Shown here: positions 1 through 64,000 of the stretch, piece after piece
Layout: every line of letters starts with the position of its first letter
Position numbering within the stretch: the stretch's first letter is position 1
Assembly (NCBI GenBank): GCA_009760885.1
Contig: CM019719.1
Span: 36,723,584 to 36,787,583, forward strand
DNA length: 64,000 nt
From: Achatina immaculata
Lineage: Eukaryota > Mollusca > Gastropoda > Stylommatophora > Achatinidae
Reading direction: 5' to 3'
Notes under the pieces: generated by a model
Database searches by the model: none
Seen by the model: only the letters and a program-made list of their open reading frames with translations
Told to the model about the DNA's origin: nothing
Made by a program: the position numbers and the translations under genes

Positions 1-250
1 ATCTTTTGCCTTTTGATATTATCTAGTGCTGGTGCTTTTCCTTGAGTGGATTTCTGATTTCAGTTTCTAATAACAGTGGCCCTTCATTATTAATGATGAT
101 ACTAATTTGCCCCTCTATAAGTTCACTATACATATCTTTTTTTTGTGTTCTGACAATTTCTTTAAGAGCTCCTGGTTTTCTTTGATAACTTGCTCTTATT
201 TCTTTCTCAGCAATTTATAACTTTGCTCAGCTGCAAAATATATTTATTAT
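1..250 (-). mobile_element. LINE reverse-transcriptase fragment
   Basis: The minus strand reads ELIEGQISIIINNEGPLL and, after a frameshift, QGKAPALDDI, similar to the segment before RT domain 1 of LINEs (GKAPGxDGI). Degraded and cut by the window edge. Confidence 0.4.
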
Positions 251-412
251 ACATAATGTGGTGTAATATGTATTATAAACAATATTTATATATTTGCAAA
301 ATAATATTTATTAAATCTAAATGTGTAAATCAATGTTCATTTAAAATGTGAACTTCTTTACAAAGTCTGTATGTGCTTATCAGGGGAAGTTACTTGCTTA
401 TGAAGTTCGTAC

Positions 413-583
413 CTGGTGGTGTGGCATACATCACAAGAAAGTCCTTGTAACACGGGGCAGAGGAAATAACTGGTTCTGCTAAACAGCCTTGTTCCTGAAG
501 TACCTGCTTTCCACCTGCTGTGAACCTGAAGGCAGAAGATATGGATAAACCTTCATGCTGAAAGTGTTTCACATTTCTCATAT
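413..583 (-). CDS. Caspase 1 exon: linker and start of small subunit
   Basis: Encodes ISSAPCYKDFLVMYATPPG and ends at CCAG|GTACGA in phase 1, equivalent to the IPG|GTATG boundary of caspase 2. Acceptor TATTAG (start 583) gives the phase that fits the upstream exon. The alternative CTTTCAG (start 557) has a better pyrimidine tract but would need a phase-0 donor that I do not see. Confidence 0.8.
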
Positions 584-3500
584 CTAATAGTCATCATTAT
601 CATGATCATCATCAATAAAAGGCATGAATGAAAATTTTGCATTCTATTTGAGTTTCCTCTCACATTTCTTGCACTCTGGAACTCTGATACACAATAATTA
701 GTGTATAAGTATACAACTATACAGGAAGCACTGCAGTAAAGCTGTGATACCAGAATGTATAAGATAGGAAAAAGTAGGAGCAGCTTTATTACTTAATGAT
801 TACAAAGCAGAGGTGCCATGGTATGTATAGCTCTCGCAGCGATACTACTGGACATACCGATTAAACTTCACTTTATCCTTTCCACCACCTTTTCACGTCG
901 GCACCGCACTGCAACCTTTTCCGCATTTTCTTCCTTGACCTGGAGGAGCTTCACTCCACGCGCGGCATTCGAAGAGTCGCCAGCAGTGCTTTAACCTCTG
1001 GGACAAGCCGGTTCATGCATTTCATCCGATATGACTGCACTCAGGACGTGGCCGACCTCCAGACTAGAGGTGCCGTGATTTGACTGTTTGCTTCGTTTTA
1101 TCCTTTCTACCACCTTTTCCGCAGTGATGCTGCGTGGCAACCCCATTTGCACCTTTCTTCATTGGCCGAGAAGAGCACCGCTCCACGCACGGCAGCTGAA
1201 GAATCTCGCCAACTGCGGCAGATGAGCTACCAAACGTGCCACTCATTTACCCTAAGTATCTGGTTTTCATGCACCAGATATTCGCCCTCGCCCCTTCTCC
1301 TGTCAGTTTAAACAGTTCTGCCACGGGAAGGCCAGGAGCTGGACTTGATTGCCAGAGGCTGTTTAAGACGCAATAACAGTCCTTAGAACCAACAAGTACT
1401 AATGACTTAGCTTTCAAAAGACCTTTTTTGGGGGTCTGAGATGGTTCAGTTCATTAATACGCTGTTCTCTCGTGGCTAGATGGCTGCTCGTCCTACAGGA
1501 GTCTGTGTTTGAATCCAAGGTAATTCTCTTGTGATTTTTCTTTCTCTCACGTCTCACTAAAATGCTTTATCTATGATCTTTTTAGGTCTATCATCATCAT
1601 CATCAGGTGCCATGCCAACTGGCATTGGCTATTATGCTTCTCCAGAGTACACGATCCTTCATGCAGGCCATCAGCTCAGTTGGTGATCTCCTTTCACACC
1701 ATCCTGTCAGACTGTCCAGTATCACTTCTCTTGTTCTTCCTCTTGATCTTCTTCCTTCTATTTTTCCTGTTGCTATAATATTTTCAATGCCCCCTCTTTT
1801 CATTGCATGTCCTATGAAGGTACATTTTCTCTCTCTTATCTTTTTGACAAGGTTTTTTTGTCTCTCCAGCTCTTCTCATACATTCTTCATTAGTTATTTT
1901 TGCTGTCCAGGGGATTTGCAACATTCTTCTAATAAACCACATTTCTGCTGCTTCCAATGATTTTTGTGCAGACCTGCCTATTGTCCTTGATTCACTTCCA
2001 TATAACAAGATAGGTTCAATATAGCATTTTAGGACTCGTTTTCTAACATTCACTGATAAGGATATGTTGGCTAATATGCTCTTTTACACTCACTTTTGTG
2101 AATTGTTTGTCTGCCTTTGTTATGTTTAAGCTAATATTTAATACAAGTTTTTATGTTAAAAATATTCATGCTCATGTTAGTGATATTTTGTTTTACCTCT
2201 TTCATTACTGAATATTGATATTCTCAATTTTGTTTATTAACTCTTTAATTTCTAGTTCTGCCATCTTCCTTATTTTTGCTAGCATCCTGGAGATATTTTC
2301 AGTATCAATTCACATTAATCACAGATCTTCTTCTTTTAACTTTATTCTAATTTTTCTACTTGTATGAGGGGTGATTGATAAGTTCTTGGCATAAGATACA
2401 ATGGATTATTTGTGGACAACTGTTTTGGATTATTTCTCAACATAGTCCCCTTGCAAGTTTATGTACTTAGTCCAGCAATCCTGGAGCATACGGATCCCTT
2501 CTTTGTAAAAGTCAGCATCTTGTGCCAGTAGAAAGTGGTCTACAGCATGAATGACGTCACCATCTGAAGCAAATTTGCAACCACTGAGCTCATTTTTGAG
2601 TTTGGTAAACAGGTAGTAGTCCGAAGGGGCCAAATCTGGGGAATAAGGAGGATGTTCAAGAAGCTGGAAGCCGCATTCATGAATGGCAGCCATTGCCACC
2701 ACCGACTTGTGAACTGGAGCATTGTCTTGTCAATTTCCCTTGACGCTTTTCCTTCAGTTAAATGACCCACAGTTGCTTCACAAGATTAGCATAATAGGCC
2801 CCAGTGACCATTCTGCTCTTTTGAAGATAGTCTACCAATGGCATACCTTCTGAATCCTAAAAGATGGAAGCCATCACTTTGCCTGCAGCCAGAACCACCT
2901 TTGTTTTCTTTGGGTAAAGTAAGAGAACACAATTGTGTAGGATTAGACCTCCAAATAAGCAGGCGCGGTCCAATTGGCAATAGACTCAGAGAGCGAGGTG
3001 GGGTAGTAGGTGGCTCTCATTCATTCATTCATTTGCATGTCCCTTACGGAACTTTGCCTCCCAAACAGCACTCCTGTAGGCCTCTCGGTTGTGAGCAAGA
3101 TGGCCTGCTGCTGTTGCATCCATTTCCAGATCGTCAACGATGTCTTGCAGCCATCTTTGTCTTGGTCTTCCTCTTTTTCTTTTTCCCATTATGTATCCTT
3201 CCAATACGGTCTTCTCTAAATTATCATGACGTTTAATGTGTCCAAAATATTTAAGTTTTCTCTCTTTAATCCTCTACTAATCCTAAAAAGTGCCTCAGGT
3301 GCTCAGTGAAAGGAAAACCAGGTGGGTAAGAGGCAGTTTAAAACATCTCGCTCCCGCTGCCTTGCGGGTAGGACAGGGAGTCCAAAGGCAAGCGGAGAGT
3401 CTGTACACAAACCAGCAGTCGGCAACGGGATACCACTATTGTAGCTCCCAAGAATAATTATGCTTATTCAGAGTAATAGATTTATCATGAACAAAGTTAA

Positions 3501-6500
3501 TGGATGTTCCTCTGGAACAGCCTCATCCAGTAGGGCAGCTCACGAGCCACAGGTGAGGCCAGATCGTCATCAAGCTACTGGTGGCAAAACTAACAAGTTC
3601 AAAATAGCAACATGGAATGTTAGAACTTTATTCCAGGCTGGAAAATTAGAAAATGTAAAGAGGAAAATGGAAATGATGAAGATCAACATATTAGGAATGA
3701 GTGAAGTTAGATGGACAGGTGCAGGGAAGATAAACTCTGATAAATATACAATAATATATTCAGGAAGTGAGAAACATGAACGAGGAGTAGGAATAATATT
3801 TGATGAACAAAAGCAAGGACAGTTGTAGGATATTTGAACATCTCTGACCAAGTCCTGCTAGCCCAACTGAAGGGACGACCAGTAAACATAAATATTATAC
3901 AAGTGCACGCTCCAACATCTGAAAGTTCTGAAGAAGATGTAGAGCTATTTTATAATGACATAGAGACAGCCCTAAAACACACAAAGTAACATAAAGTTAC
4001 TATAATCATGAGAGATTTTAATGCCAAAGTTGGTAAAGGAAGAACTTCAGACATCGTTGGTGACTATGGACTGGGGGAGAGGAATGACAGAGGTAGTAAA
4101 TTAACTGAATGGGCAAGAATACATAGCATGGTTGTAAGAAACACCTGGTTTAAGCAACATCCCAGAAGACTGGCAACATGGTGCAGCCCAGACAAAAAGA
4201 CTTTTAACCAGATAGACTACGTATTAATCAACAAACGATTCGGAATGCATTACTGACAACAAAAACCATGCCAGGAGCTGACTGCAATAGTGTCCATGAT
4301 CCACTCTGTGGAAAAGTTAGAATAAAACTAAAGAAAGCATGCAGAAAAGTGAGAAACATCAAACTAAATACAGAACTCCTTAAAAATGACAAAGAACTGT
4401 GAGAACAATACAAAATTATTATAACAAATAGATACAATGCATTAGCAAAGATAAATAGTATAGATGAACAATGGGCAATGTTAAGAGATTCTATCCACCA
4501 AACTGTTAAGGAGATATACCACCAAAAAAAGAAGCCTCTAAAAATAAGTGGATGACAGATGACATCTTAGGACTGATCGACAAGAGGAGGAGGAGTAAAA
4601 ATAACAAGGAAAAATATAGCAAGATAAATAAAGAAATAAGACGCAAATGAAGAGAAGCAAAGGAAGTGTGGTTAAATGAACAGTGCAGACAAATAGAGGA
4701 CTCTCATAATAAAGACAGCAAAAACATGCACAAACGAATTAGTGAACTCACAGGCAGGAAAACAAAATATACCACAGGATGCCTGAAATCAAAAGAAGGT
4801 AAAATGTTAATGGGAAAAGAAGACATTGTGGACGGGTGGACAGAGTACACCGGTGAGCTATATGGAGGAAAAAGACCAGAATTAACACCAGATACTGAAA
4901 ACTGTGATGGACCACCAATACTTGAAGATGAAATCATAGATGCCATCAAACACATGAAGAAAGGAAAAACAACTGGGACTGATAATATAACAATAGAAGA
5001 AATAGAGGCACTAGAGGAGACAGCAATAAAAATAATAACCAAGTTACTGAATGACATTTACAACAGTGTTTATATGCCCAGTGACCTGCTTAAATCCATG
5101 TTTATAGCACTAACAAAGAGACCAGGGGCAAAGGAATGTGATGACCATTGGACTATCAGCCTCTCATGTCACATAACGAAGCTACTTCTGAGAATGATTA
5201 TGAGAATAACAAGGAAAAAGACAAAAATGGAAATAGCAGATGAACAGTTTGGATTTGTTGAAGGAAAGATAACGCACAATGCCATTTATGCTTTACAAAC
5301 ACTAACAGAAAGAGCTTTAGAAGTACAGAAAGATGTCTACTTATGCTTCATGGATTACACCAAGGCATTCAACAAGGTGAAACATAATGAAATTATTAAA
5401 ATGCTTGAATACATCAATATAGACGGCAAAGAACTGAGGATTGTAAAACATCTATACTGGCAGCAAGAAGCAGCAATTCAAATTGAAAATAGAACTGGAA
5501 AATATCAACCTATAAAACAAGGGGTGCAACACGGATGTGTACTATCTCCAGACCTTTTTTCTCTGAGAATATTCTAAGAATGATCATCACAGAACCAGGC
5601 AGAAAAATTGGAGGATACAATATTAACAACCCTCGGTATGCTGATGACACAGTACTAATAGCTGAGACTAATACTTGAGTTGTAGAAAACGGCTGAACTC
5701 TTTCACCCCAAAACAACACTGTCAGAGTTGCTAGATCTTGCACACCTAAGCAATGCTCAGAGTGATATTTAGGCAATCTCAAATAAAATGAAAAGTAGCA
5801 CATTTCTAACACAACCCATACTTTTAAATTATGGAGTAACTTCTTTCCAGTTTCTTTCTACCAGAATTTCTCATCAAAATTTATTCTAGCAGAGCATGGA
5901 AATAATTCTGGATTGAGTGGGTTAAAACTGAAGTACAAATTATCAGAAAATAAACAGTTACAAGACACACACTACTACCAGAGGGCATACAATTTCACTA
6001 TAAAGCCAAATAAAGCAGGAAATAAGATTGAGAGAAAAAAAATAGAAAATGCCATGAAATTAATGAAAGTAAAATAATAACAATCAAAATTAATGTGAAA
6101 AAAAAAAAAGCATAAACCATAACAGCACAACTTTTAAAGTTAAAAAAAAAAAAATTAAAATTGAAACAGACACAACTGTGCACATAAAAATTACTGTACC
6201 TTAGATCAGCGTTGTGGATTATGGACACTGTATAACTGGATATTATTTGTGAGACTGCTTGATTCTTTTGTAGTAAATAAAAATTACTCAGAACATTACG
6301 TGGAACATAAATGCTGTCTGTCTTCTCCCCTTTCTTGTGAATGGAATCCGTTATGTCTTCATGTTCTGGTGTTTTTATACATTGTATGGTCTGGCCATCA
6401 TCCAGCTGCTGTCCACGGCATGCCTCATTTTTTAAAAAAGGGAAAGTAATGTGAGAAACAAGTATACCAAGTTACCTTCTGCTTAAAAGAGAAAAATAAG

Positions 6501-9500
6501 TAATTAATAAGGAAATGCAGTACATTATGTATAAGAAATAGTCAGAAGTGTCTGATGCTGTTCTACAAAAAAGGTAGAAATAAGAAAAAGTGAGAAGGAA
6601 TGGCGAGAGAGGCATTGTGTTGGGCATAAGTGTAAAAGGAACAGTAACAAACCAAAATTTTGGCGATATGCCTTTATCAAAGACAATAAAAATAATGAAA
6701 TGACAAATAAACACAAAGGTGCATCAATCAAGTTTCCTTTCTTAACTTGTATATATGGTACCGTCTTTTCTTTACCACTTCTTTATTGCCTTCTCCCTAT
6801 TCCCATCTCCCTCATCTCTATTTAGGACTACTTAGACACCATCTACTTCATATGAAGAATAAGTAGTACATAACTGGCCATTATGGTCCACCAGCTTGCT
6901 CCCTGGGCTAATACTTCCATTTTTTTACCAACCTGTATATTGTCTTCTCACTACTGAAATAAAGAGCAATCAATCAATCAATTTGCTTTGCCCCTATTTA
7001 TGTGCCATATGGAGAATGAAGTATTACATAACTGGACAATGTCATCCATCAGCTTGGTCCCTGGGCTAATACTTCCATTTTTTTTACCCACCTGTATACT
7101 GTCTTCTCACTACTGAAATAAACATCAATCAATTAATCAATCTGCTTTGCCAGCATTTGTGCCATATGGAGAATGAAGTATTACATAACTGGACAATGTC
7201 ATCCATCAGCTTGGTCCTTAGACTTTTATTTCTATTCTCTCATTTTTTCAAACGATAGTTTTGTCCTCATGATTCTCATTTCTACCTGACTATCTAGCTG
7301 CATTACTTGCTTGACATCCTAACCAAGAGAATCTCTGTTAGATAAGTGCTATTTTTGTATTATTTGTTGGTTTGTTATTTTTTTGTCCTTGATAAAACCA
7401 TATTGTCAAAATATTGTTTTTTTTTAAATGTTTGTTTTATATTTCTATGTCCTCATCTCATGAACTCTTGCCACTCTTTCTCAACATTTCTCTTTCTATC
7501 TTCTTTTTTTTGTAAAACCTCACCATACACCTCAGGTTTACTAGAAAAATTTTTACTGCAGTCTTCAAGCCATGTATAAGACAGAAATTATATTTGTTAA
7601 CATAATGTTCACATCATAACAAAGTCTATTTTTTAATTATATTTTTAACAACTTTGCTTTGTAACTTTGTTAATGGCAGAAGTAACAGGAAATGACACTA
7701 CTTTTAAAAGCAATCAAAAGAACACTTCCTGATACTAACCTGGATGAAGAACAGCCGAGGTTTATTTGCCAAACTAGGGCAAGCTTTATCTGTAAAGAAT
7801 TCCATGATCTCTTCAGTTTTAATGATGTGGTCAAGGGTTAGTATCACATCCTTTTTCTCTCCATTGTTTACAACAGAATCTCCATGAGAGGATATAGCAA
7901 CTGCTAAACAGTCACAGTCACTGTAGTCTTCCATTGACACTGAAACATAATTGACTATCCAGAACAGTTTGCATAAACAGTGTGTAAACTATACTCTCCT
8001 ATAACTTTTTACTAATAACCAAATAACATTATATTGACCAGTTACTCTTCTACAATCATTGCAAACCTGATACCACTCACAGTCTGTTTCTAAATCTAAT
8101 GTGTTCTGTGGCCATTATACAGTATTTCCTGAACATGGGTATGATTAGGCTAGTTGATAGTGATCTGTTTTCTCATTTGGAAAGTTGTGGCATTCTGGGA
8201 CCCACTTCTGGTGAACTCCTGTTGACCTAGCTCTAGAAATGACAGAATGTGACCCATTTCTGTAGAGGGAACACCATGTTCTCTGTAAGGTATTGCAGTC
8301 CATGTGCAAAATTTTCAATCAGTGTGCAAATATATTCTTAGAAATATTTTGTGTGAAAATCTCCATCATAACATCAAATTAGGAAAATGTAATTTAAAGT
8401 TGTAATAGAAAAAAATAAAGCAATTAACAAGAAATCAAAAAGACAAATTTATGTAGTGCTATCATATTTTTCTTTTGCACTACTATAGTATAATGTAGCA
8501 TCAGAAAAATGAAAAATAAATGTGTATCAATGTTATTGCAGTTACTCTTTTTTGTGTGGCATATAAAACTTTATGCATGGCATTATTTTTATGTGTGTGT
8601 GTGTGCATTACCACTCAGCTTAGAGTGAACATTGGTGCATCCTCAGAAGACAATATACAAGTATCTGCTTACATAGCAAGACATACCAGACTGCACTGCA
8701 TATGTTAATATCAGCTTATGAAGCAAAACATAATATCACAAGTCTAGTCTCATGAATAAGTCAATTTTCCTTCAAACCTGCAGTAGATTTTTTTTTAAAA
8801 ATGATACTCTCAGAACCTAATGATTAAAAAATATGAAGTTTTCAGTCCAATTTTGTTCTGAGGCTTGACAGATTCTTAGTTAGGTTCTAACACTATCTCA
8901 CTGTGTTGTGGGCAAAGTCCCATATGTGAAGTCTGATTAAAAAAAAAAAAACCTGGACTGTGCTTGCTGCACAGTATATGATGGGGATGGGGTGTAGAGG
9001 AGAAGATATTGTCTGTCTGGCAATTGGCGACCCATAACTGACATGTTGGATTCAGGGCTGGTGAACCATGGCTGTCTAAGACCCTGTCTCACCTCTTCTG
9101 TTGGTACCCCCAGTAACAGCCCTAGCCTGATTAATGGGCAAGATCACCATCATGGCAATGGAGTCTGCTGAAGGAATATTACACATCCCCTGCCTTTTAG
9201 CTTCACACAGGAAGTGAACAAAATAGCTGCCATGATCAGCTCCCAAGCTGACATGATGCTCTGCCTCAACATCTTCTCCACATCAGCTGCAAAGAACACC
9301 AGTTCATAGTTCCAGGGAGATATTAAAGAAGTATCTGGTAAGAGATGGGAGAAACTAGCATACATGAGACTGAGTTATGCATTATAGTTTGCCCTTCACT
9401 TTCTGACATCTGTGCATGCAGTGTAATCTATAATGTTTTGCTGGGTGTGCAGACATTCTCCATTTTCAGAGACATTTTGTCCTAGTGTTATGAAATAAAT

Positions 9501-12500
9501 AAGAAAGCCTTGAATTCGGATAGTCGTAAATGGAACATGAGCTTGGAATGTTAAACATATTATGAGAATTATAACTGGAATATACTGAGTTTATATAGAC
9601 CTGCAGCAGAAAAGGAGCTATCAAGAGAAATAAAGAATTACAATATGGACATTACAGCAATACAAGAAATCAGTTGGCCAGGACAAGGTGTAGTAGAAGA
9701 AGGAGTGAAAAAAAATATGGTGGTAATACACAGAAGAGACATAAATTGAGGACAGGATTTGGAATCAAAAAGAAAATATGGGAGTCATACACTTTGAGGC
9801 TACCACTGAAAGAATCAGCACTTTGAGAGTGACAGGAAAATGGAAGAATCTTACTTTGATCAATGTACATGCACCAACTGAAGAAAAAGATGATGAAACT
9901 AAGGAAAGATTTTATGATCGGCTCGAAGGCACTATAGACAAAGTACCAAAACATGATAATTTAACTTTAATGCTAAAGATGGAAAAGAAGAAGTCCACAG
10001 ACATATTACAGGAATGCATAACCTACAAGAAACATCTAATGATAAGTTCAGAGTTCAAAACTCAGACTCCTGCTTAACTGCATTCAGGACAACCCCATAT
10101 ATGCTCCACCCCACAGCTTCGATCCAAGAGTATGTTTTCTAATAGTTCCTGTCAAATGTTGGTTGTTTACAATGCATTTTCTCCCACACAGTTCGGATTT
10201 CCTGCCAGCATCTTTAATTTGTCCCAGCTCCAGCAATCTCTTCACAGCTACATTGTTCTTCCATCCCTGCTCTTCATTTTCCCACAGTCTGTCCAATGCA
10301 GCCTTAGTAATGTCCCCCTTGTCCATTGTCATTCTGCCATTTATTTTAGCATGTCCAGCAAGTCTATCTGCCACGTCATTGTCTTGTACTCCCCTATGCC
10401 CTGGACGGTAAAGCCACATTAGGCTTGTCACAGCTGACTGGCTTAACAGATGAACCCATTATTTTCAAAGCAAATTCTTCTCAGTCTTATGAAGCATACT
10501 CTGTGAATCCATCACAGTGACACCATTAACCACATCATGAGCAACTAACCATCCCACTGTCACTGCCACAGCCTCAATGCCTGAAGTGCTGACATCAAAG
10601 GTTCCTGACCCTGTGCTACTACTCTTCCATTTCGGTAGGAAAAAAAACCCCAACCACTTCTGCTGTTTTGAGTCACTGAGCCATCTGTATATAACACCGC
10701 ATCAGAAAACCATCAGTGATGCTGGATGAGATCTTGAAGCCTCAATGAAAGGTCTTCAGATAAGCAGTAGTAAATTTCAAAGGAAAAACATCCACAAACA
10801 AACATGGCAGTCCTGTGGTGGAAAAACAAACAATCAGACAGACATAGACCATGTATTAATTAACAGCAGAGATACAAAAAATATCCAGCAGGTTACAAGC
10901 TATAGAGGAGCCAGAATGCCATATTGACCACTTCCTAGCTGGAATAAAAATGAAGATGAAACTGCTAAGATCTTACTATAACAAAAGAATTTCAACAGAC
11001 TCACAAGCAAACAGAGAAAGACTAAGAGAAGATAAAAGAAAAGAAAAGTACAGAGAAGAAATAGAAAAAGGAATCAGATCCTCAGAAAATAAAGATCATA
11101 ATGACAAATGAAAAACCATTAAGCAAATTATAAAATCAGCAGCAGAAAAGTATTTGAGAGAATGACCCAAAATGGAGGGAAAAAAAAGGTTTAATGATAT
11201 TTGCGAAGAAGCAGTCCAAAAGAGGAAGAAAGCAAGACAATTTCGGTTAAATAACCAGAACGATGCTGCAAAAAAACAAGAAGACGGAATGCATGTAATT
11301 ACAGCACAAAAATTATTAGAAACCAAAAACAAGAATATATGAAAAACATCTTCCAAAAGATAGAGGCAAACTAGCAAAGGAAAGAAACAAGAAAATTTTT
11401 TAACGATATTAAGACAATAAAGAAAGGATACCAGAAATAAACACACAGTATGTTAGACAGTAAAGATGCTATGATAAACAAGGAAATGAAAATATGTGAG
11501 AGGTTAAAAGAATATTTTGAACAGTTGTTAAACTGTGAAAACCCTACAACTGTATTACAACATATAGAAACAGTGATATGTGACCCCAGTATTGAAGAAC
11601 CTGACATGGAAGAAGTAATGATTGGCTATAGAACAGCTGAAAACAACAAAGTCTCAGGGTCTGATGAATTTATGCAGAACTGATTACAGAAGGAGGAAAG
11701 ACACTGTATGAAATATTAGGTTCACTCATGCAACAAATATGGAGGGAAGAGAAACTGCCTGACAAATGAAAACAATCATTGATAATTCCCATCTACAAGA
11801 AAGAAGATCAGAGATTATGTGAGAACAACAGAGGTATATCATTATTAAAGCTATAAAATACTATCAAAAATATTAATGAATAGAATAAAACCTTATGTAG
11901 AGGAAATCTTAGGAGATTTATCAAGCCTGATTCTGAAGGAACAGTTCTACAATAGACCAGATATTCTTGTTAAGACAGAAAGCTAAGAAGGGTTACCAGT
12001 ATGGAAAGGAAGTCCATAACATACTCACTGATTTTGAAAAGGCATATGATAGCATCCATATAAACAGCCTCTGGAATATAATGGAGGAGTTTGGGATGCC
12101 TAAGAAATACATTAACATAAACTATGCATGGAGGAAACATGGTGTTATATAAAGGAAGGAAATCAAAACCATTCCAAATAAGAACAAGCCCAAAGCAAAG
12201 TGATGCCCTGTCCCCAGTGCTGCTCAATCTTATAACAATTATAAGAACAATAAATAAAGAAGCAAGCATTAGTGGCAGAACTAGAATATTAGGATATGCA
12301 GATGATATAGATATTGTATAAGGAACTTTGCAAGAGACTACAAAAGTCTTCAAACTTCTGCAAGAACAAGCAGAAAAAGTGGGACTAAAGATAAATTATG
12401 AGAAAACTGAATACATGAGAAAGCAAGGCCAAAAAATGAAGAACACGACAATCAGATCCAAACAGAAGGTATAAGGATTAAAATAACAAATTTATATCTG

Positions 12501-15500
12501 GGGGCATTATTCAGAACCTCCAACATTGTGAGAGATAACATTAAAGCCAGGATAGGTTCTAAGGACTGTTATAGCCAGAGGTGGAGTGGGGGATATGCTC
12601 TCCACTCCAATTAAATGTCTCCAAGGTGTGCATTTCAAATAGCCTCTGACAGTCAAGTCCAGCTCCTGGCCTTCTCGTGGTGGAACTGTTCAAGCTGACA
12701 GGAGAAGGGGGCGAAGGCAAATATCTGGCGCCTGAAAACCAGATGCCTCGGGTAGATGAGAGTCATGTTTGGTAGCTCATCTAGGAGAAGGAAAATTCTG
12801 ATTAAAAACCCGCTGACAGCGAGATTCTTCAGCTGCCCTGCATGGGGTGAAACTCCTCCTGCCAATGAAGAAAAATGCCATTAGGGTTGCTGCGTAGCGC
12901 TGTCGTGGAAAAGGTGAAGGAAAGGATTAAGTGAAGTGACCAGTAGTCTCGAGATCAGGACTATTCAAATCACGGCACCTCTGCTCTAGAGGACGGCCTC
13001 GTCCTATATACACACATACTGGGGCAGACTGCCCTAAACCGGCTTAACCCAGGGGTCAAACTAAGACATTGCTGGCGAGAATCTTCGGCTGCCACGCGTG
13101 GAGTGAAACTCTTTGCGGTCAATGAAGAAAATGCGATTAGGGTTGCCGGGCGGCGCCGCTGTGAAAAGGTGATGTAAAGGATAGAATGAAGTTTAATCGG
13201 TATGCCACTAGTCTTTTGGCGAGAGCTACTCATACCACAGCACCTCTGCTATAGAGGCCGGCCACGTCTGATATACACCCATACTGGTGAAATATGCCTA
13301 TACCGGCTTAACCCAGGGGTGAAACTTAATGACTTGATGATATCACGGTACCCCTGCTCTAGAGGTCTGTCACGTCCTAAACACGCCCACACTGGGATAT
13401 ACCTAAACTAGCTTAACCCAGGGGTGAAATTTACTAGTGGCGAGGATTCGTCCTCCTGGACAAAGCTCCGTCCCGATCACAGCTAGGAAGGGTAGCGGCC
13501 ACGACAACAAACTGCTGAAGCCGGAGACACTGGACCAGTGCAGTTTAGATAGGCAACCATCTCTCACCCGGCGGGGATGTATGTGTATCCTAATCACGCT
13601 GAGGTTTTCCGGTGAGAAAGTCAAACGGTGGACTGGATGGGCAACCACCTCTCACCCGGCGGGGATACACGGGTATCCCAAAACACGTCAAGATTTTCCG
13701 GTGAGAAAGTCCAACTCTAGGCTGGATGGGCAACCACCTCTCACCCAACGGGGATATACTTATATCCAAAACACGTAGAGGCTTTCCGGTGAGAAAGGCC
13801 AACTCTAGATTAAACTGGTGCAATGAAACCCCGGTGTCACGCAATCCCGCTTAAGCGACCCACTGAGAATACAGGCTCAAGCCCCGCGATACTCTGAACC
13901 TCTTGTGGTCCTCTCAAGGATCTCGTGTGGTCCTCTCGGGAACCACAGGATGACCACAGGACCTATCGAGGACCACAAGAGTAAATTCAGTAGGATCATA
14001 CCGTGGTCACGGTGGTAGAAGCAAACGAAGAAGAAGAAGAAGAAGAAGAAGAGCCAGGATACAAGAAGGAAACAACACTTATTTTGTCCTTAGACATTTG
14101 TTACAATAAAAAAATCCTGTCATGTAACACCAAACTAAATATATACAAGACACAGCAGACCAGTTGTCTTGTATGAATCTGAAACATGGAGCACCACAAA
14201 ACAAGATGAAGTACAGATGAAAACAAAATCGTGAAAAGAATTTTTGGACCAATTAGGGATCCTATATCACAAGAATGGAAAATTAAAAGTAACAGAGAAA
14301 TACATGCACTATTCCAGTCTCCACTTATAGTTATCATTACGAAAAATTAACAGATTGTGATGGCTCAGACACTTGGAGAGGATGGACGAGAAAATAGACA
14401 AAAAGGTTTATATAGAAGTGATTAATGGAGACAGAAAAAAAGAGGCAGACTGAGACAGTGGTAGTGAAACAACCTGAAAGAAGACCTATAAGCCCTCAGA
14501 GTAGACAACTTGCAGGAAAAGACTAAGAACAGAGAAGAATGGAGACAAATGAATGAATGAATCTATATGTGACTTGTATCTATTTATCAGGAATGCTCTT
14601 TGCAGGAATTTCTATGATATGCAGGAAACTCTCTACTGTAGAGAGCGGAACAACAACACAACTCCTTCAGATCATCAGAGGAAGTACCCTTCCCCCCCCC
14701 CTCAGACAAGTGTTTTGGCCCTATTAAACTCCTGACACTCTAAGGGGGGTGAGCCCCTCTGGGTAATGACTCCCAGAGGTCTTGTGAGTTGTTGCTTTTT
14801 TTTCTTCCAGTTGGCACTGCACTTTGAAGTGTGTCTTTAGCGATTTAGCTACGGAGGACTGGTACTGGTTGTGGCAAACAAAATTATTTATGTTATCAAT
14901 GCTTGTTTCGCATACTCCACAGCCAGCATGAAGCCTTTTCTACTGTTTCTGAAAGGCTTTTCAATGCCCTTGCTCTTACTTGTCCTTTTATGCCCAGTTG
15001 CTTACATAGGTCATATGCTGATGTTGCTATGAATCCTCTCACTGACTCCTGCCCCCCGCCTCAGTTGCTTGGCCAGATCATTGTACTTCTCACATTTGAA
15101 TAGATGTTGCTCCTCTATTCTTGTTTTGTACAGAACCATAAGCTCGATCATTATTAGTTCCTGTTTTTCTATGGAGTACACTACAATGTCCTGTGTTCTT
15201 GATGGCAGTCAGGTATTCTCTTCTTCCTACTAGGTCCGCTATCACATCCCAATCTTTTCCACCATCTAGCAGTGATAGTAAGGGAATGTCTTCGATTTCA
15301 ATATTCGATGTTGTACCAGTATCTATGAAGTATTTAGGTTGGACCTCAACTCTTTTGCTGTTATTTGCTTTATCTTTTGCTCTGTCTACAATGGCTACTA
15401 GTTCCTGCAGTACTCTGTTGTGCTGCCAGGTGTAGCGTCCTTGGGCTAATGATACTCTGCATGCTGACAGCACATGTTCCAATGTTTGCCTTTCATTGTA

Positions 15501-18500
15501 GAGAGGGCACTTTGTGTCTTCTTATAAACCCCATTTGTATAGATTGGAGCCTGTAAGCAGAAGGTCGTAAGTAGTTCTGATGATGAAGCAGAGTCTCAAG
15601 GGTGCCATTTTTCCAGATGTCATTCCATGTTAATGATCTCTGCAGGGCTTCCTCCTATGTTGTCCATTGATCTTGCTGTGCCTGTTGGACTGCCTTCTGG
15701 ACCCACTTATCCTCTGAATTCCTTACTTCCCTGAGGATCATATTCCTTCTTTCCTTACAGGAGGCCTAAATACTAGACAAGATACAGAAGGCCTAAATAC
15801 TAGACAAGATACAAAAGGCCTAAATACTAGACAAGATACAGAAGGCCTAAATACTAGACAAGATACAAAAGGCCTAAATACTAGACAAGATACAAAAGGC
15901 CTAAATACTAGACAAGATACAAAAGGCCTAAATACTAGACAAGATACAGAAGGCCTAAATACTAGACAAGATACAAAAGGCCTAAATACTAGACAAGATA
16001 CAGAAGGCCTAAATACTAGACAATATACAAAAGGCCTAAATACTAGACAAGATACAGAAGGCCTAAATACTAGACAAGATACAAAAGGCCTAAATACTAG
16101 ACAAGATACAAAAGGCCTAAATACTAGACAAGATACAAAAGGCCTAAATACTAGACAAGATACAGAAGGCCTAAATACTAGACAAGATACAGAAGGCCTA
16201 AATACTAGACAAGATACAGAAGGCCTAAATACTAGACAAGATACAAAAGGCCTAAATACTAGACAAGATACAGAAGGCCTAAATACTAGACAAGATACAA
16301 AAGGCCTAAATACTAGACAAGATACAGATAAATGGGGCACACTCTGTAGTTTAAAAAAAAAATTGGAAAATCAGCTGAAACTGAAACAAGAAATAATGAA
16401 AAACATAACCAACATTTCAAATATTTTGATCATATCAAAGAATGCAGTACAATAATGAAAACTGTTTGAGGGAAAAGTATAAAGAAAAAAGAAATAGGAC
16501 AACAATGAAATGGGTGATGGGACAATGTAAAATGGTGGATGGAATTCGGCATGGCTGGGTGCACCATGAAAGGATGAAATAAAACAACCTGGAGATCCAG
16601 TGCAGTCAACCTCCTGTAATGATGACTGGGTGAAAGAAAAGAAAATAATTAAGCGTAGCTTTTTTCGGTTAATACCATATAACGGTGCACCAAAGAACAC
16701 AAAGTAAAGTGTTGTAATACTAAAGATAACTAAAAAAAAAGAACCAACTAACCTTCTATTAGTTTATTCAACAGCTCAGCTCTTCCATGATTTATACAGT
16801 AACGAATCTCAAAGTTGAAATGAGAAAATAATTTTTCAAGGTTCTTTAGATCAATATCACTACCATCTCTGTAACGTCCTTGTGAGTCTTTTGTGTTTAT
16901 AATAATTATGGCCACTCTCCGTCCTTCATCAGAAAATGAATAACATTCATCATCCCTGAAATGTTATATTTTTAGATTTTAAAAAAAGATTTCATTGCTT
17001 TTGAAGTGCCTTAGTCTACTGCCTAAGTCTACTGCCTTAGTCTACTGCCTTAGCCTACTTCTTTTTCATATTTTCTTCTACGGTCCTCTTGCTTTTATAC
17101 TGTTGCCAGATTATTCTCATTCTTCACCAGCTACCTAAAGACTACATCTTACTGGTCTATAAGAGAATGGGACAGTGTTACATTCAAGTCCTTCACAGCA
17201 GTTCTCAGGTCACTTCAAGTTAAATCTTCAAGTCTCACATCACTATCTTCAAGTCTCACATGACTGTCTTTAAGTCTCGAGTCACTTATCTTCATTTCTC
17301 AACTTACTATCTTCAAGTCTCAAGTTAAATCTTCAAGTCTCACATCACTGTCTTCAAGTCTCAAGTCACTATCTTTAAGTCTCAACTCACTACCTTCATC
17401 ACTATCTTCAAGTCTCAGGTCACTATCTTCAAGTCTCAGGTCAATATCTTCAAGTCTTAGGTCACTATCTTCAGGTCTCAAATCATTATCTTCAAGTTTT
17501 AAGTCAATATCGTCGGGTCTCAAATCAATATCTTCAAGTCCTAAGCCACTATGCTCAAGTCTCAAGTCACTATCTTCAAGTCTAAAGTTTAGATTAAAAC
17601 TCCTGTAAGTTGCTTCAAGTCAGTTTTAAGTCATGTGTCTTGCCTTGGGGTAAAAATGTTTGAAAAAGTATCTATTGGTTCCAACTATCTGATCAGCAGT
17701 ACTAAATGTAATTTATCATACTGCAGAATTGAGTGATCTATACTAAAATGTGAACCATCTTGTTGCACACTCTTCTTGCTACTCTGCCATGAATATGTGC
17801 TTTCTTTATTTTGTTTTGTACAATAATGCTATTACTTTTAAATGTTAACATCACCCGGGACTTGGTTTTATTTTGTTTAACAGAGTAAAAATAATTAATG
17901 CAAAGGTATTTTTTAAAAAAAGAAGCTTTACATATACACAAAATGGATATATAAACAGGATTTCTCATTGTGTGTGTCTGTGTGTTTTTTTTTCCCATTT
18001 GAAGTTGGATTTACTCTGTTCATACGGCATTGACATTAGTTGGGTTAAGACTTGCATGGGGTGCTTCCAGTGTCAGGCTATTGTGCCACACAAAATAGTA
18101 AGAATTACCATGTTCTCTGAGGTGGGAGAGCATGATGAGATAGCTGTTTTTTAAAAATCTAATTATGAAGTTTAGGAGAAAGTCCTTTTTTATTTACACA
18201 TTTTCAAACTAACATTCTTCTTACAGTTTCCTGTCTTCAAGTCTCAAGTCACTATCTTTAAGTCTCAACTCACTACCTTCATCACTATCTTCAAGTCTCA
18301 GGTCACTATCTTCAAGTCTCAGTTCAATATCTTCAAGTCTTAGGTCACTATCTTCAGGTCTCTAACACTTACTTCTGGTCTTTTATGACTTGCTCGATGC
18401 TCTGTCCTAGACAAAAGAACAAAGATAACAATATCTTAATTTTTTTAATAAAGTAACAAAAATATATAAAAAGAAAAGATTCCCATTCGAAAATATTTCT

Positions 18501-18957
18501 GTTGTAATATATATATATATATAAGAACAAAAAACGTAATGCTTATGAGTACTGTAGCATAATATAGCACAAATATGGAATCATGTTATGCGGTGACCAT
18601 AACTGACATGTCTCTTGGAGCTCCTCGGTGAAGATGAAAAATGGAAACTACTTTACAATAACAATTCAGACCATGAAAAACTTACTTTTTTTTTGTTTTA
18701 ATGCCCGCATGGGCTTGCTAGATAATTTTACCACGTGTGTGGTGAGGGTTGTTGATTAAAGTTGCCAAAAGGCAAAAAAACTTACTGAGGTTAAAACTAA
18801 GCAAAAGGTGAGCCACGCTTGCTGGAATATCAGAACTAGATGTGTATGTTTTGTGAATGTTGTTTGGAGGATATAGTTATGATCATGAACATAAAACATT
18901 AATTTAATCAATAAATTTGGGATATATATCACCTAACACATCCCTTCCTTTTCATAA

Positions 18958-18989
<32 letters not shown>

Positions 18990-19176
18990 GTGTATGTGTG
19001 TGTAAGAGAGAGGGGAGAGAGAGAGAGAGAGAAAGAGAGAGATAGAGAGAAAGATGTTGGAACTGTGGTCGCCCTTGGATTTTTTTGGAACTCGGTACAC
19101 TCGTCCTGTCTTTCACCCTGCATGAAATACTTTCCGAAACACCGTTGTTGTCAATATCCGATACCTCGTACCTGTG

Positions 19177-19208
<32 letters not shown>

Positions 19209-20371
19209 CGTGTGTGTGTGTGTGTGTGTGTTTAATTCCAAATTATACATACTTTACAAACATCAGCGGGCTTTAAATGTTCGTGTGTGTGTTTTTTGTC
19301 TACTTTATCTGCAGCGAGATTTAAGCTTTACAGAATGCTCATCAACGTGTTATGTTGAATTCAAGTCAAAACTGGCTGACTGTCATTCATGCAAATTGCA
19401 CATCATCAGTCTTCTGGCCCGATCATCCTCCAGCCGATTTCGCCGATAGCATTTAGATTTCTGATAATATAAACCGGTCACGGTAACCGACGCCATCCAA
19501 AACTTTCCATTTTTTAAAATTTATCTTTCTGTAATTTATTGGTAACTGTCAGTTAATGCGATCACTGGGTGGGTGAATAATAATAATGATAAAAAAAAGG
19601 TAAAGGTAATCCTGTCATGCCTTAGAGGCACATAGGGATATGGTGTTAGTGCCCATATTTTCCTTGACCTGTTAGGTGCACAGATTACAAGAGAATACCT
19701 TTACTCTCTATCAGCTTTTAACAGGAATGATTAATGGTGCTCTAAAAATTCATCTGCAGCGTATTCTGCGAATTCTGCTATATTTAGATTGTGTCTGTCC
19801 CCATCTTATTTGTAGTGAAATTTATACATGGCACTGACACAGAAAAAGTGTTTTTATCTGGTGAACTTTTAATTAACAAAAACAAAATAATTTAACAAAC
19901 TGACTGATAATTAAATGCACGAGAGATAAGGGAAACAATACTTGGTTGGACCAAGACAGAGATGGAAAGACAACATAGAAGAGTATATAAAAGAAATTAG
20001 TGTCATCAACTGGAGAGAGAAGATTAGGAATAGAGAGGAATGGAGGCGAACTTTATCTGCAGCAATGAGCCTTAATGGCTTGAAAAGAAAAAGAAGAAGA
20101 AGAAGAATGATAGTTGATCTAAATGAATCTTTCATGCAAATAATTAATGACAAAGTTTTTTAAATCAACTTTAACGCGGGTTCATTTCCTAAAAAACTGA
20201 TTTCTCAAAGAAATCTCTGGTAACACATTCCGAGGAAGGGGGATAATTCATTGTGAACAGTGGCAGCTTTTCACGAGATGAATTCGGCTATTGGTGGTTG
20301 AACTTTCTCGAGTAAACTAGGCAAGATTTATAACGAAAACTAGAAAAGAGGGATCAGAAAAGGGTGAAGAA

Positions 20372-20404
<33 letters not shown>

Positions 20405-21114
20405 ATGAAATATCTTTAATGAATGACACTGCATTTATTTTTATCTTGTCTAAAATATTTACTCCTTCTTGGTCATTGTCGCGACAACCGCAGTACACTC
20501 GTTGTTTTCACGTAAGTATTTACCATGTTATACCTGATTGTTCAACAATCATTACCAGACTGGATTAGCCCTGACGCAACAAACTGAACAGATAATGACC
20601 GGCAGACAGATTTAACTTCTGACGCGGCAAGCTGACCAGAAGACACCTCTACCCTTGGGGTGGGGTGGGGTGGGTGGGGGTGGGGTGAAAATAGATAGCA
20701 GGGAAACCATGTCGAAGATAAACCAGGTAGAAATCGGACACAGACAGGGACACAACAATAACAATAACAACGACCGACGACGCCTTGATTGCCATTATCT
20801 ACTTCCCCTTTTCTCCAGGTAAAATGAAATGTTTCTCAAAAACGTTTACCTGATGCAGGTGTACTATCTAAGTTATCTCACAAGTGTTTAATGTCTTGAT
20901 ATTAGCTATCTATGCCTTTGTGTAACCAGAAAATTACTTCGACTCCCTTTATTATCAAAAATGTTCAGTTCATGCTAAATGTATTAACTTTATCATACTC
21001 GTCACTATCATCTCATGATTTATAAAAGTCCACCATTTCATTTTTTCATCTCAACTGTCCCCATTTCATATTATTTCAATCGACTTTGAAACTGCTACTT
21101 GTTGAGTGTAAATA

Positions 21115-21157
<43 letters not shown>

Positions 21158-23013
21158 CTGCATCGATCTTCAAGAATCTTGAGAACATATGGAATTCAAA
21201 AGTTATAAGCACAAAAACCAAGTTCATCATCATCATCATCATCAGGTGCCGTGCCGACTGGCGTTGGCTATTATGCTTCTCTAGAGTACACGATCCTTCA
21301 TGCAGGCCATCAGTTCAGTTGGTGATCTCCTCTCACACCATCCCGTCAGACTGTTCAATATTATTTCTCTTGGTCTTCCTCTTGATCTTCTTCCTTCTAT
21401 TTTTCCTGTTGTTATAATATTTTCTATGCCCCCTCTTCTCATTGCATGTCCTATGAAAGTACATTGTCTCTCTCTTATCTTTTTGACAAGGTTTTTTTGT
21501 CTCTCCAGCTCTTCTCATACATTCTTCATTAGTTATTTTTTCTGTCCAGGAAATTCGCAACATTCTTCTAATAAACCACATTTCTGCTGCTTCCAATGAT
21601 TTTTGTGCAGACCTGCCTATTATCCATGATTCACTTCCATATAACAAGATAGGTTCAATATAGTATTTTAGGACTCGTTTTCTAACATTCATTGATAAAG
21701 ATGTGTTAGCTAATATGTTTCTCATTCTCTGAAATGCAGTCTTTGCTTGGCCTATTCTGTTCCTAATTTCTGTTCTGCATTTCCCATCTGAAGTTATTAC
21801 TGCTCCAAGGTATTTGAATTTCTGCACCTGCTTTAGAATAGTTCCGTTTAATTTAATACTGCATGCTGGTGGATTGTGTTTCTTAGATATAACCATAGTC
21901 TCTGTCTTTTTGATGTTCAAAGTAAGGCCTTTCTGTTCACTTTCTTTGGTCACTTTATCCAAGAGATTTTGCAGGTCTTGTTGGTTCTCAGCTATCAGTA
22001 CTGTGTTGTCAGCATACCGAAGGTTGTTAATATTGTATCCTCCAATTTTTATGCCTGGTTCTGTGATGATTGTTCTTAGAATATTCTCGCTGTACAGAGA
22101 AAAAAAGGTCTGGAGATAGTACACATCCTTGTCGCACCCCTTGTTTTATAGGTTGATATTTTCCAATTCTATTTTCAACTCGAACTGCTGCTTCTTGCTG
22201 CCAGTATAGATGTTTTGCAATCCTCAGGTCTTTGCCGTCTATATTGATGTCTTCAAGCATTTTAATAATTTCATTATGTTTCACCTTGTCAAATGCCTTG
22301 GTGTAATCAATGAAGCATAAGTAGAGATCTTTCTGTACTTCTAAAGCTCTTTCTGTTAGTGTTCGTAAAGCATAAATGGCATTGTGTGTTCCCTTTCCTT
22401 CAGCAAATCCAAACTGTTCATCTGCTATTTCCATTTTTATCTTTTTCCTTGTTCTTCTCATAATTATTCTCAGAAGTAGCTTCGTTATGTGACATGAGAG
22501 GCTGATAGTCCGGTGGTCGTCACATTCCTTTGCACCTGGTTTCTTTGGTTAAGACTTAAAAACCAAGTTAAGACTATTCAATTCAAATGTAATATACACC
22601 TTAATTTATGCATGCATAAGCTGGAAAACAACAGACAAGAAATTTGACTCTTTTGAAAACAAATGCCTAAGGAAAATACTCGGTATCAAGTGGAACGAAT
22701 TCAAGAACAATGCAGAGATAGGACAGATGACTGAACAACAACCAGTCTCATGGGTGATCAGGAAAAGGAGATGGACATATGTTAGTCACTTGATGAGAAG
22801 AAACGATCAGAGAATCCCAAAACAAGCTATTAAGTGGAACACAACAGGCCGAAGAAAAAAAGGCAGACCGCATGAAACTCTAAAGAGGACATTGTTAAGA
22901 GAGACCAAATTAACAGGCATAAAATCCCTTGATGAGGTTGAAAGACTCGTCGAAGACAGGAAAAATTGGCGAACTACTATGCGAGCCCTATGTGACGTTT
23001 AACGACACGATAA

Positions 23014-23074
<61 letters not shown>

Positions 23075-23317
23075 CCACCATTAAGAAAGAAAACTTGGAA
23101 AGATTAAATATAAATTAAAATAACAATGTTTTGAGACGGAAATATATTGGCGCGAGACAAAGATGAAACAGAGGCTGATGAAAGGACAAATTATATATAT
23201 ATATATATCTTACCATAGGAAGAAATATTCACTTCGCGATCATCCATTGCAGTGGAAGATGCAGAATGCCTGTAGTTAAAGGTCCCTGTGCTTGCTGTGA
23301 GAGGTCTAGACGAAACT
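413..23317 (-). CDS. Caspase 1: short-prodomain effector-type caspase, six exons, 3' end off the window
   Basis: Cysteine protease of the caspase family (cleaves after Asp; apoptosis), assembled from minus-strand exons 23317-23214, 18406-18373, 16955-16753, 7939-7740, 6423-about 6300 and 583-413. Reading phases agree at every junction and acceptors/donors are AG/GT. Visible motifs in order: the large-subunit start ending AIIIIN, the S1-pocket Arg in RDGSD, the catalytic His in SSHGD, ACPSLANKPRLFFIQ, the catalytic Cys in QACRG (the Q ends one exon, ACRG starts the next), a linker with a DITD|S sequence that fits a DxxD activation site, then KDFLVMYATPPG of the linker/small-subunit boundary. 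The small-subunit exon (SWR, GSWF) lies to the left of base 1. A Met at 23247-23245 would give a prodomain of about 23 residues; an exon further upstream cannot be excluded. The catalytic residues are intact, so an active enzyme is expected. Confidence 0.85.
690..795 (-). mobile_element. Fragment of the long-inverted-repeat element
   Basis: Two blocks match the reverse complement of 32735-32850, the right arm of the element at 31845-32850: the TTAGTGTATAAG block and the AAAAGTAGGAGCAGCTTTAT block. Confidence 0.5.
797..1391 (-). mobile_element. Truncated copy of the modular GC-rich retroelement
   Basis: The reverse complement begins GGTTCTAAGGACTGTTAT, exactly like the 5' end of the insertion at 12555-14051. 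It follows that copy through its first two modules (CACGGCACCTCT and GGCTTAACCC-type blocks) and then breaks off, so the 3' part is missing. Confidence 0.7.
1395..1590 (+). mobile_element. SINE family 2 (tRNA-like), copy
   Basis: Contains an A-box-like stretch (GATGGTTCAGTTC) and a B-box-like GTTTGAATCC about 60 bases later, as in tRNA-derived SINEs. Also present, inverted, at 33662-33835. Confidence 0.5.
1592..2083 (-). mobile_element. LINE A, 5'-truncated 3' end
   Basis: Encodes the C-terminus after RT (GSESRTIGRSAQKSLEAAEM, then GRRSRGRTREVILDSL) and ends with a (GATGAT)n tail, seen on the plus strand as TCATCATCATC. Same family as 21225-22557 and 53282-54870; frames are broken. Confidence 0.85.
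2364..2950 (-). mobile_element. Mariner fragment (family 1), 3' half
   Basis: The minus strand encodes QDNAPVHKS, then LLEHPPYSPDLAPSDYYLF, the third catalytic-Asp region of mariner transposases (DD34D), and YINLQGDYVEK. The terminal repeat GGGGTGATTGATAAGTTC is at the left end. The 5' half is missing; LINE D sequence abuts it. Confidence 0.85.
2990..3290 (-). mobile_element. LINE D, 5'-truncated 3' end
   Basis: The minus strand matches the 3' end of the plus-strand LINE D copy at 42000-42185 ([17 protein letters not shown] frame). It ends in an (AATG)n tail, seen here as CATTCATTCATT. Confidence 0.75.
3297..5670 (+). mobile_element. LINE A (RTE-like), leader, endonuclease and most of RT, 3'-truncated
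   Basis: A leader of about 160 bases is followed by an AP-endonuclease: KFKIATWNVRTLFQAGKL, ILGMSEVRWTGAGK, MRDFNAKVG and NQIDYVLINKR. The RT frame (4666-5577) has GTDNITIEEIEAL, FMDYTKAFNKVKHNEI, KQGVQHGCVLSPDLF, then after a frameshift [11 protein letters not shown]. The N-terminal EN type resembles the RTE/BovB-derived CFDP2 proteins. At least three stops or frameshifts make it dead. It breaks off at 5670 before the C-terminal domain. Confidence 0.9.
5671..6287. other. No gene recognised
   Basis: Intronic AT-rich DNA with several poly-A runs between LINE A and the ACRG exon; no coding or repeat family recognised. Confidence 0.6.
6300..6423 (-). CDS. Caspase 1 exon: catalytic Cys (ACRG) and linker
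   Basis: After acceptor AATGAG the frame opens in phase 0 with ACRGQQLDDGQ, completing QACRG, the caspase active-site pentapeptide. The linker holds EHEDITDSIHKKGEKTDS, where DITD|S fits a caspase cleavage site. The donor is uncertain: CCAC|GTAATG (exon end 6300) or CTGA|GTAATT (exon end 6288). Both give phase 1. Confidence 0.8.
6455..6760 (+). repeat. Interspersed repeat, also at 56966-57247
   Basis: Shares GAAAAAGTGAGAAGG, CCAAAATTTTGGCGATATGC and CTTTATCAAAGA-type blocks with the element nested in LINE B at 56966-57247. Non-coding; family unknown. Confidence 0.5.
6805..7225. repeat. Tandem repeat, about 157 bp, nearly three copies
   Basis: The phrase ACATAACTGG recurs at about 6868, 7026 and 7183. 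Each unit contains GGGCTAATACTTCCATTTTT, CTTCTCACTACTGAAATAAA and an (AATC)n stretch. Lies in a caspase 1 intron. Confidence 0.85.
7230..7739. other. No gene recognised
   Basis: T-rich intron sequence up to the caspase 1 exon; a CCTTGATAAAACCATATTG stretch hints at the repeat of 6455-6760, but nothing firm. Confidence 0.5.
7740..7939 (-). CDS. Caspase 1 exon: catalytic His
   Basis: 200 bases, acceptor ATGTTTCAG, donor CCAG|GTTAGT. Encodes VSMEDYSDCDCLAVAISSHG and later ACPSLANKPRLFFIQ. SHG carries the catalytic His. The exon ends exactly after the Gln of QACRG in phase 0, as in caspase 2. Confidence 0.92.
7940..8940. other. No gene recognised
   Basis: AT-rich caspase 1 intron with a short (GT)n at about 8593; no coding or repeat similarity seen. 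Confidence 0.6.
10080..10740 (-). mobile_element. RNase H domain of an I-type LINE, nested in LINE C
   Basis: The minus strand encodes VLYTDGSVTQNS, GIEAVAVTVGWLV, TVMDSQSML and RPGHRGVQDNDVADRLAG, the D-E-D-D residues of RNase H, followed by about 90 residues of C-terminal sequence. RNase H after RT is typical of I-clade and related LINEs. It is a different family from LINEs A-D. Stops interrupt it. Confidence 0.8.
13551..13810 (+). repeat. Three 88-base tandem units inside the modular element
   Basis: Each unit holds GGCAACCACCTCTCACCC, a GGCGGGGATA block and TTTTCCGGTGAGAAAG. GGCAACC starts recur at about 13552, 13640 and 13729. Confidence 0.85.
13900..13981. repeat. Inverted repeat, 14-base perfect arms
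   Basis: CTCTTGTGGTCCTC (13900-13913) is the exact reverse complement of GAGGACCACAAGAG (13968-13981). The loop contains a further GTGGTCC/GGACCAC-type pairing, so a long hairpin is possible just before the 3' tail of the modular element. Confidence 0.85.
14690..15740 (-). mobile_element. C-terminal part of an R2-like (restriction-endonuclease) LINE
   Basis: The minus strand encodes CPLYNERQTLEHVLSAC, SLAQGRYTWQHNRVLQEL and later KDWDVIADLVGRREYL. The zinc-binding C-x-H-x-C arrangement, the xHN motif and a downstream acidic motif resemble the C-terminal endonuclease region of R2/NeSL/Hero-type LINEs. The upstream part (15500-15740) reads WNDIWKNG in a broken frame. Confidence 0.6.
15762..16328. 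repeat. 27-bp minisatellite, exactly 21 units
   Basis: Unit AGGCCTAAATACTAGACAAG plus ATACARA. Position 25 alternates between G and A with no simple period; one unit has an extra substitution (CAATATAC). Because 27 is a multiple of 3, the minus strand stays open for 200 codons (VSCLVFRPF/S); that frame is a by-product of the repeat. Confidence 0.97.
16330..16750. other. No gene recognised
   Basis: AT-rich intron between the 27-bp minisatellite and the caspase 1 exon at 16753. Confidence 0.6.
16753..16955 (-). CDS. Caspase 1 exon: N-terminal half of the large subunit
   Basis: 203 bases, acceptor TTTCAG|GGATGA, donor GAAG|GTTAG. Encodes DDECYSFSDEGRRVAIIIIN, then RYRDGSDIDLKNLEKLF and FEIRYCINHGRAELLNKLIE. 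It aligns with the first large-subunit strand, the S1-pocket Arg (R-x-G-S/T) and the NLEKLF helix of caspases. Entry phase (one base) and exit phase (one base) are the same as in the equivalent exon of caspase 2 at 40237-40478. Confidence 0.9.
17215..17590. repeat. 21-bp minisatellite, about 17 diverged units
   Basis: Unit close to CTTCAAGTCTCAGGTCACTAT. On the minus strand it reads as a heptad (EDSDLRL), which leaves a frame open over 17320-17565. This lies in a caspase 1 intron. Confidence 0.9.
18228..18362. repeat. Duplicate of part of the 21-bp minisatellite
   Basis: Nearly identical to 17346-17480, including the irregular CTACCTTCATCACTATC unit, so it is a copy of that stretch and not an independent expansion. 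It ends 10 bases before the caspase 1 micro-exon. Confidence 0.85.
18373..18406 (-). CDS. Caspase 1 micro-exon (34 bases)
   Basis: A 34-base exon between TCTAG and GTAAGTG, a near-perfect donor. It accepts phase 1 from the exon at 23214 and delivers phase 2 to the exon starting at 16955, giving GQSIEQVIKDQK and then DDECYSFS. The phase agreement on both sides supports it. It lies 10 bases from the end of a 21-bp minisatellite duplicate (18228-18362). Confidence 0.65.
18410..18950. other. No gene recognised
   Basis: AT-rich intron with a short (AT)n at about 18510; nothing recognised. Confidence 0.5.
18957..19232. repeat. Microsatellites (CT)n, (GA)n and (GT)n
   Basis: (CT)n 18959-18985, (GA)n about 19010-19050, (GT)n about 19174-19231. 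Frames through these are low-complexity. Confidence 0.95.
19600..19745 (-). mobile_element. SINE family 1, 3' fragment
   Basis: AAAGGTAATCCTGTCATGCC, ATATGGTGTTAGTGCCCAT and TTTTCCTTGACCTG match the SINE 1 body at 35735-37240 and, in part, 48100-48300 reversed. Confidence 0.6.
19908..20100 (+). mobile_element. LINE C 3' end with AAG-rich tail
   Basis: Matches the extreme 3' part of LINE C (GACCAAGACAGAGATGGA, AATAGAGAGGAATGGAGG) and ends in (GAA)n-like tail at 20085-20105. Confidence 0.85.
20106..21118. other. No gene recognised; contains a G-quadruplex motif
   Basis: Unique-looking sequence. The only structure seen is the G-rich run at 20656-20688 and a (GA)n/(G)n stretch at 20370-20402. 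Confidence 0.5.
20656..20688 (+). repeat. G-quadruplex-forming run
   Basis: Six G tracts of 3-5 G separated by single T (GGGGTGGGGTGGGGTGGGTG and onward) fit the G4 consensus with one-base loops. Confidence 0.8.
21119..21152. repeat. (TA)n microsatellite
   Basis: About 17 TA units directly before the LINE B fragment. Confidence 0.97.
21153..23013 (+). mobile_element. LINE B copy, split by an inserted LINE A
   Basis: The left piece 21153-21224 encodes [18 protein letters not shown]; the right piece 22570-23001 encodes TEQQPVSWVIRKRRWTYVSH and RETKLTGIKSLDEVERLVED, ending CDV before TAA. The pieces join seamlessly when the insert and one TSD copy are removed. The LINE A insert is at 21225-22557. 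Confidence 0.9.
21225..22557 (-). mobile_element. LINE A, 5'-truncated, inserted in LINE B
   Basis: Flanked by the 12-base duplication AAAAACCAAGTT (21213-21224 and 22558-22569). The minus strand encodes RT with [42 protein letters not shown] (YADD is YADN here) and the C-terminus GSESWIIGRSAQKSLEAAEM. The 3' tail is (GATGAT)n. The RT frame changes once near 22080. Confidence 0.93.
23014..23070. repeat. (TA)n microsatellite
   Basis: Follows the LINE B 3' end; probably grew from its ATAAGAT-type tail. Confidence 0.95.
23214..23317 (-). CDS. Caspase 1 exon: prodomain, likely start codon
   Basis: This 104-base exon has acceptor TAG before 23317 and donor ATG|GTAAGA after 23214. Only one frame is open; it ends in AMDDREVNISSY plus one base (phase 1), matching the next exon. 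The ATG at 23247-23245 is the best visible start. If the exon is fully coding, about 23 residues precede that Met and further exons lie to the right. No CARD or DED is visible. Confidence 0.65.
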
Positions 23318-23319
23318 CT

Positions 23320-24090
23320 ATGGTACAAAAAAATTAGAGAACATTAATCTTATGTGAGCTCAACGCGTGATTCTTGTTTATAATTGTCAGTACGTATAAA
23401 ACATTAATTACTATTATTTCATGAATGAATTTCTTACATATATAAGACTATGGAAATGTAACCATATAAGAGTTGTGTCCGCTACAGCTTCTGACGTTTT
23501 CAGTCGTGGAAGCTCTTCGTATCAGAGATGGTTGTGTGTTAAAAATGTATTTATTTAACTAATACACTATAAGCTTTTCTAAATATCCACGTACATTAAG
23601 TAGAACTAATAAAACGCTCTGTGTAAACAAATGTTGAGTTGTTTTTCTTTATGTCAGACTTACAGAGAGAATTTGTTCTGAAGTTAGTGGATCATTCTAC
23701 TTTCCAGGCGTAACAGAATCACTACTGGTTTTTTTTTTTTTTAAATGGGGTACCGGGTTTTCCCGAAATCAAATGACGGAATTTCCGAATAATAAAAAAA
23801 GACTTCCGCGTCAATAATGAAATTCCCATGGATTTCTTTCTCATGAAACAAATTCCCCAATCGGGTCTAGACCCCCCCCCCCCCCCCCCAACCCATCCCA
23901 ACACATGCACACAAAAATGTTTATCTCTAACTAGCTCTCTCATTCACTCTGGCGTCATCAGATACTCACAATGCTTCATCGAAACTTTTTTAAACCTAAT
24001 TTTCCATACTTGTTTTCTCCTCTCCCGTTTATGTATATGCTTAGCGCCTTACTTTCGATAAGAGGTTGCATGTAAATGTTTTGTCATTTT
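23320..24090. other. No gene recognised
   Basis: Upstream of the first visible caspase 1 exon. Contains a 16-C run near 23873-23889; no exon or promoter could be assigned, though the caspase 1 promoter may lie here or further right. Confidence 0.5.
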
Positions 24091-24094
24091 AAAT

Positions 24095-25240
24095 GTTGAT
24101 CTTACATCTTACATCCTTCTCGTGTCGTTAAACGTCACATAGGGCTCGCTTCGTAGTTCGCCAACTTTTCCTGTTTCGGTGTGCTTTTAAACCTCACCAA
24201 GGGATTTTATGTCTACTAATTTGCCCTCTCTTAACAATGTCCTCTTTACAGTTTCATGTTTTCTACCTCTTTTTCTTCGGCCTGTTGTGCTCCACTTGAT
24301 AGCTTGTTTCGGGATTATCTGACTGTTTCATCACGTGACAGATATATGTCGATCTTTTTCTATCACCCATGAGACAGGTTGTTGTTTGCTCATCTTTCTT
24401 ATCTCTGCGTTGTTCTTGAATTCGTTCCACTTTATACCGAGTATTTTCCTTAGGCGTTTGTTTTTAAAAGAGTCTAATTTGTTGCCTATTTCTTCAGTTG
24501 TTTTCCAACTTTCGCATGCATAAATGGAGGGTGGATATTACATTTGAATTGAATAATCTTAACTTGGTGTGTGCCCTTATAACTTTTGAATGCCATATGG
24601 TCTCATTATTTTTGAAGGTCTATGCTGCTTTTGCAGTTCTAATTCTAAATTCCTTTCTAGTGCTACCATCATGGTCTATGCAGCTGCCAAGGTATGCAAA
24701 TTGGTGTACTTCTTCAACACCTGTTCCTTCTACGTATATTTTTCATTCTTGATTAATGAGATTTTCACTATTTTTTTTTCCTTGTTAATTTCAAGTCCTA
24801 TTTTGCTAGTCAGTGAAGACAGGTGTCTGTTTTTTCTTGCATCGAATTCACATTGTCTCTAATAAGAGTTATGTTATCTGCAAAATCAAGACCTTCTAGT
24901 TGGGTCCCATGTATCCAATCAATGCACATTTTACATGTGCAACATTTGTATGGTAATTCCAAAAAAAAACAACAACAAAAAAAAAATAAGGGAGATGGTA
25001 TAAATCCTTGTTTCACGTATGTTTCAATTTGGAACCATTCACTCATTACTTCTTCTGTGTTGACTGCACAAACATATCCGTTGTAGAGATCTCTAATTAT
25101 GTTGACAATTTTAGATGGTATTCCATATAGTCTTACAATTCTCCACAGTGAATCTCTGTGTATGCTATCAAATGCCTTTTTAAAGTCTATGAAGTTCAGG
25201 ATTAATTTTTGTGTTTTGTTTTCTATATATTCTTTATGGA
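24095..25240 (-). mobile_element. LINE B, RT to 3' end
   Basis: The minus strand encodes [49 protein letters not shown] and the C-terminal TGRRK region, with frameshifts. It ends in the family's CDV-stop and the GGATATAAG-type tail reversed at 24095-24135. Confidence 0.88.
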
Positions 25241-25277
25241 GATAGAAGAAGAAGAAGAAGAAGAAGAAGAAGAAGAA
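25241..25277. repeat. (GAA)n microsatellite
   Basis: About 12 AAG units at the 5' border of the LINE B copy. Confidence 0.95.
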
Positions 25278-25624
25278 TTTGCACTTGAGGGCCACAAGGG
25301 TGCATAACTATGATTACTAACAACTTAGAAATAAATTGGAAAGTACCTGAGAACGATAAATTATAAGGGGAGCTTACATAGCAGAGGAATTCTTCGCGAG
25401 TGAAACCATCTGTATTGTACTTCGTTTCAAGCACATCGTGTGTCCAGACTCTACGGGAACAAATATGACTATGCTAATGTGATAGTACTGTACAGTTACG
25501 TGGTCAAGCGAAACATGATTTTGCCAAAACCTTGTCCGATTTCTTCATTGGTGGTTCTAGTAACAGACTTAGCCCTGGCTAACACAGCAGAACTCCATGT
25601 GGTCCCCTTCCTGGTGGAATGTGT

Positions 25625-25785
25625 CTTTATCTTATATCTTATATCCTTCCCGTGCCGTTAAACGTCACATAGGGCTCGCAAAATTATTATAGCAAAATAA
25701 GACTTGAAATTAACAAGGACAAAACAAAAATAATGAAACTTCCCATTAATCGAAATGGAAAAATGCGCATAGAAGGTGTAAAAGT
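25625..25785 (-). mobile_element. LINE B fragment with inverted 5' part (twin-priming pattern)
   Basis: 25625-25680 is the LINE B 3' end on the minus strand (TCCTTCCCGTGCCGTTAAAC). Immediately next, 25681-25783 is an internal LINE B piece on the plus strand ([20 protein letters not shown]). Inversion of the 5' part is typical of twin-primed reverse transcription. Confidence 0.75.
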
Positions 25786-25789
25786 ATTT

Positions 25790-26735
25790 TTTCCAGGATG
25801 ATATATTACTAATTGTGCCAACACAGCATAAACTATAGTCGTATGCCTCTGTGGCAGTACACAGGGAATCAGAGATGTTCATTTGTTGTGGACTTTAATG
25901 GTATTAGAAAGATTTACATACTATTGTTGCCCGTAAGAGTTGGTAACACTACTTTACCAAAAAGACAATCTTGTCACTATGGTATACCCCGAGTGACACA
26001 ACAACAATGTCAGGTTCGCAACTGCCACAACAAAAACAACAGTGTCATGTAATGAAAACTTATACATGACTCCCACTCATTCAACAGGACTAACAGATAA
26101 GAAGAACTCCTTGTAGGTAATGAATAAACTAAGTTCAAAGGTACAGATCAGATCAAACATTTATTGAATTTTTTTTAAAAATGAATGTTGGAAGATGGAG
26201 ATGAGGAAGGAAAACGAACTGCCAACATGGCAGGGTGATTTAACAAACAATACGAGAGATTCCCGGGCGCGTGGTCTGCGCAATGGGGAAGAAAAGCCTG
26301 ACAACAATAAACAGATTAAAAACAATTACTTACAATATATTGAACTTCCAACACATCTCCCGAACATACAAACCTGCCCTGACAAGGACAACACTCCTAA
26401 TATCTACATATCAGTACCAGGTAAAAGAACATTGTCCCAAAGGACAACATGCTGAGTTAAAACTATTATATTACAAAAACTAGCTTGCATCTACTTCACT
26501 GGGAAAAATGACCACTCAACAAAATATTTTAACAAAATCCGATCTGACAAAAGTTGATCAAGCTTAAATATTCCCTCAAATGTACCTTGAACTTTCTCAA
26601 ACTTTATTTCACGTGACGTCTGTCTACTGATCCTGGGTAATAAAGTGTCAAAACTAACCTTGAGTATATAAAAAAAAATTCCAAAGTTTAAATATTCTGT
26701 TACCAAATATAAGTCTAGATAGCTCACAATGTCTC
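25790..26735. other. No gene recognised
   Basis: Between LINE B pieces and the retroposed RNA cluster. AT-rich; no exon or known repeat seen. Confidence 0.5.
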
Positions 26736-26750
26736 ATGAAGCTAACTTTT

Positions 26751-26873
26751 TTTGTGTGTGTCTCAGACTCGGTATGTGGTCTGTCGGGACCTTTCATTGT
26801 GCAACTTTGGAAGACTCCTGTGAGTGGTCTTTGTCGCTGTCATCATGTGACACTTTTGTGGTTTTGTGTGTCA
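26751..26873 (-). ncRNA. Box C/D snoRNA-like sequence, retroposed
   Basis: On the minus strand GTGTCAC is followed by ATGATGA (box C); about 80 bases later CTGA (box D) is followed by GACAC. GTGTC and GACAC can pair as the terminal stem. A run of A and a copy of the AAGTTAGCTT target follow, suggesting a retrocopy. No rRNA target was identified; the call rests on the box and stem geometry. Confidence 0.4.
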
Positions 26874-26916
26874 TAAAGCTAACTTTTTTTTTTTTTTAAG
26901 ACAACGAAAACAACAG

Positions 26917-27131
26917 GCCGTGACCCGGTGGTACTGCAGACCGGGTCCACCCGTAACGAGATGTGGACCATGCCCCCGGCATTCAAGGTGCAGGGCAGGC
27001 CTCGGGCATCTCGTTTAGTTAAAAAAATAACGACGCTTGTGTTAACCAAAGGGCATGTTGATCAGGGTACCTGCTAAGAGGACACTTTGACCTCAGCCAC
27101 TTTGATCTTAGCCAAAAGGCCGAGAAGCTAA
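26917..27131 (-). ncRNA. U2 snRNA-like retrocopy with rewritten middle
   Basis: The minus strand begins GCTTCTCGGCCTTTTGGCTA and AGATCA, the 5' stem-loop I of U2, and ends CTGCAGTACCACCGGG, matching stem-loop IV of U2. The branch-point-pairing segment (GUAGUA in U2) is absent; a GGCTGAGGTCAAAGTG insertion replaces it. An ATTTTTTTAA stretch could be an Sm site, and AACGAGATG/CATCTCGTT form a long hairpin. A poly-A of about 16 follows, and AAGCTAACTT flanks both sides, so this copy was retroposed. Length is about 215 against roughly 190 for U2. Either a U2-headed SINE or a copy of an unusual U2-like RNA. Confidence 0.75.
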
Positions 27132-27135
27132 CTTG

Positions 27136-27605
27136 TCATAACTGACCTTGAATGAGAAAAAAATCCAAGGCCTATTTTTTCTGTGCTAAATTTATCCTTT
27201 CTAGACACAATTTAAAAAAAAAAAATAATAATTCTCCTTTCGTCTGGTTATGTCGACCCAGACATTGCACTTTTTTACATTTCATGACTTTCCTAACCAT
27301 TACGTGAGGTCTTCCAGACGTCAAGATCAAATGAGCTGAGTACTTTTACATTGCGTAAGGAGGTGAATTAAAGGGGGACTTAACTCTGCCAACCCTACTA
27401 TAAATTCGATTTACTTTCCTTAACCCCATCTAAGGGCTTTAAAAACTAAGTCTAGGTAATAAATCTATTTTTGATTATGTCCCTTCGATAGTACAAATTT
27501 CTGTACTAACAAATGCAGTATTTAAAAATACTTCCACAATGGCTAATTTGGCTGCTAATCTTTCATGTATCTACTTCTATGTGTTTTCTTATATTCATGC
27601 TTTTC
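27136..27605. other. No gene recognised
   Basis: AT-rich spacer without recognised features. Confidence 0.5.
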
Positions 27606-27609
27606 TATT

Positions 27610-28165
27610 TGTTTTTTTTTTCAGTCCAGCGCTTGTTTTTGCTGCTGTGATTATGGCTGTGCTGTAAGAACTCCATAATTCATCTGTACCTATCTCCTCT
27701 ACTTCACTGAGTGATGTGGAATGATTGACAACGTTCCTGATTGGAAATTACTGTTAGCATTATCTTCTTGTAGGCTGTGGCTGTTTATCGCAATTGATTT
27801 CTTGTGTTGGCTTTTCAGTTTTAGTTTTATTTTCCCTGTACAAAGATTGTGATCACTGTTGACATCTGCATCCCTATATGCCCTAACGTCTATTAGAGAT
27901 GTTCTGTATTGCTTTCTAATTTTAAAAAAATGATCTATCTGATTTCTAGTTCTATCATCTGGAGATACCCACGTTGTTTTACGTATCTCTTTGTGTGGAA
28001 ATATTGTGCCACCAATGACCATGCCCTCGTTAGACATATTCCAATTAATCTTTCTCCGTTCTGATTTACCGTGTCAGTTTCTTCTTTCTCCATTACTATT
28101 TTCGATGTCGGTGTTACCTTTCCCCGCCTTGGCGTGGAATGTGTGGAGAAGGTTATTTGTGTGTT
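27610..28165 (-). mobile_element. LINE endonuclease fragment (probably LINE B)
   Basis: The minus strand encodes [52 protein letters not shown], the C-terminal half of a LINE AP-endonuclease, with frameshifts. Attribution to LINE B is a guess, since no B copy here includes both parts. Confidence 0.8.
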
Positions 28166-28198
28166 CACTCCGAGTCTACGATCTAGCTACTGTTATGC

Positions 28199-28258
28199 AC
28201 TCCCATCACTACAGTGCTTGAGGTTAGGCACTTCCATCACTACAGTGCTTGTGGTTTG
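28199..28258. repeat. Two-unit tandem repeat (about 32 bp)
   Basis: The phrase CCATCACTACAGTGCTTG occurs twice about 31 bases apart. Confidence 0.8.
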
Positions 28259-28375
28259 ACGCCTTCTCAGTGCCGACAGCTAAGAACATCCTGACAGCAG
28301 TGCCAGGGAGATAGAGCAGAAGCCCATCCCTTGCACATCAACTATCTGTCTTTGGAAGACAAGAACTTACTTCCT

Positions 28376-30407
28376 TATCTCCCTCCCTCTCTCTCTCTCT
28401 TTCTCTCTCATACACACAATTTTCTCTCTGTCTCACACACACACACACACTTTTCTGTCTTATACACACACCTACTTCTGTCTCTCTCACATAATACTTC
28501 TCTCTCATACACACTTCTCTCTCTCCGTCTCTCTCTCTCTCTCACACATACATGCATACACACTTCTCTCTCACGCACACACACATTTTTCTCTCTGTAT
28601 TTCACAAATACACACATCTCTCTCGCACACATAATTCTCACACAAATACACTTTTCTCTCTCACACATACACTTCTCTCTCTCTCTCTCACTTCTGTCTC
28701 TCTCACACACTTCTGTCTCTCTCACACACACTTCTCTCTCACACACTTCTGTCTCTCTCACACACTTCTGTCTCTCTCACACATACCCTTCTGTCTCTCT
28801 CACACATACACTTCTGTCTCGCTCACACATACACTTCTCTCTCTCTCTCACATACACTTCTGTCTCGCTCACACATACACTTCTCTCTCTCTCATACACA
28901 CACTTCTCTCTCTCTCACACATACTTCTCTCTTTCTCACACACACATTCTCTCACAGGGACACACTTCTGTCTCTCTCATATACTTCTCTCTCTCACACA
29001 AACTTCTGTCTCTCTCACACACATTTCTCTCACACATACACTTCTGTCTCTCTCTCTCACACACACACTTCTCTCTCTCTCACACACACACACTTCTGTC
29101 TCTCTCTCACATACTTCTCTCTCTCTCATACACATACTTCTCTTTCACACATATACACTTCTGTCTCTCTGTCTCTCTCACAATTCTGTCTCTCTCTCAC
29201 GCACACTTCTTTCTTTTTCACACACTTCTGTTTCTCTCACACGCACTTCTCTCTCACACATACACTTCTGTTTCTCTCCCACACACACTTCTTTCTCATA
29301 ACCACACTTCTGTCTCTCTCACAACCACACTTCTGTCTCTCTCACACACACACTTCTTTCTCACAACCACACTTCCGTCTCTCTCTCACACACACACTTC
29401 TGTCTCTCTGACATACACTTTTCTTTCTCACAACCACACTTATGTCTCTCTCACACACATTTCTTTCTCACAACCACACTTCTGTCTCTCTCACACACAC
29501 TCTTCTTTCTCACAACCACACTTCTGTCTCTCTCACACACATTTCTTTCTCACAACCACACTTCTGTCTCTCTCTCACACACACACACACTTCTGTCTCT
29601 CTCACACACACATTTTTTTCTCACAGCCACACTTCTGTCTCTCTTTCACACACTTCTTTCTCTCACATACATCTCTCTCACACACTCACTTCTCTTCCAC
29701 ACCCACACTTCTGTCTCTCTCTCTCTCTCTCTCACACACTTCTTTCTCTCTCACACACACTTCTCTCTCTCTTTCACACACAATTCTGTTTATCACACAC
29801 ACACACTTCTTTTTCACAACCACACTTCTGTCTCTCTCTCAACCACACTTCTGTCTCTCTCACACACACACTTCTTTCTCACAACCACACTTCCGTCTCT
29901 CTCTCACACACACACTTCTGTCTCTCTGACATACACTTTTCTTTCTCACAACCACACTTATGTCTCTCTCACACACATTTCTTTCTCACAACCACACTTC
30001 TGTCTCTCTCACACACACTCTTCTTTCTCACAACCACACTTCTGTCTCTCTCACACACATTTCTTTCTCACAACCACACTTCTGTCTCTCTCTCACACAC
30101 ACACACACTTCTGTCTCTCTCACACACACATTTTTTTCTCACAGCCACACTTCTGTCTCTCTTTCACACACTTCTTTCTCTCACATACATCTCTCTCACA
30201 CACTCACTTCTCTTCCACACCCACACTTCTGTCTCTCTCTCTCTCTCTCTCACACACTTCTTTCTCTCTCACACACACTTCTCTCTCTCTTTCACACACA
30301 ATTCTGTTTATCACACACACACACACTTCTTTTTCACAACCACACTTCTGTCTCTCTCTCCCTCTCACTTCTCTCTCACACACTCACTTCTCTATCACAC
30401 ACACACT

Positions 30408-30448
<41 letters not shown>

Positions 30449-30774
30449 TCTTTCTCTGTCACACACACACACTTCTGTCACTTACACACACACTTCTCCC
30501 TCACAACCATACTTCTGTCTCTTCACACACACACTTCTCTCTTACACACACACCTCTCTATCACACACACTTCTGTCTCTCTCACACACACACTTCGGCC
30601 TCTCTCTCTCACACACACACTTCTCTCCCACAATCACACTTCTGTCTCTCACACACACACACACACACACACACACTTCAGTCTCTCTCTCACACACACT
30701 TCTGTCTCTCTAACACACACTTCTCTCTCTCTCACACTCAGTCTCTCTCACACTCAGTCTCTCTCACACAGACG

Positions 30775-30809
<35 letters not shown>

Positions 30810-30812
30810 CAC
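28376..30812. repeat. 2.4-kb CT/CA-rich satellite with internal 518-bp duplication
   Basis: Irregular array of (CT)n, (CA)n and CTTCTGTCTCTCTCACAC-like units of about 19-26 bases. Frames of up to 532 codons stay open only because TA- and TG-containing stops are rare in this composition. Bases about 29321-29838 recur at about 29839-30358 with offset 518, including rare phrases such as CTGACATACACTTTTC. Confidence 0.95.
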
Positions 30813-30814
30813 AA

Positions 30815-30955
30815 TTTTTGTCAATTTTCCCACCCCCAGGGGCCTTTTTGGTGTGTACCAGAAAAAAAATCCCACTGCTGGGACTGAACCCGGTACCACC
30901 GGATTAGTCAACCGAGCGCCTAACCACTCAGCCAATCAGGCCACCCTTTAGTTCA
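30815..30955 (-). mobile_element. SINE family 1, tRNA-like head
   Basis: The minus strand has an A-box-like GGCTGAGTGGTTAGGCGC and a B-box GGTTCAGTCCC about 40 bases later, followed by GGTACACACC. It would not fold as a working tRNA; it is the head of a tRNA-derived SINE found also at 33883-34135 and 48010-48300. Confidence 0.7.
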
Positions 30956-31094
30956 TATGCCGTGTCAAAATTTTCCTAGAATAGTAACTTACTGGGATCT
31001 CTTTATTTACGTGAAAAATTAATTCAGGTTAAAATTTTCGAATGAATTTTCTTTTCTTGATTATCAGGTCATACGTTACATTTTGGTAGTTTAT

Positions 31095-31335
31095 ATGTTA
31101 AATGATCAGAGAATCCCAAAACAAGCTATCAAGTGGAACACAACAGGCCGAAGAAAAAAAGGCAGACCGCGTGAAACTCTGAAGAGGACATTATTAAGAG
31201 AGGCCAAATTAACAGGCATAAAATCCTTTGATGAGGTTGAAAGACTCGCCGAAGACAGGAAAAATTGGCGAACTACTTTGAGAGCCCTATGTGACGTTTA
31301 ACGGCACGGGAAGGATATAAGATATATAAGATATG
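31095..31335 (+). mobile_element. LINE B, 5'-truncated 3' end
   Basis: Encodes [20 protein letters not shown], then [19 protein letters not shown] and CDV before TAA, with tail GGATATAAGATATATAAGAT. The 72-codon frame is open but is only the C-terminus. Confidence 0.9.
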
Positions 31336-31654
31336 TTAAATTGTTTTGTGTGTGTTAATGTCACATAGCAATACAAGTAAAATGGTAACAAAAATGATTT
31401 AAATGAATAATAATAGACAGAATAAGTTGGAGACATCAACTATAGATCTCCAGCCAGTCCTGTCTTCAGCAAGTCGAGATACCTCAAACCATGTCTTTCT
31501 GGTTTCTTTTAGTTCTTGTATTGTGCGTTTCCATGTCCCCAATGGCCTGTCCCTCGAGATGTCTAAGTCAAGGCGCTATAGGAGTGTCTTTTATTTCAAT
31601 TCGTAGTATGTGGCCTAGTCATTTCCAACTTCGTCTTTTGACAAAATGTATGTA

Positions 31655-31815
31655 AAATTACTTCTTACATCTTACATCCTTCTCGTGCCGATAAACGTCA
31701 CACAGGGCCCGCATTGTAGTTCGCCAAGATTTCCTGTCTTCGGTGAGTTTTTCATTCTCATCAAATGATGTTATGCCCTCTGAACTGGCCTCTCTTAACA
31801 ATGCCCTCTTTAGTG
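31655..31815 (-). mobile_element. LINE B, 5'-truncated 3' end
   Basis: Reverse complement of the last 150 bases of LINE B, with the tail at 31661 (CTTACATCTTACATCC). Confidence 0.85.
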
Positions 31816-31844
31816 CCCAACTCTACTTTAGTATAAACTAGGAA

Positions 31845-32850
31845 AAAAGTAGGAACAGTTTTATTACTTAACGAGCACACATTTGTGACGTTTTGGTGTG
31901 AACTTTAATCATACAAAAAACACACAGGACGAAGAAATAGAGAGAGAAGATAAAATATAAGTTCATATGAATGCTATTTAAAAAATAGGAATGGAAAAAA
32001 ATATAACAAAATGAATGGAGCACTTAACGGTGATTTGCAAGAAGTTATGACTTATAAGAGGTTGTGTTCAGAAGTGCACATGGTGGAGTGTAGAGAATGT
32101 TTAAATGGAGACTTGTGATAGGTGGCTCATATGTGGGGAGGAAGGGGGGGGGGCGTGGAAAGGGAGGGGTGATACAATAGTAATCTAGCCGGGAGAAGGT
32201 AGAGTAGGTGATTATAGCTGGGGTATAGGGATTGTAATCTGATGTTGTGAGGAGGTTCTGAACTATGCGTTAAAGTGAGAAAGTAGTGGAGCTTTGTGCA
32301 GAGGGAATAAGTTTGTTGAAGAGGCAAATGTTAGGTGTAGCTGAGTTCAGACCATGTGGTTCCAGTGTTCCATATTCCTGAATATAGCGGTTCTCAAGCG
32401 CTAGGGGGCTTCTGTCATCAGCGTGACACTGTTTTGATGGCTGTTACCATAAAATCAGATTTGCCTCTGTGGCTGGGGCCATTGAAATGATTAGGGACTG
32501 GTTCGAAGCATGCTGGGTGTTATCATACAGATGTTTCTGCGTGCGGTTACATAAACGGAGACCAGTTTCACCATTTATTATTATTCTATTTTTTTCAATT
32601 CCTATTTTTTTACACAGCATTCAAGTGAATTTATATTTTATCTTCTCTCTCAACTTCTTCGTCTCGTGTGTTTTTTGTTCACACCGAAACGTTACAACTG
32701 TGTGCTCGTTAAGTAATAAAGCTGTATCTACTTTTCCCTGGTTTATTATATTTTATTATAAAAGCTTTACTGCAGTGGCTTCGTGTATAGTTATATACTT
32801 AGTTGTATTTACTTATACACTAATTATACACCGTGTTACTAACTATAGGT
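31845..32850. mobile_element. Element with long (about 190 bp) inverted ends
   Basis: 31845-32020 matches the reverse complement of about 32575-32745 through blocks such as TTTATTACTTAACGAGCACA, AAAAAACACAC, GAGAGAGAAGATAAAATATA and AAAAAATAGGAAT. About 550 bases lie between. The right end extends to about 32850, and this extension recurs at 690-795. No transposase or RT frame is convincing. Penelope-like elements with inverted terminal copies, or a foldback element, would fit. Confidence 0.65.
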
Positions 32851-32939
32851 TATTCAGGCTGCTGATTTCAGCTTCCATTTTTAAATATTGGAGAGCGACA
32901 TTGTATTTCCGGTGTGGGATTGACTTCCGTGAATCAGTT

Positions 32940-32975
32940 TTTAACTCAAGACGCTGTTAAACTTTACAAACATGG
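32940..32975 (+). CDS. Candidate first exon (ATGG|GTGAGT)
   Basis: A unique stretch right of the inverted-repeat element contains ATG at 32972-32974 followed by G and a strong donor GTGAGT. It could be the 5' exon of caspase 2, which needs a start upstream of 40237. No acceptor linking the two was found, so this is a lead only. Confidence 0.2.
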
Positions 32976-33267
32976 GTGAGTATTATTGGCACGAAACATT
33001 TACGCCACTTAAATAACAGTGACCGATATTGTGAAAGGAAACATAATTAGAAGTGTGGCAACTATCCATTATAATGACGCCAGAGTTAAAAAAATAAAAA
33101 AGTAATATCCGTCCCTTTATCAGGCAGTCACCAGTAATGTTGGTTAAAAAAAAATCTCGTGACAATAATTAAAAATAATAACTTGACATTAATAACAATA
33201 ACAGTAATAATAAACAGTAATACGAAAACATTTCTGAATGAGATGTTAAAAGTGCTCACAACATACA

Positions 33268-33661
33268 AGGGGTGATTGATAAGTTCTCGGCCTGAGGTAC
33301 AGCGGATTATTTGTGGACAACTTTTTGGGGTAATTTCTCAACATAGTCCCCTTGCAAGTTTATGTATGCACTTAGTTCAGCAATCCTGGAGCAAACGGAT
33401 CCTTTCTTTGTAAAAGTCAGCATCTTGTGCCAGTAGAAAGTGGTCTACATCATGAAAGACATCATCTTATCTTATATCCTTCCCGTGCCGTTAAACATCA
33501 CATAGGGCTCGCAAAGTAGTTCGCCAATTTTTCCTGGAAAGACATCATCATCTGAAGCAAATTTGTAACCACTGAGCTCTTTTCTGAGTTTGGTAAACAG
33601 GTAATAGTCTGAAGGGGCCAAATCTGGAGAATAAGGAGGATGTTCAAGAAGCTGGAAGCTG
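33268..33661 (-). mobile_element. Mariner fragment (family 1), carrying a nested LINE B tail
   Basis: Same family as 2364-2950: terminal repeat GGGGTGATTGATAAGTTC at the left, and the minus strand encodes LLEHPPYSPDLAPSDYYLF. A 70-base insert sits at 33467-33536. Truncated by SINE 2 at 33662. Confidence 0.88.
33467..33536 (-). mobile_element. 70-base LINE B 3' end, with target duplication
   Basis: The reverse complement is the last 70 bases of LINE B. It is bounded by perfect 13-base copies GAAAGACATCATC (33454-33466 and 33537-33549). The empty site is visible in the other mariner copy at about 2551. Confidence 0.95.
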
Positions 33662-33835
33662 CCCGTGAGAGAAAGAAAAATCACAAGAGAATTACCTAGG
33701 ATTCGAACACAGACTCTGGTAGGATGAGCAGCCATCTAGCCACGAGAGAACAACATACTAACGAACTGAGCCATCTCAAAGCCCCAAAAAAAGGTCTTTT
33801 GAAAGCTAAGTCATTAGTACTTGTTCAGCTGACAT
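33662..33835 (-). mobile_element. SINE family 2 (tRNA-like), copy
   Basis: Reverse complement of the copy at 1395-1545: GGATTCGAACACAGACTC is the reversed B-box region and CGAACTGAGCCATCTCA the reversed A-box region. Confidence 0.55.
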
Positions 33836-33882
33836 GAAGGATCATGACACCTGGAAAGAAACGAAATATATATATATATAGG

Positions 33883-34135
33883 TAAAATCCTCATTTCCAT
33901 GCCAAAGGCATATTGATGATACAGTGTTATGCCCCTGTTTTCAAGACCTTTGTCTCATGATGTGTGATGTGGTCACTATCACAGCTGATCATATTTACCT
34001 TCCTGGATTTCTTCAGTATCCATTTTTAGAGGCCGGGTGGTACCAGAAAAAAAAGTCCTTAATTCTGAAACTTGAAACTAGTACCACTGGCTTAGTGAAC
34101 CAAGCGCCTAACCAGGCAGCCATATTATATATATA
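33883..34135 (-). mobile_element. SINE family 1, nearly full length
   Basis: The minus strand starts with the tRNA-like head (GGTTAGGCGCTTGGTT) and runs through a body shared with 48100-48300 to its end at about 33883. The B-box is degraded. Confidence 0.7.
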
Positions 34136-34139
34136 TATT

Positions 34140-34775
34140 TTTAAACAAAAGTCATAGTTGCTGCATAGTGAGAATAAGTTGGTTGATAGTAATCTTCCTT
34201 TTCACCCAAATTGTTGTAGACTTACAGATTTTAGGATGAGTTTTATAGAGAGGTGGTAGGTACCTATTATCTATTATTTTTGTCATTACCTTTTCTTTTT
34301 TTTTTTTAAAATTATTACCAGTGCCAGGCACTTATTATTAGTTAGGTTCACAAAACATTTTGGAGTTCATGTCAGAATGGCTCTTGCATTCTTGAAGCTT
34401 TTCTAAAGAATTTAGAACTGAGAGTAACATTGTAAATGTGCATTAAGTAAGTGTGCATTGTAAGTGACTTCCCGCCACAAAGTCCCACTCCCGAGGGTGA
34501 GACTTAAGCTGTCTACACACAGAAATTTTTGGTTGAAAGGGCTGTGCAGATTGTCAGTTTTACTTTCACTATGGCAGAACGTGTGAATAACTTAGCTTTG
34601 CAGGCTAACCTAGGAAGACAGATCCACCTTTGAAGCTTACAGCTTATCTCATTAAGTTCATTACACTGAAAAGGCAGTAGAACATATCATTTGAGTGCAT
34701 GGGTAACTTAGGATTGAGTATAAAAGGAGAGACAAGTTCAGCAGCCGTAACTCACAACTTTGTCTTCTTTCTCAT
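34140..34775. other. No gene recognised
   Basis: Spacer between SINE 1 and LINE E; no feature supported. Confidence 0.5.
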
Positions 34776-34779
34776 CTAC

Positions 34780-35335
34780 CTTTCAGTGTTGAGAGGACAA
34801 ATAGACGTCTTGATAGGGCTCAGCAATTTGCTTCATATAATGGGATATTTTCGGTAATTTCCTTTCTCCATCTCTTGCGGTCTTTTCCTCTGTTACTTAC
34901 AAATTGTAGTGTGAGTGTTTTCATTCAAATATACTGTCTGGTGGTAACTGTGTAACATGATCAGACCACCTGACTTGCTGTTTCTGAATATAGTATAATA
35001 CTGGTGATACTCCAGTCTTTGCTCTGATGGTGTCATTTCTTATTTGGTCTCTTCTTGTCACATTTAGTGTTCTCCTTAAACATCTAATTTCTGTCCTGAT
35101 GATTTTCCTTTTATTTTTGACTTTTAGTGTCCATGTTTGACATTGATAACAGAGTTTGGAGGAAAATTGTGTTTTACAGTGTTCTTTTTGTTTCAGTTGT
35201 GATGTGTTTGATTTTCAGTAAAGGAGGCATTTGTCCAGTGAACTAATTTGCTTTACTGCATCTATTCTCAATCTCAGCTTCAGTTTTCTCTGAAGATGAT
35301 ATTATGTTACTTAGGTATTTGAAAGTATAGTGAAA
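34780..35335 (-). mobile_element. LINE E fragment: C-terminus after RT
   Basis: The minus strand, with several frameshifts, gives FKYLSNIISSSEKTEAEIEN, TRRDQIRNDTIRAKTGVS, GKDRKRWRKEI: the post-RT domain of a LINE distinct from A-D. Confidence 0.65.
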
Positions 35336-35734
35336 CCCAGCAGCTTTTGGGTATAAAATTATGTGGACTTTAGAAATACAATAATGACAGTTACAGTAAT
35401 GGTACATACGTGTTGTAATAGATAATAATAGCAGAATTTTGTATGATATCTCAGCAGATGATGTGACTGATGCTAAAGAATTTGATGAGAGAGATAAGGT
35501 TGATGCAAGAGGTCAGACAAGGTAAGACAGTGGTTGATGACTTGCAGTTACATCAAAAGCTTTAATTGTATAGGAAAAAAGAAATAATACATCTGGTAAA
35601 TACAGCCTTACCTTTTGACCTGGTGAACACAGGTTGTTTCTTTTGATCTTCATTTGATAATGTCTAGATGGTGGAAGTGATTCTTAAAAAGTCAGAAAAT
35701 TTGTTGTAATAAATGTTTTCTATATAAGGTAAAG

Positions 35735-37240
35735 TACAGATAGTCCTGTCATGCCACTGAGGTATATGAGGTGTGATCAGAAATTTTCTGGGCTGGTCCT
35801 ATAAATAAGTACAAACCTTATCAAAGCTTCCATTGGCTACCATCACCTGTGAAGTAGTTACTGATCCCTTGCTCTCTCTACTGCTAGAATCGTCCCTGGA
35901 AGTCTGTTTTGATGAGGTTGTCAAGCACCACTTGTGATTCTGCCTGGGATATACTTAGTGTTGTTAAATCACAGTCTTTCAGCTTCATTTTCAATTTTTG
36001 GAACAGAAAGAAGACACAAGGGGCAAAAACAGTGGAAAAAAAAAGAGAGTGGGATGGCAGTCATGTTGTTCTTAGACAGAAACTGCTGAGTGTTGAGGGC
36101 GCAGTGATGGAGGGGAGGGTGTGATGTCGTGGTGAAGTACTCAGTTTTTGTTCCTCACAAGAGACCAGGGTGTATCCTTCTCACATTTTCATGCAGTTGC
36201 CACAGAACATCAGTGTGGAAGCTGGAACTCACAGCTTGACTAGCAGGGACAAGTTCTTGGTACACAAGTCCATAGATGTCACAGAAAACAGTCACCATGC
36301 TCTTGACATTGCTTCTTGAATGTCTGACTTTTTTGTTACTTGGTGACTCTGGACTTTTCTGTTGGGACGAATGCTGTTTTGCCACTTGATCATAACCATA
36401 AACCCAGCTCTCATCACCGTTTATGACTCTTGACAAGATTTCATCCTCTGAGGCGAGTTGTTGAAGCTCAGTGCAGACATTGACTCATGCAGCTTTAGGT
36501 CAGCCATTAGGATCTGTGGAACAAATTTTACTGTTATACGGAGCATGCCTAGTTCTTCAGTGAGAATCATCTGACATGTCCAGAAACTGGTTCCTACCAC
36601 TTCACAAAGTCCTCGAATGGTCAGACTTCAGTCTTCATAGATGCTAGATCTCTGTAACATTTTTAAGAGTTGTGCTGGTCCCTGTGTGGTCACTGTCATC
36701 AATTGATCTCGACTAGCCTTGAATAACATATGCCACATAAATACCTGTGCACAGCCAAGAGATTTCTCACAAACATGTGTTGAATTTCTGCCAAGGTTTC
36801 TTTTGCAGATTGGATTTTCACAAACTCTGATGCAAACTTGCTGCTTATTTTTTTTTTCATCCATCTTGAAAATTACAAGATGACAAACACATGATGTCAA
36901 ACAAATGATTATCACTGTTCGCTGTGTAAGCCTAGGTCAGCACCACTTGACACACTTATTCACACCACATGCAAGTACTGCCACCTGATGTTGGATTGCA
37001 TCATTCCAACAGGTTTAGGAGTTGTAGTCTCATTCCAGAAAATTTCCAATCACACTTTGTATTGATGTATGGTGTTGATGCTTATATTTTCCTTGACCTG
37101 TCAGCTGACATCACAAGGAGATGATGTGGATAGACCATGGCTGCCCATGTTCCCATGTTGCTGGAAGAGCCAGGGACCAGTTTTTCATAACTGAGCAACA
37201 GAGATGTTGCAGCCCATAGTCTAACCACTAACCTTCACTA
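35735..37240 (-). mobile_element. SINE family 1 copy split by a mariner
   Basis: 35735-35766 and 37060-37240 are consecutive parts of SINE 1 (CCTGTCATGCC, then TATGGTGTTGATGC, TTTTCCTTGACCTGTCAG). They are interrupted at TA by the element at 35767-37059. Confidence 0.75.
35767..37059 (-). mobile_element. Mariner (family 2), full length, dead
   Basis: 1.29 kb between TA duplications (35765-35766, 37060-37061), with imperfect terminal repeats: GGTGTGATCAGAAATTTTCT on the left and AGTGTGATTGGAAATTTTCT as the reverse complement of the right end. The minus strand encodes MDEKKNKQQVCIRVC, LTEELGMLR, GDESWVYGYD and RSNVKSMVTVFCDIYG, i.e. the mariner HTH and first catalytic Asp. Several frameshifts and stops. 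Confidence 0.92.
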
Positions 37241-37579
37241 TAATAAATGCCTGCAGCTTTAAGTATAATTGACTTACTTCACACTACATAGTAGTGAATA
37301 TTTTTTTCACAGTGACATTGATATCCCATCTTTGTATCCCAGACTTGTTTTTGTCATGGCAGAATTTTTAATTATATTTAATTTATCATGAATGTTGATC
37401 TGCACAATTTATTTTTGCAAGTAAAACATTTATTTACATAATAACTCCTGTTTCCTAGGCAACTGTTTCATTGATGGTGAGGGTAGTTTGGTCTTTTTAG
37501 AGTGATTAGAGGACAAAACTTCATGAGTTATTTATTTATTTTTATATACTTGATATGTGGATGTGTATGTGCTTGTGTA

Positions 37580-38320
37580 TGCAAGAAAAAAACAGATATC
37601 CTGTCTTCACTGGCTAGCAAAATAGGACTTGAAAATTAACAATGACCAAAAAAAAAATAATGAAACTTCCCATTAATCAAAATGGAAAAATACACGTATA
37701 CGGGACAGATGTTGTAGAAGTCAATCAATTTGCATACCTTGGCAGCTACATAGACCAGCATATAGAAAGGAAGTTAGAATTGCAAAAGAAGCATCATCTT
37801 CAAGAAGCTTCAGAACATATGGCATTTCAAAAGTCATAAGCACAAAAACTAAGTTAAGATTATTCAATTCAAATGTAATATACACCCTCATTTATGCGTG
37901 GAAAAGCTGGAAAACAACCAAAGAAATAGACAAGAAATTAGACTCTTTTGAAGACAAATGCCTAATGAAAATACTCGGCATCAAGTGGAATGAATTCAAG
38001 AACAATGCAGAGATAAGAAAGATGACTGAACAACAACCAGTCTCATGGGTGATCAGGAAAAGGAGATGGACATATGTAAGTCACGTGATGAGAAGAAATG
38101 ATCAGAGAATCCCAAAACAAGCTATCAAGTGGGACACAACAGGCTAAAGAAAAAGAGACAGACCATATGAAACTCTAAAGAGGACATTGTTAAGAGAGGC
38201 CAAATTAATCACATAAAATCCCTTGATGAGGTTGAAAAGCTTGCCGAAAACATGAAAAATTGGCGAACTACCTTACGAGCCCTATGTGACGTTTAATGGC
38301 ACGGGAAGGATATAAGATGT
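37580..38320 (+). mobile_element. LINE B, 3' part
   Basis: In broken frames it encodes [35 protein letters not shown] and SWVIRKRRWTYVSHVMRRN. It ends with TGTGACGTTTAATGGCACGG and a GGATATAAGAT tail. Confidence 0.9.
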
Positions 38321-38457
38321 GCTTGTGAAGTAGAAAGAAGAACTGTACTGTAAGAATTTCCATTCCTGAGGACTGATTTTAGTGAAATTGAACAATGTAC
38401 ACTTATAAGTTTAATTTTTATTGTAGTTTTTTTTTAAAAATTGTTATGCATGATAAC

Positions 38458-39979
38458 TATACTCACAGAAAAAAATAAGTGTGCAGTGGTGTCAAGCGCA
38501 CCAGTCATGTTGTCATGAGTGAAATGAAATCAAATTTGGCATGAAGTTTTGTCAGAGTGTTGTCCACTTTCCCATGCTGCACGAATTTGATCGCACTATT
38601 CATGGAGAGATAACCACAGCTCCAGTGAAATCATGTGCAGTGATCCGTGATTGGTTACTGACCACGGATAAAAGAAGGATAAGTGTGTAATTCTGTTCTC
38701 AGAGATTTCTTCACATAATTGTTAAAGAAAGGAGTAGTGGAATTCCAGCATAAACTTCTTTTGTCATCATGCCAAGATTGAATGAACATCAGCAAGAAAT
38801 AGCTGTTGGGATGCTAATTGCTGGATCAACAGTAGCAGCAGTATCTCAACATTTTAATGTTCACAGAAATGCAATATCACAACTTCAAAGTTGTTTTAAC
38901 CAAAATGGTTCTGTTGCTGACCTCCATAGAAGCAGTAGACCACGGGTTACATAAGACCGCTACATCCACCTCATGCACCTTTGTAACAGGTTTCTCCAGG
39001 CAACATGGACTGCCAGCAACATTTTAGATTTAAGACATGTGTCAGGCAGGACAATGTGGAACAGACTCAGAGAGGTAAATCTCTTACCTCATAGGCATGT
39101 AGTTAGACCAGCACTGACAGTTCACCACAGATGGGTACCTGCTTGACCTGGGCCAAGCACCATGTGGCATGGCCCTATCATCAATGGAGATGGATCCTAT
39201 TTACTGATGAGTCCAGATTCTGTCTGCAAGGCCATGATGGGTGTGCTTTAGTGTACAGGCGAAAAGGAGAACGCTTTGCGAATAACTGTGTGCTAGAGGT
39301 AGATAGGAGGAGAGGAGGCAGTGTAATGGTTTGGGGAGGAATTTCCTATGGTGGCCAAAAAAAAGTTTTCCTTAATGGCAACTTTACAGGTTTATGATAT
39401 AGGGACGAAATCATTGCGCGCCACGTAATGCCTTTGCAGTATGCTAATGGACAAGGCGTGATATTGCAGCAGGATAACACTCATCCACATGTCACACATG
39501 TGATCAGAGACCACTTTCAACAGCATCAAATTACTGTCTTGCCATGGCCAGCAGTTTCACCGGACCTGTCACCTATTGAGCACATTTGGGATGAACTGGA
39601 CCACAGGTTGCGAAGGCGACACATATGTTCTGGAAACCACCAAGAATTAGCCCAAGTGTTGCAAGAATAATGGAATAACATGGTTCAACAATTGATACAA
39701 CATGCCATTGGTTCAATGGGAAGGCGGTGTCAAGCAGTGATAACTGCCAAGGAGAACGCACATGATACTGAAACCCTGGTTTTCTTTTCTTGGGGTGGTG
39801 AGTCACATTATGTAAGTTTTTTTCACTTTTTTGTGACATATGACTGGCCTGAAAGTTATCGTTTTACCTGTTATTGAATAATCAAACATAATGTGTGCCA
39901 AATTTTATTTCAGTCATCACCTGAGCACGTTCATGGTGCTTTTTAAAGCATTGCACACTTACTTTTTTCCATGAGTATA
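38458..39979 (+). mobile_element. Tc1-like transposon, complete ends, broken transposase
   Basis: Ends TATACTCACAG (left) and TATACTCATGG (right, reverse complement) start terminal repeats of at least 30 bases that continue AAAAATAAGTGTGCA/AAAAGTAAGTGTGCA. The transposase starts MPRLNEHQQEIAVGML (38769) with a helix-turn-helix, then LFTDESRFCLQG, QQDNTHPHV and SPDLSPIEHIWDELD. The D-D-E residues have 34 residues between the last two (DD34E). Stops at 38952, 39398 and 39668 and a frameshift near 39130 inactivate it. Confidence 0.95.
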
Positions 39980-40236
39980 TATTAGTAACTAATAGCTTGC
40001 AGTGTTTGATACAAAGATCATTAAATGTGAAGTGAAATATCACTTTTGACTTAAAAATAATTTTCAGTAGCTTAATAGAGTAGATATAAATGATTAGTGT
40101 TTGATACAGTTAGTGTTATTCTGTTTATTTAAATGAATTTTGCTGTGTGCCACTTTAGTTTTTGGTTAACTGACAGGTTTTTGTTTGTAACCTGACAAAT
40201 CACAGGTTTTACTAAGTTGATTTTTCCAACTCTCAG

Positions 40237-40478
40237 AATACCGCTGGTGACTGAGACAGACTTCCTGTCTGAGCGCTACAATATGGGTCATAGCAGTCGA
40301 GGAACAGCATTGATCATCAACAACATGGACTTTAAACTCAGGAGTGGTTTGGAGCGACGATCTGGGAGTATTGATGATGAAACTGCTATTTGTGGATTGT
40401 TGGGGACTTTGGGCTTTAAAAATCCCATTTGTTTGAGAGACCTGACAGTGTCAGATATGAAAAGGAGACTTTATGAAG
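40237..40478 (+). CDS. Caspase 2 exon: N-terminal half of the large subunit
   Basis: 242 bases, acceptor ACTCTCAG, donor GAAG|GTACAG. Encodes [19 protein letters not shown] and [11 protein letters not shown], including the S1-pocket Arg. Entry after two bases and exit after one base match the caspase 1 exon at 16753-16955. Confidence 0.92.
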
Positions 40479-43400
40479 GTACAGAAATATGGAATGAGAT
40501 AATCAGTTTCAGAAGATGAATTAATAGGTATTTAGGGTATTCTTGTAAGCATGAGAAAATAAAATATTAATTAGGAAACAGAAAAAGAAAATATATGGGA
40601 AAGACAAGATTAAAGTCATAAATGGTAAGATCAAGCTTTGCCTGCTAACAAAACATGATGTTTTGACTTGTCTTCATCAATTGTGACATTATTGTTTGGA
40701 AAACCTTTTTTTCCCTGTAGTTTTTTTTTTTCTAGTGACACAGTGTAAATATGTATGCACCATTTTAAGTTAGGTGAGGTAAAGATACAACAATCTATCA
40801 TGCACAGTGTAAAAAAGATATGGCATTCAGGTATTTGGCCAAAAGAATGGAAAAGAACTGTATTCATACCACTGCCAAAAAATGGTAACTTGAAATTATG
40901 CACAAACTACAGAACTGTTGCCCTGATTAGTCATGCCAGTAAAATTCTATTAAAAGTCATAATGGGTAGATTTCGTAAGAAAATAGAAGTCAATATGTAC
41001 AGCTTGGTTTTAGACAAGAAAGAGGATCAAGAGATCATATATTCAAAATAAGATTAATAATAGAGAAATACAGAGAATTTAATGTGAATCTATATTTATC
41101 TTTTATAGACTATTCAAAGGCATTTGATTGTGTACAACACCAGAAACTTTGGGAAATAATGGAAAAAATGGGATTTCAACACATTTGATACAATTAATCT
41201 CACTGCTGTATCTAGACCAACAAGCAGCAGTAAGAATAAATGGTGAAAAAACAACTTGGTTTGACATAAAACAAGGGGTCCGTCAGGGGCGCATATTGTC
41301 ACCTTACTTATTTAACTTGTATACTGAAAATATAATGAGGAATGTTAGAGAAGATGTAGACAAAGAATATTATGATGCCATAACGATTGGAGGTGATGAA
41401 ATACCAGATACTAGATATGCTGATGACACAGTATTACTGTCTACAACTCAAAAAGTAATGGAAAAACTAATTATTTCAGTCTGTAAGAATAGTGAAGAGC
41501 AAAAGTTTTATCTTAATGGAAGAAAACTAAATTGATGACAACTGACAAAACAAATAAGGCAGTTGAAATATGTATCAATGAGGGAAAAATTGGAAGAGGT
41601 GGAAGAGTTTTGAATATCTTGGATTATTACTAACTAATAATTTAGATACAATGAGGGAAATTAAAAGGAGGACATCTGTCACTCTTCAGAAAGTAAAACA
41701 ACTAAAGAATCTGTAGAGAGGAACAGACAGAACTACAAAAATAAGATTTTTAAGGGCATCCATCTTTCCCATTGCAACATATGCCTGTGAGACCTGGACA
41801 CTTAACAAAACAGCTGAGAAACACATAAATGCCTTTGAATGTAAATGCTACAGAAGAGTTCTTCAAATATCATGGATACAAAAAAGAACAAATATATCCA
41901 TACTACAAGAACTTAATATTGAAGAAGTCTGGCTAGTAAAGAGGATTAAACAGAAAAGTTAAATATTTTGGAGACATTAATTGTCATGATAATTTAGAGA
42001 AAACCGTCTTGGAAGGGTACATAATGGGAAAAATAAAGAGAGGAAGACCAAGGCGAAGATGGCTGCAAGACATCGTTGATGATCTGCAAGTGGATGCATC
42101 AGCAACAGGGCATCTTACAACCGAGAGGCCTACAGGAGAGTTGTTAGGGAGGCAAAGTTGCGCAAGTGGCTTGCAAATGACTGACTGAGGTAAAGGTATT
42201 AGTTGACAACCAGTATCACTGCACAAGGTCAGACCGTAAATGTTCTGCTGCCTAGTCAGAAACTGCCAACTTGTTATGGAAAATAAATGAAGGGGATGGA
42301 AATACTCTCCATTTTGACAATCAGTGATTTATAGCTGACATGCTAGCATCAGGTTGGTGAAATATACCCATTCTGTCCCACCTCTCTGTTGATACCCCCA
42401 GTTCATTCATTCATTTGCATGTCCCTTTCATTTTACCCCCAGTAACAGGTCTAAGTGGGCAGGGATCATCATAGTCCCCATGCCAGTGGAGTCTGCTGAA
42501 GGAGTTTTGCACACCCTCTCTTTCTATCTACTCTCAAGAACTGAAAAAATAGCTGACATGATGCTGTGCCTCAACATCTCCACATTATCAGCTGCAGAGA
42601 ACACAAACTTGCAGTTCCAGAGATGTTGAAGAAGAAGAAGATGGAAAATAAAAATGAAGGTAAATAATAAATAGAAAAGAAAAGGCAGAAAAGACTGATA
42701 TTTTAAGTTCATCTAACATACAGTTATTTTTCTTTCTTTTTTTCCCTCTTCCTTATATGAGCAGTGGCAAAGCAGGACCATACAAACAGTGACTGTTTTG
42801 TGTGCTTCATTCTTTCCTATGGAGATGAAGGTTATGTGTATGGAACAGATAACAAAGTTCCTATCGACGAGCTGGTGTTGCCTTTCAAGGGACATGCCTG
42901 CCCAAGTCTTGCTGGAAAGCCAAAGTTATTTTTCATTCAGGTAGATAAAATGTTTAGTTCAAATTTAATTTAGGCAAACATTTTTTAAATAAAATGTAAA
43001 AAAAAAAAAAATTGATATTCTATTAGCAGATCATCAGCAAAGATTGGTTGAAAGCATTGAGTGAACAAACAGTGGCGTGTAATGATTTTAGATATAATGA
43101 GCTGCCAAAATGTCTTAACAGTTGCTGCTTCAAAACGTTCCATGACTAAGGCATGTAATAAGACAGTGCTGTATGACTAGAAGTCACAAACTGTTGTGTT
43201 AGCCTCTACAGCATATTGTTACATAGAAATGAACTGTCTTTGCACCAGAGAGCCCTAAGCAAAACCCTACCCTATTTTCCTATATTTTGTAGAATTATTG
43301 TTTCAGGCTAGTGAAAGAATTTCATTCACTTGCAAGTTTTAAATCTGTGACCATTTGCTGATTAGATGCCTTAACTCCACATCTCCCATTTTCTTTCCTT

Positions 43401-46400
43401 TACCCCCATCTCAGTCGATCTTGATAACAGTCTGTTGTGTACTACAGTAAAAGCTAACAGACCAATGTTTTACCTGCAGTTATGAACAAACTAAATTGCT
43501 ACTGCACCCTGCGATAATTTACAGTGGCAAAGAAACACAGAGAATAACAAATGTCTTTTATCCCACCAATGTGTGAAAAAGGGAGACAAGCAGATGTGAA
43601 AGCTATACAGAGAAATCAGTAAGATCTTGCTGAATAAAGATAAATCTTAATATATACTTTTTCGTTCAGTGCGAATTTCAGTTAATATGATTACAAACAT
43701 TTACATCACATCTTTATATGTGCCTTCTAAAATTTCGAACCGCGCGACACAAAAATTTGTTTAACGCTTGAAAAATAAGATGCTTGAAAACCATCGTGCT
43801 TAAGCAGTGTTGCCAGATTGTGCTTTTTGTCATGATTTTATGTTCTCTCTTCTACCTCAGTGTTTTTGTCATGATTTTATGTTTTCTCTTCTACCTCAGT
43901 GTTTTTGTCATGTTCTCTCTTCTACCTCAGTGTTTTTGTCATGTTCTCTCTTCTACATCAGTGTTTTTGTCATGATTTTATGTTCTCTCTTCTACTTCAG
44001 TAGTGTGCCATAAAACAGCCAGAAATGTGGTTGTGAAAATGTTTTTGTTCAAATTATGTTTCACTCAGTGTAACGTAAACAGTAAAACACCATAAATGTA
44101 CACTTAATATGAACACAGGTGTGCTACAACAGAAATTTGTGTTGTCAAGTGTGCAAAAGTTTGAGAACCTCTTTTCTACTTTACTATGCATGGCTTTTGC
44201 ACCTTTGAAAATGGAATTGATGCTATTATTGTAGAAATTAGTGTCATTAGAAAGAAAATGTAGATTGTCTGAATGTCAGGGACTGCTTGAATTCACATTA
44301 ACAGCAAACCACGGACACAGATCTTGTAGAACCGGAGCAACAGAGTGCTTTTTATGCTGAGAAACAAGAACCTGCAACTGAATGAGAGGAATATGTCTGA
44401 ATGAAAATTTCATTAAAGGAATTCAAACAAATTTTTCAAGATTTAGAAGCAAAAAATTATAGATTTAGATCCAGATATAGATCCATTAATTTTAACATTT
44501 TTGTCTTTTGATATATTGACAAATGCTGCATTTCCTAAAAAAAGCCGATCATTTGTTCTCATCAGTTTGATTGAAGAATTTTAAAATTTAAAACAATTAT
44601 ATTTAGTGAAGTCAGTACAAAAATTGGCCATATATAACAATTATTACTTTTATTACTTGTATACTGTGTTTCATCTCCCCGAAAATCATGCTAACGATCT
44701 TTATAATCTTGACCATAAATTTTTGAAAGGCTTGCAAGGATAAAGTGACTGAAACAGTTACAGATGGTCTTGGAATTCCAGAATCATCAGGAGAGGGAGT
44801 AATCCGTCGTATCCCAACTGAGGCAGACTTTCTGATGGCGTATTCTGTGATTCCAGGTATGTTAGTGTTGTTTTTCTCATCTAGTACACCAGCATTTGTA
44901 TTAGTGCGAATATACTTGTCTTGTTTATTGAGCAAATTCTGGCAGACATGCTACTCTTTCTCTAGTTAGCTAGGAAGGACAATCATCCATGCACTATGGG
45001 CACATCCATAAGTGCTTCGATCTTCTGTTCAGTATCTCCTTCAGCATACAGTAACTGATGACACCCACTCATTGTTGACTGACCATCCATCTGGAGCACT
45101 TGATGAATTGTTCATTTCTTGTCACCCCAAATTCCACCCCAACTCCTTTGTTCTTGACAGTGACACAGATTCATAGTTGTCAGTGAAGTTTTTTTGTTCA
45201 GCCAGATTCACATATTCCATGTTTCTAATATTTTTAATGTTCCAAGGTCATAATCCATTTTTATCCATCCAATTTCAATGCCTCTCTATCTGTTCTGTAA
45301 CACTAATCTTTTTTACGGAGATGGAGTTGTTGGCCCCATTGCCCATCCTGGAGGACCAGGGTGCAGGTTTCATCTGACCCCTACCCTCACAGACCTTCCC
45401 ACCTTGGTTGGACCTGTCAGGAGTAAAACTACTGCTGATATAGCTCTAGGGGTTGGACTTCATTGACTTCAAGAAAGCTTATGACAGCATAGATAAGAGC
45501 AGCTTATGGAAAATTATGAAAGAATTTGAGATACCTAATAAATTAATCAGTTTGACCATAATATGCATGGAGGATGCACAAAATATAGTAATATATGAAG
45601 GTCAGAAAGTCAGAGCCCTTCTATGTAAGAATTGGTTTAAAACAAAGTGATACATAATCCCCATTACTATTCAGCCTAATACTAGAAAAGGTAATCAGAA
45701 AAGTGAAAGAAGAAAGCAGTACAGAAGAACAAGCTAAAATGCTAGGATAAGCTGACGGCATCAATTGGGGGGGGGGGGGGACTATGCAAGAAGTTATCAA
45801 TACCTGCATACACCTGAGAGAAAAGTGGGCTTGACCATTAGCCAAGATAAGACAGAGTATTTGAAGATATCAAGAGACCAGAGCCAGAATGATCCAAATG
45901 TTGGAGATATGATCATTAGGAAAGCAGAAACATACAAATATCTAGGCACAACCTTCATCAGAAGCAACATAATAAGCTAGGAAATTAAAATCAGAGTACA
46001 GATAGAGAATAAAATATATTTTGCCTTGTAACACTTGTTAAAATCCAAAATCCTGTCCCAAAACACCAAAATAACAATCTACAAAACTAATAAGACCAGC
46101 CATCATGTATGGATCAGAAACATGGAGTACAACAAAGAAAGGTGGACAACAATTGCAGATCTTTGAGAACAAGATCCTAAGAAGAATCTTTGGGCCCATA
46201 AAAGATACCTACAGTGAAGAATGGAGAGCTAGAAATAACACAGAACCGAACAGCTTATTTAAATCCCAACATATTATAAACATCTTGAAATTGAACAGAC
46301 TTCGCTGGTTGGGCCATGTAGAAAGAATGGAAGAGAATAGACAAATGAAAATTATACATGCACAAGAGATGAGGGAAAAAGACCAAGGGGTAGACCAGGA

Positions 46401-48646
46401 CAAAGATGAAAAGATAACATAGATGAGGATATAAAAGAAATTGGTGTCACCAACTGGAGGGAGAAGATTAGGAATAGAGAGGAATGGAGGTGAACTTTAT
46501 CTGCAGCATTTCCTCTGACACCTGCATGACCTGGTACAAAAATGAGTATCAGTCGATGGATCTGTGACGTCTGCGAGGATTCAAACCACTGGTTCCTAGG
46601 AGAGGCAGCCTGAATTTTCTTTAGCATGTTCTTCAAGTCATCCAAGGCATACCTGCATGTAAGTCTCATGACTGGAGCCATCTCAGAGCTTTTGTCACAG
46701 CAATGGTTTCCTTTGTGAGCCTGCTTGTTTTTTGCAGCATCAGAGTGGAGAACTATGCTTCCCAATAACATGAAATCAGATGCAGAAAAAATCAACACTT
46801 TAGTTAGCTGTAACTTACCTTCTTATATATCTTATATCCTTCCCGTGCCGTTAAACGTCACATAGGGCTTGCAAAGTAGTTCGCCAATTTTTCCTGTCTT
46901 TGGCGAGTCTTTCAACCTCATCAAAGGATTTTATGCCTGTTAACTTGGCCTCTCTTAATAATGTCCTCTTCAGAGTTTCACGCTGTCTGCCCCTTTTTCT
47001 TCGGCCTGTTGTGTTCCACTTGATAGCTTGTTTTGGGATTCTCTGATCATTTCTTCTCATCAAGTGACCAACATATGTCCATCTCCTTTTCCAGATCACC
47101 CATGAGGCTGGTTGTTGTTCAGTCATCTGTCTTATCTCTGCATTGTTCTTGAATTCATTCCACTTGATGCCGAGTATTTTCCTTAGGCATTTGTTTTCAA
47201 AAGAGTCTAATTTCTTTTCTATTTCTTTAGTTGTTTTCCAGCTTTCACATGCATAAATGAGGGTGGATATTACATTTGAATTGAATAGTCTTAACTTGGT
47301 TTTTGTGCTTATAACTTTTGAATTCCATATGTTCTCAAGATTCTTGAAGATTGATGCTGCTTTTGCAATTCTGATCCTAACTTCCTTTCTAGTGTCACCA
47401 TCCTGGTCTATGTAGCTGCCAAGGTATGCAAATTGATTGACTTCTTCAATATCTGTCCCTTCTATGTGTATTTTTCCATTTTGATCGATGGGAATTTTCA
47501 TTATTTTTGTTTTGTCCTTGTTAATTTCAAGTCCTATTTTGCTAGCCAGTGAAGACAGGTTATCTGTTTTTTCTTGCATGGAATTCACATTATTACTGAT
47601 AAGAGTTATGTCATCAGCAAAATCAAGATCTTCTAGTTGGGTCCCATGTACCCAGTCAATACCTGTGTTACCTGTGCAGCATTTTTTCGTTATGAAGTCT
47701 AATGTAATCCCAAAAAGTAAAGGAGACAGTATACATCCTTGTTTCACGCCTGTTTCAATCTGGAACCATTCACTCATCCCTTCTTCTGTCTTGACTGACA
47801 CAAAATAACTTATAAATTTGTCTTGTAATTCTTTTTTTTTTAAAAGAACAAATGAGTGTGAAACTTGTGGTTTATCTGTAATAGAACTTCTTTTGTTTCT
47901 TTGTTTTTTTTTTTAGTGTTGCAATCTTCACTTTTTAATACAGAAATGAAATGAAGGTTTGCTGTTCAGTTTAATATCAGAATTTGGCAGTACTGAGACC
48001 CTGTGTTTGAGCAGTTTCCTTCCCAGAGTGGTTAGGCTCTCAGTTTACTGATTTAGTTTACTAATCCACGGGTTCTGGGTTCAAGTCCCAGTAGTGGGAC
48101 TTTTTTTTTTTTACCAAAAAAGGCTCCCAGGATCAACCCAGCCTCAGCCTTGGAGAATGAGTCCCAGAGAAATCTGGGAAAGTAAATGCAGCCAGGTGTG
48201 ATACTGACCACATCAACACTTTCATGTGCCGAAGGTCTTGGAAATGCAGGGCTAACACCATATCCCCAATATGCTTTAATGGCGTGGAAACGGGGATTTT
48301 TTAAACCTTTTACATTTACATCAAAGAACATAATACTTAAATACATGGAGATCAGTCACATTTTTACTTGTGTCTCTTATCTGTTTCTGATTCTCGTTGT
48401 CATTTCCCCATCTCAGGCCGTTTATCCTGGAAACTTCCATCGAAAGGGTCATGGTTCATCCAAGCAGTAGTTGATGTCTTCGGTAAGAACTGGCAGACAA
48501 TGGATGTGATGACCATGCTGACGAGGGTTAACAGAAAGGTGGCCAGTGACTTTGAAACAGGAGCCCCCAACATGTTCCTCAACCAGAACAACCAGATTTC
48601 ATATATATCTTGCATGCTTACTAAGAATTTGCTGTTTGCCAGGTAG
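40237..48646 (+). CDS. Caspase 2: caspase-like protein with altered active site, first exon(s) not found
   Basis: Four exons (40237-40478, 42765-42940, 44730-44856, 48417-48646) join with matching phases 1, 0 and 1 into about 257 residues ending at TAG 48644-48646. That is close to the length of an effector caspase without its prodomain. Fold motifs are clear: [11 protein letters not shown], the S1-pocket Arg in [58 protein letters not shown] and a terminal [10 protein letters not shown]. Three functional positions differ from active caspases: catalytic His is Tyr (LSYGDE), QACRG is QACKD (Cys kept), and small-subunit SWR is SWK. There is no stop or frameshift, so it seems maintained. It may be a regulatory pseudocaspase or an enzyme with changed chemistry. 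The 5' end must lie upstream: exon 1 is entered after two bases of a codon. Confidence 0.88.
40750..42190 (+). mobile_element. LINE D, RT to 3' end, in a caspase 2 intron
   Basis: Encodes [33 protein letters not shown] in a broken frame, [31 protein letters not shown] and [11 protein letters not shown]. The EN part is absent (5'-truncated). Ends near 42185. Confidence 0.88.
42240..42640 (+). mobile_element. LINE C leader fragment
   Basis: Matches 8960-9370 (GGAGTCTGCTGAAGGA, TGACATGATGCT, TGCCTCAACATCT, GTTCCAG), which precedes the LINE C endonuclease. Carries the 32-base insert at 42402-42433. Confidence 0.7.
42402..42433 (-). mobile_element. 32-base LINE D tail insertion
   Basis: TTCATTCATTCATTTGCATG plus TCCC matches the extreme 3' end of LINE D (3018-3045). 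It is flanked by TACCCCCAG at 42393-42401 and 42434-42442; the uninterrupted sequence is at about 9104. Confidence 0.85.
42765..42940 (+). CDS. Caspase 2 exon: His position replaced by Tyr
   Basis: 176 bases, acceptor ATGAGCAG, donor TTCAG|GTAGAT, phases 1 to 0. Encodes [20 protein letters not shown] and later [15 protein letters not shown]. The codon at the catalytic His position is TAT (Tyr), one transition away from CAT (His). Confidence 0.93.
43000..43815. other. No gene recognised
   Basis: Caspase 2 intron, AT-rich; nothing supported. Confidence 0.5.
43820..44005. repeat. Tandem repeat, 37-bp unit with a shorter variant
   Basis: GTTTTTGTCATG(ATTTTATG)TTCTCTCTTCTACCTCA recurs about five times; some units lack the bracketed bases and are shorter. 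Confidence 0.9.
44730..44856 (+). CDS. Caspase 2 exon: catalytic Cys (ACKD), linker, small-subunit start
   Basis: 127 bases, acceptor TTGAAAG, donor CCAG|GTATGT, phases 0 to 1. Begins GCT TGC AAG GAT, giving QACKD with the preceding Gln. The linker has TVTDG, a possible cleavage site, then [15 protein letters not shown]. Caspase 1 encodes this stretch in two exons. Confidence 0.9.
44860..45450. other. No gene recognised
   Basis: Caspase 2 intron; 45300-45450 is GC-richer (GGCCCCATTGCCCATCCTGG) but has no recognised content. Confidence 0.5.
45455..46505 (+). mobile_element. LINE C, RT to near 3' end
   Basis: Encodes [53 protein letters not shown] and [17 protein letters not shown], with stops between. 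Same family as the copy at 8945-14570. Confidence 0.88.
46508..46805 (-). mobile_element. RNase H fragment of an I-type LINE
   Basis: The minus strand encodes [17 protein letters not shown] and [17 protein letters not shown], the C-terminal RNase H motif. It joins directly to the LINE C copy on its left. A different copy, possibly a different family, from 10080-10740. Confidence 0.65.
46820..47803 (-). mobile_element. LINE B, longest open RT frame in the window
   Basis: 316 codons open: [95 protein letters not shown], ending CDV and stop. The RT core FADD is intact, suggesting a recent insertion, but the 5' half with EN is missing. Confidence 0.93.
48010..48300 (+). mobile_element. SINE family 1, nearly full length
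   Basis: Head with GAGTGGTTAGGCTCTCAG (A-box-like) and GGTTCAAGTCCC (B-box), then a T run and a body of about 180 bases ending near GCGTGGAAACGGGG. About 115 bases before the terminal caspase 2 exon. Confidence 0.8.
48417..48646 (+). CDS. Caspase 2 terminal exon: small subunit
   Basis: 230 bases after acceptor CCATCTCAG, ending in TAG. Encodes [35 protein letters not shown] and [17 protein letters not shown]. Active caspases have SWR where this has SWK; that Arg normally helps bind the P1 Asp of the substrate. AATAAA occurs at about 49065 as a possible polyadenylation signal. Confidence 0.93.
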
Positions 48647-48649
48647 ACA

Positions 48650-49050
48650 GTGCAACTTTGAAAGGGGAATTCAGATTTGGCACATACTGAATTAGAATAG
48701 GGATGAAGATTATATATCACTGTGTAATTTTATTTTTAATTTTTATACTATTTCCACAAGCCATGTAGTTATTCGGTATTTGATGGTATAAATTTCTAGA
48801 TCTTGATGAATCATGCTACTGGTAGCATGTTTGAGTAATAACAATCACAAAATACTAAAATCTCAGACTGGAAAATGCCAGTCTGGGAAGTTTGAAATTA
48901 AGGGACCCACTGTGTTTGCTTAGAAAGCCTACATATGTTAAGTAAAGTGATAGAAAATTATCATGGGGCAGGTAAGATTAATTGTTTATTTAGAACATGT
49001 TGATTACACATCCAGCATTGATGACGCAGAAAAACCTTAACAGTATCACA
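48650..49050. other. Caspase 2 3' flank, no further gene
   Basis: Probably 3' UTR and downstream sequence; AATAAA at about 49065 may serve as the polyadenylation signal. Confidence 0.4.
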
Positions 49051-49054
49051 AAAT

Positions 49055-49300
49055 AAACTGGACTCTCTTAACAATGTCATATTTAGAGTTTCATGTGGTC
49101 GATATCTTTTTCTTCAGCCTGTTATGTTCCACTTGACAGCTTGTTTTGGGATTCTCTGATTGTTTCTTCTGATCACATGACTGACACATGTGCATCTTCT
49201 TTTTCTGATCACCTATGAGACTGGTTGTTGTTTGCTCATCTGCCATATCTCTGTGTTGTTCTTGAATTCATTCCACTCTATACCAAGTATAATGATCAGT
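49055..49300 (-). mobile_element. LINE B internal fragment
   Basis: Reverse complement of the C-terminal part (AGCCTGTTATGTTCCACTTG, GACTGGTTGTTGTTTGCTCA), without the 3' tail. Confidence 0.85.
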
Positions 49301-49317
49301 GTAAATGAAATCATTTG

Positions 49318-49405
49318 AATTTGTGAACTAATCCCCTCTCTTATTCACACACCACACACAAACCAGTGAACTAATCCCCTCTCTTACTCACACACCACAC
49401 ACAGC
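49318..49405. repeat. Two-unit tandem repeat
   Basis: GTGAACTAATCCCCTCTCTT and the following CACACACCACACACA block occur twice about 43 bases apart. Confidence 0.85.
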
Positions 49406-49975
49406 GGTCACACACACTCTTTCATACACACAAGCACATATACAATCTTTGCTGTACACCTTCCTCGTGGTCTTCTTCTCTTCTATATTATCTGCATTAT
49501 CTAGAGAAAATATGCAACAAAGAGTTGACTTTCTGTTCTCCAACCAGTTATCTTTCTCACCCTGCTTTCCTGCACCCTACCACCAAACCCCACCCACCCA
49601 CCTGCCTGCACGCACACACACCCTTTCTCTCTCATTTAGTATGAATTATGTGGGGGTTTTTTTTCTTTAAATTTATAAAACATTATTCTTTTCAATTGGA
49701 AGCGGATTTATTCTACCCTAAAATGGAGAGAAGAAACAAAATGAAATGAAATATACTGTAACAACAAGTAATTGTATGAGAAAGTATGACTGCTAATTTT
49801 TAAAAGAAAAAAAACTTCAATGCAGGCTACAAAGAAAAAATAACCATATGAGCTTTGGTGTGGCACTGGGTGCACAATATTACCAGCAGATTGTAACCAG
49901 TGTGCACATTATTACCAGCAAAGTGTGTTTTTTCTTTCAATAGACCATTACAGGGACAAGTTGAGATGCTGAGTC

Positions 49976-50062
49976 ATAATGGAACAAGATAAAAGAAGCT
50001 AAGTTGTAATGGAACAAGATAAGAGAAGCTAACATATAATGGAACAAGATAAGCCAGGAATG
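49976..50062. repeat. Three-unit tandem repeat (about 31 bp)
   Basis: TAATGGAACAAGATAAGAGA AGCTAA-type units occur three times just downstream of the GPCR stop codon. Confidence 0.85.
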
Positions 50063-50114
50063 ATGCACAGATGTGTGAAGTACATGAAATTTGTTGTCCA
50101 TATCCCAGTCAGAA

Positions 50115-50363
50115 TCAGTATCTTGACTTATACAAGGTGAACCTTGTCATTGGTGCTGGAGTTATGTCTGTTTTTGCAGTACTCTTTGCACATTTAATAA
50201 TCCCCATTTTTGTTCCATCAGAATTACAGAGTTCTCTGTTTATTGCCAGTGGACCCACACGGCCACTTCTGCGCTGTAACAGTGACTTGAAGCTGTTCCT
50301 AAATTTCTGGTTCAAGAAAGCGTAGATAATGGGGTTGTACGCTGTGCTGCTAAGTGCCAAACA
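50115..50363 (-). CDS. GPCR exon 6: TM7 and C-terminal tail
   Basis: Acceptor CTTCACAG, then CLALSSTAYNPIIYAFLNQK (NPxxY motif) and a tail of about 60 residues with RRSGR, ELCNSD and KCAKS. Stop TGA at 50117-50115. Confidence 0.93.
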   Translation of the reverse strand, partial: CLALSSTAYNPIIYAFLNQKFRNSFKSLLQRRSGRVGPLAINRELCNSDGTKMGIIKCAKSTAKTDITPAPMTRFTLYKSRY

Positions 50364-53300
50364 CTGTGAAGAAATACAAACATTTTATCTTTGATATGAA
50401 AGGCATTGATTAATGTTAGGTTTCTTTTTCTAAATTATTATTGGATCACATAACAATAATATGATTTTGATTCTCTCCTTTTGTGTTATATCATTCTTTC
50501 ATAATTTGCAAGTGTGTCAGTCTTCGGTTAGTCAGAGTGTGTGATGGAAAATAGGTTTCATGTACATTTCTTATGTTTATCCTTTTTTTTTTAAAAATGT
50601 CTTTTATTCATTTATTGAACAGATAATCAAGGCATGAACTGTCATAGAGAGAATTCTTGGGCTTGTTTGGAGACTGAGTGTGTATTCCACTGTTGGACTG
50701 TTCCAGTAGTTGGCATTCACAGACTCATCCCATGTCTCATCTTCAGTCATGATTCTGTCAAGAAATTCATTCTCTTCTTATTGGTCACACATTCTCTGAA
50801 AATCACAAATGTCAGCCAGTTCTTGACATCACTTATGCACAGAACATATAGCACAGTCTCTCTGGGATATCTTAAAACAGACTAGTCCTTGAAATTTGAG
50901 GAAATTCATCAGAAAGATAAAAAATCATGAAATAATACTTTTTCACACACAACTTGTTTGACTTTTGAACAAGTTTATCAGTCACAATTGAGTGTCATTG
51001 TAGTCAAACTATTCACCTGACAACTGGCAGGAGTGTATACATGTATCAATGTATACTCAGTCATTACTCATGCACAACTGAACAAAATGACTGGTGGGTG
51101 GCATTTAGTGAGATATTGCTTTACTGGCTGTTACAAGAAATGTGCACCTTGCTATGACAAAAGGTTCATCCATCTGGAGATTTATTTTGGAATTGTCCCT
51201 GTAAATGCCCCTTTTAACACTCTTTCACTTGGCATTTTATAACACTATTTCACATGGTTAGTATAGTAATGACCTCTAATAATGCTGTTTCACTTAGTGT
51301 TCCATTTGTTAGGAAGACATCAGGAGCAATAACCCAGGCATTAGTGTACAAGAAATATATATTCATAAATTTTTAATACCACATTTTGGGGGTGAGGTTT
51401 TCAGGGAATTATCTTTTGCTTTTTTTTTTTTTTTCCTTGTGATCTGAAGAAAGGCTGGAAGTCACTACTCTGTTATTTTCCTATCACACAGGACAGGTCA
51501 GCCTGATTTCATGTTATGCATATTCCTCTTTATGTTGCACTAAAAAAACTATAACAGTTCCCGGTATTTATAATGCAAATTTCTGGGGAACTACTGTGCT
51601 CACATTCAGTCTATACATATGTATACAAATTTTGCATACTAAAATGTATCCATTGTGTCTGCAAAGAAAAAAAAAACTACACACTAACCTGCAGATAGTA
51701 CTTCACATGTATGAGGGTTGAAGAGACGTGTATATGGCCATCTACCTTTACGACTAGGTCAAAGGTTAGAAGTGGAGTCCAGCAGACCAGAAAGAGGATA
51801 ACCACCAAGCCCAGCATCTTGATGGCTTTCTTCTTAAATCGGGCTCTGAAGCCAGCGTCGCCGGTAACAATCACACCGACCGGGCCCTGGTGGCCACAAG
51901 TGATATAAATGTAAGCAGGTCAGAGCTAGGATGTATAATCAGGGACTTCTTCTTCTGCGTTCACCCTCACATGGACGTTGGTCGCGTTGTTATCACTACC
52001 TGCAGCTAAGCTGTGATATCTGTCCTCGGCGTGGCTAATTTTTTAAACACGACTTGCCAACTCATTCGATCCATAATCACCGTTTATTTCCAGGGGACAC
52101 TACAGGGAAGTAGAACAGGGTCTTGGTTGCTGTGCTACCATGGCACAAGTTGTCAGCTTCAGTAATCCCTCTTCGTCTTTCCCCTCTTCCCCCTCCCCCC
52201 CCCCTTTTTTTCCTTAAAATTAAAAAAAAATTCATTTACTGTATTTTTCGCCTCTATCCGCCACCATTTCTTGAGCGCACTGATTTTAGATCTCCAGTTT
52301 GAAGTTAAAATATTTCAGAGCTGTGGAGTTTGAAATCATACGTGAAAAATATAGTTCTTTATCCATAATTATTGGTACGTTTCAAAAAATAAAAATAAAG
52401 AAACTTACGTGCAGTAACTTCATACAACCATTTTTTAAACGAGGAAAGTGATACTAATAAAGAGTAATCATCATCAGGTGCCATGCCGACTGGCGTTGGC
52501 TATTATGCTTCTTCAGAGTACACGATCCTTCATGCATGCCATTAGCTCAGTAGCTGATTCTCGGTGTATATATATACACACACACACACACATACTATTT
52601 TTCGGTATAATGACCAAGCTCATTAAGACATTTGACCGCAGGACCAACTTTTCCACCCCAGCTCTGTAGAAGTCATGTCCCTACTGATTTAGCCATTTTC
52701 ATATGCTCGGATAACACATGTGGCACCTATCTGGCACAAGCCTTTGTGCAGCGCAACATATCCACCACGAGGTGTCGAACACTGCCGTAGCTCTGTCCCA
52801 GCTGGGACACAAAGTTATCCTTCAGTCCTGCTGAATCAGTTCGTCAACACGTGCAGCATTGACCTAATTTGTCAACTTCGACGCCCGCTGTTTCCAGTGT
52901 GTCTAGCATTCCACACCATCCATGCTGGATATAAACAAGAGACGCTCTTTTGCTGCCCAGAACTTTTTCACCATAAACCTCGATGAGGTGGTGGTGAATT
53001 TCGGCCGCGGACATGTTCTTAGTCCACAAAAATCTTATCACACCTCTCACTTCAACAACAGACCACTTTTCCAGAGCTGACGACATTTTGATATTTACGC
53101 ATCTTCGTCCTTCTGCGGTTCAGAACACACTGACAACTAGCGCCACCTAGTGGATATCCAGGTCAAAAATTACATACGTCAGTAAACGCTTCTTAAAATT
53201 ATGGCTCTTGTGACCTTTTCTTCTTATCAGTCTACGTAGAGAACGCTTATATATATATATACCCTTTTTTTAGATCTAAGCTTCATCATCATCAGGTGCC

Positions 53301-56300
53301 GTGCCGACTGGTGTTGGCTATTATGCTTCTCCAGAGTACACGATCCTTCATGCAGGCCATCAGCTCACTTGGTGATCTCCTCTCACACCATCCCATCAGA
53401 CTGTCCACTATCATTTCTCTTGGTCTTCCTCTTGATCTTCTTCCTTCTATATTGCCTGTTATAATATTTTCAATGCCCCCTCTTCTCATTGTATGTCCTA
53501 TGAAAGTACATTGTCTATCTCATCTTTTTTACAAGATTTTATTTTTGTCTCTCCAGCTCTTCTCATACATTCTTCATTAGTTGTTTTTGCTGTCCAGGGG
53601 ATTCACAACATTCTTCTAATAAACCACATTTCTACTGCTTCCAGTGATTTTTGCGCAGATCTGCCTAATGTCCATGATTCACTCCCATATGATAAGATAG
53701 GTTCAGTATAGCATTTTAGGACTCGTTTTATAACATTCATTGATAAGGATGTGTTGGATAATATGTTTCTCATTCTCTGAAATGCAGTCTTTGCTTGGCC
53801 TATGCTGTTCCTAATTTCCGTTCTGCATTTCCCATCTGAAATTATTACTGCTCCAAGGTATTTGAATTTCCGCACCTGCTTTAGAATAGTTCCGTTTAAT
53901 TTTATACTGCATGTTGATGGATTCTGTTTCTTAGATATAACCTTAGTCTGTATTTTTTTATGTTCAAAGTAAGGCCTTTCTATTCACTTTCTTTGGCCAC
54001 TTTATCCAAGAGATTTTGCAGGTGTTGTTGGTTGTCAGCTATCAATACTGTGTCGTCAGCATACCGAAGGTTGTTAATATTGTATCCTCCAATTTTTATG
54101 CCTGGTTCTGTGATGATCGTTCTTAGAATATTCTTGCTGTACAGAGAAGAAAGGTCTGGAGATAGTACACATCCTTGTCACACCCCTTGTTTTATAGGTT
54201 GATATTTTCCAGTTCTATTTTCAACTCGAATTGCTGTTTCTTGCTGCCAGTATAGATGTTTTACAGTGCTCGGGTCTTTGCCGTATATACTAATGTCTTC
54301 AAGCATTTTAATAATTTCATTATGTTTCACCTTGTCGAATGCCTTGGTGTAATCAATGAAGCATAAGTAGACATCTTTCTGTACTTCTAAAGCTCTTTCT
54401 GTTAATGTCCGTAAAGCATAAATGGCATTGCGTGTTTCCTTTCCTTCAACAAATCCAAACTGTTCATCTGTTATTTCCATTTTTATCTTTTTCCTTGTTC
54501 TTCTCATAATGTTTCTCAGACCTAGCTTCGTTATATGACATGAGAGGCTGATAGTCCGGTGGTCATCACATTCCTTTGCACCTGGTTTCTTTGGTAGTGC
54601 TATAAACGTGGATTTAATCAGGTCACTGGGCATATAACCACTGTTGCAAATGTCATTCAGTAACTTGGTTATTATTTTTATTCCTGTCTCCTCTAGTGGC
54701 TCTATTTCTTCTATTGTTATATTATCAGGCCCAGCCGCTTTTCCTTTCTTCATGTGTTTGGTGGCATCTATGATTTCATCTTCAAGTATTGGTGGTCCAT
54801 CACAGTTTTCAGTATCTGGTGTTAATTCTGGTCTTCTCCTCCATATAGCTCACCGATGTACTCTGTCCACTTAGATCTAAGCATGTGCTACTAAGCACAT
54901 GGTTCTAGGTAGTGCAGTGGCGAGATATTTTGCGTCTCAGGAAAAGTGAACTAATAGGACATAAAACTGTCCCTCAGACCACAGACATGCTCACCCATGC
55001 CTGGCCAGGTGGAGACACCGACGCTAGACACAGACAAGAAAGGCAGAACTTTTCGTTTTTCTCTTGTCGGTCAACCTGGCAGCCACTTTGGAAATTCAAG
55101 GTAACGAGTATAGCGGAGAAAAACGTAGGCTGACCAAGGAGCACTGGAAATGATCGAGACAGAAGTGTCAAGGACCGCACCAAATGGAGAAACATGCTCG
55201 TCCTCATCATCTTCGGCACGTTGTGTAACGATTTCATTGTGTTTTATCTTGTATGTTTGTGACTAAATGTCTCATAATAGCAACTACTTATAGATTCAGT
55301 AAGAATGATGGCGATGATGATGATGAGTGCTTTGATGATATGATCCTCTACGCCCTGCAGTAATGAGAATTATTGTAATTAAGGTAAAGATGATGGATAA
55401 TGAAAGTGGTGCATCTGATAATGATGATGATGAAAATACTTTGATCCAGAGCTTGTAGATGATGATGCCGTAGGCCAGACAAAGAACGAACGCCGGGAAA
55501 ATGAACAGGATCAGGTAGGTAAACCAATGTAGGTATACCGTAGCCAAGCTGCTTCCTTCTTTGGCGCTGCAGATCGTATGCTGTCATGATACAGAAACGT
55601 ATAATTAATGTACAGCTTTATAGAAATGCTTCCCTATTAGTTAACAGCTCTAAAATATCTAATCTTTAGTTTACCTTTACACAGAAACGTGTCTTAGTTT
55701 GTTGTGTGTGTGTTTTTTTTTTCTTTTCTTAATATAAGATAGCTTTATTTTAAGGACACAAATTTACTGTAAAAAATTTTCTCTGGAACAGTGATCGGGT
55801 TAACCAGAAATTACCAGTAACTTGCCGATTGAGATGGATGGATGTTACTGTAACAATCAGCGAGATCGGTTGGAGGATAATTAGGCCAGTAGGATGATGA
55901 TGCTCAATTTGCATAGAGGAGAATCAACCAGTTTTGAGTTTGGTTCAACATGTGAGCATTTTGTAAAGATTAAAAACTCACTGCCAATGAGAAGTAAGAA
56001 AGACGATTCACACGAAGATTTACTTTCCGCTGAGATTTGTAAAGTGTGTTTAAGTTTACATTAAAAGAAAAAGTATAAAGAACCGAATGTGTTGTACTGA
56101 GAAAACCGATATTTCGGAAAGTGCTTCATGCAAGATGGAAGACAAGTACCAGTTGTACCGGTTCCGAAAAATCCCAGCATAACCGCAGCTCTGGAGGTCA
56201 ACAAAGGAACAAAGGTTGGTGTTTTAAGGCAGGTGTTTTTGCTTATTATTCTTTTCGGACAAATAATGCTTCGCATTTAAACAAAAAATAAATGTAAGTT

Positions 56301-59300
56301 TACAAGTAAAACACAAGTTTTAAATATTTTGTTTAAATACAATTTTCTCATCGTTTGAGGATACCTCATAGCAGCGTCCAGACGGCAGCCGTCCGCTGCA
56401 TATTTTACGGGTTTCATAGTAGCAGACGTAGGGTGCAGCAGCGCCAAAAGCCACCACCCAGACTACGACCAGCAGCACCAAGGATCGCCTTGTTGACTGT
56501 GAAAGAATTAGTGACGTTAACTGTTAATTTTCCTCTCTTATATACGTATCACTGGCATAACGAAATTTCTGCACAGACTTCGGATGGCCGTTTTTCATTC
56601 AGACTCATACCTTCCCTTTAAATACTGTCTTTTGTGTTTTTTGTTTTTTTTTTCTGCATACATGAATCACAGCAACAGAAAAGATCAATTGGAAGAGAGG
56701 AAAGGGATGGCCATAGGAGAAGATCATGGACAGTCAACGCGATCTTACATCTTACGTCCTTCCCATGCCGTTGAATGTCCCACTATAGCATGCCATGTTG
56801 TTTTGTTTTGTTTTTTTTTCTTCTGTTTTCGGCGAGTTTTTCAACCTCGTCAAGGGATTTTAATCTCACTAATTTAACCTCTCTAAACAATGTTCTCATT
56901 AGAGTTTCACGTGGTCGACCTCATTTTCTTTGTCTTGTTGTGTCCCATTGGACAGATTGTTTTGGTAATAAAAATAGGTGAAAGTGTATGGTTCAGTTTT
57001 ACAAAAAGATAGAAAGAGTGAGGAGAGTTGGCAGAAACAAGAATGACAGAAAGTAAGATGAGTACGTATACATGAAGGACATACAACAATCCAATATTTC
57101 GGCAAAAGCCTTTTTCAAGGATCACATTTAAAAAAAACCAACACAACAGATAAAAGCACGAAAAATAGATGAAAAATATGTAGATCTAGCTTTTTTTGGC
57201 CTCTTACTAATAATAAGGCCCGGCACAAAATGCCAAGATAGATTGTTCTGAGAATTCTCTGATTGTTTCTTCTCATCACATTGCCGATGTACGTCCATCT
57301 CTTTTTTTTTTTTTTTTAAATCACCGATGAGTCAGGCAATTCTGTGCTCATCTTTGTTATGATGTGATAGCATGATTTTTTTTTGTAAAAAAAAAGTCAC
57401 GAACTGAGATGATGGAAAATGATCAAGGATCGAGTTCTGTGGAAAAGCATGGCCGTCAGCTTCTGCTGCCATGGCACATGATGATGTATGAATGGAGAAA
57501 GAATTTACATCACAGATAACGAGAATTAAATTCTAGCAATGAAAAGTACAGAAGGAACGTAAATATCTGCAAGAGAATGGCATCAAAGTACATCATTTCA
57601 TTTTTTTTTTTTTTTTGTCTCCTAAAGTGTAGCCAAATCATTTAAAAAAAAAACTAAACTGGAAAAAAATACTTATTTATTAACTTTTAAAAAATGTCCG
57701 CTGTTACTATTTTTTTTATAATATAAATGAAGTATTCGAAAGCTTTCCTAGCTCAAACAAACAAACAAACAAGCAAGGAAACAAACAGATAAACAAGCAA
57801 GCAAACAAACAAGCAAACGAACAATTCTGAATGTCATAAGAGAAAACAGTGAATACTGTTAGTTCGATAAAATATGTCTTTGTAAAGTGAATGTGTTGTT
57901 TATCTGACTACAGCTTGAACATCCCCCCCCCCTTTTTTTTTTTCCTTAAACCACACAAACACACACACACACACGACACCGCGCTGATGACAGAGAACCA
58001 AAAGTATGAACTAGGAAAAAAAAAAGAAAGCCAAATGTTATGATAATCAGCAGAGAGGAAATAATACCAAACATAAACATAAAAATAAATGAGGAATTAC
58101 TCGAACAAATGAAGTTTCAAATATTTTGGAACACATGATAGCAGAGGATAGAAAGTGTGAAACGGAAATTAACAGAATAATAGGAATGGCCAAAAAAAAA
58201 AAAAACTTTCAACGGAATGAGGAAGATCCTTACGTCAAAACAAATATCACGGCAACTGAGACTACGTATCATAAAATACTACATATATTCAACATTCCTT
58301 TATGGTGTAGAAGCCTGGACCTCGAATAAGACAACAGAAAGAAAAATTAAGGCCATCAAAATGTAGATATACAGAATAATGGGGGTTATCAGAAGGACGG
58401 AAAAGAAAACAACGTGCTAGATCAGCTGGAATTGAAAGGAGCAGTATTGAAAATCAGAAGAACAAGACAACTGGGATACTTTTGACACGTCAAAAGGCAT
58501 AATACTGTACTTGAAGACTGCTTGAGGGCAAGATCGAAGGGAAGAGAAGCAGGGGACGACAACGACATGGATGGGTGGATAAAATCAAGAGATGGACAGG
58601 AACCAGCTAGGCCGAGTGCTGTACGAAGGCAAGAGAGAGAACAGACTGGAGACTCACTATATCTAACCTACCATGGGGAGACGTCTCCAGATGGTGATGA
58701 TAAAGAATGTCATGCGATTACTCTTGACTTGTGTAATATAGATAATAAAGTCAGCCACCTACCTGCAAGGAACCGACCTTGAGTGGGTAAACAATTGCCA
58801 GGAAACGTTCTCCCGCCATGCAGCACAAAGTAAGAACACTGGAAGTCTTGGTCACTTGCATAAAGAACGGCACTAATTGGCACGTTGCTCTGCCGAACAG
58901 CCATTCCGTAGTCAGCGTCTGGCCTATGCTCAGGGGAATGCATGTTACGCTGTTACAGATATGGGGAAAAAACGAAGGTGCGTCCGATTTAATGTTACAA
59001 TAAAGGCTGGCAAATCTAGCTGCAGTGTCCTGCATGGTGTTTAGTTTTAGTATGATTTATGTGTATGTGCTACAGACTAAAGAAACACAGCACAGCTGTG
59101 TGATATCACGCAACACTACTGTAGGGTTAAGTCATAGGATTTATATTATTACAATATTTGTCTTGGAGAATGGAGAGCTAGAAAGAACACTGAACTTAAC
59201 AGTGGATTATAAACTCATTGAAACTGGACAGATTACACTGGTTGTATCATATAAAAAGAATAGAACAGAAAAACGAAAATGATGTATGTACAAGAGATGA

Positions 59301-60231
59301 AGGAAACAATGCCGAGAGGCAGACCAAGACAGAGATGGAGAGACAACATAGAAGAGGATATACATAAAATTGGTGTCACCAACTGGAGAGAGAAAATTAG
59401 GAACAGGGAGAACTGGAGGCGAAATTTATCTGCAACAAGGAGCCTTTAATGGCTCGGAAAGCTGAGGATCAAGAAGGAAGAAGAAGAAGTCTTGGATAAT
59501 GAATGTTATCAGTACTGCTTACTTGCTCGTACTGGGAAAACAATGTCTGTGAGAACAATACGCAGGAATTGTCACAATGTTAGTTAAATAGATCTGTTCA
59601 TTTCATAAGAAGTGAGGGGATTAAAAAAAAACTATTAAAAAGGAGACAATGTACATTCTGGAGATCAATGTATTCCACGTAATAAATAAGACATTAGCAG
59701 GCTCTTCAGAGAAAGAATAGGGTAATTACCTGCTTCTAGTCATATTCACACGTGGTAATAAAAGACAGGTTTCTCGCTAAAGTAGTTAAACACGAACTTC
59801 ACCATAAACTGGGGAGGATCAGCCAGGATTTTCAAACTTTGCTCTACTCACCCGAGGAAGATATCGCTGATCGCCAGTGAAACTGTCAAAACATGCATCG
59901 TTGTCCATGTCAACTTGCTTAATACTATGGTTGTCAAGACGAGACTGTTGCCCAGCAAAGCTGCTGCCAAAATCAAGCAAAACAACGCGGGGAGGAGAAT
60001 TCTGTTCAGCTTTGACACTCCCATTGTGCAGAAGAAGGAATCCTCAGTTTTGGTGAAATTTGTGGGCGGAACCACAACTCTGTTTTCAACACACTCCGCG
60101 GGCGGCTTCATGCCGGTTGTGGCCAGCTTTAAGCAGATTGCATGGATGACTGTCCCGACATCAAGTGAACCTGGGAAAATGATGCTCGATATGGTGCTTC
60201 TGAAGTGCGTGCTTAGAGTTGTATTTCTCAT
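50115..60231 (-). CDS. Class A G-protein-coupled receptor, probably peptide-type, six exons
   Basis: A seven-helix plasma-membrane receptor of the rhodopsin class. Exons 60231-59852, 58949-58763, 56496-56365, 55580-55440, 51886-51689 and 50363-50115 join in phases 2,0,0,0,0 into about 428 residues. The N-terminus has two N-glycosylation sequons (NTT, NFT). Landmarks: TM1 LLGNSLV, TM2 LAISD, TM3 with AGERFLAIVYP (ERF in place of DRY), TM4 VVVWVV, a Cys-rich second extracellular loop, TM5 LFIFPAFVLCLAYG, TM6 FLVCWTPLL and TM7 STAYNPIIYAFLN with a Cys-containing tail. The conserved TM3 Cys is in ATCQL. The TM6/TM7 sequences resemble neuropeptide receptors, but the ligand cannot be named from sequence alone. 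All exons are intact. An extra in-phase exon for the third intracellular loop may lie between 51.9 and 55.4 kb. Confidence 0.9.
50370..51680. other. GPCR intron, no repeat recognised
   Basis: Intron between exons 5 and 6; no coding or mobile sequence identified. Confidence 0.5.
51689..51886 (-). CDS. GPCR exon 5: third intracellular loop end, TM6
   Basis: 198 bases, acceptor GCCACCAG, donor TGCAG|GTTAGT, phase 0 to 0. Encodes a basic stretch FRARFKKKAIKML followed by VVILFLVCWTPLLTFD, with the CWxP switch motif of TM6. Confidence 0.92.
52467..52557 (-). mobile_element. LINE A, very short 3' end
   Basis: About 90 bases matching the LINE A 3' terminus (GGTGCCATGCCGACTGGCGT) with a short GATGAT tail; in a GPCR intron. 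Confidence 0.9.
52620..53150 (-). mobile_element. Mariner fossil (family 3), internally deleted
   Basis: The minus strand begins MSSALEKWSVVEVRGVIRFL, WTKNMSAAEIHHHLIEVYG, the N-terminal HTH of a mariner transposase, then drifts into broken frames. The catalytic core is absent. Clear terminal repeats were not found. Confidence 0.7.
53282..54870 (-). mobile_element. LINE A, 5'-truncated, with target duplication
   Basis: 1589 bases between TTAGATCTAAGC copies (53270-53281 and 54871-54882). The minus strand encodes MKKGKAAGPDNITIEEIEPL, FIDYTKAFDKVKHNEI, then YADDTVLIA and GSESWTLGRSAQKSLEAVEM in shifted frames. The 3' tail is (GATGAT)n. Lies in a GPCR intron. Confidence 0.93.
54885..55435. other. 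GPCR intron, no gene recognised
   Basis: Sequence next to exon 4 has GAT-rich low complexity (55300-55440); otherwise nothing recognised. Confidence 0.5.
55440..55580 (-). CDS. GPCR exon 4: TM5
   Basis: Acceptor CATGACAG, donor AAA|GTATTT (the weakest junction of the gene), 141 bases, phase 0 to 0. Encodes HTICSAKEGSSLATVYLHW and LFIFPAFVLCLAYGIIIYK. The frame stays open past the donor into a Ser-rich stretch, so the true exit may differ. Confidence 0.82.
55585..56360. other. GPCR intron, no repeat recognised
   Basis: Between exons 3 and 4; no mobile or coding sequence recognised. Confidence 0.5.
56365..56496 (-). CDS. GPCR exon 3: TM4 and second extracellular loop
   Basis: 132 bases, acceptor TTTCACAG, donor GAG|GTATCC, phase 0 to 0. 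Encodes STRRSLVLLVVVWVVAFG, then APYVCYYETRKIC and SGRCYE. With the next exon the loop has five Cys, more than the single conserved one. Confidence 0.9.
56735..57400 (-). mobile_element. LINE B 3' part, split by another repeat
   Basis: 56738-56965 (TCCTTCCCATGCCGTTGAAT, reversed 3' end) and 57248-57370 (GATTGTTTCTTCTCATCACA) are consecutive LINE B segments. The insert at 56966-57247 separates them. Confidence 0.8.
56966..57247. repeat. Repeat nested in LINE B
   Basis: About 280 bases bordered by AGATTGTTTTGG on the left and AGATTGTTCTGAG on the right, a likely target duplication. It contains CCAATATTTCGGCAAAAGCC; related to 6455-6760. Confidence 0.6.
57405..58055. other. No gene recognised; (CAAA)n-like stretch
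   Basis: GPCR intron. 57750-57825 is an AAAC/AAGC-rich microsatellite; poly-T and poly-C runs occur at 57600 and 57924. Confidence 0.6.
58060..58710 (+). mobile_element. LINE F fragment: C-terminus after RT
   Basis: Frames with breaks encode AEDRKCETEINRIIGMAKK, KGAVLKIRRTRQLGYF and LRARSKGREAGDDNDMDGW, a post-RT domain unlike LINEs A-E. The closest frame runs to about 58700, just right of GPCR exon 2's donor. Confidence 0.65.
58763..58949 (-). CDS. GPCR exon 2: end of TM2, TM3
   Basis: Acceptor TGTAACAG, donor TTGCAG|GTAGGT; 187 bases, phase 2 to 0. Contains VTCIPLS, FGRATCQL with the disulfide Cys at the top of TM3, and AGERFLAIVYPLK, where ERF replaces the usual DRY. Confidence 0.92.
59165..59490 (+). 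mobile_element. LINE C 3' end
   Basis: GAATGGAGAGCTAGAAAGAA, GGCAGACCAAGACAGAGATG and GGAGCCTTTAATGGCTCGGA match the LINE C terminus; AAG-rich tail to 59490. Confidence 0.88.
59852..60231 (-). CDS. GPCR exon 1: N-terminus, TM1, most of TM2
   Basis: Starts at ATG 60231-60229 and ends at CTCGG|GTGAGT in phase 2. It contains NTT and NFT glycosylation sequons, TM1 with the GNSLV motif and TM2 with LAISD. No signal peptide is evident, which is common in this class. Confidence 0.9.
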
Positions 60232-60239
60232 TTCTTTCC

Positions 60240-60590
60240 TCAGTATTTTAAGTAGCAGACGTTGTTAAGACCTGAGTTGTTGGAGTTATTAAAATTTCAT
60301 GAAGATAATATAGCCGAAACCGTAATTAACTTCTTTACATATTATTAATAGCAATTTTCAGAGCATAAACTTCTGTTGAAACTAGAGATTTTACTGAATA
60401 CTAATATTAGATCTTCTCAATTAAAAGAAATTGAATACGAATAGTACATTCACGGGAATAGATATTCTCGCTTAAAGTATGAATGGATAAGTTATTCCGT
60501 AATCATTATTACAAACAGAAGCAAAATTGTAAACGATGTATCCGTTATACAGTCTTGCACTGTTGTATACATTTTCCATAGATAATATAA
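60240..60590. other. GPCR 5' flank
   Basis: AT-rich sequence upstream of the receptor ATG, probably 5' UTR or first intron; no promoter elements evident here. Confidence 0.4.
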
Positions 60591-60593
60591 AAA

Positions 60594-60740
60594 AAAGTAA
60601 AGATAGTCCCATAGCATTTCAAATGCCGTAGGGGGTGAAGCGTTAGAGACCTCATTATGCTGGGTCATCAGCGTATGAGGTAGGGTGACCAGTTCCTTTC
60701 CTCGCTGCCTTTACTTCCCAGATTTTCTCTGGTACCCATT
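60594..60740 (-). mobile_element. SINE family 1 body fragment
   Basis: Minus strand GTACCAGAGAAAATCTGGGA AGTAAAGGCAGC matches the SINE 1 body at 48155-48200 (CCCAGAGAAATCTGGGAAAG). Confidence 0.6.
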
Positions 60741-61089
60741 TTACGAGGCTGGATAATATAAGAAGCAACAAATGAAAACGAACAGAGGCCGTGATTTGTG
60801 TGGGAAGGAGACACTGTCTTTGTGGTAGATAGTGTCAGTGCGAAGATAATCGGGAAACTTGCTTTCAATATAGTAGTTTTTCATCTGATCTTAATTGTCT
60901 CATAAATCTATACTAGACACGTCTATTTCTTTTTTAATATCTAGTATTTTTAAAAGATTATTACTTAAGATGTATTTGATTCATGAGTTAAGAAACACGA
61001 AAAACTAACGGATCACTTGTAAAAGTTTTGAATAATTGTAAAATTACTGAATGTTCCATGTAAGTCACAAATAAAAAGATTTCCTGCTG

Positions 61090-61240
61090 AACTTTGAGCA
61101 TTCTTGTTGCAGCCGATCAATGGATTCGTTCAAATGCGATCACGTGATGCTATCAGCCAATGAAAGCATCGCATACAATCCCAGCACTACACTTCCGGTG
61201 ACTGGACACGTTACCCGGACCAGATATTAAAGGCAGGAAA
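61090..61240. promoter_or_regulatory. Promoter-like region upstream of the GPCR gene
   Basis: Within 150 bases there is a palindromic E-box CACGTG (61141-61146), a CCAAT box (AGCCAATGAA), an ETS-type ACTTCCGGT and ATATTAAAG. It is 0.9 kb upstream of the receptor ATG (minus strand) and just upstream of a small plus-strand ORF, so it could serve either direction. Motif-based only. Confidence 0.3.
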
Positions 61241-61338
61241 TAATGCCTGGATCTTTTTTTTCCTTTTTTAAAATAAAACAAAAGAACACACGCTGAACTA
61301 GTGTCTATTTCAGTTTCCAGTGAACTGTTGAGTCTGAG

Positions 61339-61464
61339 ATGACAACCGTTTTGTCAACAAACAGTGCTGAGGACAACCAGGATTCTAAAATGGACCACAA
61401 ACAGAAGAAATGTTATCAGCGCATCAGTCGTGTTAAAAAATGTATTGCACATCGAGCAGATTAA
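61339..61464 (+). CDS. Small ORF, 41 residues, unknown
   Basis: Starts MTTVLSTNSAEDNQDS and ends KKCIAHRAD before TAA. Highly charged; no membrane segment and no family recognised. It lies about 100-200 bases downstream of the promoter-like cluster at 61090-61240, which is the only reason to list it. It could be the first coding exon of a gene continuing to the right, or chance. Confidence 0.2.
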   Translation: MTTVLSTNSAEDNQDSKMDHKQKKCYQRISRVKKCIAHRAD

Positions 61465-61495
61465 CATGCTCCAGGGTAGTGCTGGCATTAATATC

Positions 61496-61681
61496 TGATA
61501 AAGGAAGGCTGCTGTGAGCGTTAATGTTTCGTTAATTTCTCGCCTGCAATAATGTTTGATAAAGGAAGGCTGCTGTGAGCGTTAATGTTTCGTTAATTTC
61601 TCGCCTGCAATAATGTTTGATAAAGGAAGGCTGCTGTGAGCGTTAATGTTTCGTTAATTTCTCGCCTGCAATAATGTTTGA
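61496..61681. repeat. 62-bp tandem repeat, three perfect copies
   Basis: TGATAAAGGAAGGCTGCTGT to CCTGCAATAATGTTT, three copies without visible substitution, so the expansion is recent. Confidence 0.97.
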
Positions 61682-61921
61682 TAAGATTGTTTTTTATTTA
61701 TTTATTGTGTATGTGTTTCTGTGTGTGTGTGTTTTCTTAAGATCAAATCTATGCGCAGTCTGTAAGATACTACAGATTCATGAAATATTTACTGACTTGT
61801 ATCATATAAAATGTATAACGTTTAACAAATGTGGTACTAGTCACTGAGGAGTAAAGTGCTGTAACATGTGTATGGTGAAAAGTCTTGCGTATTTTCTTCA
61901 GCTTTCCTTGTAAATTTGTAA

Positions 61922-61924
<3 letters not shown>

Positions 61925-61977
<53 letters not shown>
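61925..61977. repeat. (TA)n microsatellite
   Basis: About 26 TA units. Confidence 0.97.
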
Positions 61978-61979
<2 letters not shown>

Positions 61980-61980
<1 letters not shown>

Positions 61981-63160
61981 CGGGGGACCCTACACAAACA
62001 GTTATGAGCAATGCAGTTATATGGCTCTTTGTTTTTTTTAATAAGACTAATGTTTCTAGTAAACTTATTTACTCAAAAACAGTGGCTGGAAATCGGCTGG
62101 AAGGACTTTCTTAACAGAATAGGTTTGTGTACTCACCTGCAAGTGTCGTGTAAAGTTAACGAACCTGACTTTGTATACTTGAGCTTATGTGGTGGTTTCC
62201 CCTAACTTCCAAGCACAGATTCTGCGAGCATTTAATGTGTTGTTTGGAAAGGGCTCGAGATTTTGAGAGAAAACCCGAGCATGATTTGTAAGGTTTGATT
62301 TCTGAGTTATTTTTGAGTGGGAAGGACTGCGTCTAATGTTGCATGAGAAAGTTTATGTTTTGTGTTCGAGTCATCATGTTAACGTTTAAGTGTGATAGAA
62401 ACAGCCATGCCTCTACAGCTTTTGTTTCTTCGTCTTCTAGTGGTTCCGGTTGGCTGTGTTTGTTTATGCCACTGAAATTTGTTCCTGCCACCGGTATTTT
62501 GACACATGACTTGATATATCCTCATCCATCAGGTAAACTTCATTATCATTCCTAACCGCCGTTAAACTCATCTGACGTTTTCTCTGATCAATAGCCTTGG
62601 TAGCATGATGTAGTCGATTGTTCAGCTGTCTTCGCGAGATGTCTTAGCCAGGTCCCTGTCAAGTGTTCATCATACGGAAAATGTGATGTTGTCAGCGCGT
62701 AACTTTCTGTTACTTGCAAGAGATCATCTCACCGAGGGCCGCATGTGAAGACCCTGTCAGCAGTCATCAGTCAGACTTTACTGGGGCACATAAACTGCCA
62801 AACTTAGCGCAGATCTGCACCATTGCCAAGTTTTCATTTTAGCATGAAATTGGTTTTTAAAAAAAAGGAAAGATTTTTATGACCTTTTTTTTCTGATTTG
62901 CTAATATGAAAGCAAGTAAAGTTCCTGCTTAAAATGTCAGACATTTACTTGACACAAAAGAAGTGTTACTAACGTATGCTAAAAACTGAAACATACACCA
63001 GCCACTTTTTTGTCGTTTGAAAGCTCTTTGTTCTACATGTTATATGTATTATGATGTTGTAAGTAACAAATCTACATTCATTTTTTTAAAAATTGTTTCT
63101 CATTGTGTAATAAATTTATGGTTTATCTTACGATTTAAAAAAATGTATACATTGTTATTA
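61980..63160. other. No gene recognised
   Basis: Unique-looking sequence with short open frames (for example 62011-62205) lacking any family feature. Confidence 0.5.
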
Positions 63161-63164
63161 AGGC

Positions 63165-63585
63165 CATTTAAAATTAATGGTAAGATGTGATGAAGCTTAC
63201 TTACAGAATGGATTTTATTAATGACATTTAAAATTAATGGTAAGATGTGATGAAGCTTACTTATAGAATGGGTTTTATTAATGACATTTAAAATTAATGG
63301 TAAGATGTGATGAAGCTTACTTATAGAATGGGTTTTATTAATGACATTTAAAATTAATGGTAAGATATGATGAAGCTTACTTATAGAATGGATTTTATTA
63401 ATGACATTTAAAATTAATGGTAAGATATGATGAAGCTTACTTATAGAATGGATTTTATTAATGACATTTAAAATTAATGGTAAGATGTGATGAAGCTTAC
63501 TTATAGAATGGGTTTTATTAATGACATTTAAAATTAATAGTAAGATATGATGAAGCTTACTTATAGAATGGGTTTTAAAGTATCA
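63165..63585. repeat. 60-bp tandem repeat, seven copies
   Basis: Unit ATTTAAAATTAATGGTAAGA to GGGTTTTATTAATGAC; period exactly 60, few substitutions (G/A at three or four positions). Confidence 0.97.
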
Positions 63586-63589
63586 AGAG

Positions 63590-64000
63590 TTAATTTGAGA
63601 ATCGTGTGGAGCTGCAAGGTGCAAGGAATACTACTGCACGAGGAGGGGGGGGGGACACATAATTCCTAGTAGAGGCCTCGTTACAAAATGACTGGAGAAA
63701 GAATAAAAATGTATGTTATTTTTTTATTTAAACTATGCACAAAAACATTACTTATCACCGTTTGTGACTGAACACGTAAACAAAATAGCTGAGAATGCCT
63801 GAAAGTTCTCCGTAACTCAATTGAAAGAAATTATCTTTCGTGATTTAGTAATTTATTCTTCCAACCTAAAAAAAGGCGTAAAAATAATCCATTTTCTTCG
63901 CTTTAGCCTAGTTTCACAATTTGAGGGGGGGGGGGGGTAAAGAAGAGATAAAGGCGATAGACTTTACAAGAAACTGGTACAAATATTTGAAAGTTGTTTC
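63590..64000. other. No gene recognised
   Basis: AT-rich end of window with a G run at about 63643-63652 and another at 63925-63937. Confidence 0.5.

What the first reader, a model, noticed from the sequence alone, without database searches (positions are those of the whole stretch)
42765..48646. A caspase with His-to-Tyr, QACRG-to-QACKD and SWR-to-SWK: probable pseudocaspase
Seen: TCC TAT GGA where active caspases have S-H-G; CAG|GCT TGC AAG GAT gives QACKD; CCTGG AAA gives SWK. Known for the caspase family: the His is part of the catalytic dyad, and the Arg before the small-subunit loop helps bind P1 Asp. The nucleophilic Cys and the large-subunit S1 Arg are kept, and all four exons are intact. 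Inference: the protein has lost normal proteolysis but is retained, perhaps as a partner or inhibitor of the neighbouring caspase 1, as cFLIP is for caspase-8.
Basis: partly seen in the sequence, partly recalled or inferred. Interest (0 to 1): 0.85.

Follow-up and report, generated by a model that had tools for sequence, protein, structure and literature searches.

The report
Gastropod caspase-3-like probable dead caspase
A snail or slug gene for a cell-death enzyme of the caspase-3/7 kind keeps an intact caspase domain but has altered catalytic and substrate-gripping residues, and the same combination of changes seems to have arisen separately in two other gastropod lineages, which hints at a kept, non-cutting caspase.

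Summary
Cys, large-subunit S1 Arg and a linker Asp remain. Kin are gastropod, best hits heterobranch; the species is unknown. Of 248 domains in 236 listed homologues, five have Tyr: three Haliotis proteins and two unnamed contigs placed among caenogastropods; all five also lack the Gly and the Arg. A tree without those columns puts the Tyr genes in three places and rejects one clade (p-AU 3.7e-5). Oyster Cg3A with Tyr is published. No stop occurs, and change falls from 63% to 15% with rising conservation, so the fold stayed constrained for most of the branch; recent loss is not excluded. Best reading: a probably inactive effector caspase that works by pairing with an active paralogue. Inactivity, expression and partner are untested. 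The neighbouring minus-strand caspase is only 31% identical, so nothing favours it as partner. Late decay of a duplicate is the main rival.

The parts
40237..40478 (+). First caspase exon found (start of large subunit, S1 Arg at 40358-40360)
   Evidence: phase 2 acceptor, phase 1 donor
42765..42940 (+). Second exon, with SYG in place of SHG
   Evidence: 80% identity to Elysia P0001
42818..42820 (+). TAT, Tyr99 at the dyad His position (caspase-7 H144)
44730..44856 (+). Third exon, ACKD and intersubunit linker
44733..44741 (+). TGC AAG GAT: kept Cys141, then Lys142 Asp143 for Arg Gly
44763..44765 (+). GAT, linker Asp151 (TVTD|G), possible processing site
   Evidence: cleavage inferred
48417..48646 (+). 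Fourth exon, small subunit to stop codon
48431..48433 (+). AAA, Lys187 at the small-subunit S1 Arg (caspase-7 R233)
48602..48604 (+). TAT, Tyr244 at the caspase-7 C290 dimer-interface position

Best explanation
A caspase-3/7-like (effector-type) paralogue of a heterobranch-like gastropod that has probably lost normal proteolysis and kept its fold. Shown: whole four-exon domain; Tyr for the dyad His; loss of the Gly after QACx; Lys for the small-subunit S1 Arg; Cys, large-subunit S1 Arg, Gln and a linker Asp kept; graded constraint along the protein. Inferred: it is expressed, is cut at TVTD|G by active caspases, and pairs with an active caspase-3-like paralogue encoded elsewhere in the genome, changing that partner's activation, as FLIP(L) does with caspase-8. 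Speculative: Tyr at the C290 interface position and the neighbouring changes favour hetero- over homodimers.
For: Domain and motifs. Of 248 domains in 236 listed homologues 239 have His, five Tyr and four neither; the five and the query all lack Gly143 and Arg187 and keep Arg41, Gln139 and Cys141. Tree of 76 rows without columns 99, 142, 143, 187: Tyr genes in three places, fewest changes 3; one clade rejected p-AU 3.7e-5; query plus Haliotis 9.2e-5, query plus P0202/P0209 8.5e-5. No stop in 257 codons, where about 154 neutral replacements would bring 7.4 to 8.9. Query differs from the consensus of 13 active-looking heterobranch rows at 7/47, 10/41, 20/52 and 64/101 columns from most to least conserved. 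Haliotis Tyr protein P0050 models as a caspase: pLDDT 74.2, best PDB match caspase-7, E 1.8e-26. P0202 and P0209 are 301- and 302-aa frames on contigs of 1159 and 1202 bases, as spliced transcripts would be. Oyster Cg3A has Tyr for His and is expressed (PMC7836458, passages).
Against: No expression, activity or binding data for this gene. Start codon and N-terminus not found. Loss at recalled active-site columns is not significantly enriched for the query: 3/11 against 4/36, p 0.2; P0050 also 0.2; P0202 0.042. Gly143 or Arg187 is also lost in duplicates that keep His (P0005, P0011, P0015, P0217, P0229), so these columns are easily lost. The query branch is long (0.6, up to 1.11); kinship with P0011 is 98/89 in the large tree but 94/89 in a smaller one, and query plus P0015 is not rejected, p 0.37. 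Forty neutral replacements would leave no stop with P 0.10-0.15, so recent release is possible. Tyr244 also occurs in P0041, which has SHG, QACRG and SWR.
Confidence: 0.5

Rival explanations
1. A duplicate in decay: catalysis was lost recently, nothing selects for the protein now, and stops have not yet appeared.
For: Long branch; 7 of 47 highly conserved columns changed, against 0 to 3 in most long-branched His rows looked at; after 40 neutral replacements no stop has P 0.10-0.15; P0011, its nearest row in the large tree, lost other residues (Cys, Arg41).
Against: Four intact exons; strong gradient of change with conservation; the same combination in Haliotis and P0202/P0209 with whole frames.
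Confidence: 0.3
2. Still a protease, with slow catalysis or another P1 preference, Tyr and Lys making a different active site around the kept Cys.
For: Cys141, Gln139 and Arg41 are kept in all Tyr rows seen; Lys can carry charge in S1.
Against: Cys-His dyad lost; Gly after QACx lost; no known alternative base.
Confidence: 0.1
3. It specifically regulates the neighbouring minus-strand caspase (413-16955).
For: Same window, same intron positions and phases.
Against: 31% identity over 140 aa, opposite strand, 23 kb away; caspase-3-like proteins of other gastropods are much closer.
Confidence: 0.06
4. Sequence or assembly error at the three sites.
For: TAT is one C-to-T change from CAT; no reads seen.
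Against: Three separate sites plus other changes in an otherwise intact frame; same pattern in other species.
Confidence: 0.02

Closest known systems
Gastropod caspase-3-like proteins (Elysia P0001, Plakobranchus P0002, Arion P0005)
   Same: 55-56% identity over the whole domain
   Different: P0001 and P0002 have SHG, QACRG and A/SWR; P0005 has SHG, QACRN and CWR
Haliotis proteins P0050, P0121, P0122
   Same: SYG, no RG after QAC, no S1 Arg in the small subunit, Cys kept
   Different: Gln, not Lys, at 187; placed beside Haliotis P0016/P0025, which have SHG, QACRG and SWR
Unnamed contigs P0202, P0209
   Same: SYG, QACPP, no S1 Arg in the small subunit
   Different: Ser at 187, Phe for Trp194; placed among caenogastropod rows
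Oyster Cg3A (PMC7836458, passages)
   Same: executioner-type caspase with Tyr for the dyad His, expressed
   Different: QSCRG; its small-subunit Arg was not seen and it is not in our alignment
cFLIP(L) (PMC7586951, passages)
   Same: caspase fold without the dyad, acts in a heterodimer
   Different: dyad replaced by Arg and Tyr with Cys lost, tandem DEDs, partner caspase-8
Aedes caspase-like decoy, Bryant et al. 2010 (only its title, in the reference list of PMC3141678; paper not held)
   Same: by title, a decoy that enhances a paralogous caspase
   Different: dipteran; residues not compared here

Membership tests
Caspase family (Peptidase_C14) | caspase domain over its full length | tested here: met
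   PF00656 2e-56, profile 1-232 of 233
Active effector caspase | Cys-His dyad | tested here: not met
   Cys141 kept, Tyr99 for His
Active effector caspase | S1 pocket of two Arg and a Gln (roles recalled) | tested here: not met
   Arg41 and Gln139 kept, Lys187 for Arg
Active effector caspase | linker Asp for processing | tested here: inconclusive
   Asp151 at a column with Asp in 33 of 40 active-looking gastropod domains; linker alignment uncertain, cleavage untested
Pseudocaspase | caspase domain with catalytic residues missing | tested here: met
Pseudocaspase | no proteolytic activity | not testable with these tools
   needs an assay
cFLIP | tandem DED prodomain | tested here: inconclusive
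   5' exon not found
cFLIP | dyad Cys replaced | tested here: not met
   Cys141 kept
Simple pseudogene | stops, frameshifts or broken splice sites | tested here: not met
   none in the four exons; the 5' exon was not seen

The most novel reading that the evidence does not exclude
Gastropods repeatedly make the same kind of non-cutting effector caspase: at least three lineages put Tyr in place of the dyad His and also lost the Gly after QACx and the small-subunit S1 Arg, while keeping the Cys and the large-subunit Arg. The combination would be a favoured route to processable heterodimer partners that set the threshold of caspase-3-type cell death, not random decay.
Probability: 0.27. Interest if true: 0.72.

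Novelty: new member of a known kind. Interest (0 to 1): 0.48.

Why it matters
Whether inactive caspases outside vertebrates and insects are kept for a purpose is open; in the bivalve survey the authors only say that caspases lacking His or Cys may have lost activity (PMC7836458, passages). A gastropod gene with three altered catalytic positions, and two separately placed lineages with the same combination, gives replicate cases in which selection, partner choice and effect on caspase-3 can be tested side by side.

Tried and rejected
A single old orthologous Tyr clade: rejected (p-AU 3.7e-5). P0015 (QACKG, AWN, linker ETVTD) as the orthologue: neither shown nor rejected (p 0.37). Y244 as a mark of inactivity: weakened, since P0041 has it with intact motifs. 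Start codon exon: one pattern scan, one unconvincing match at 36969-37121. Other caspase pieces in the window: tblastn with nine homologues gave the four exons, minus-strand pieces at 7940-7737, 16948-16805 and 6426-6385, and otherwise nothing below E 0.02. First splice borders were off by one and redone. The 0.003 chance figure for two further shared lost columns assumes all columns equally easy to lose, which His-bearing duplicates contradict, so it is not used as evidence. Species of the window: not identified. The genome search, same request, unreachable six times, so the genome's other caspases were not seen. Literature: ten searches, the last showing 15 of 359; none listed a paper whose title or abstract treats an inactive gastropod caspase. 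The library lacks most subscription papers.

Full report
What is there. Four exons on the + strand, 40237-40478, 42765-42940, 44730-44856 and 48417-48646, have GT-AG borders, fit in phase and read 257 codons without a stop before TAG. Exon one starts in phase 2, so at least one 5' exon is missing; one pattern scan upstream did not find it. The protein is a caspase domain (Pfam 2e-56), closest among solved structures to caspase-7 and among proteins to caspase-3-like sequences of heterobranch gastropods at 55-56% identity. Tyr99, Cys141 and Lys187 stand at caspase-7 H144, C186 and R233 by counting along the alignment.

How unusual. Three searches listed 120 proteins each out of 1128, 618 and 4973, 236 distinct. 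The second and third queries held Tyr sequences, so Tyr kin may be over-represented. In 248 domains, 239 have His, five Tyr, and four another residue or a gap. The five are Haliotis P0050, P0121, P0122 and unnamed P0202, P0209. All five, like the query, lack Gly143 and Arg187 and keep Arg41, Gln139 and Cys141. Other duplicates are altered but keep His: P0011 QSSKG/AWK, P0015 QACKG/AWN, P0005 QACRN, P0217 QACKE, P0229 QACRA/VWN.

Origins. In a tree of 76 rows chosen from the 236 plus the query, with columns 99, 142, 143 and 187 left out, the Haliotis three sit beside Haliotis P0016/P0025 (99/91), P0202/P0209 with P0014 and P0019 (100/97) in a set that includes Babylonia, Nucella, Littorina and Batillaria proteins (caenogastropods, recalled), and the query among heterobranch rows with P0011 (98/89) and P0005 (96/91). 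One clade of all six Tyr rows is rejected, p-AU 3.7e-5; Tyr needs three changes. Query plus Haliotis and query plus P0202/P0209 are each rejected (9.2e-5, 8.5e-5); Haliotis plus P0202/P0209 was not tested. The query's own nearest kin stay unsure: smaller trees give 87 to 94% support and a branch of 0.83 to 1.11, and query plus P0015 is not rejected (p 0.37). A published fourth case of Tyr is oyster Cg3A with QSCRG (PMC7836458, passages).

Constraint. Taking the 0.6 branch as about 154 replacements, 7.4 to 8.9 stops would be expected if neutral (P of none 0.0002 to 0.0008); with only 40 neutral replacements P is 0.10 to 0.15. Against the consensus of 13 active-looking heterobranch rows the query differs at 15, 24, 38 and 63% of columns from most to least conserved, so most of its divergence built up under constraint. 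It differs at 7 of 47 columns conserved in at least 95% of 220 active-looking domains; Tyr rows lose 7 or 8, while His rows on similar or longer branches lose P0031 1, P0034 0, P0038 0, P0227 3. Losses are not clearly concentrated in the active site for the query (p 0.2; site columns recalled). Recent loss of function is therefore not excluded.

Fold and interface. The Haliotis Tyr protein P0050 is predicted as a caspase (pLDDT 74.2, pTM 0.74; best PDB match a caspase-7, E 1.8e-26). The window protein was not folded. The query and P0011 have Tyr244 where 38 of 40 active-looking gastropod domains have Cys (rows without names were counted as gastropod by tree place); this is caspase-7 C290, the residue used to tether allosteric ligands at the dimer interface (PMC5698726, passages). 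P0041 has the same Tyr with intact motifs.

Linker. Asp151 (TVTD|G) stands at a column with Asp in 33 of 40 active-looking gastropod domains. The profile alignment reads Thr there in P0005 and P0015, though TVSD and TVTD occur in their sequences, and Glu in P0011, so the linker alignment is uncertain.

Neighbour. The minus-strand caspase has exons 16955-16753, 7939-7740, 6423-6200 and 525-413 and runs off the window; it has SHG, QACRG, an Arg in the S1 stretch, the same three intron positions, and is a C14 domain (7e-29). It is 31% identical to the query over 140 aa. No closer caspase lies in the window, and the rest of the genome could not be searched.

Verdict. Probably an inactive effector caspase of a known general kind. 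The recurrence of one combination in three gastropod places is the most interesting part. Mechanism by pairing with an active paralogue is inferred from FLIP(L) (PMC7586951, passages) and from the title of the mosquito decoy paper.

Noticed in passing
window 413-16955, minus strand: Second caspase gene, exons 16955-16753, 7939-7740, 6423-6200, 525-413, with SHG and QACRG and a long linker; its last exon lies beyond the window.
   Followed up: partly
window 50115-60264, minus strand: Pieces of a rhodopsin-family receptor (7tm_1 8.2e-14 for 58751-59056 and 7.4e-06, below the curated cut-off, for 51677-51919).
   Followed up: partly
window 39398-39670 (+), 46851-47912 (-), 21333-22145 (-): Transposon pieces: DDE_3 transposase and reverse transcriptases; the 46851-47912 one lies inside the last intron of the caspase gene.
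   Followed up: partly
window about 28300-30900: Long CT/CA-rich simple repeat with strong GC skew.
   Followed up: no
window 15718-16455: Tandem repeat that reads GLNTRQDTK/E over and over.
   Followed up: no
protein P0011 (Candidula unifasciata): Caspase-like protein with QSSKG, His for S1 Arg41 and Lys for Arg187, keeping the dyad His: the complementary loss to the window gene.
   Followed up: partly
protein P0207 (Liolophura sinensis): One protein with two caspase domains in tandem.
   Followed up: no
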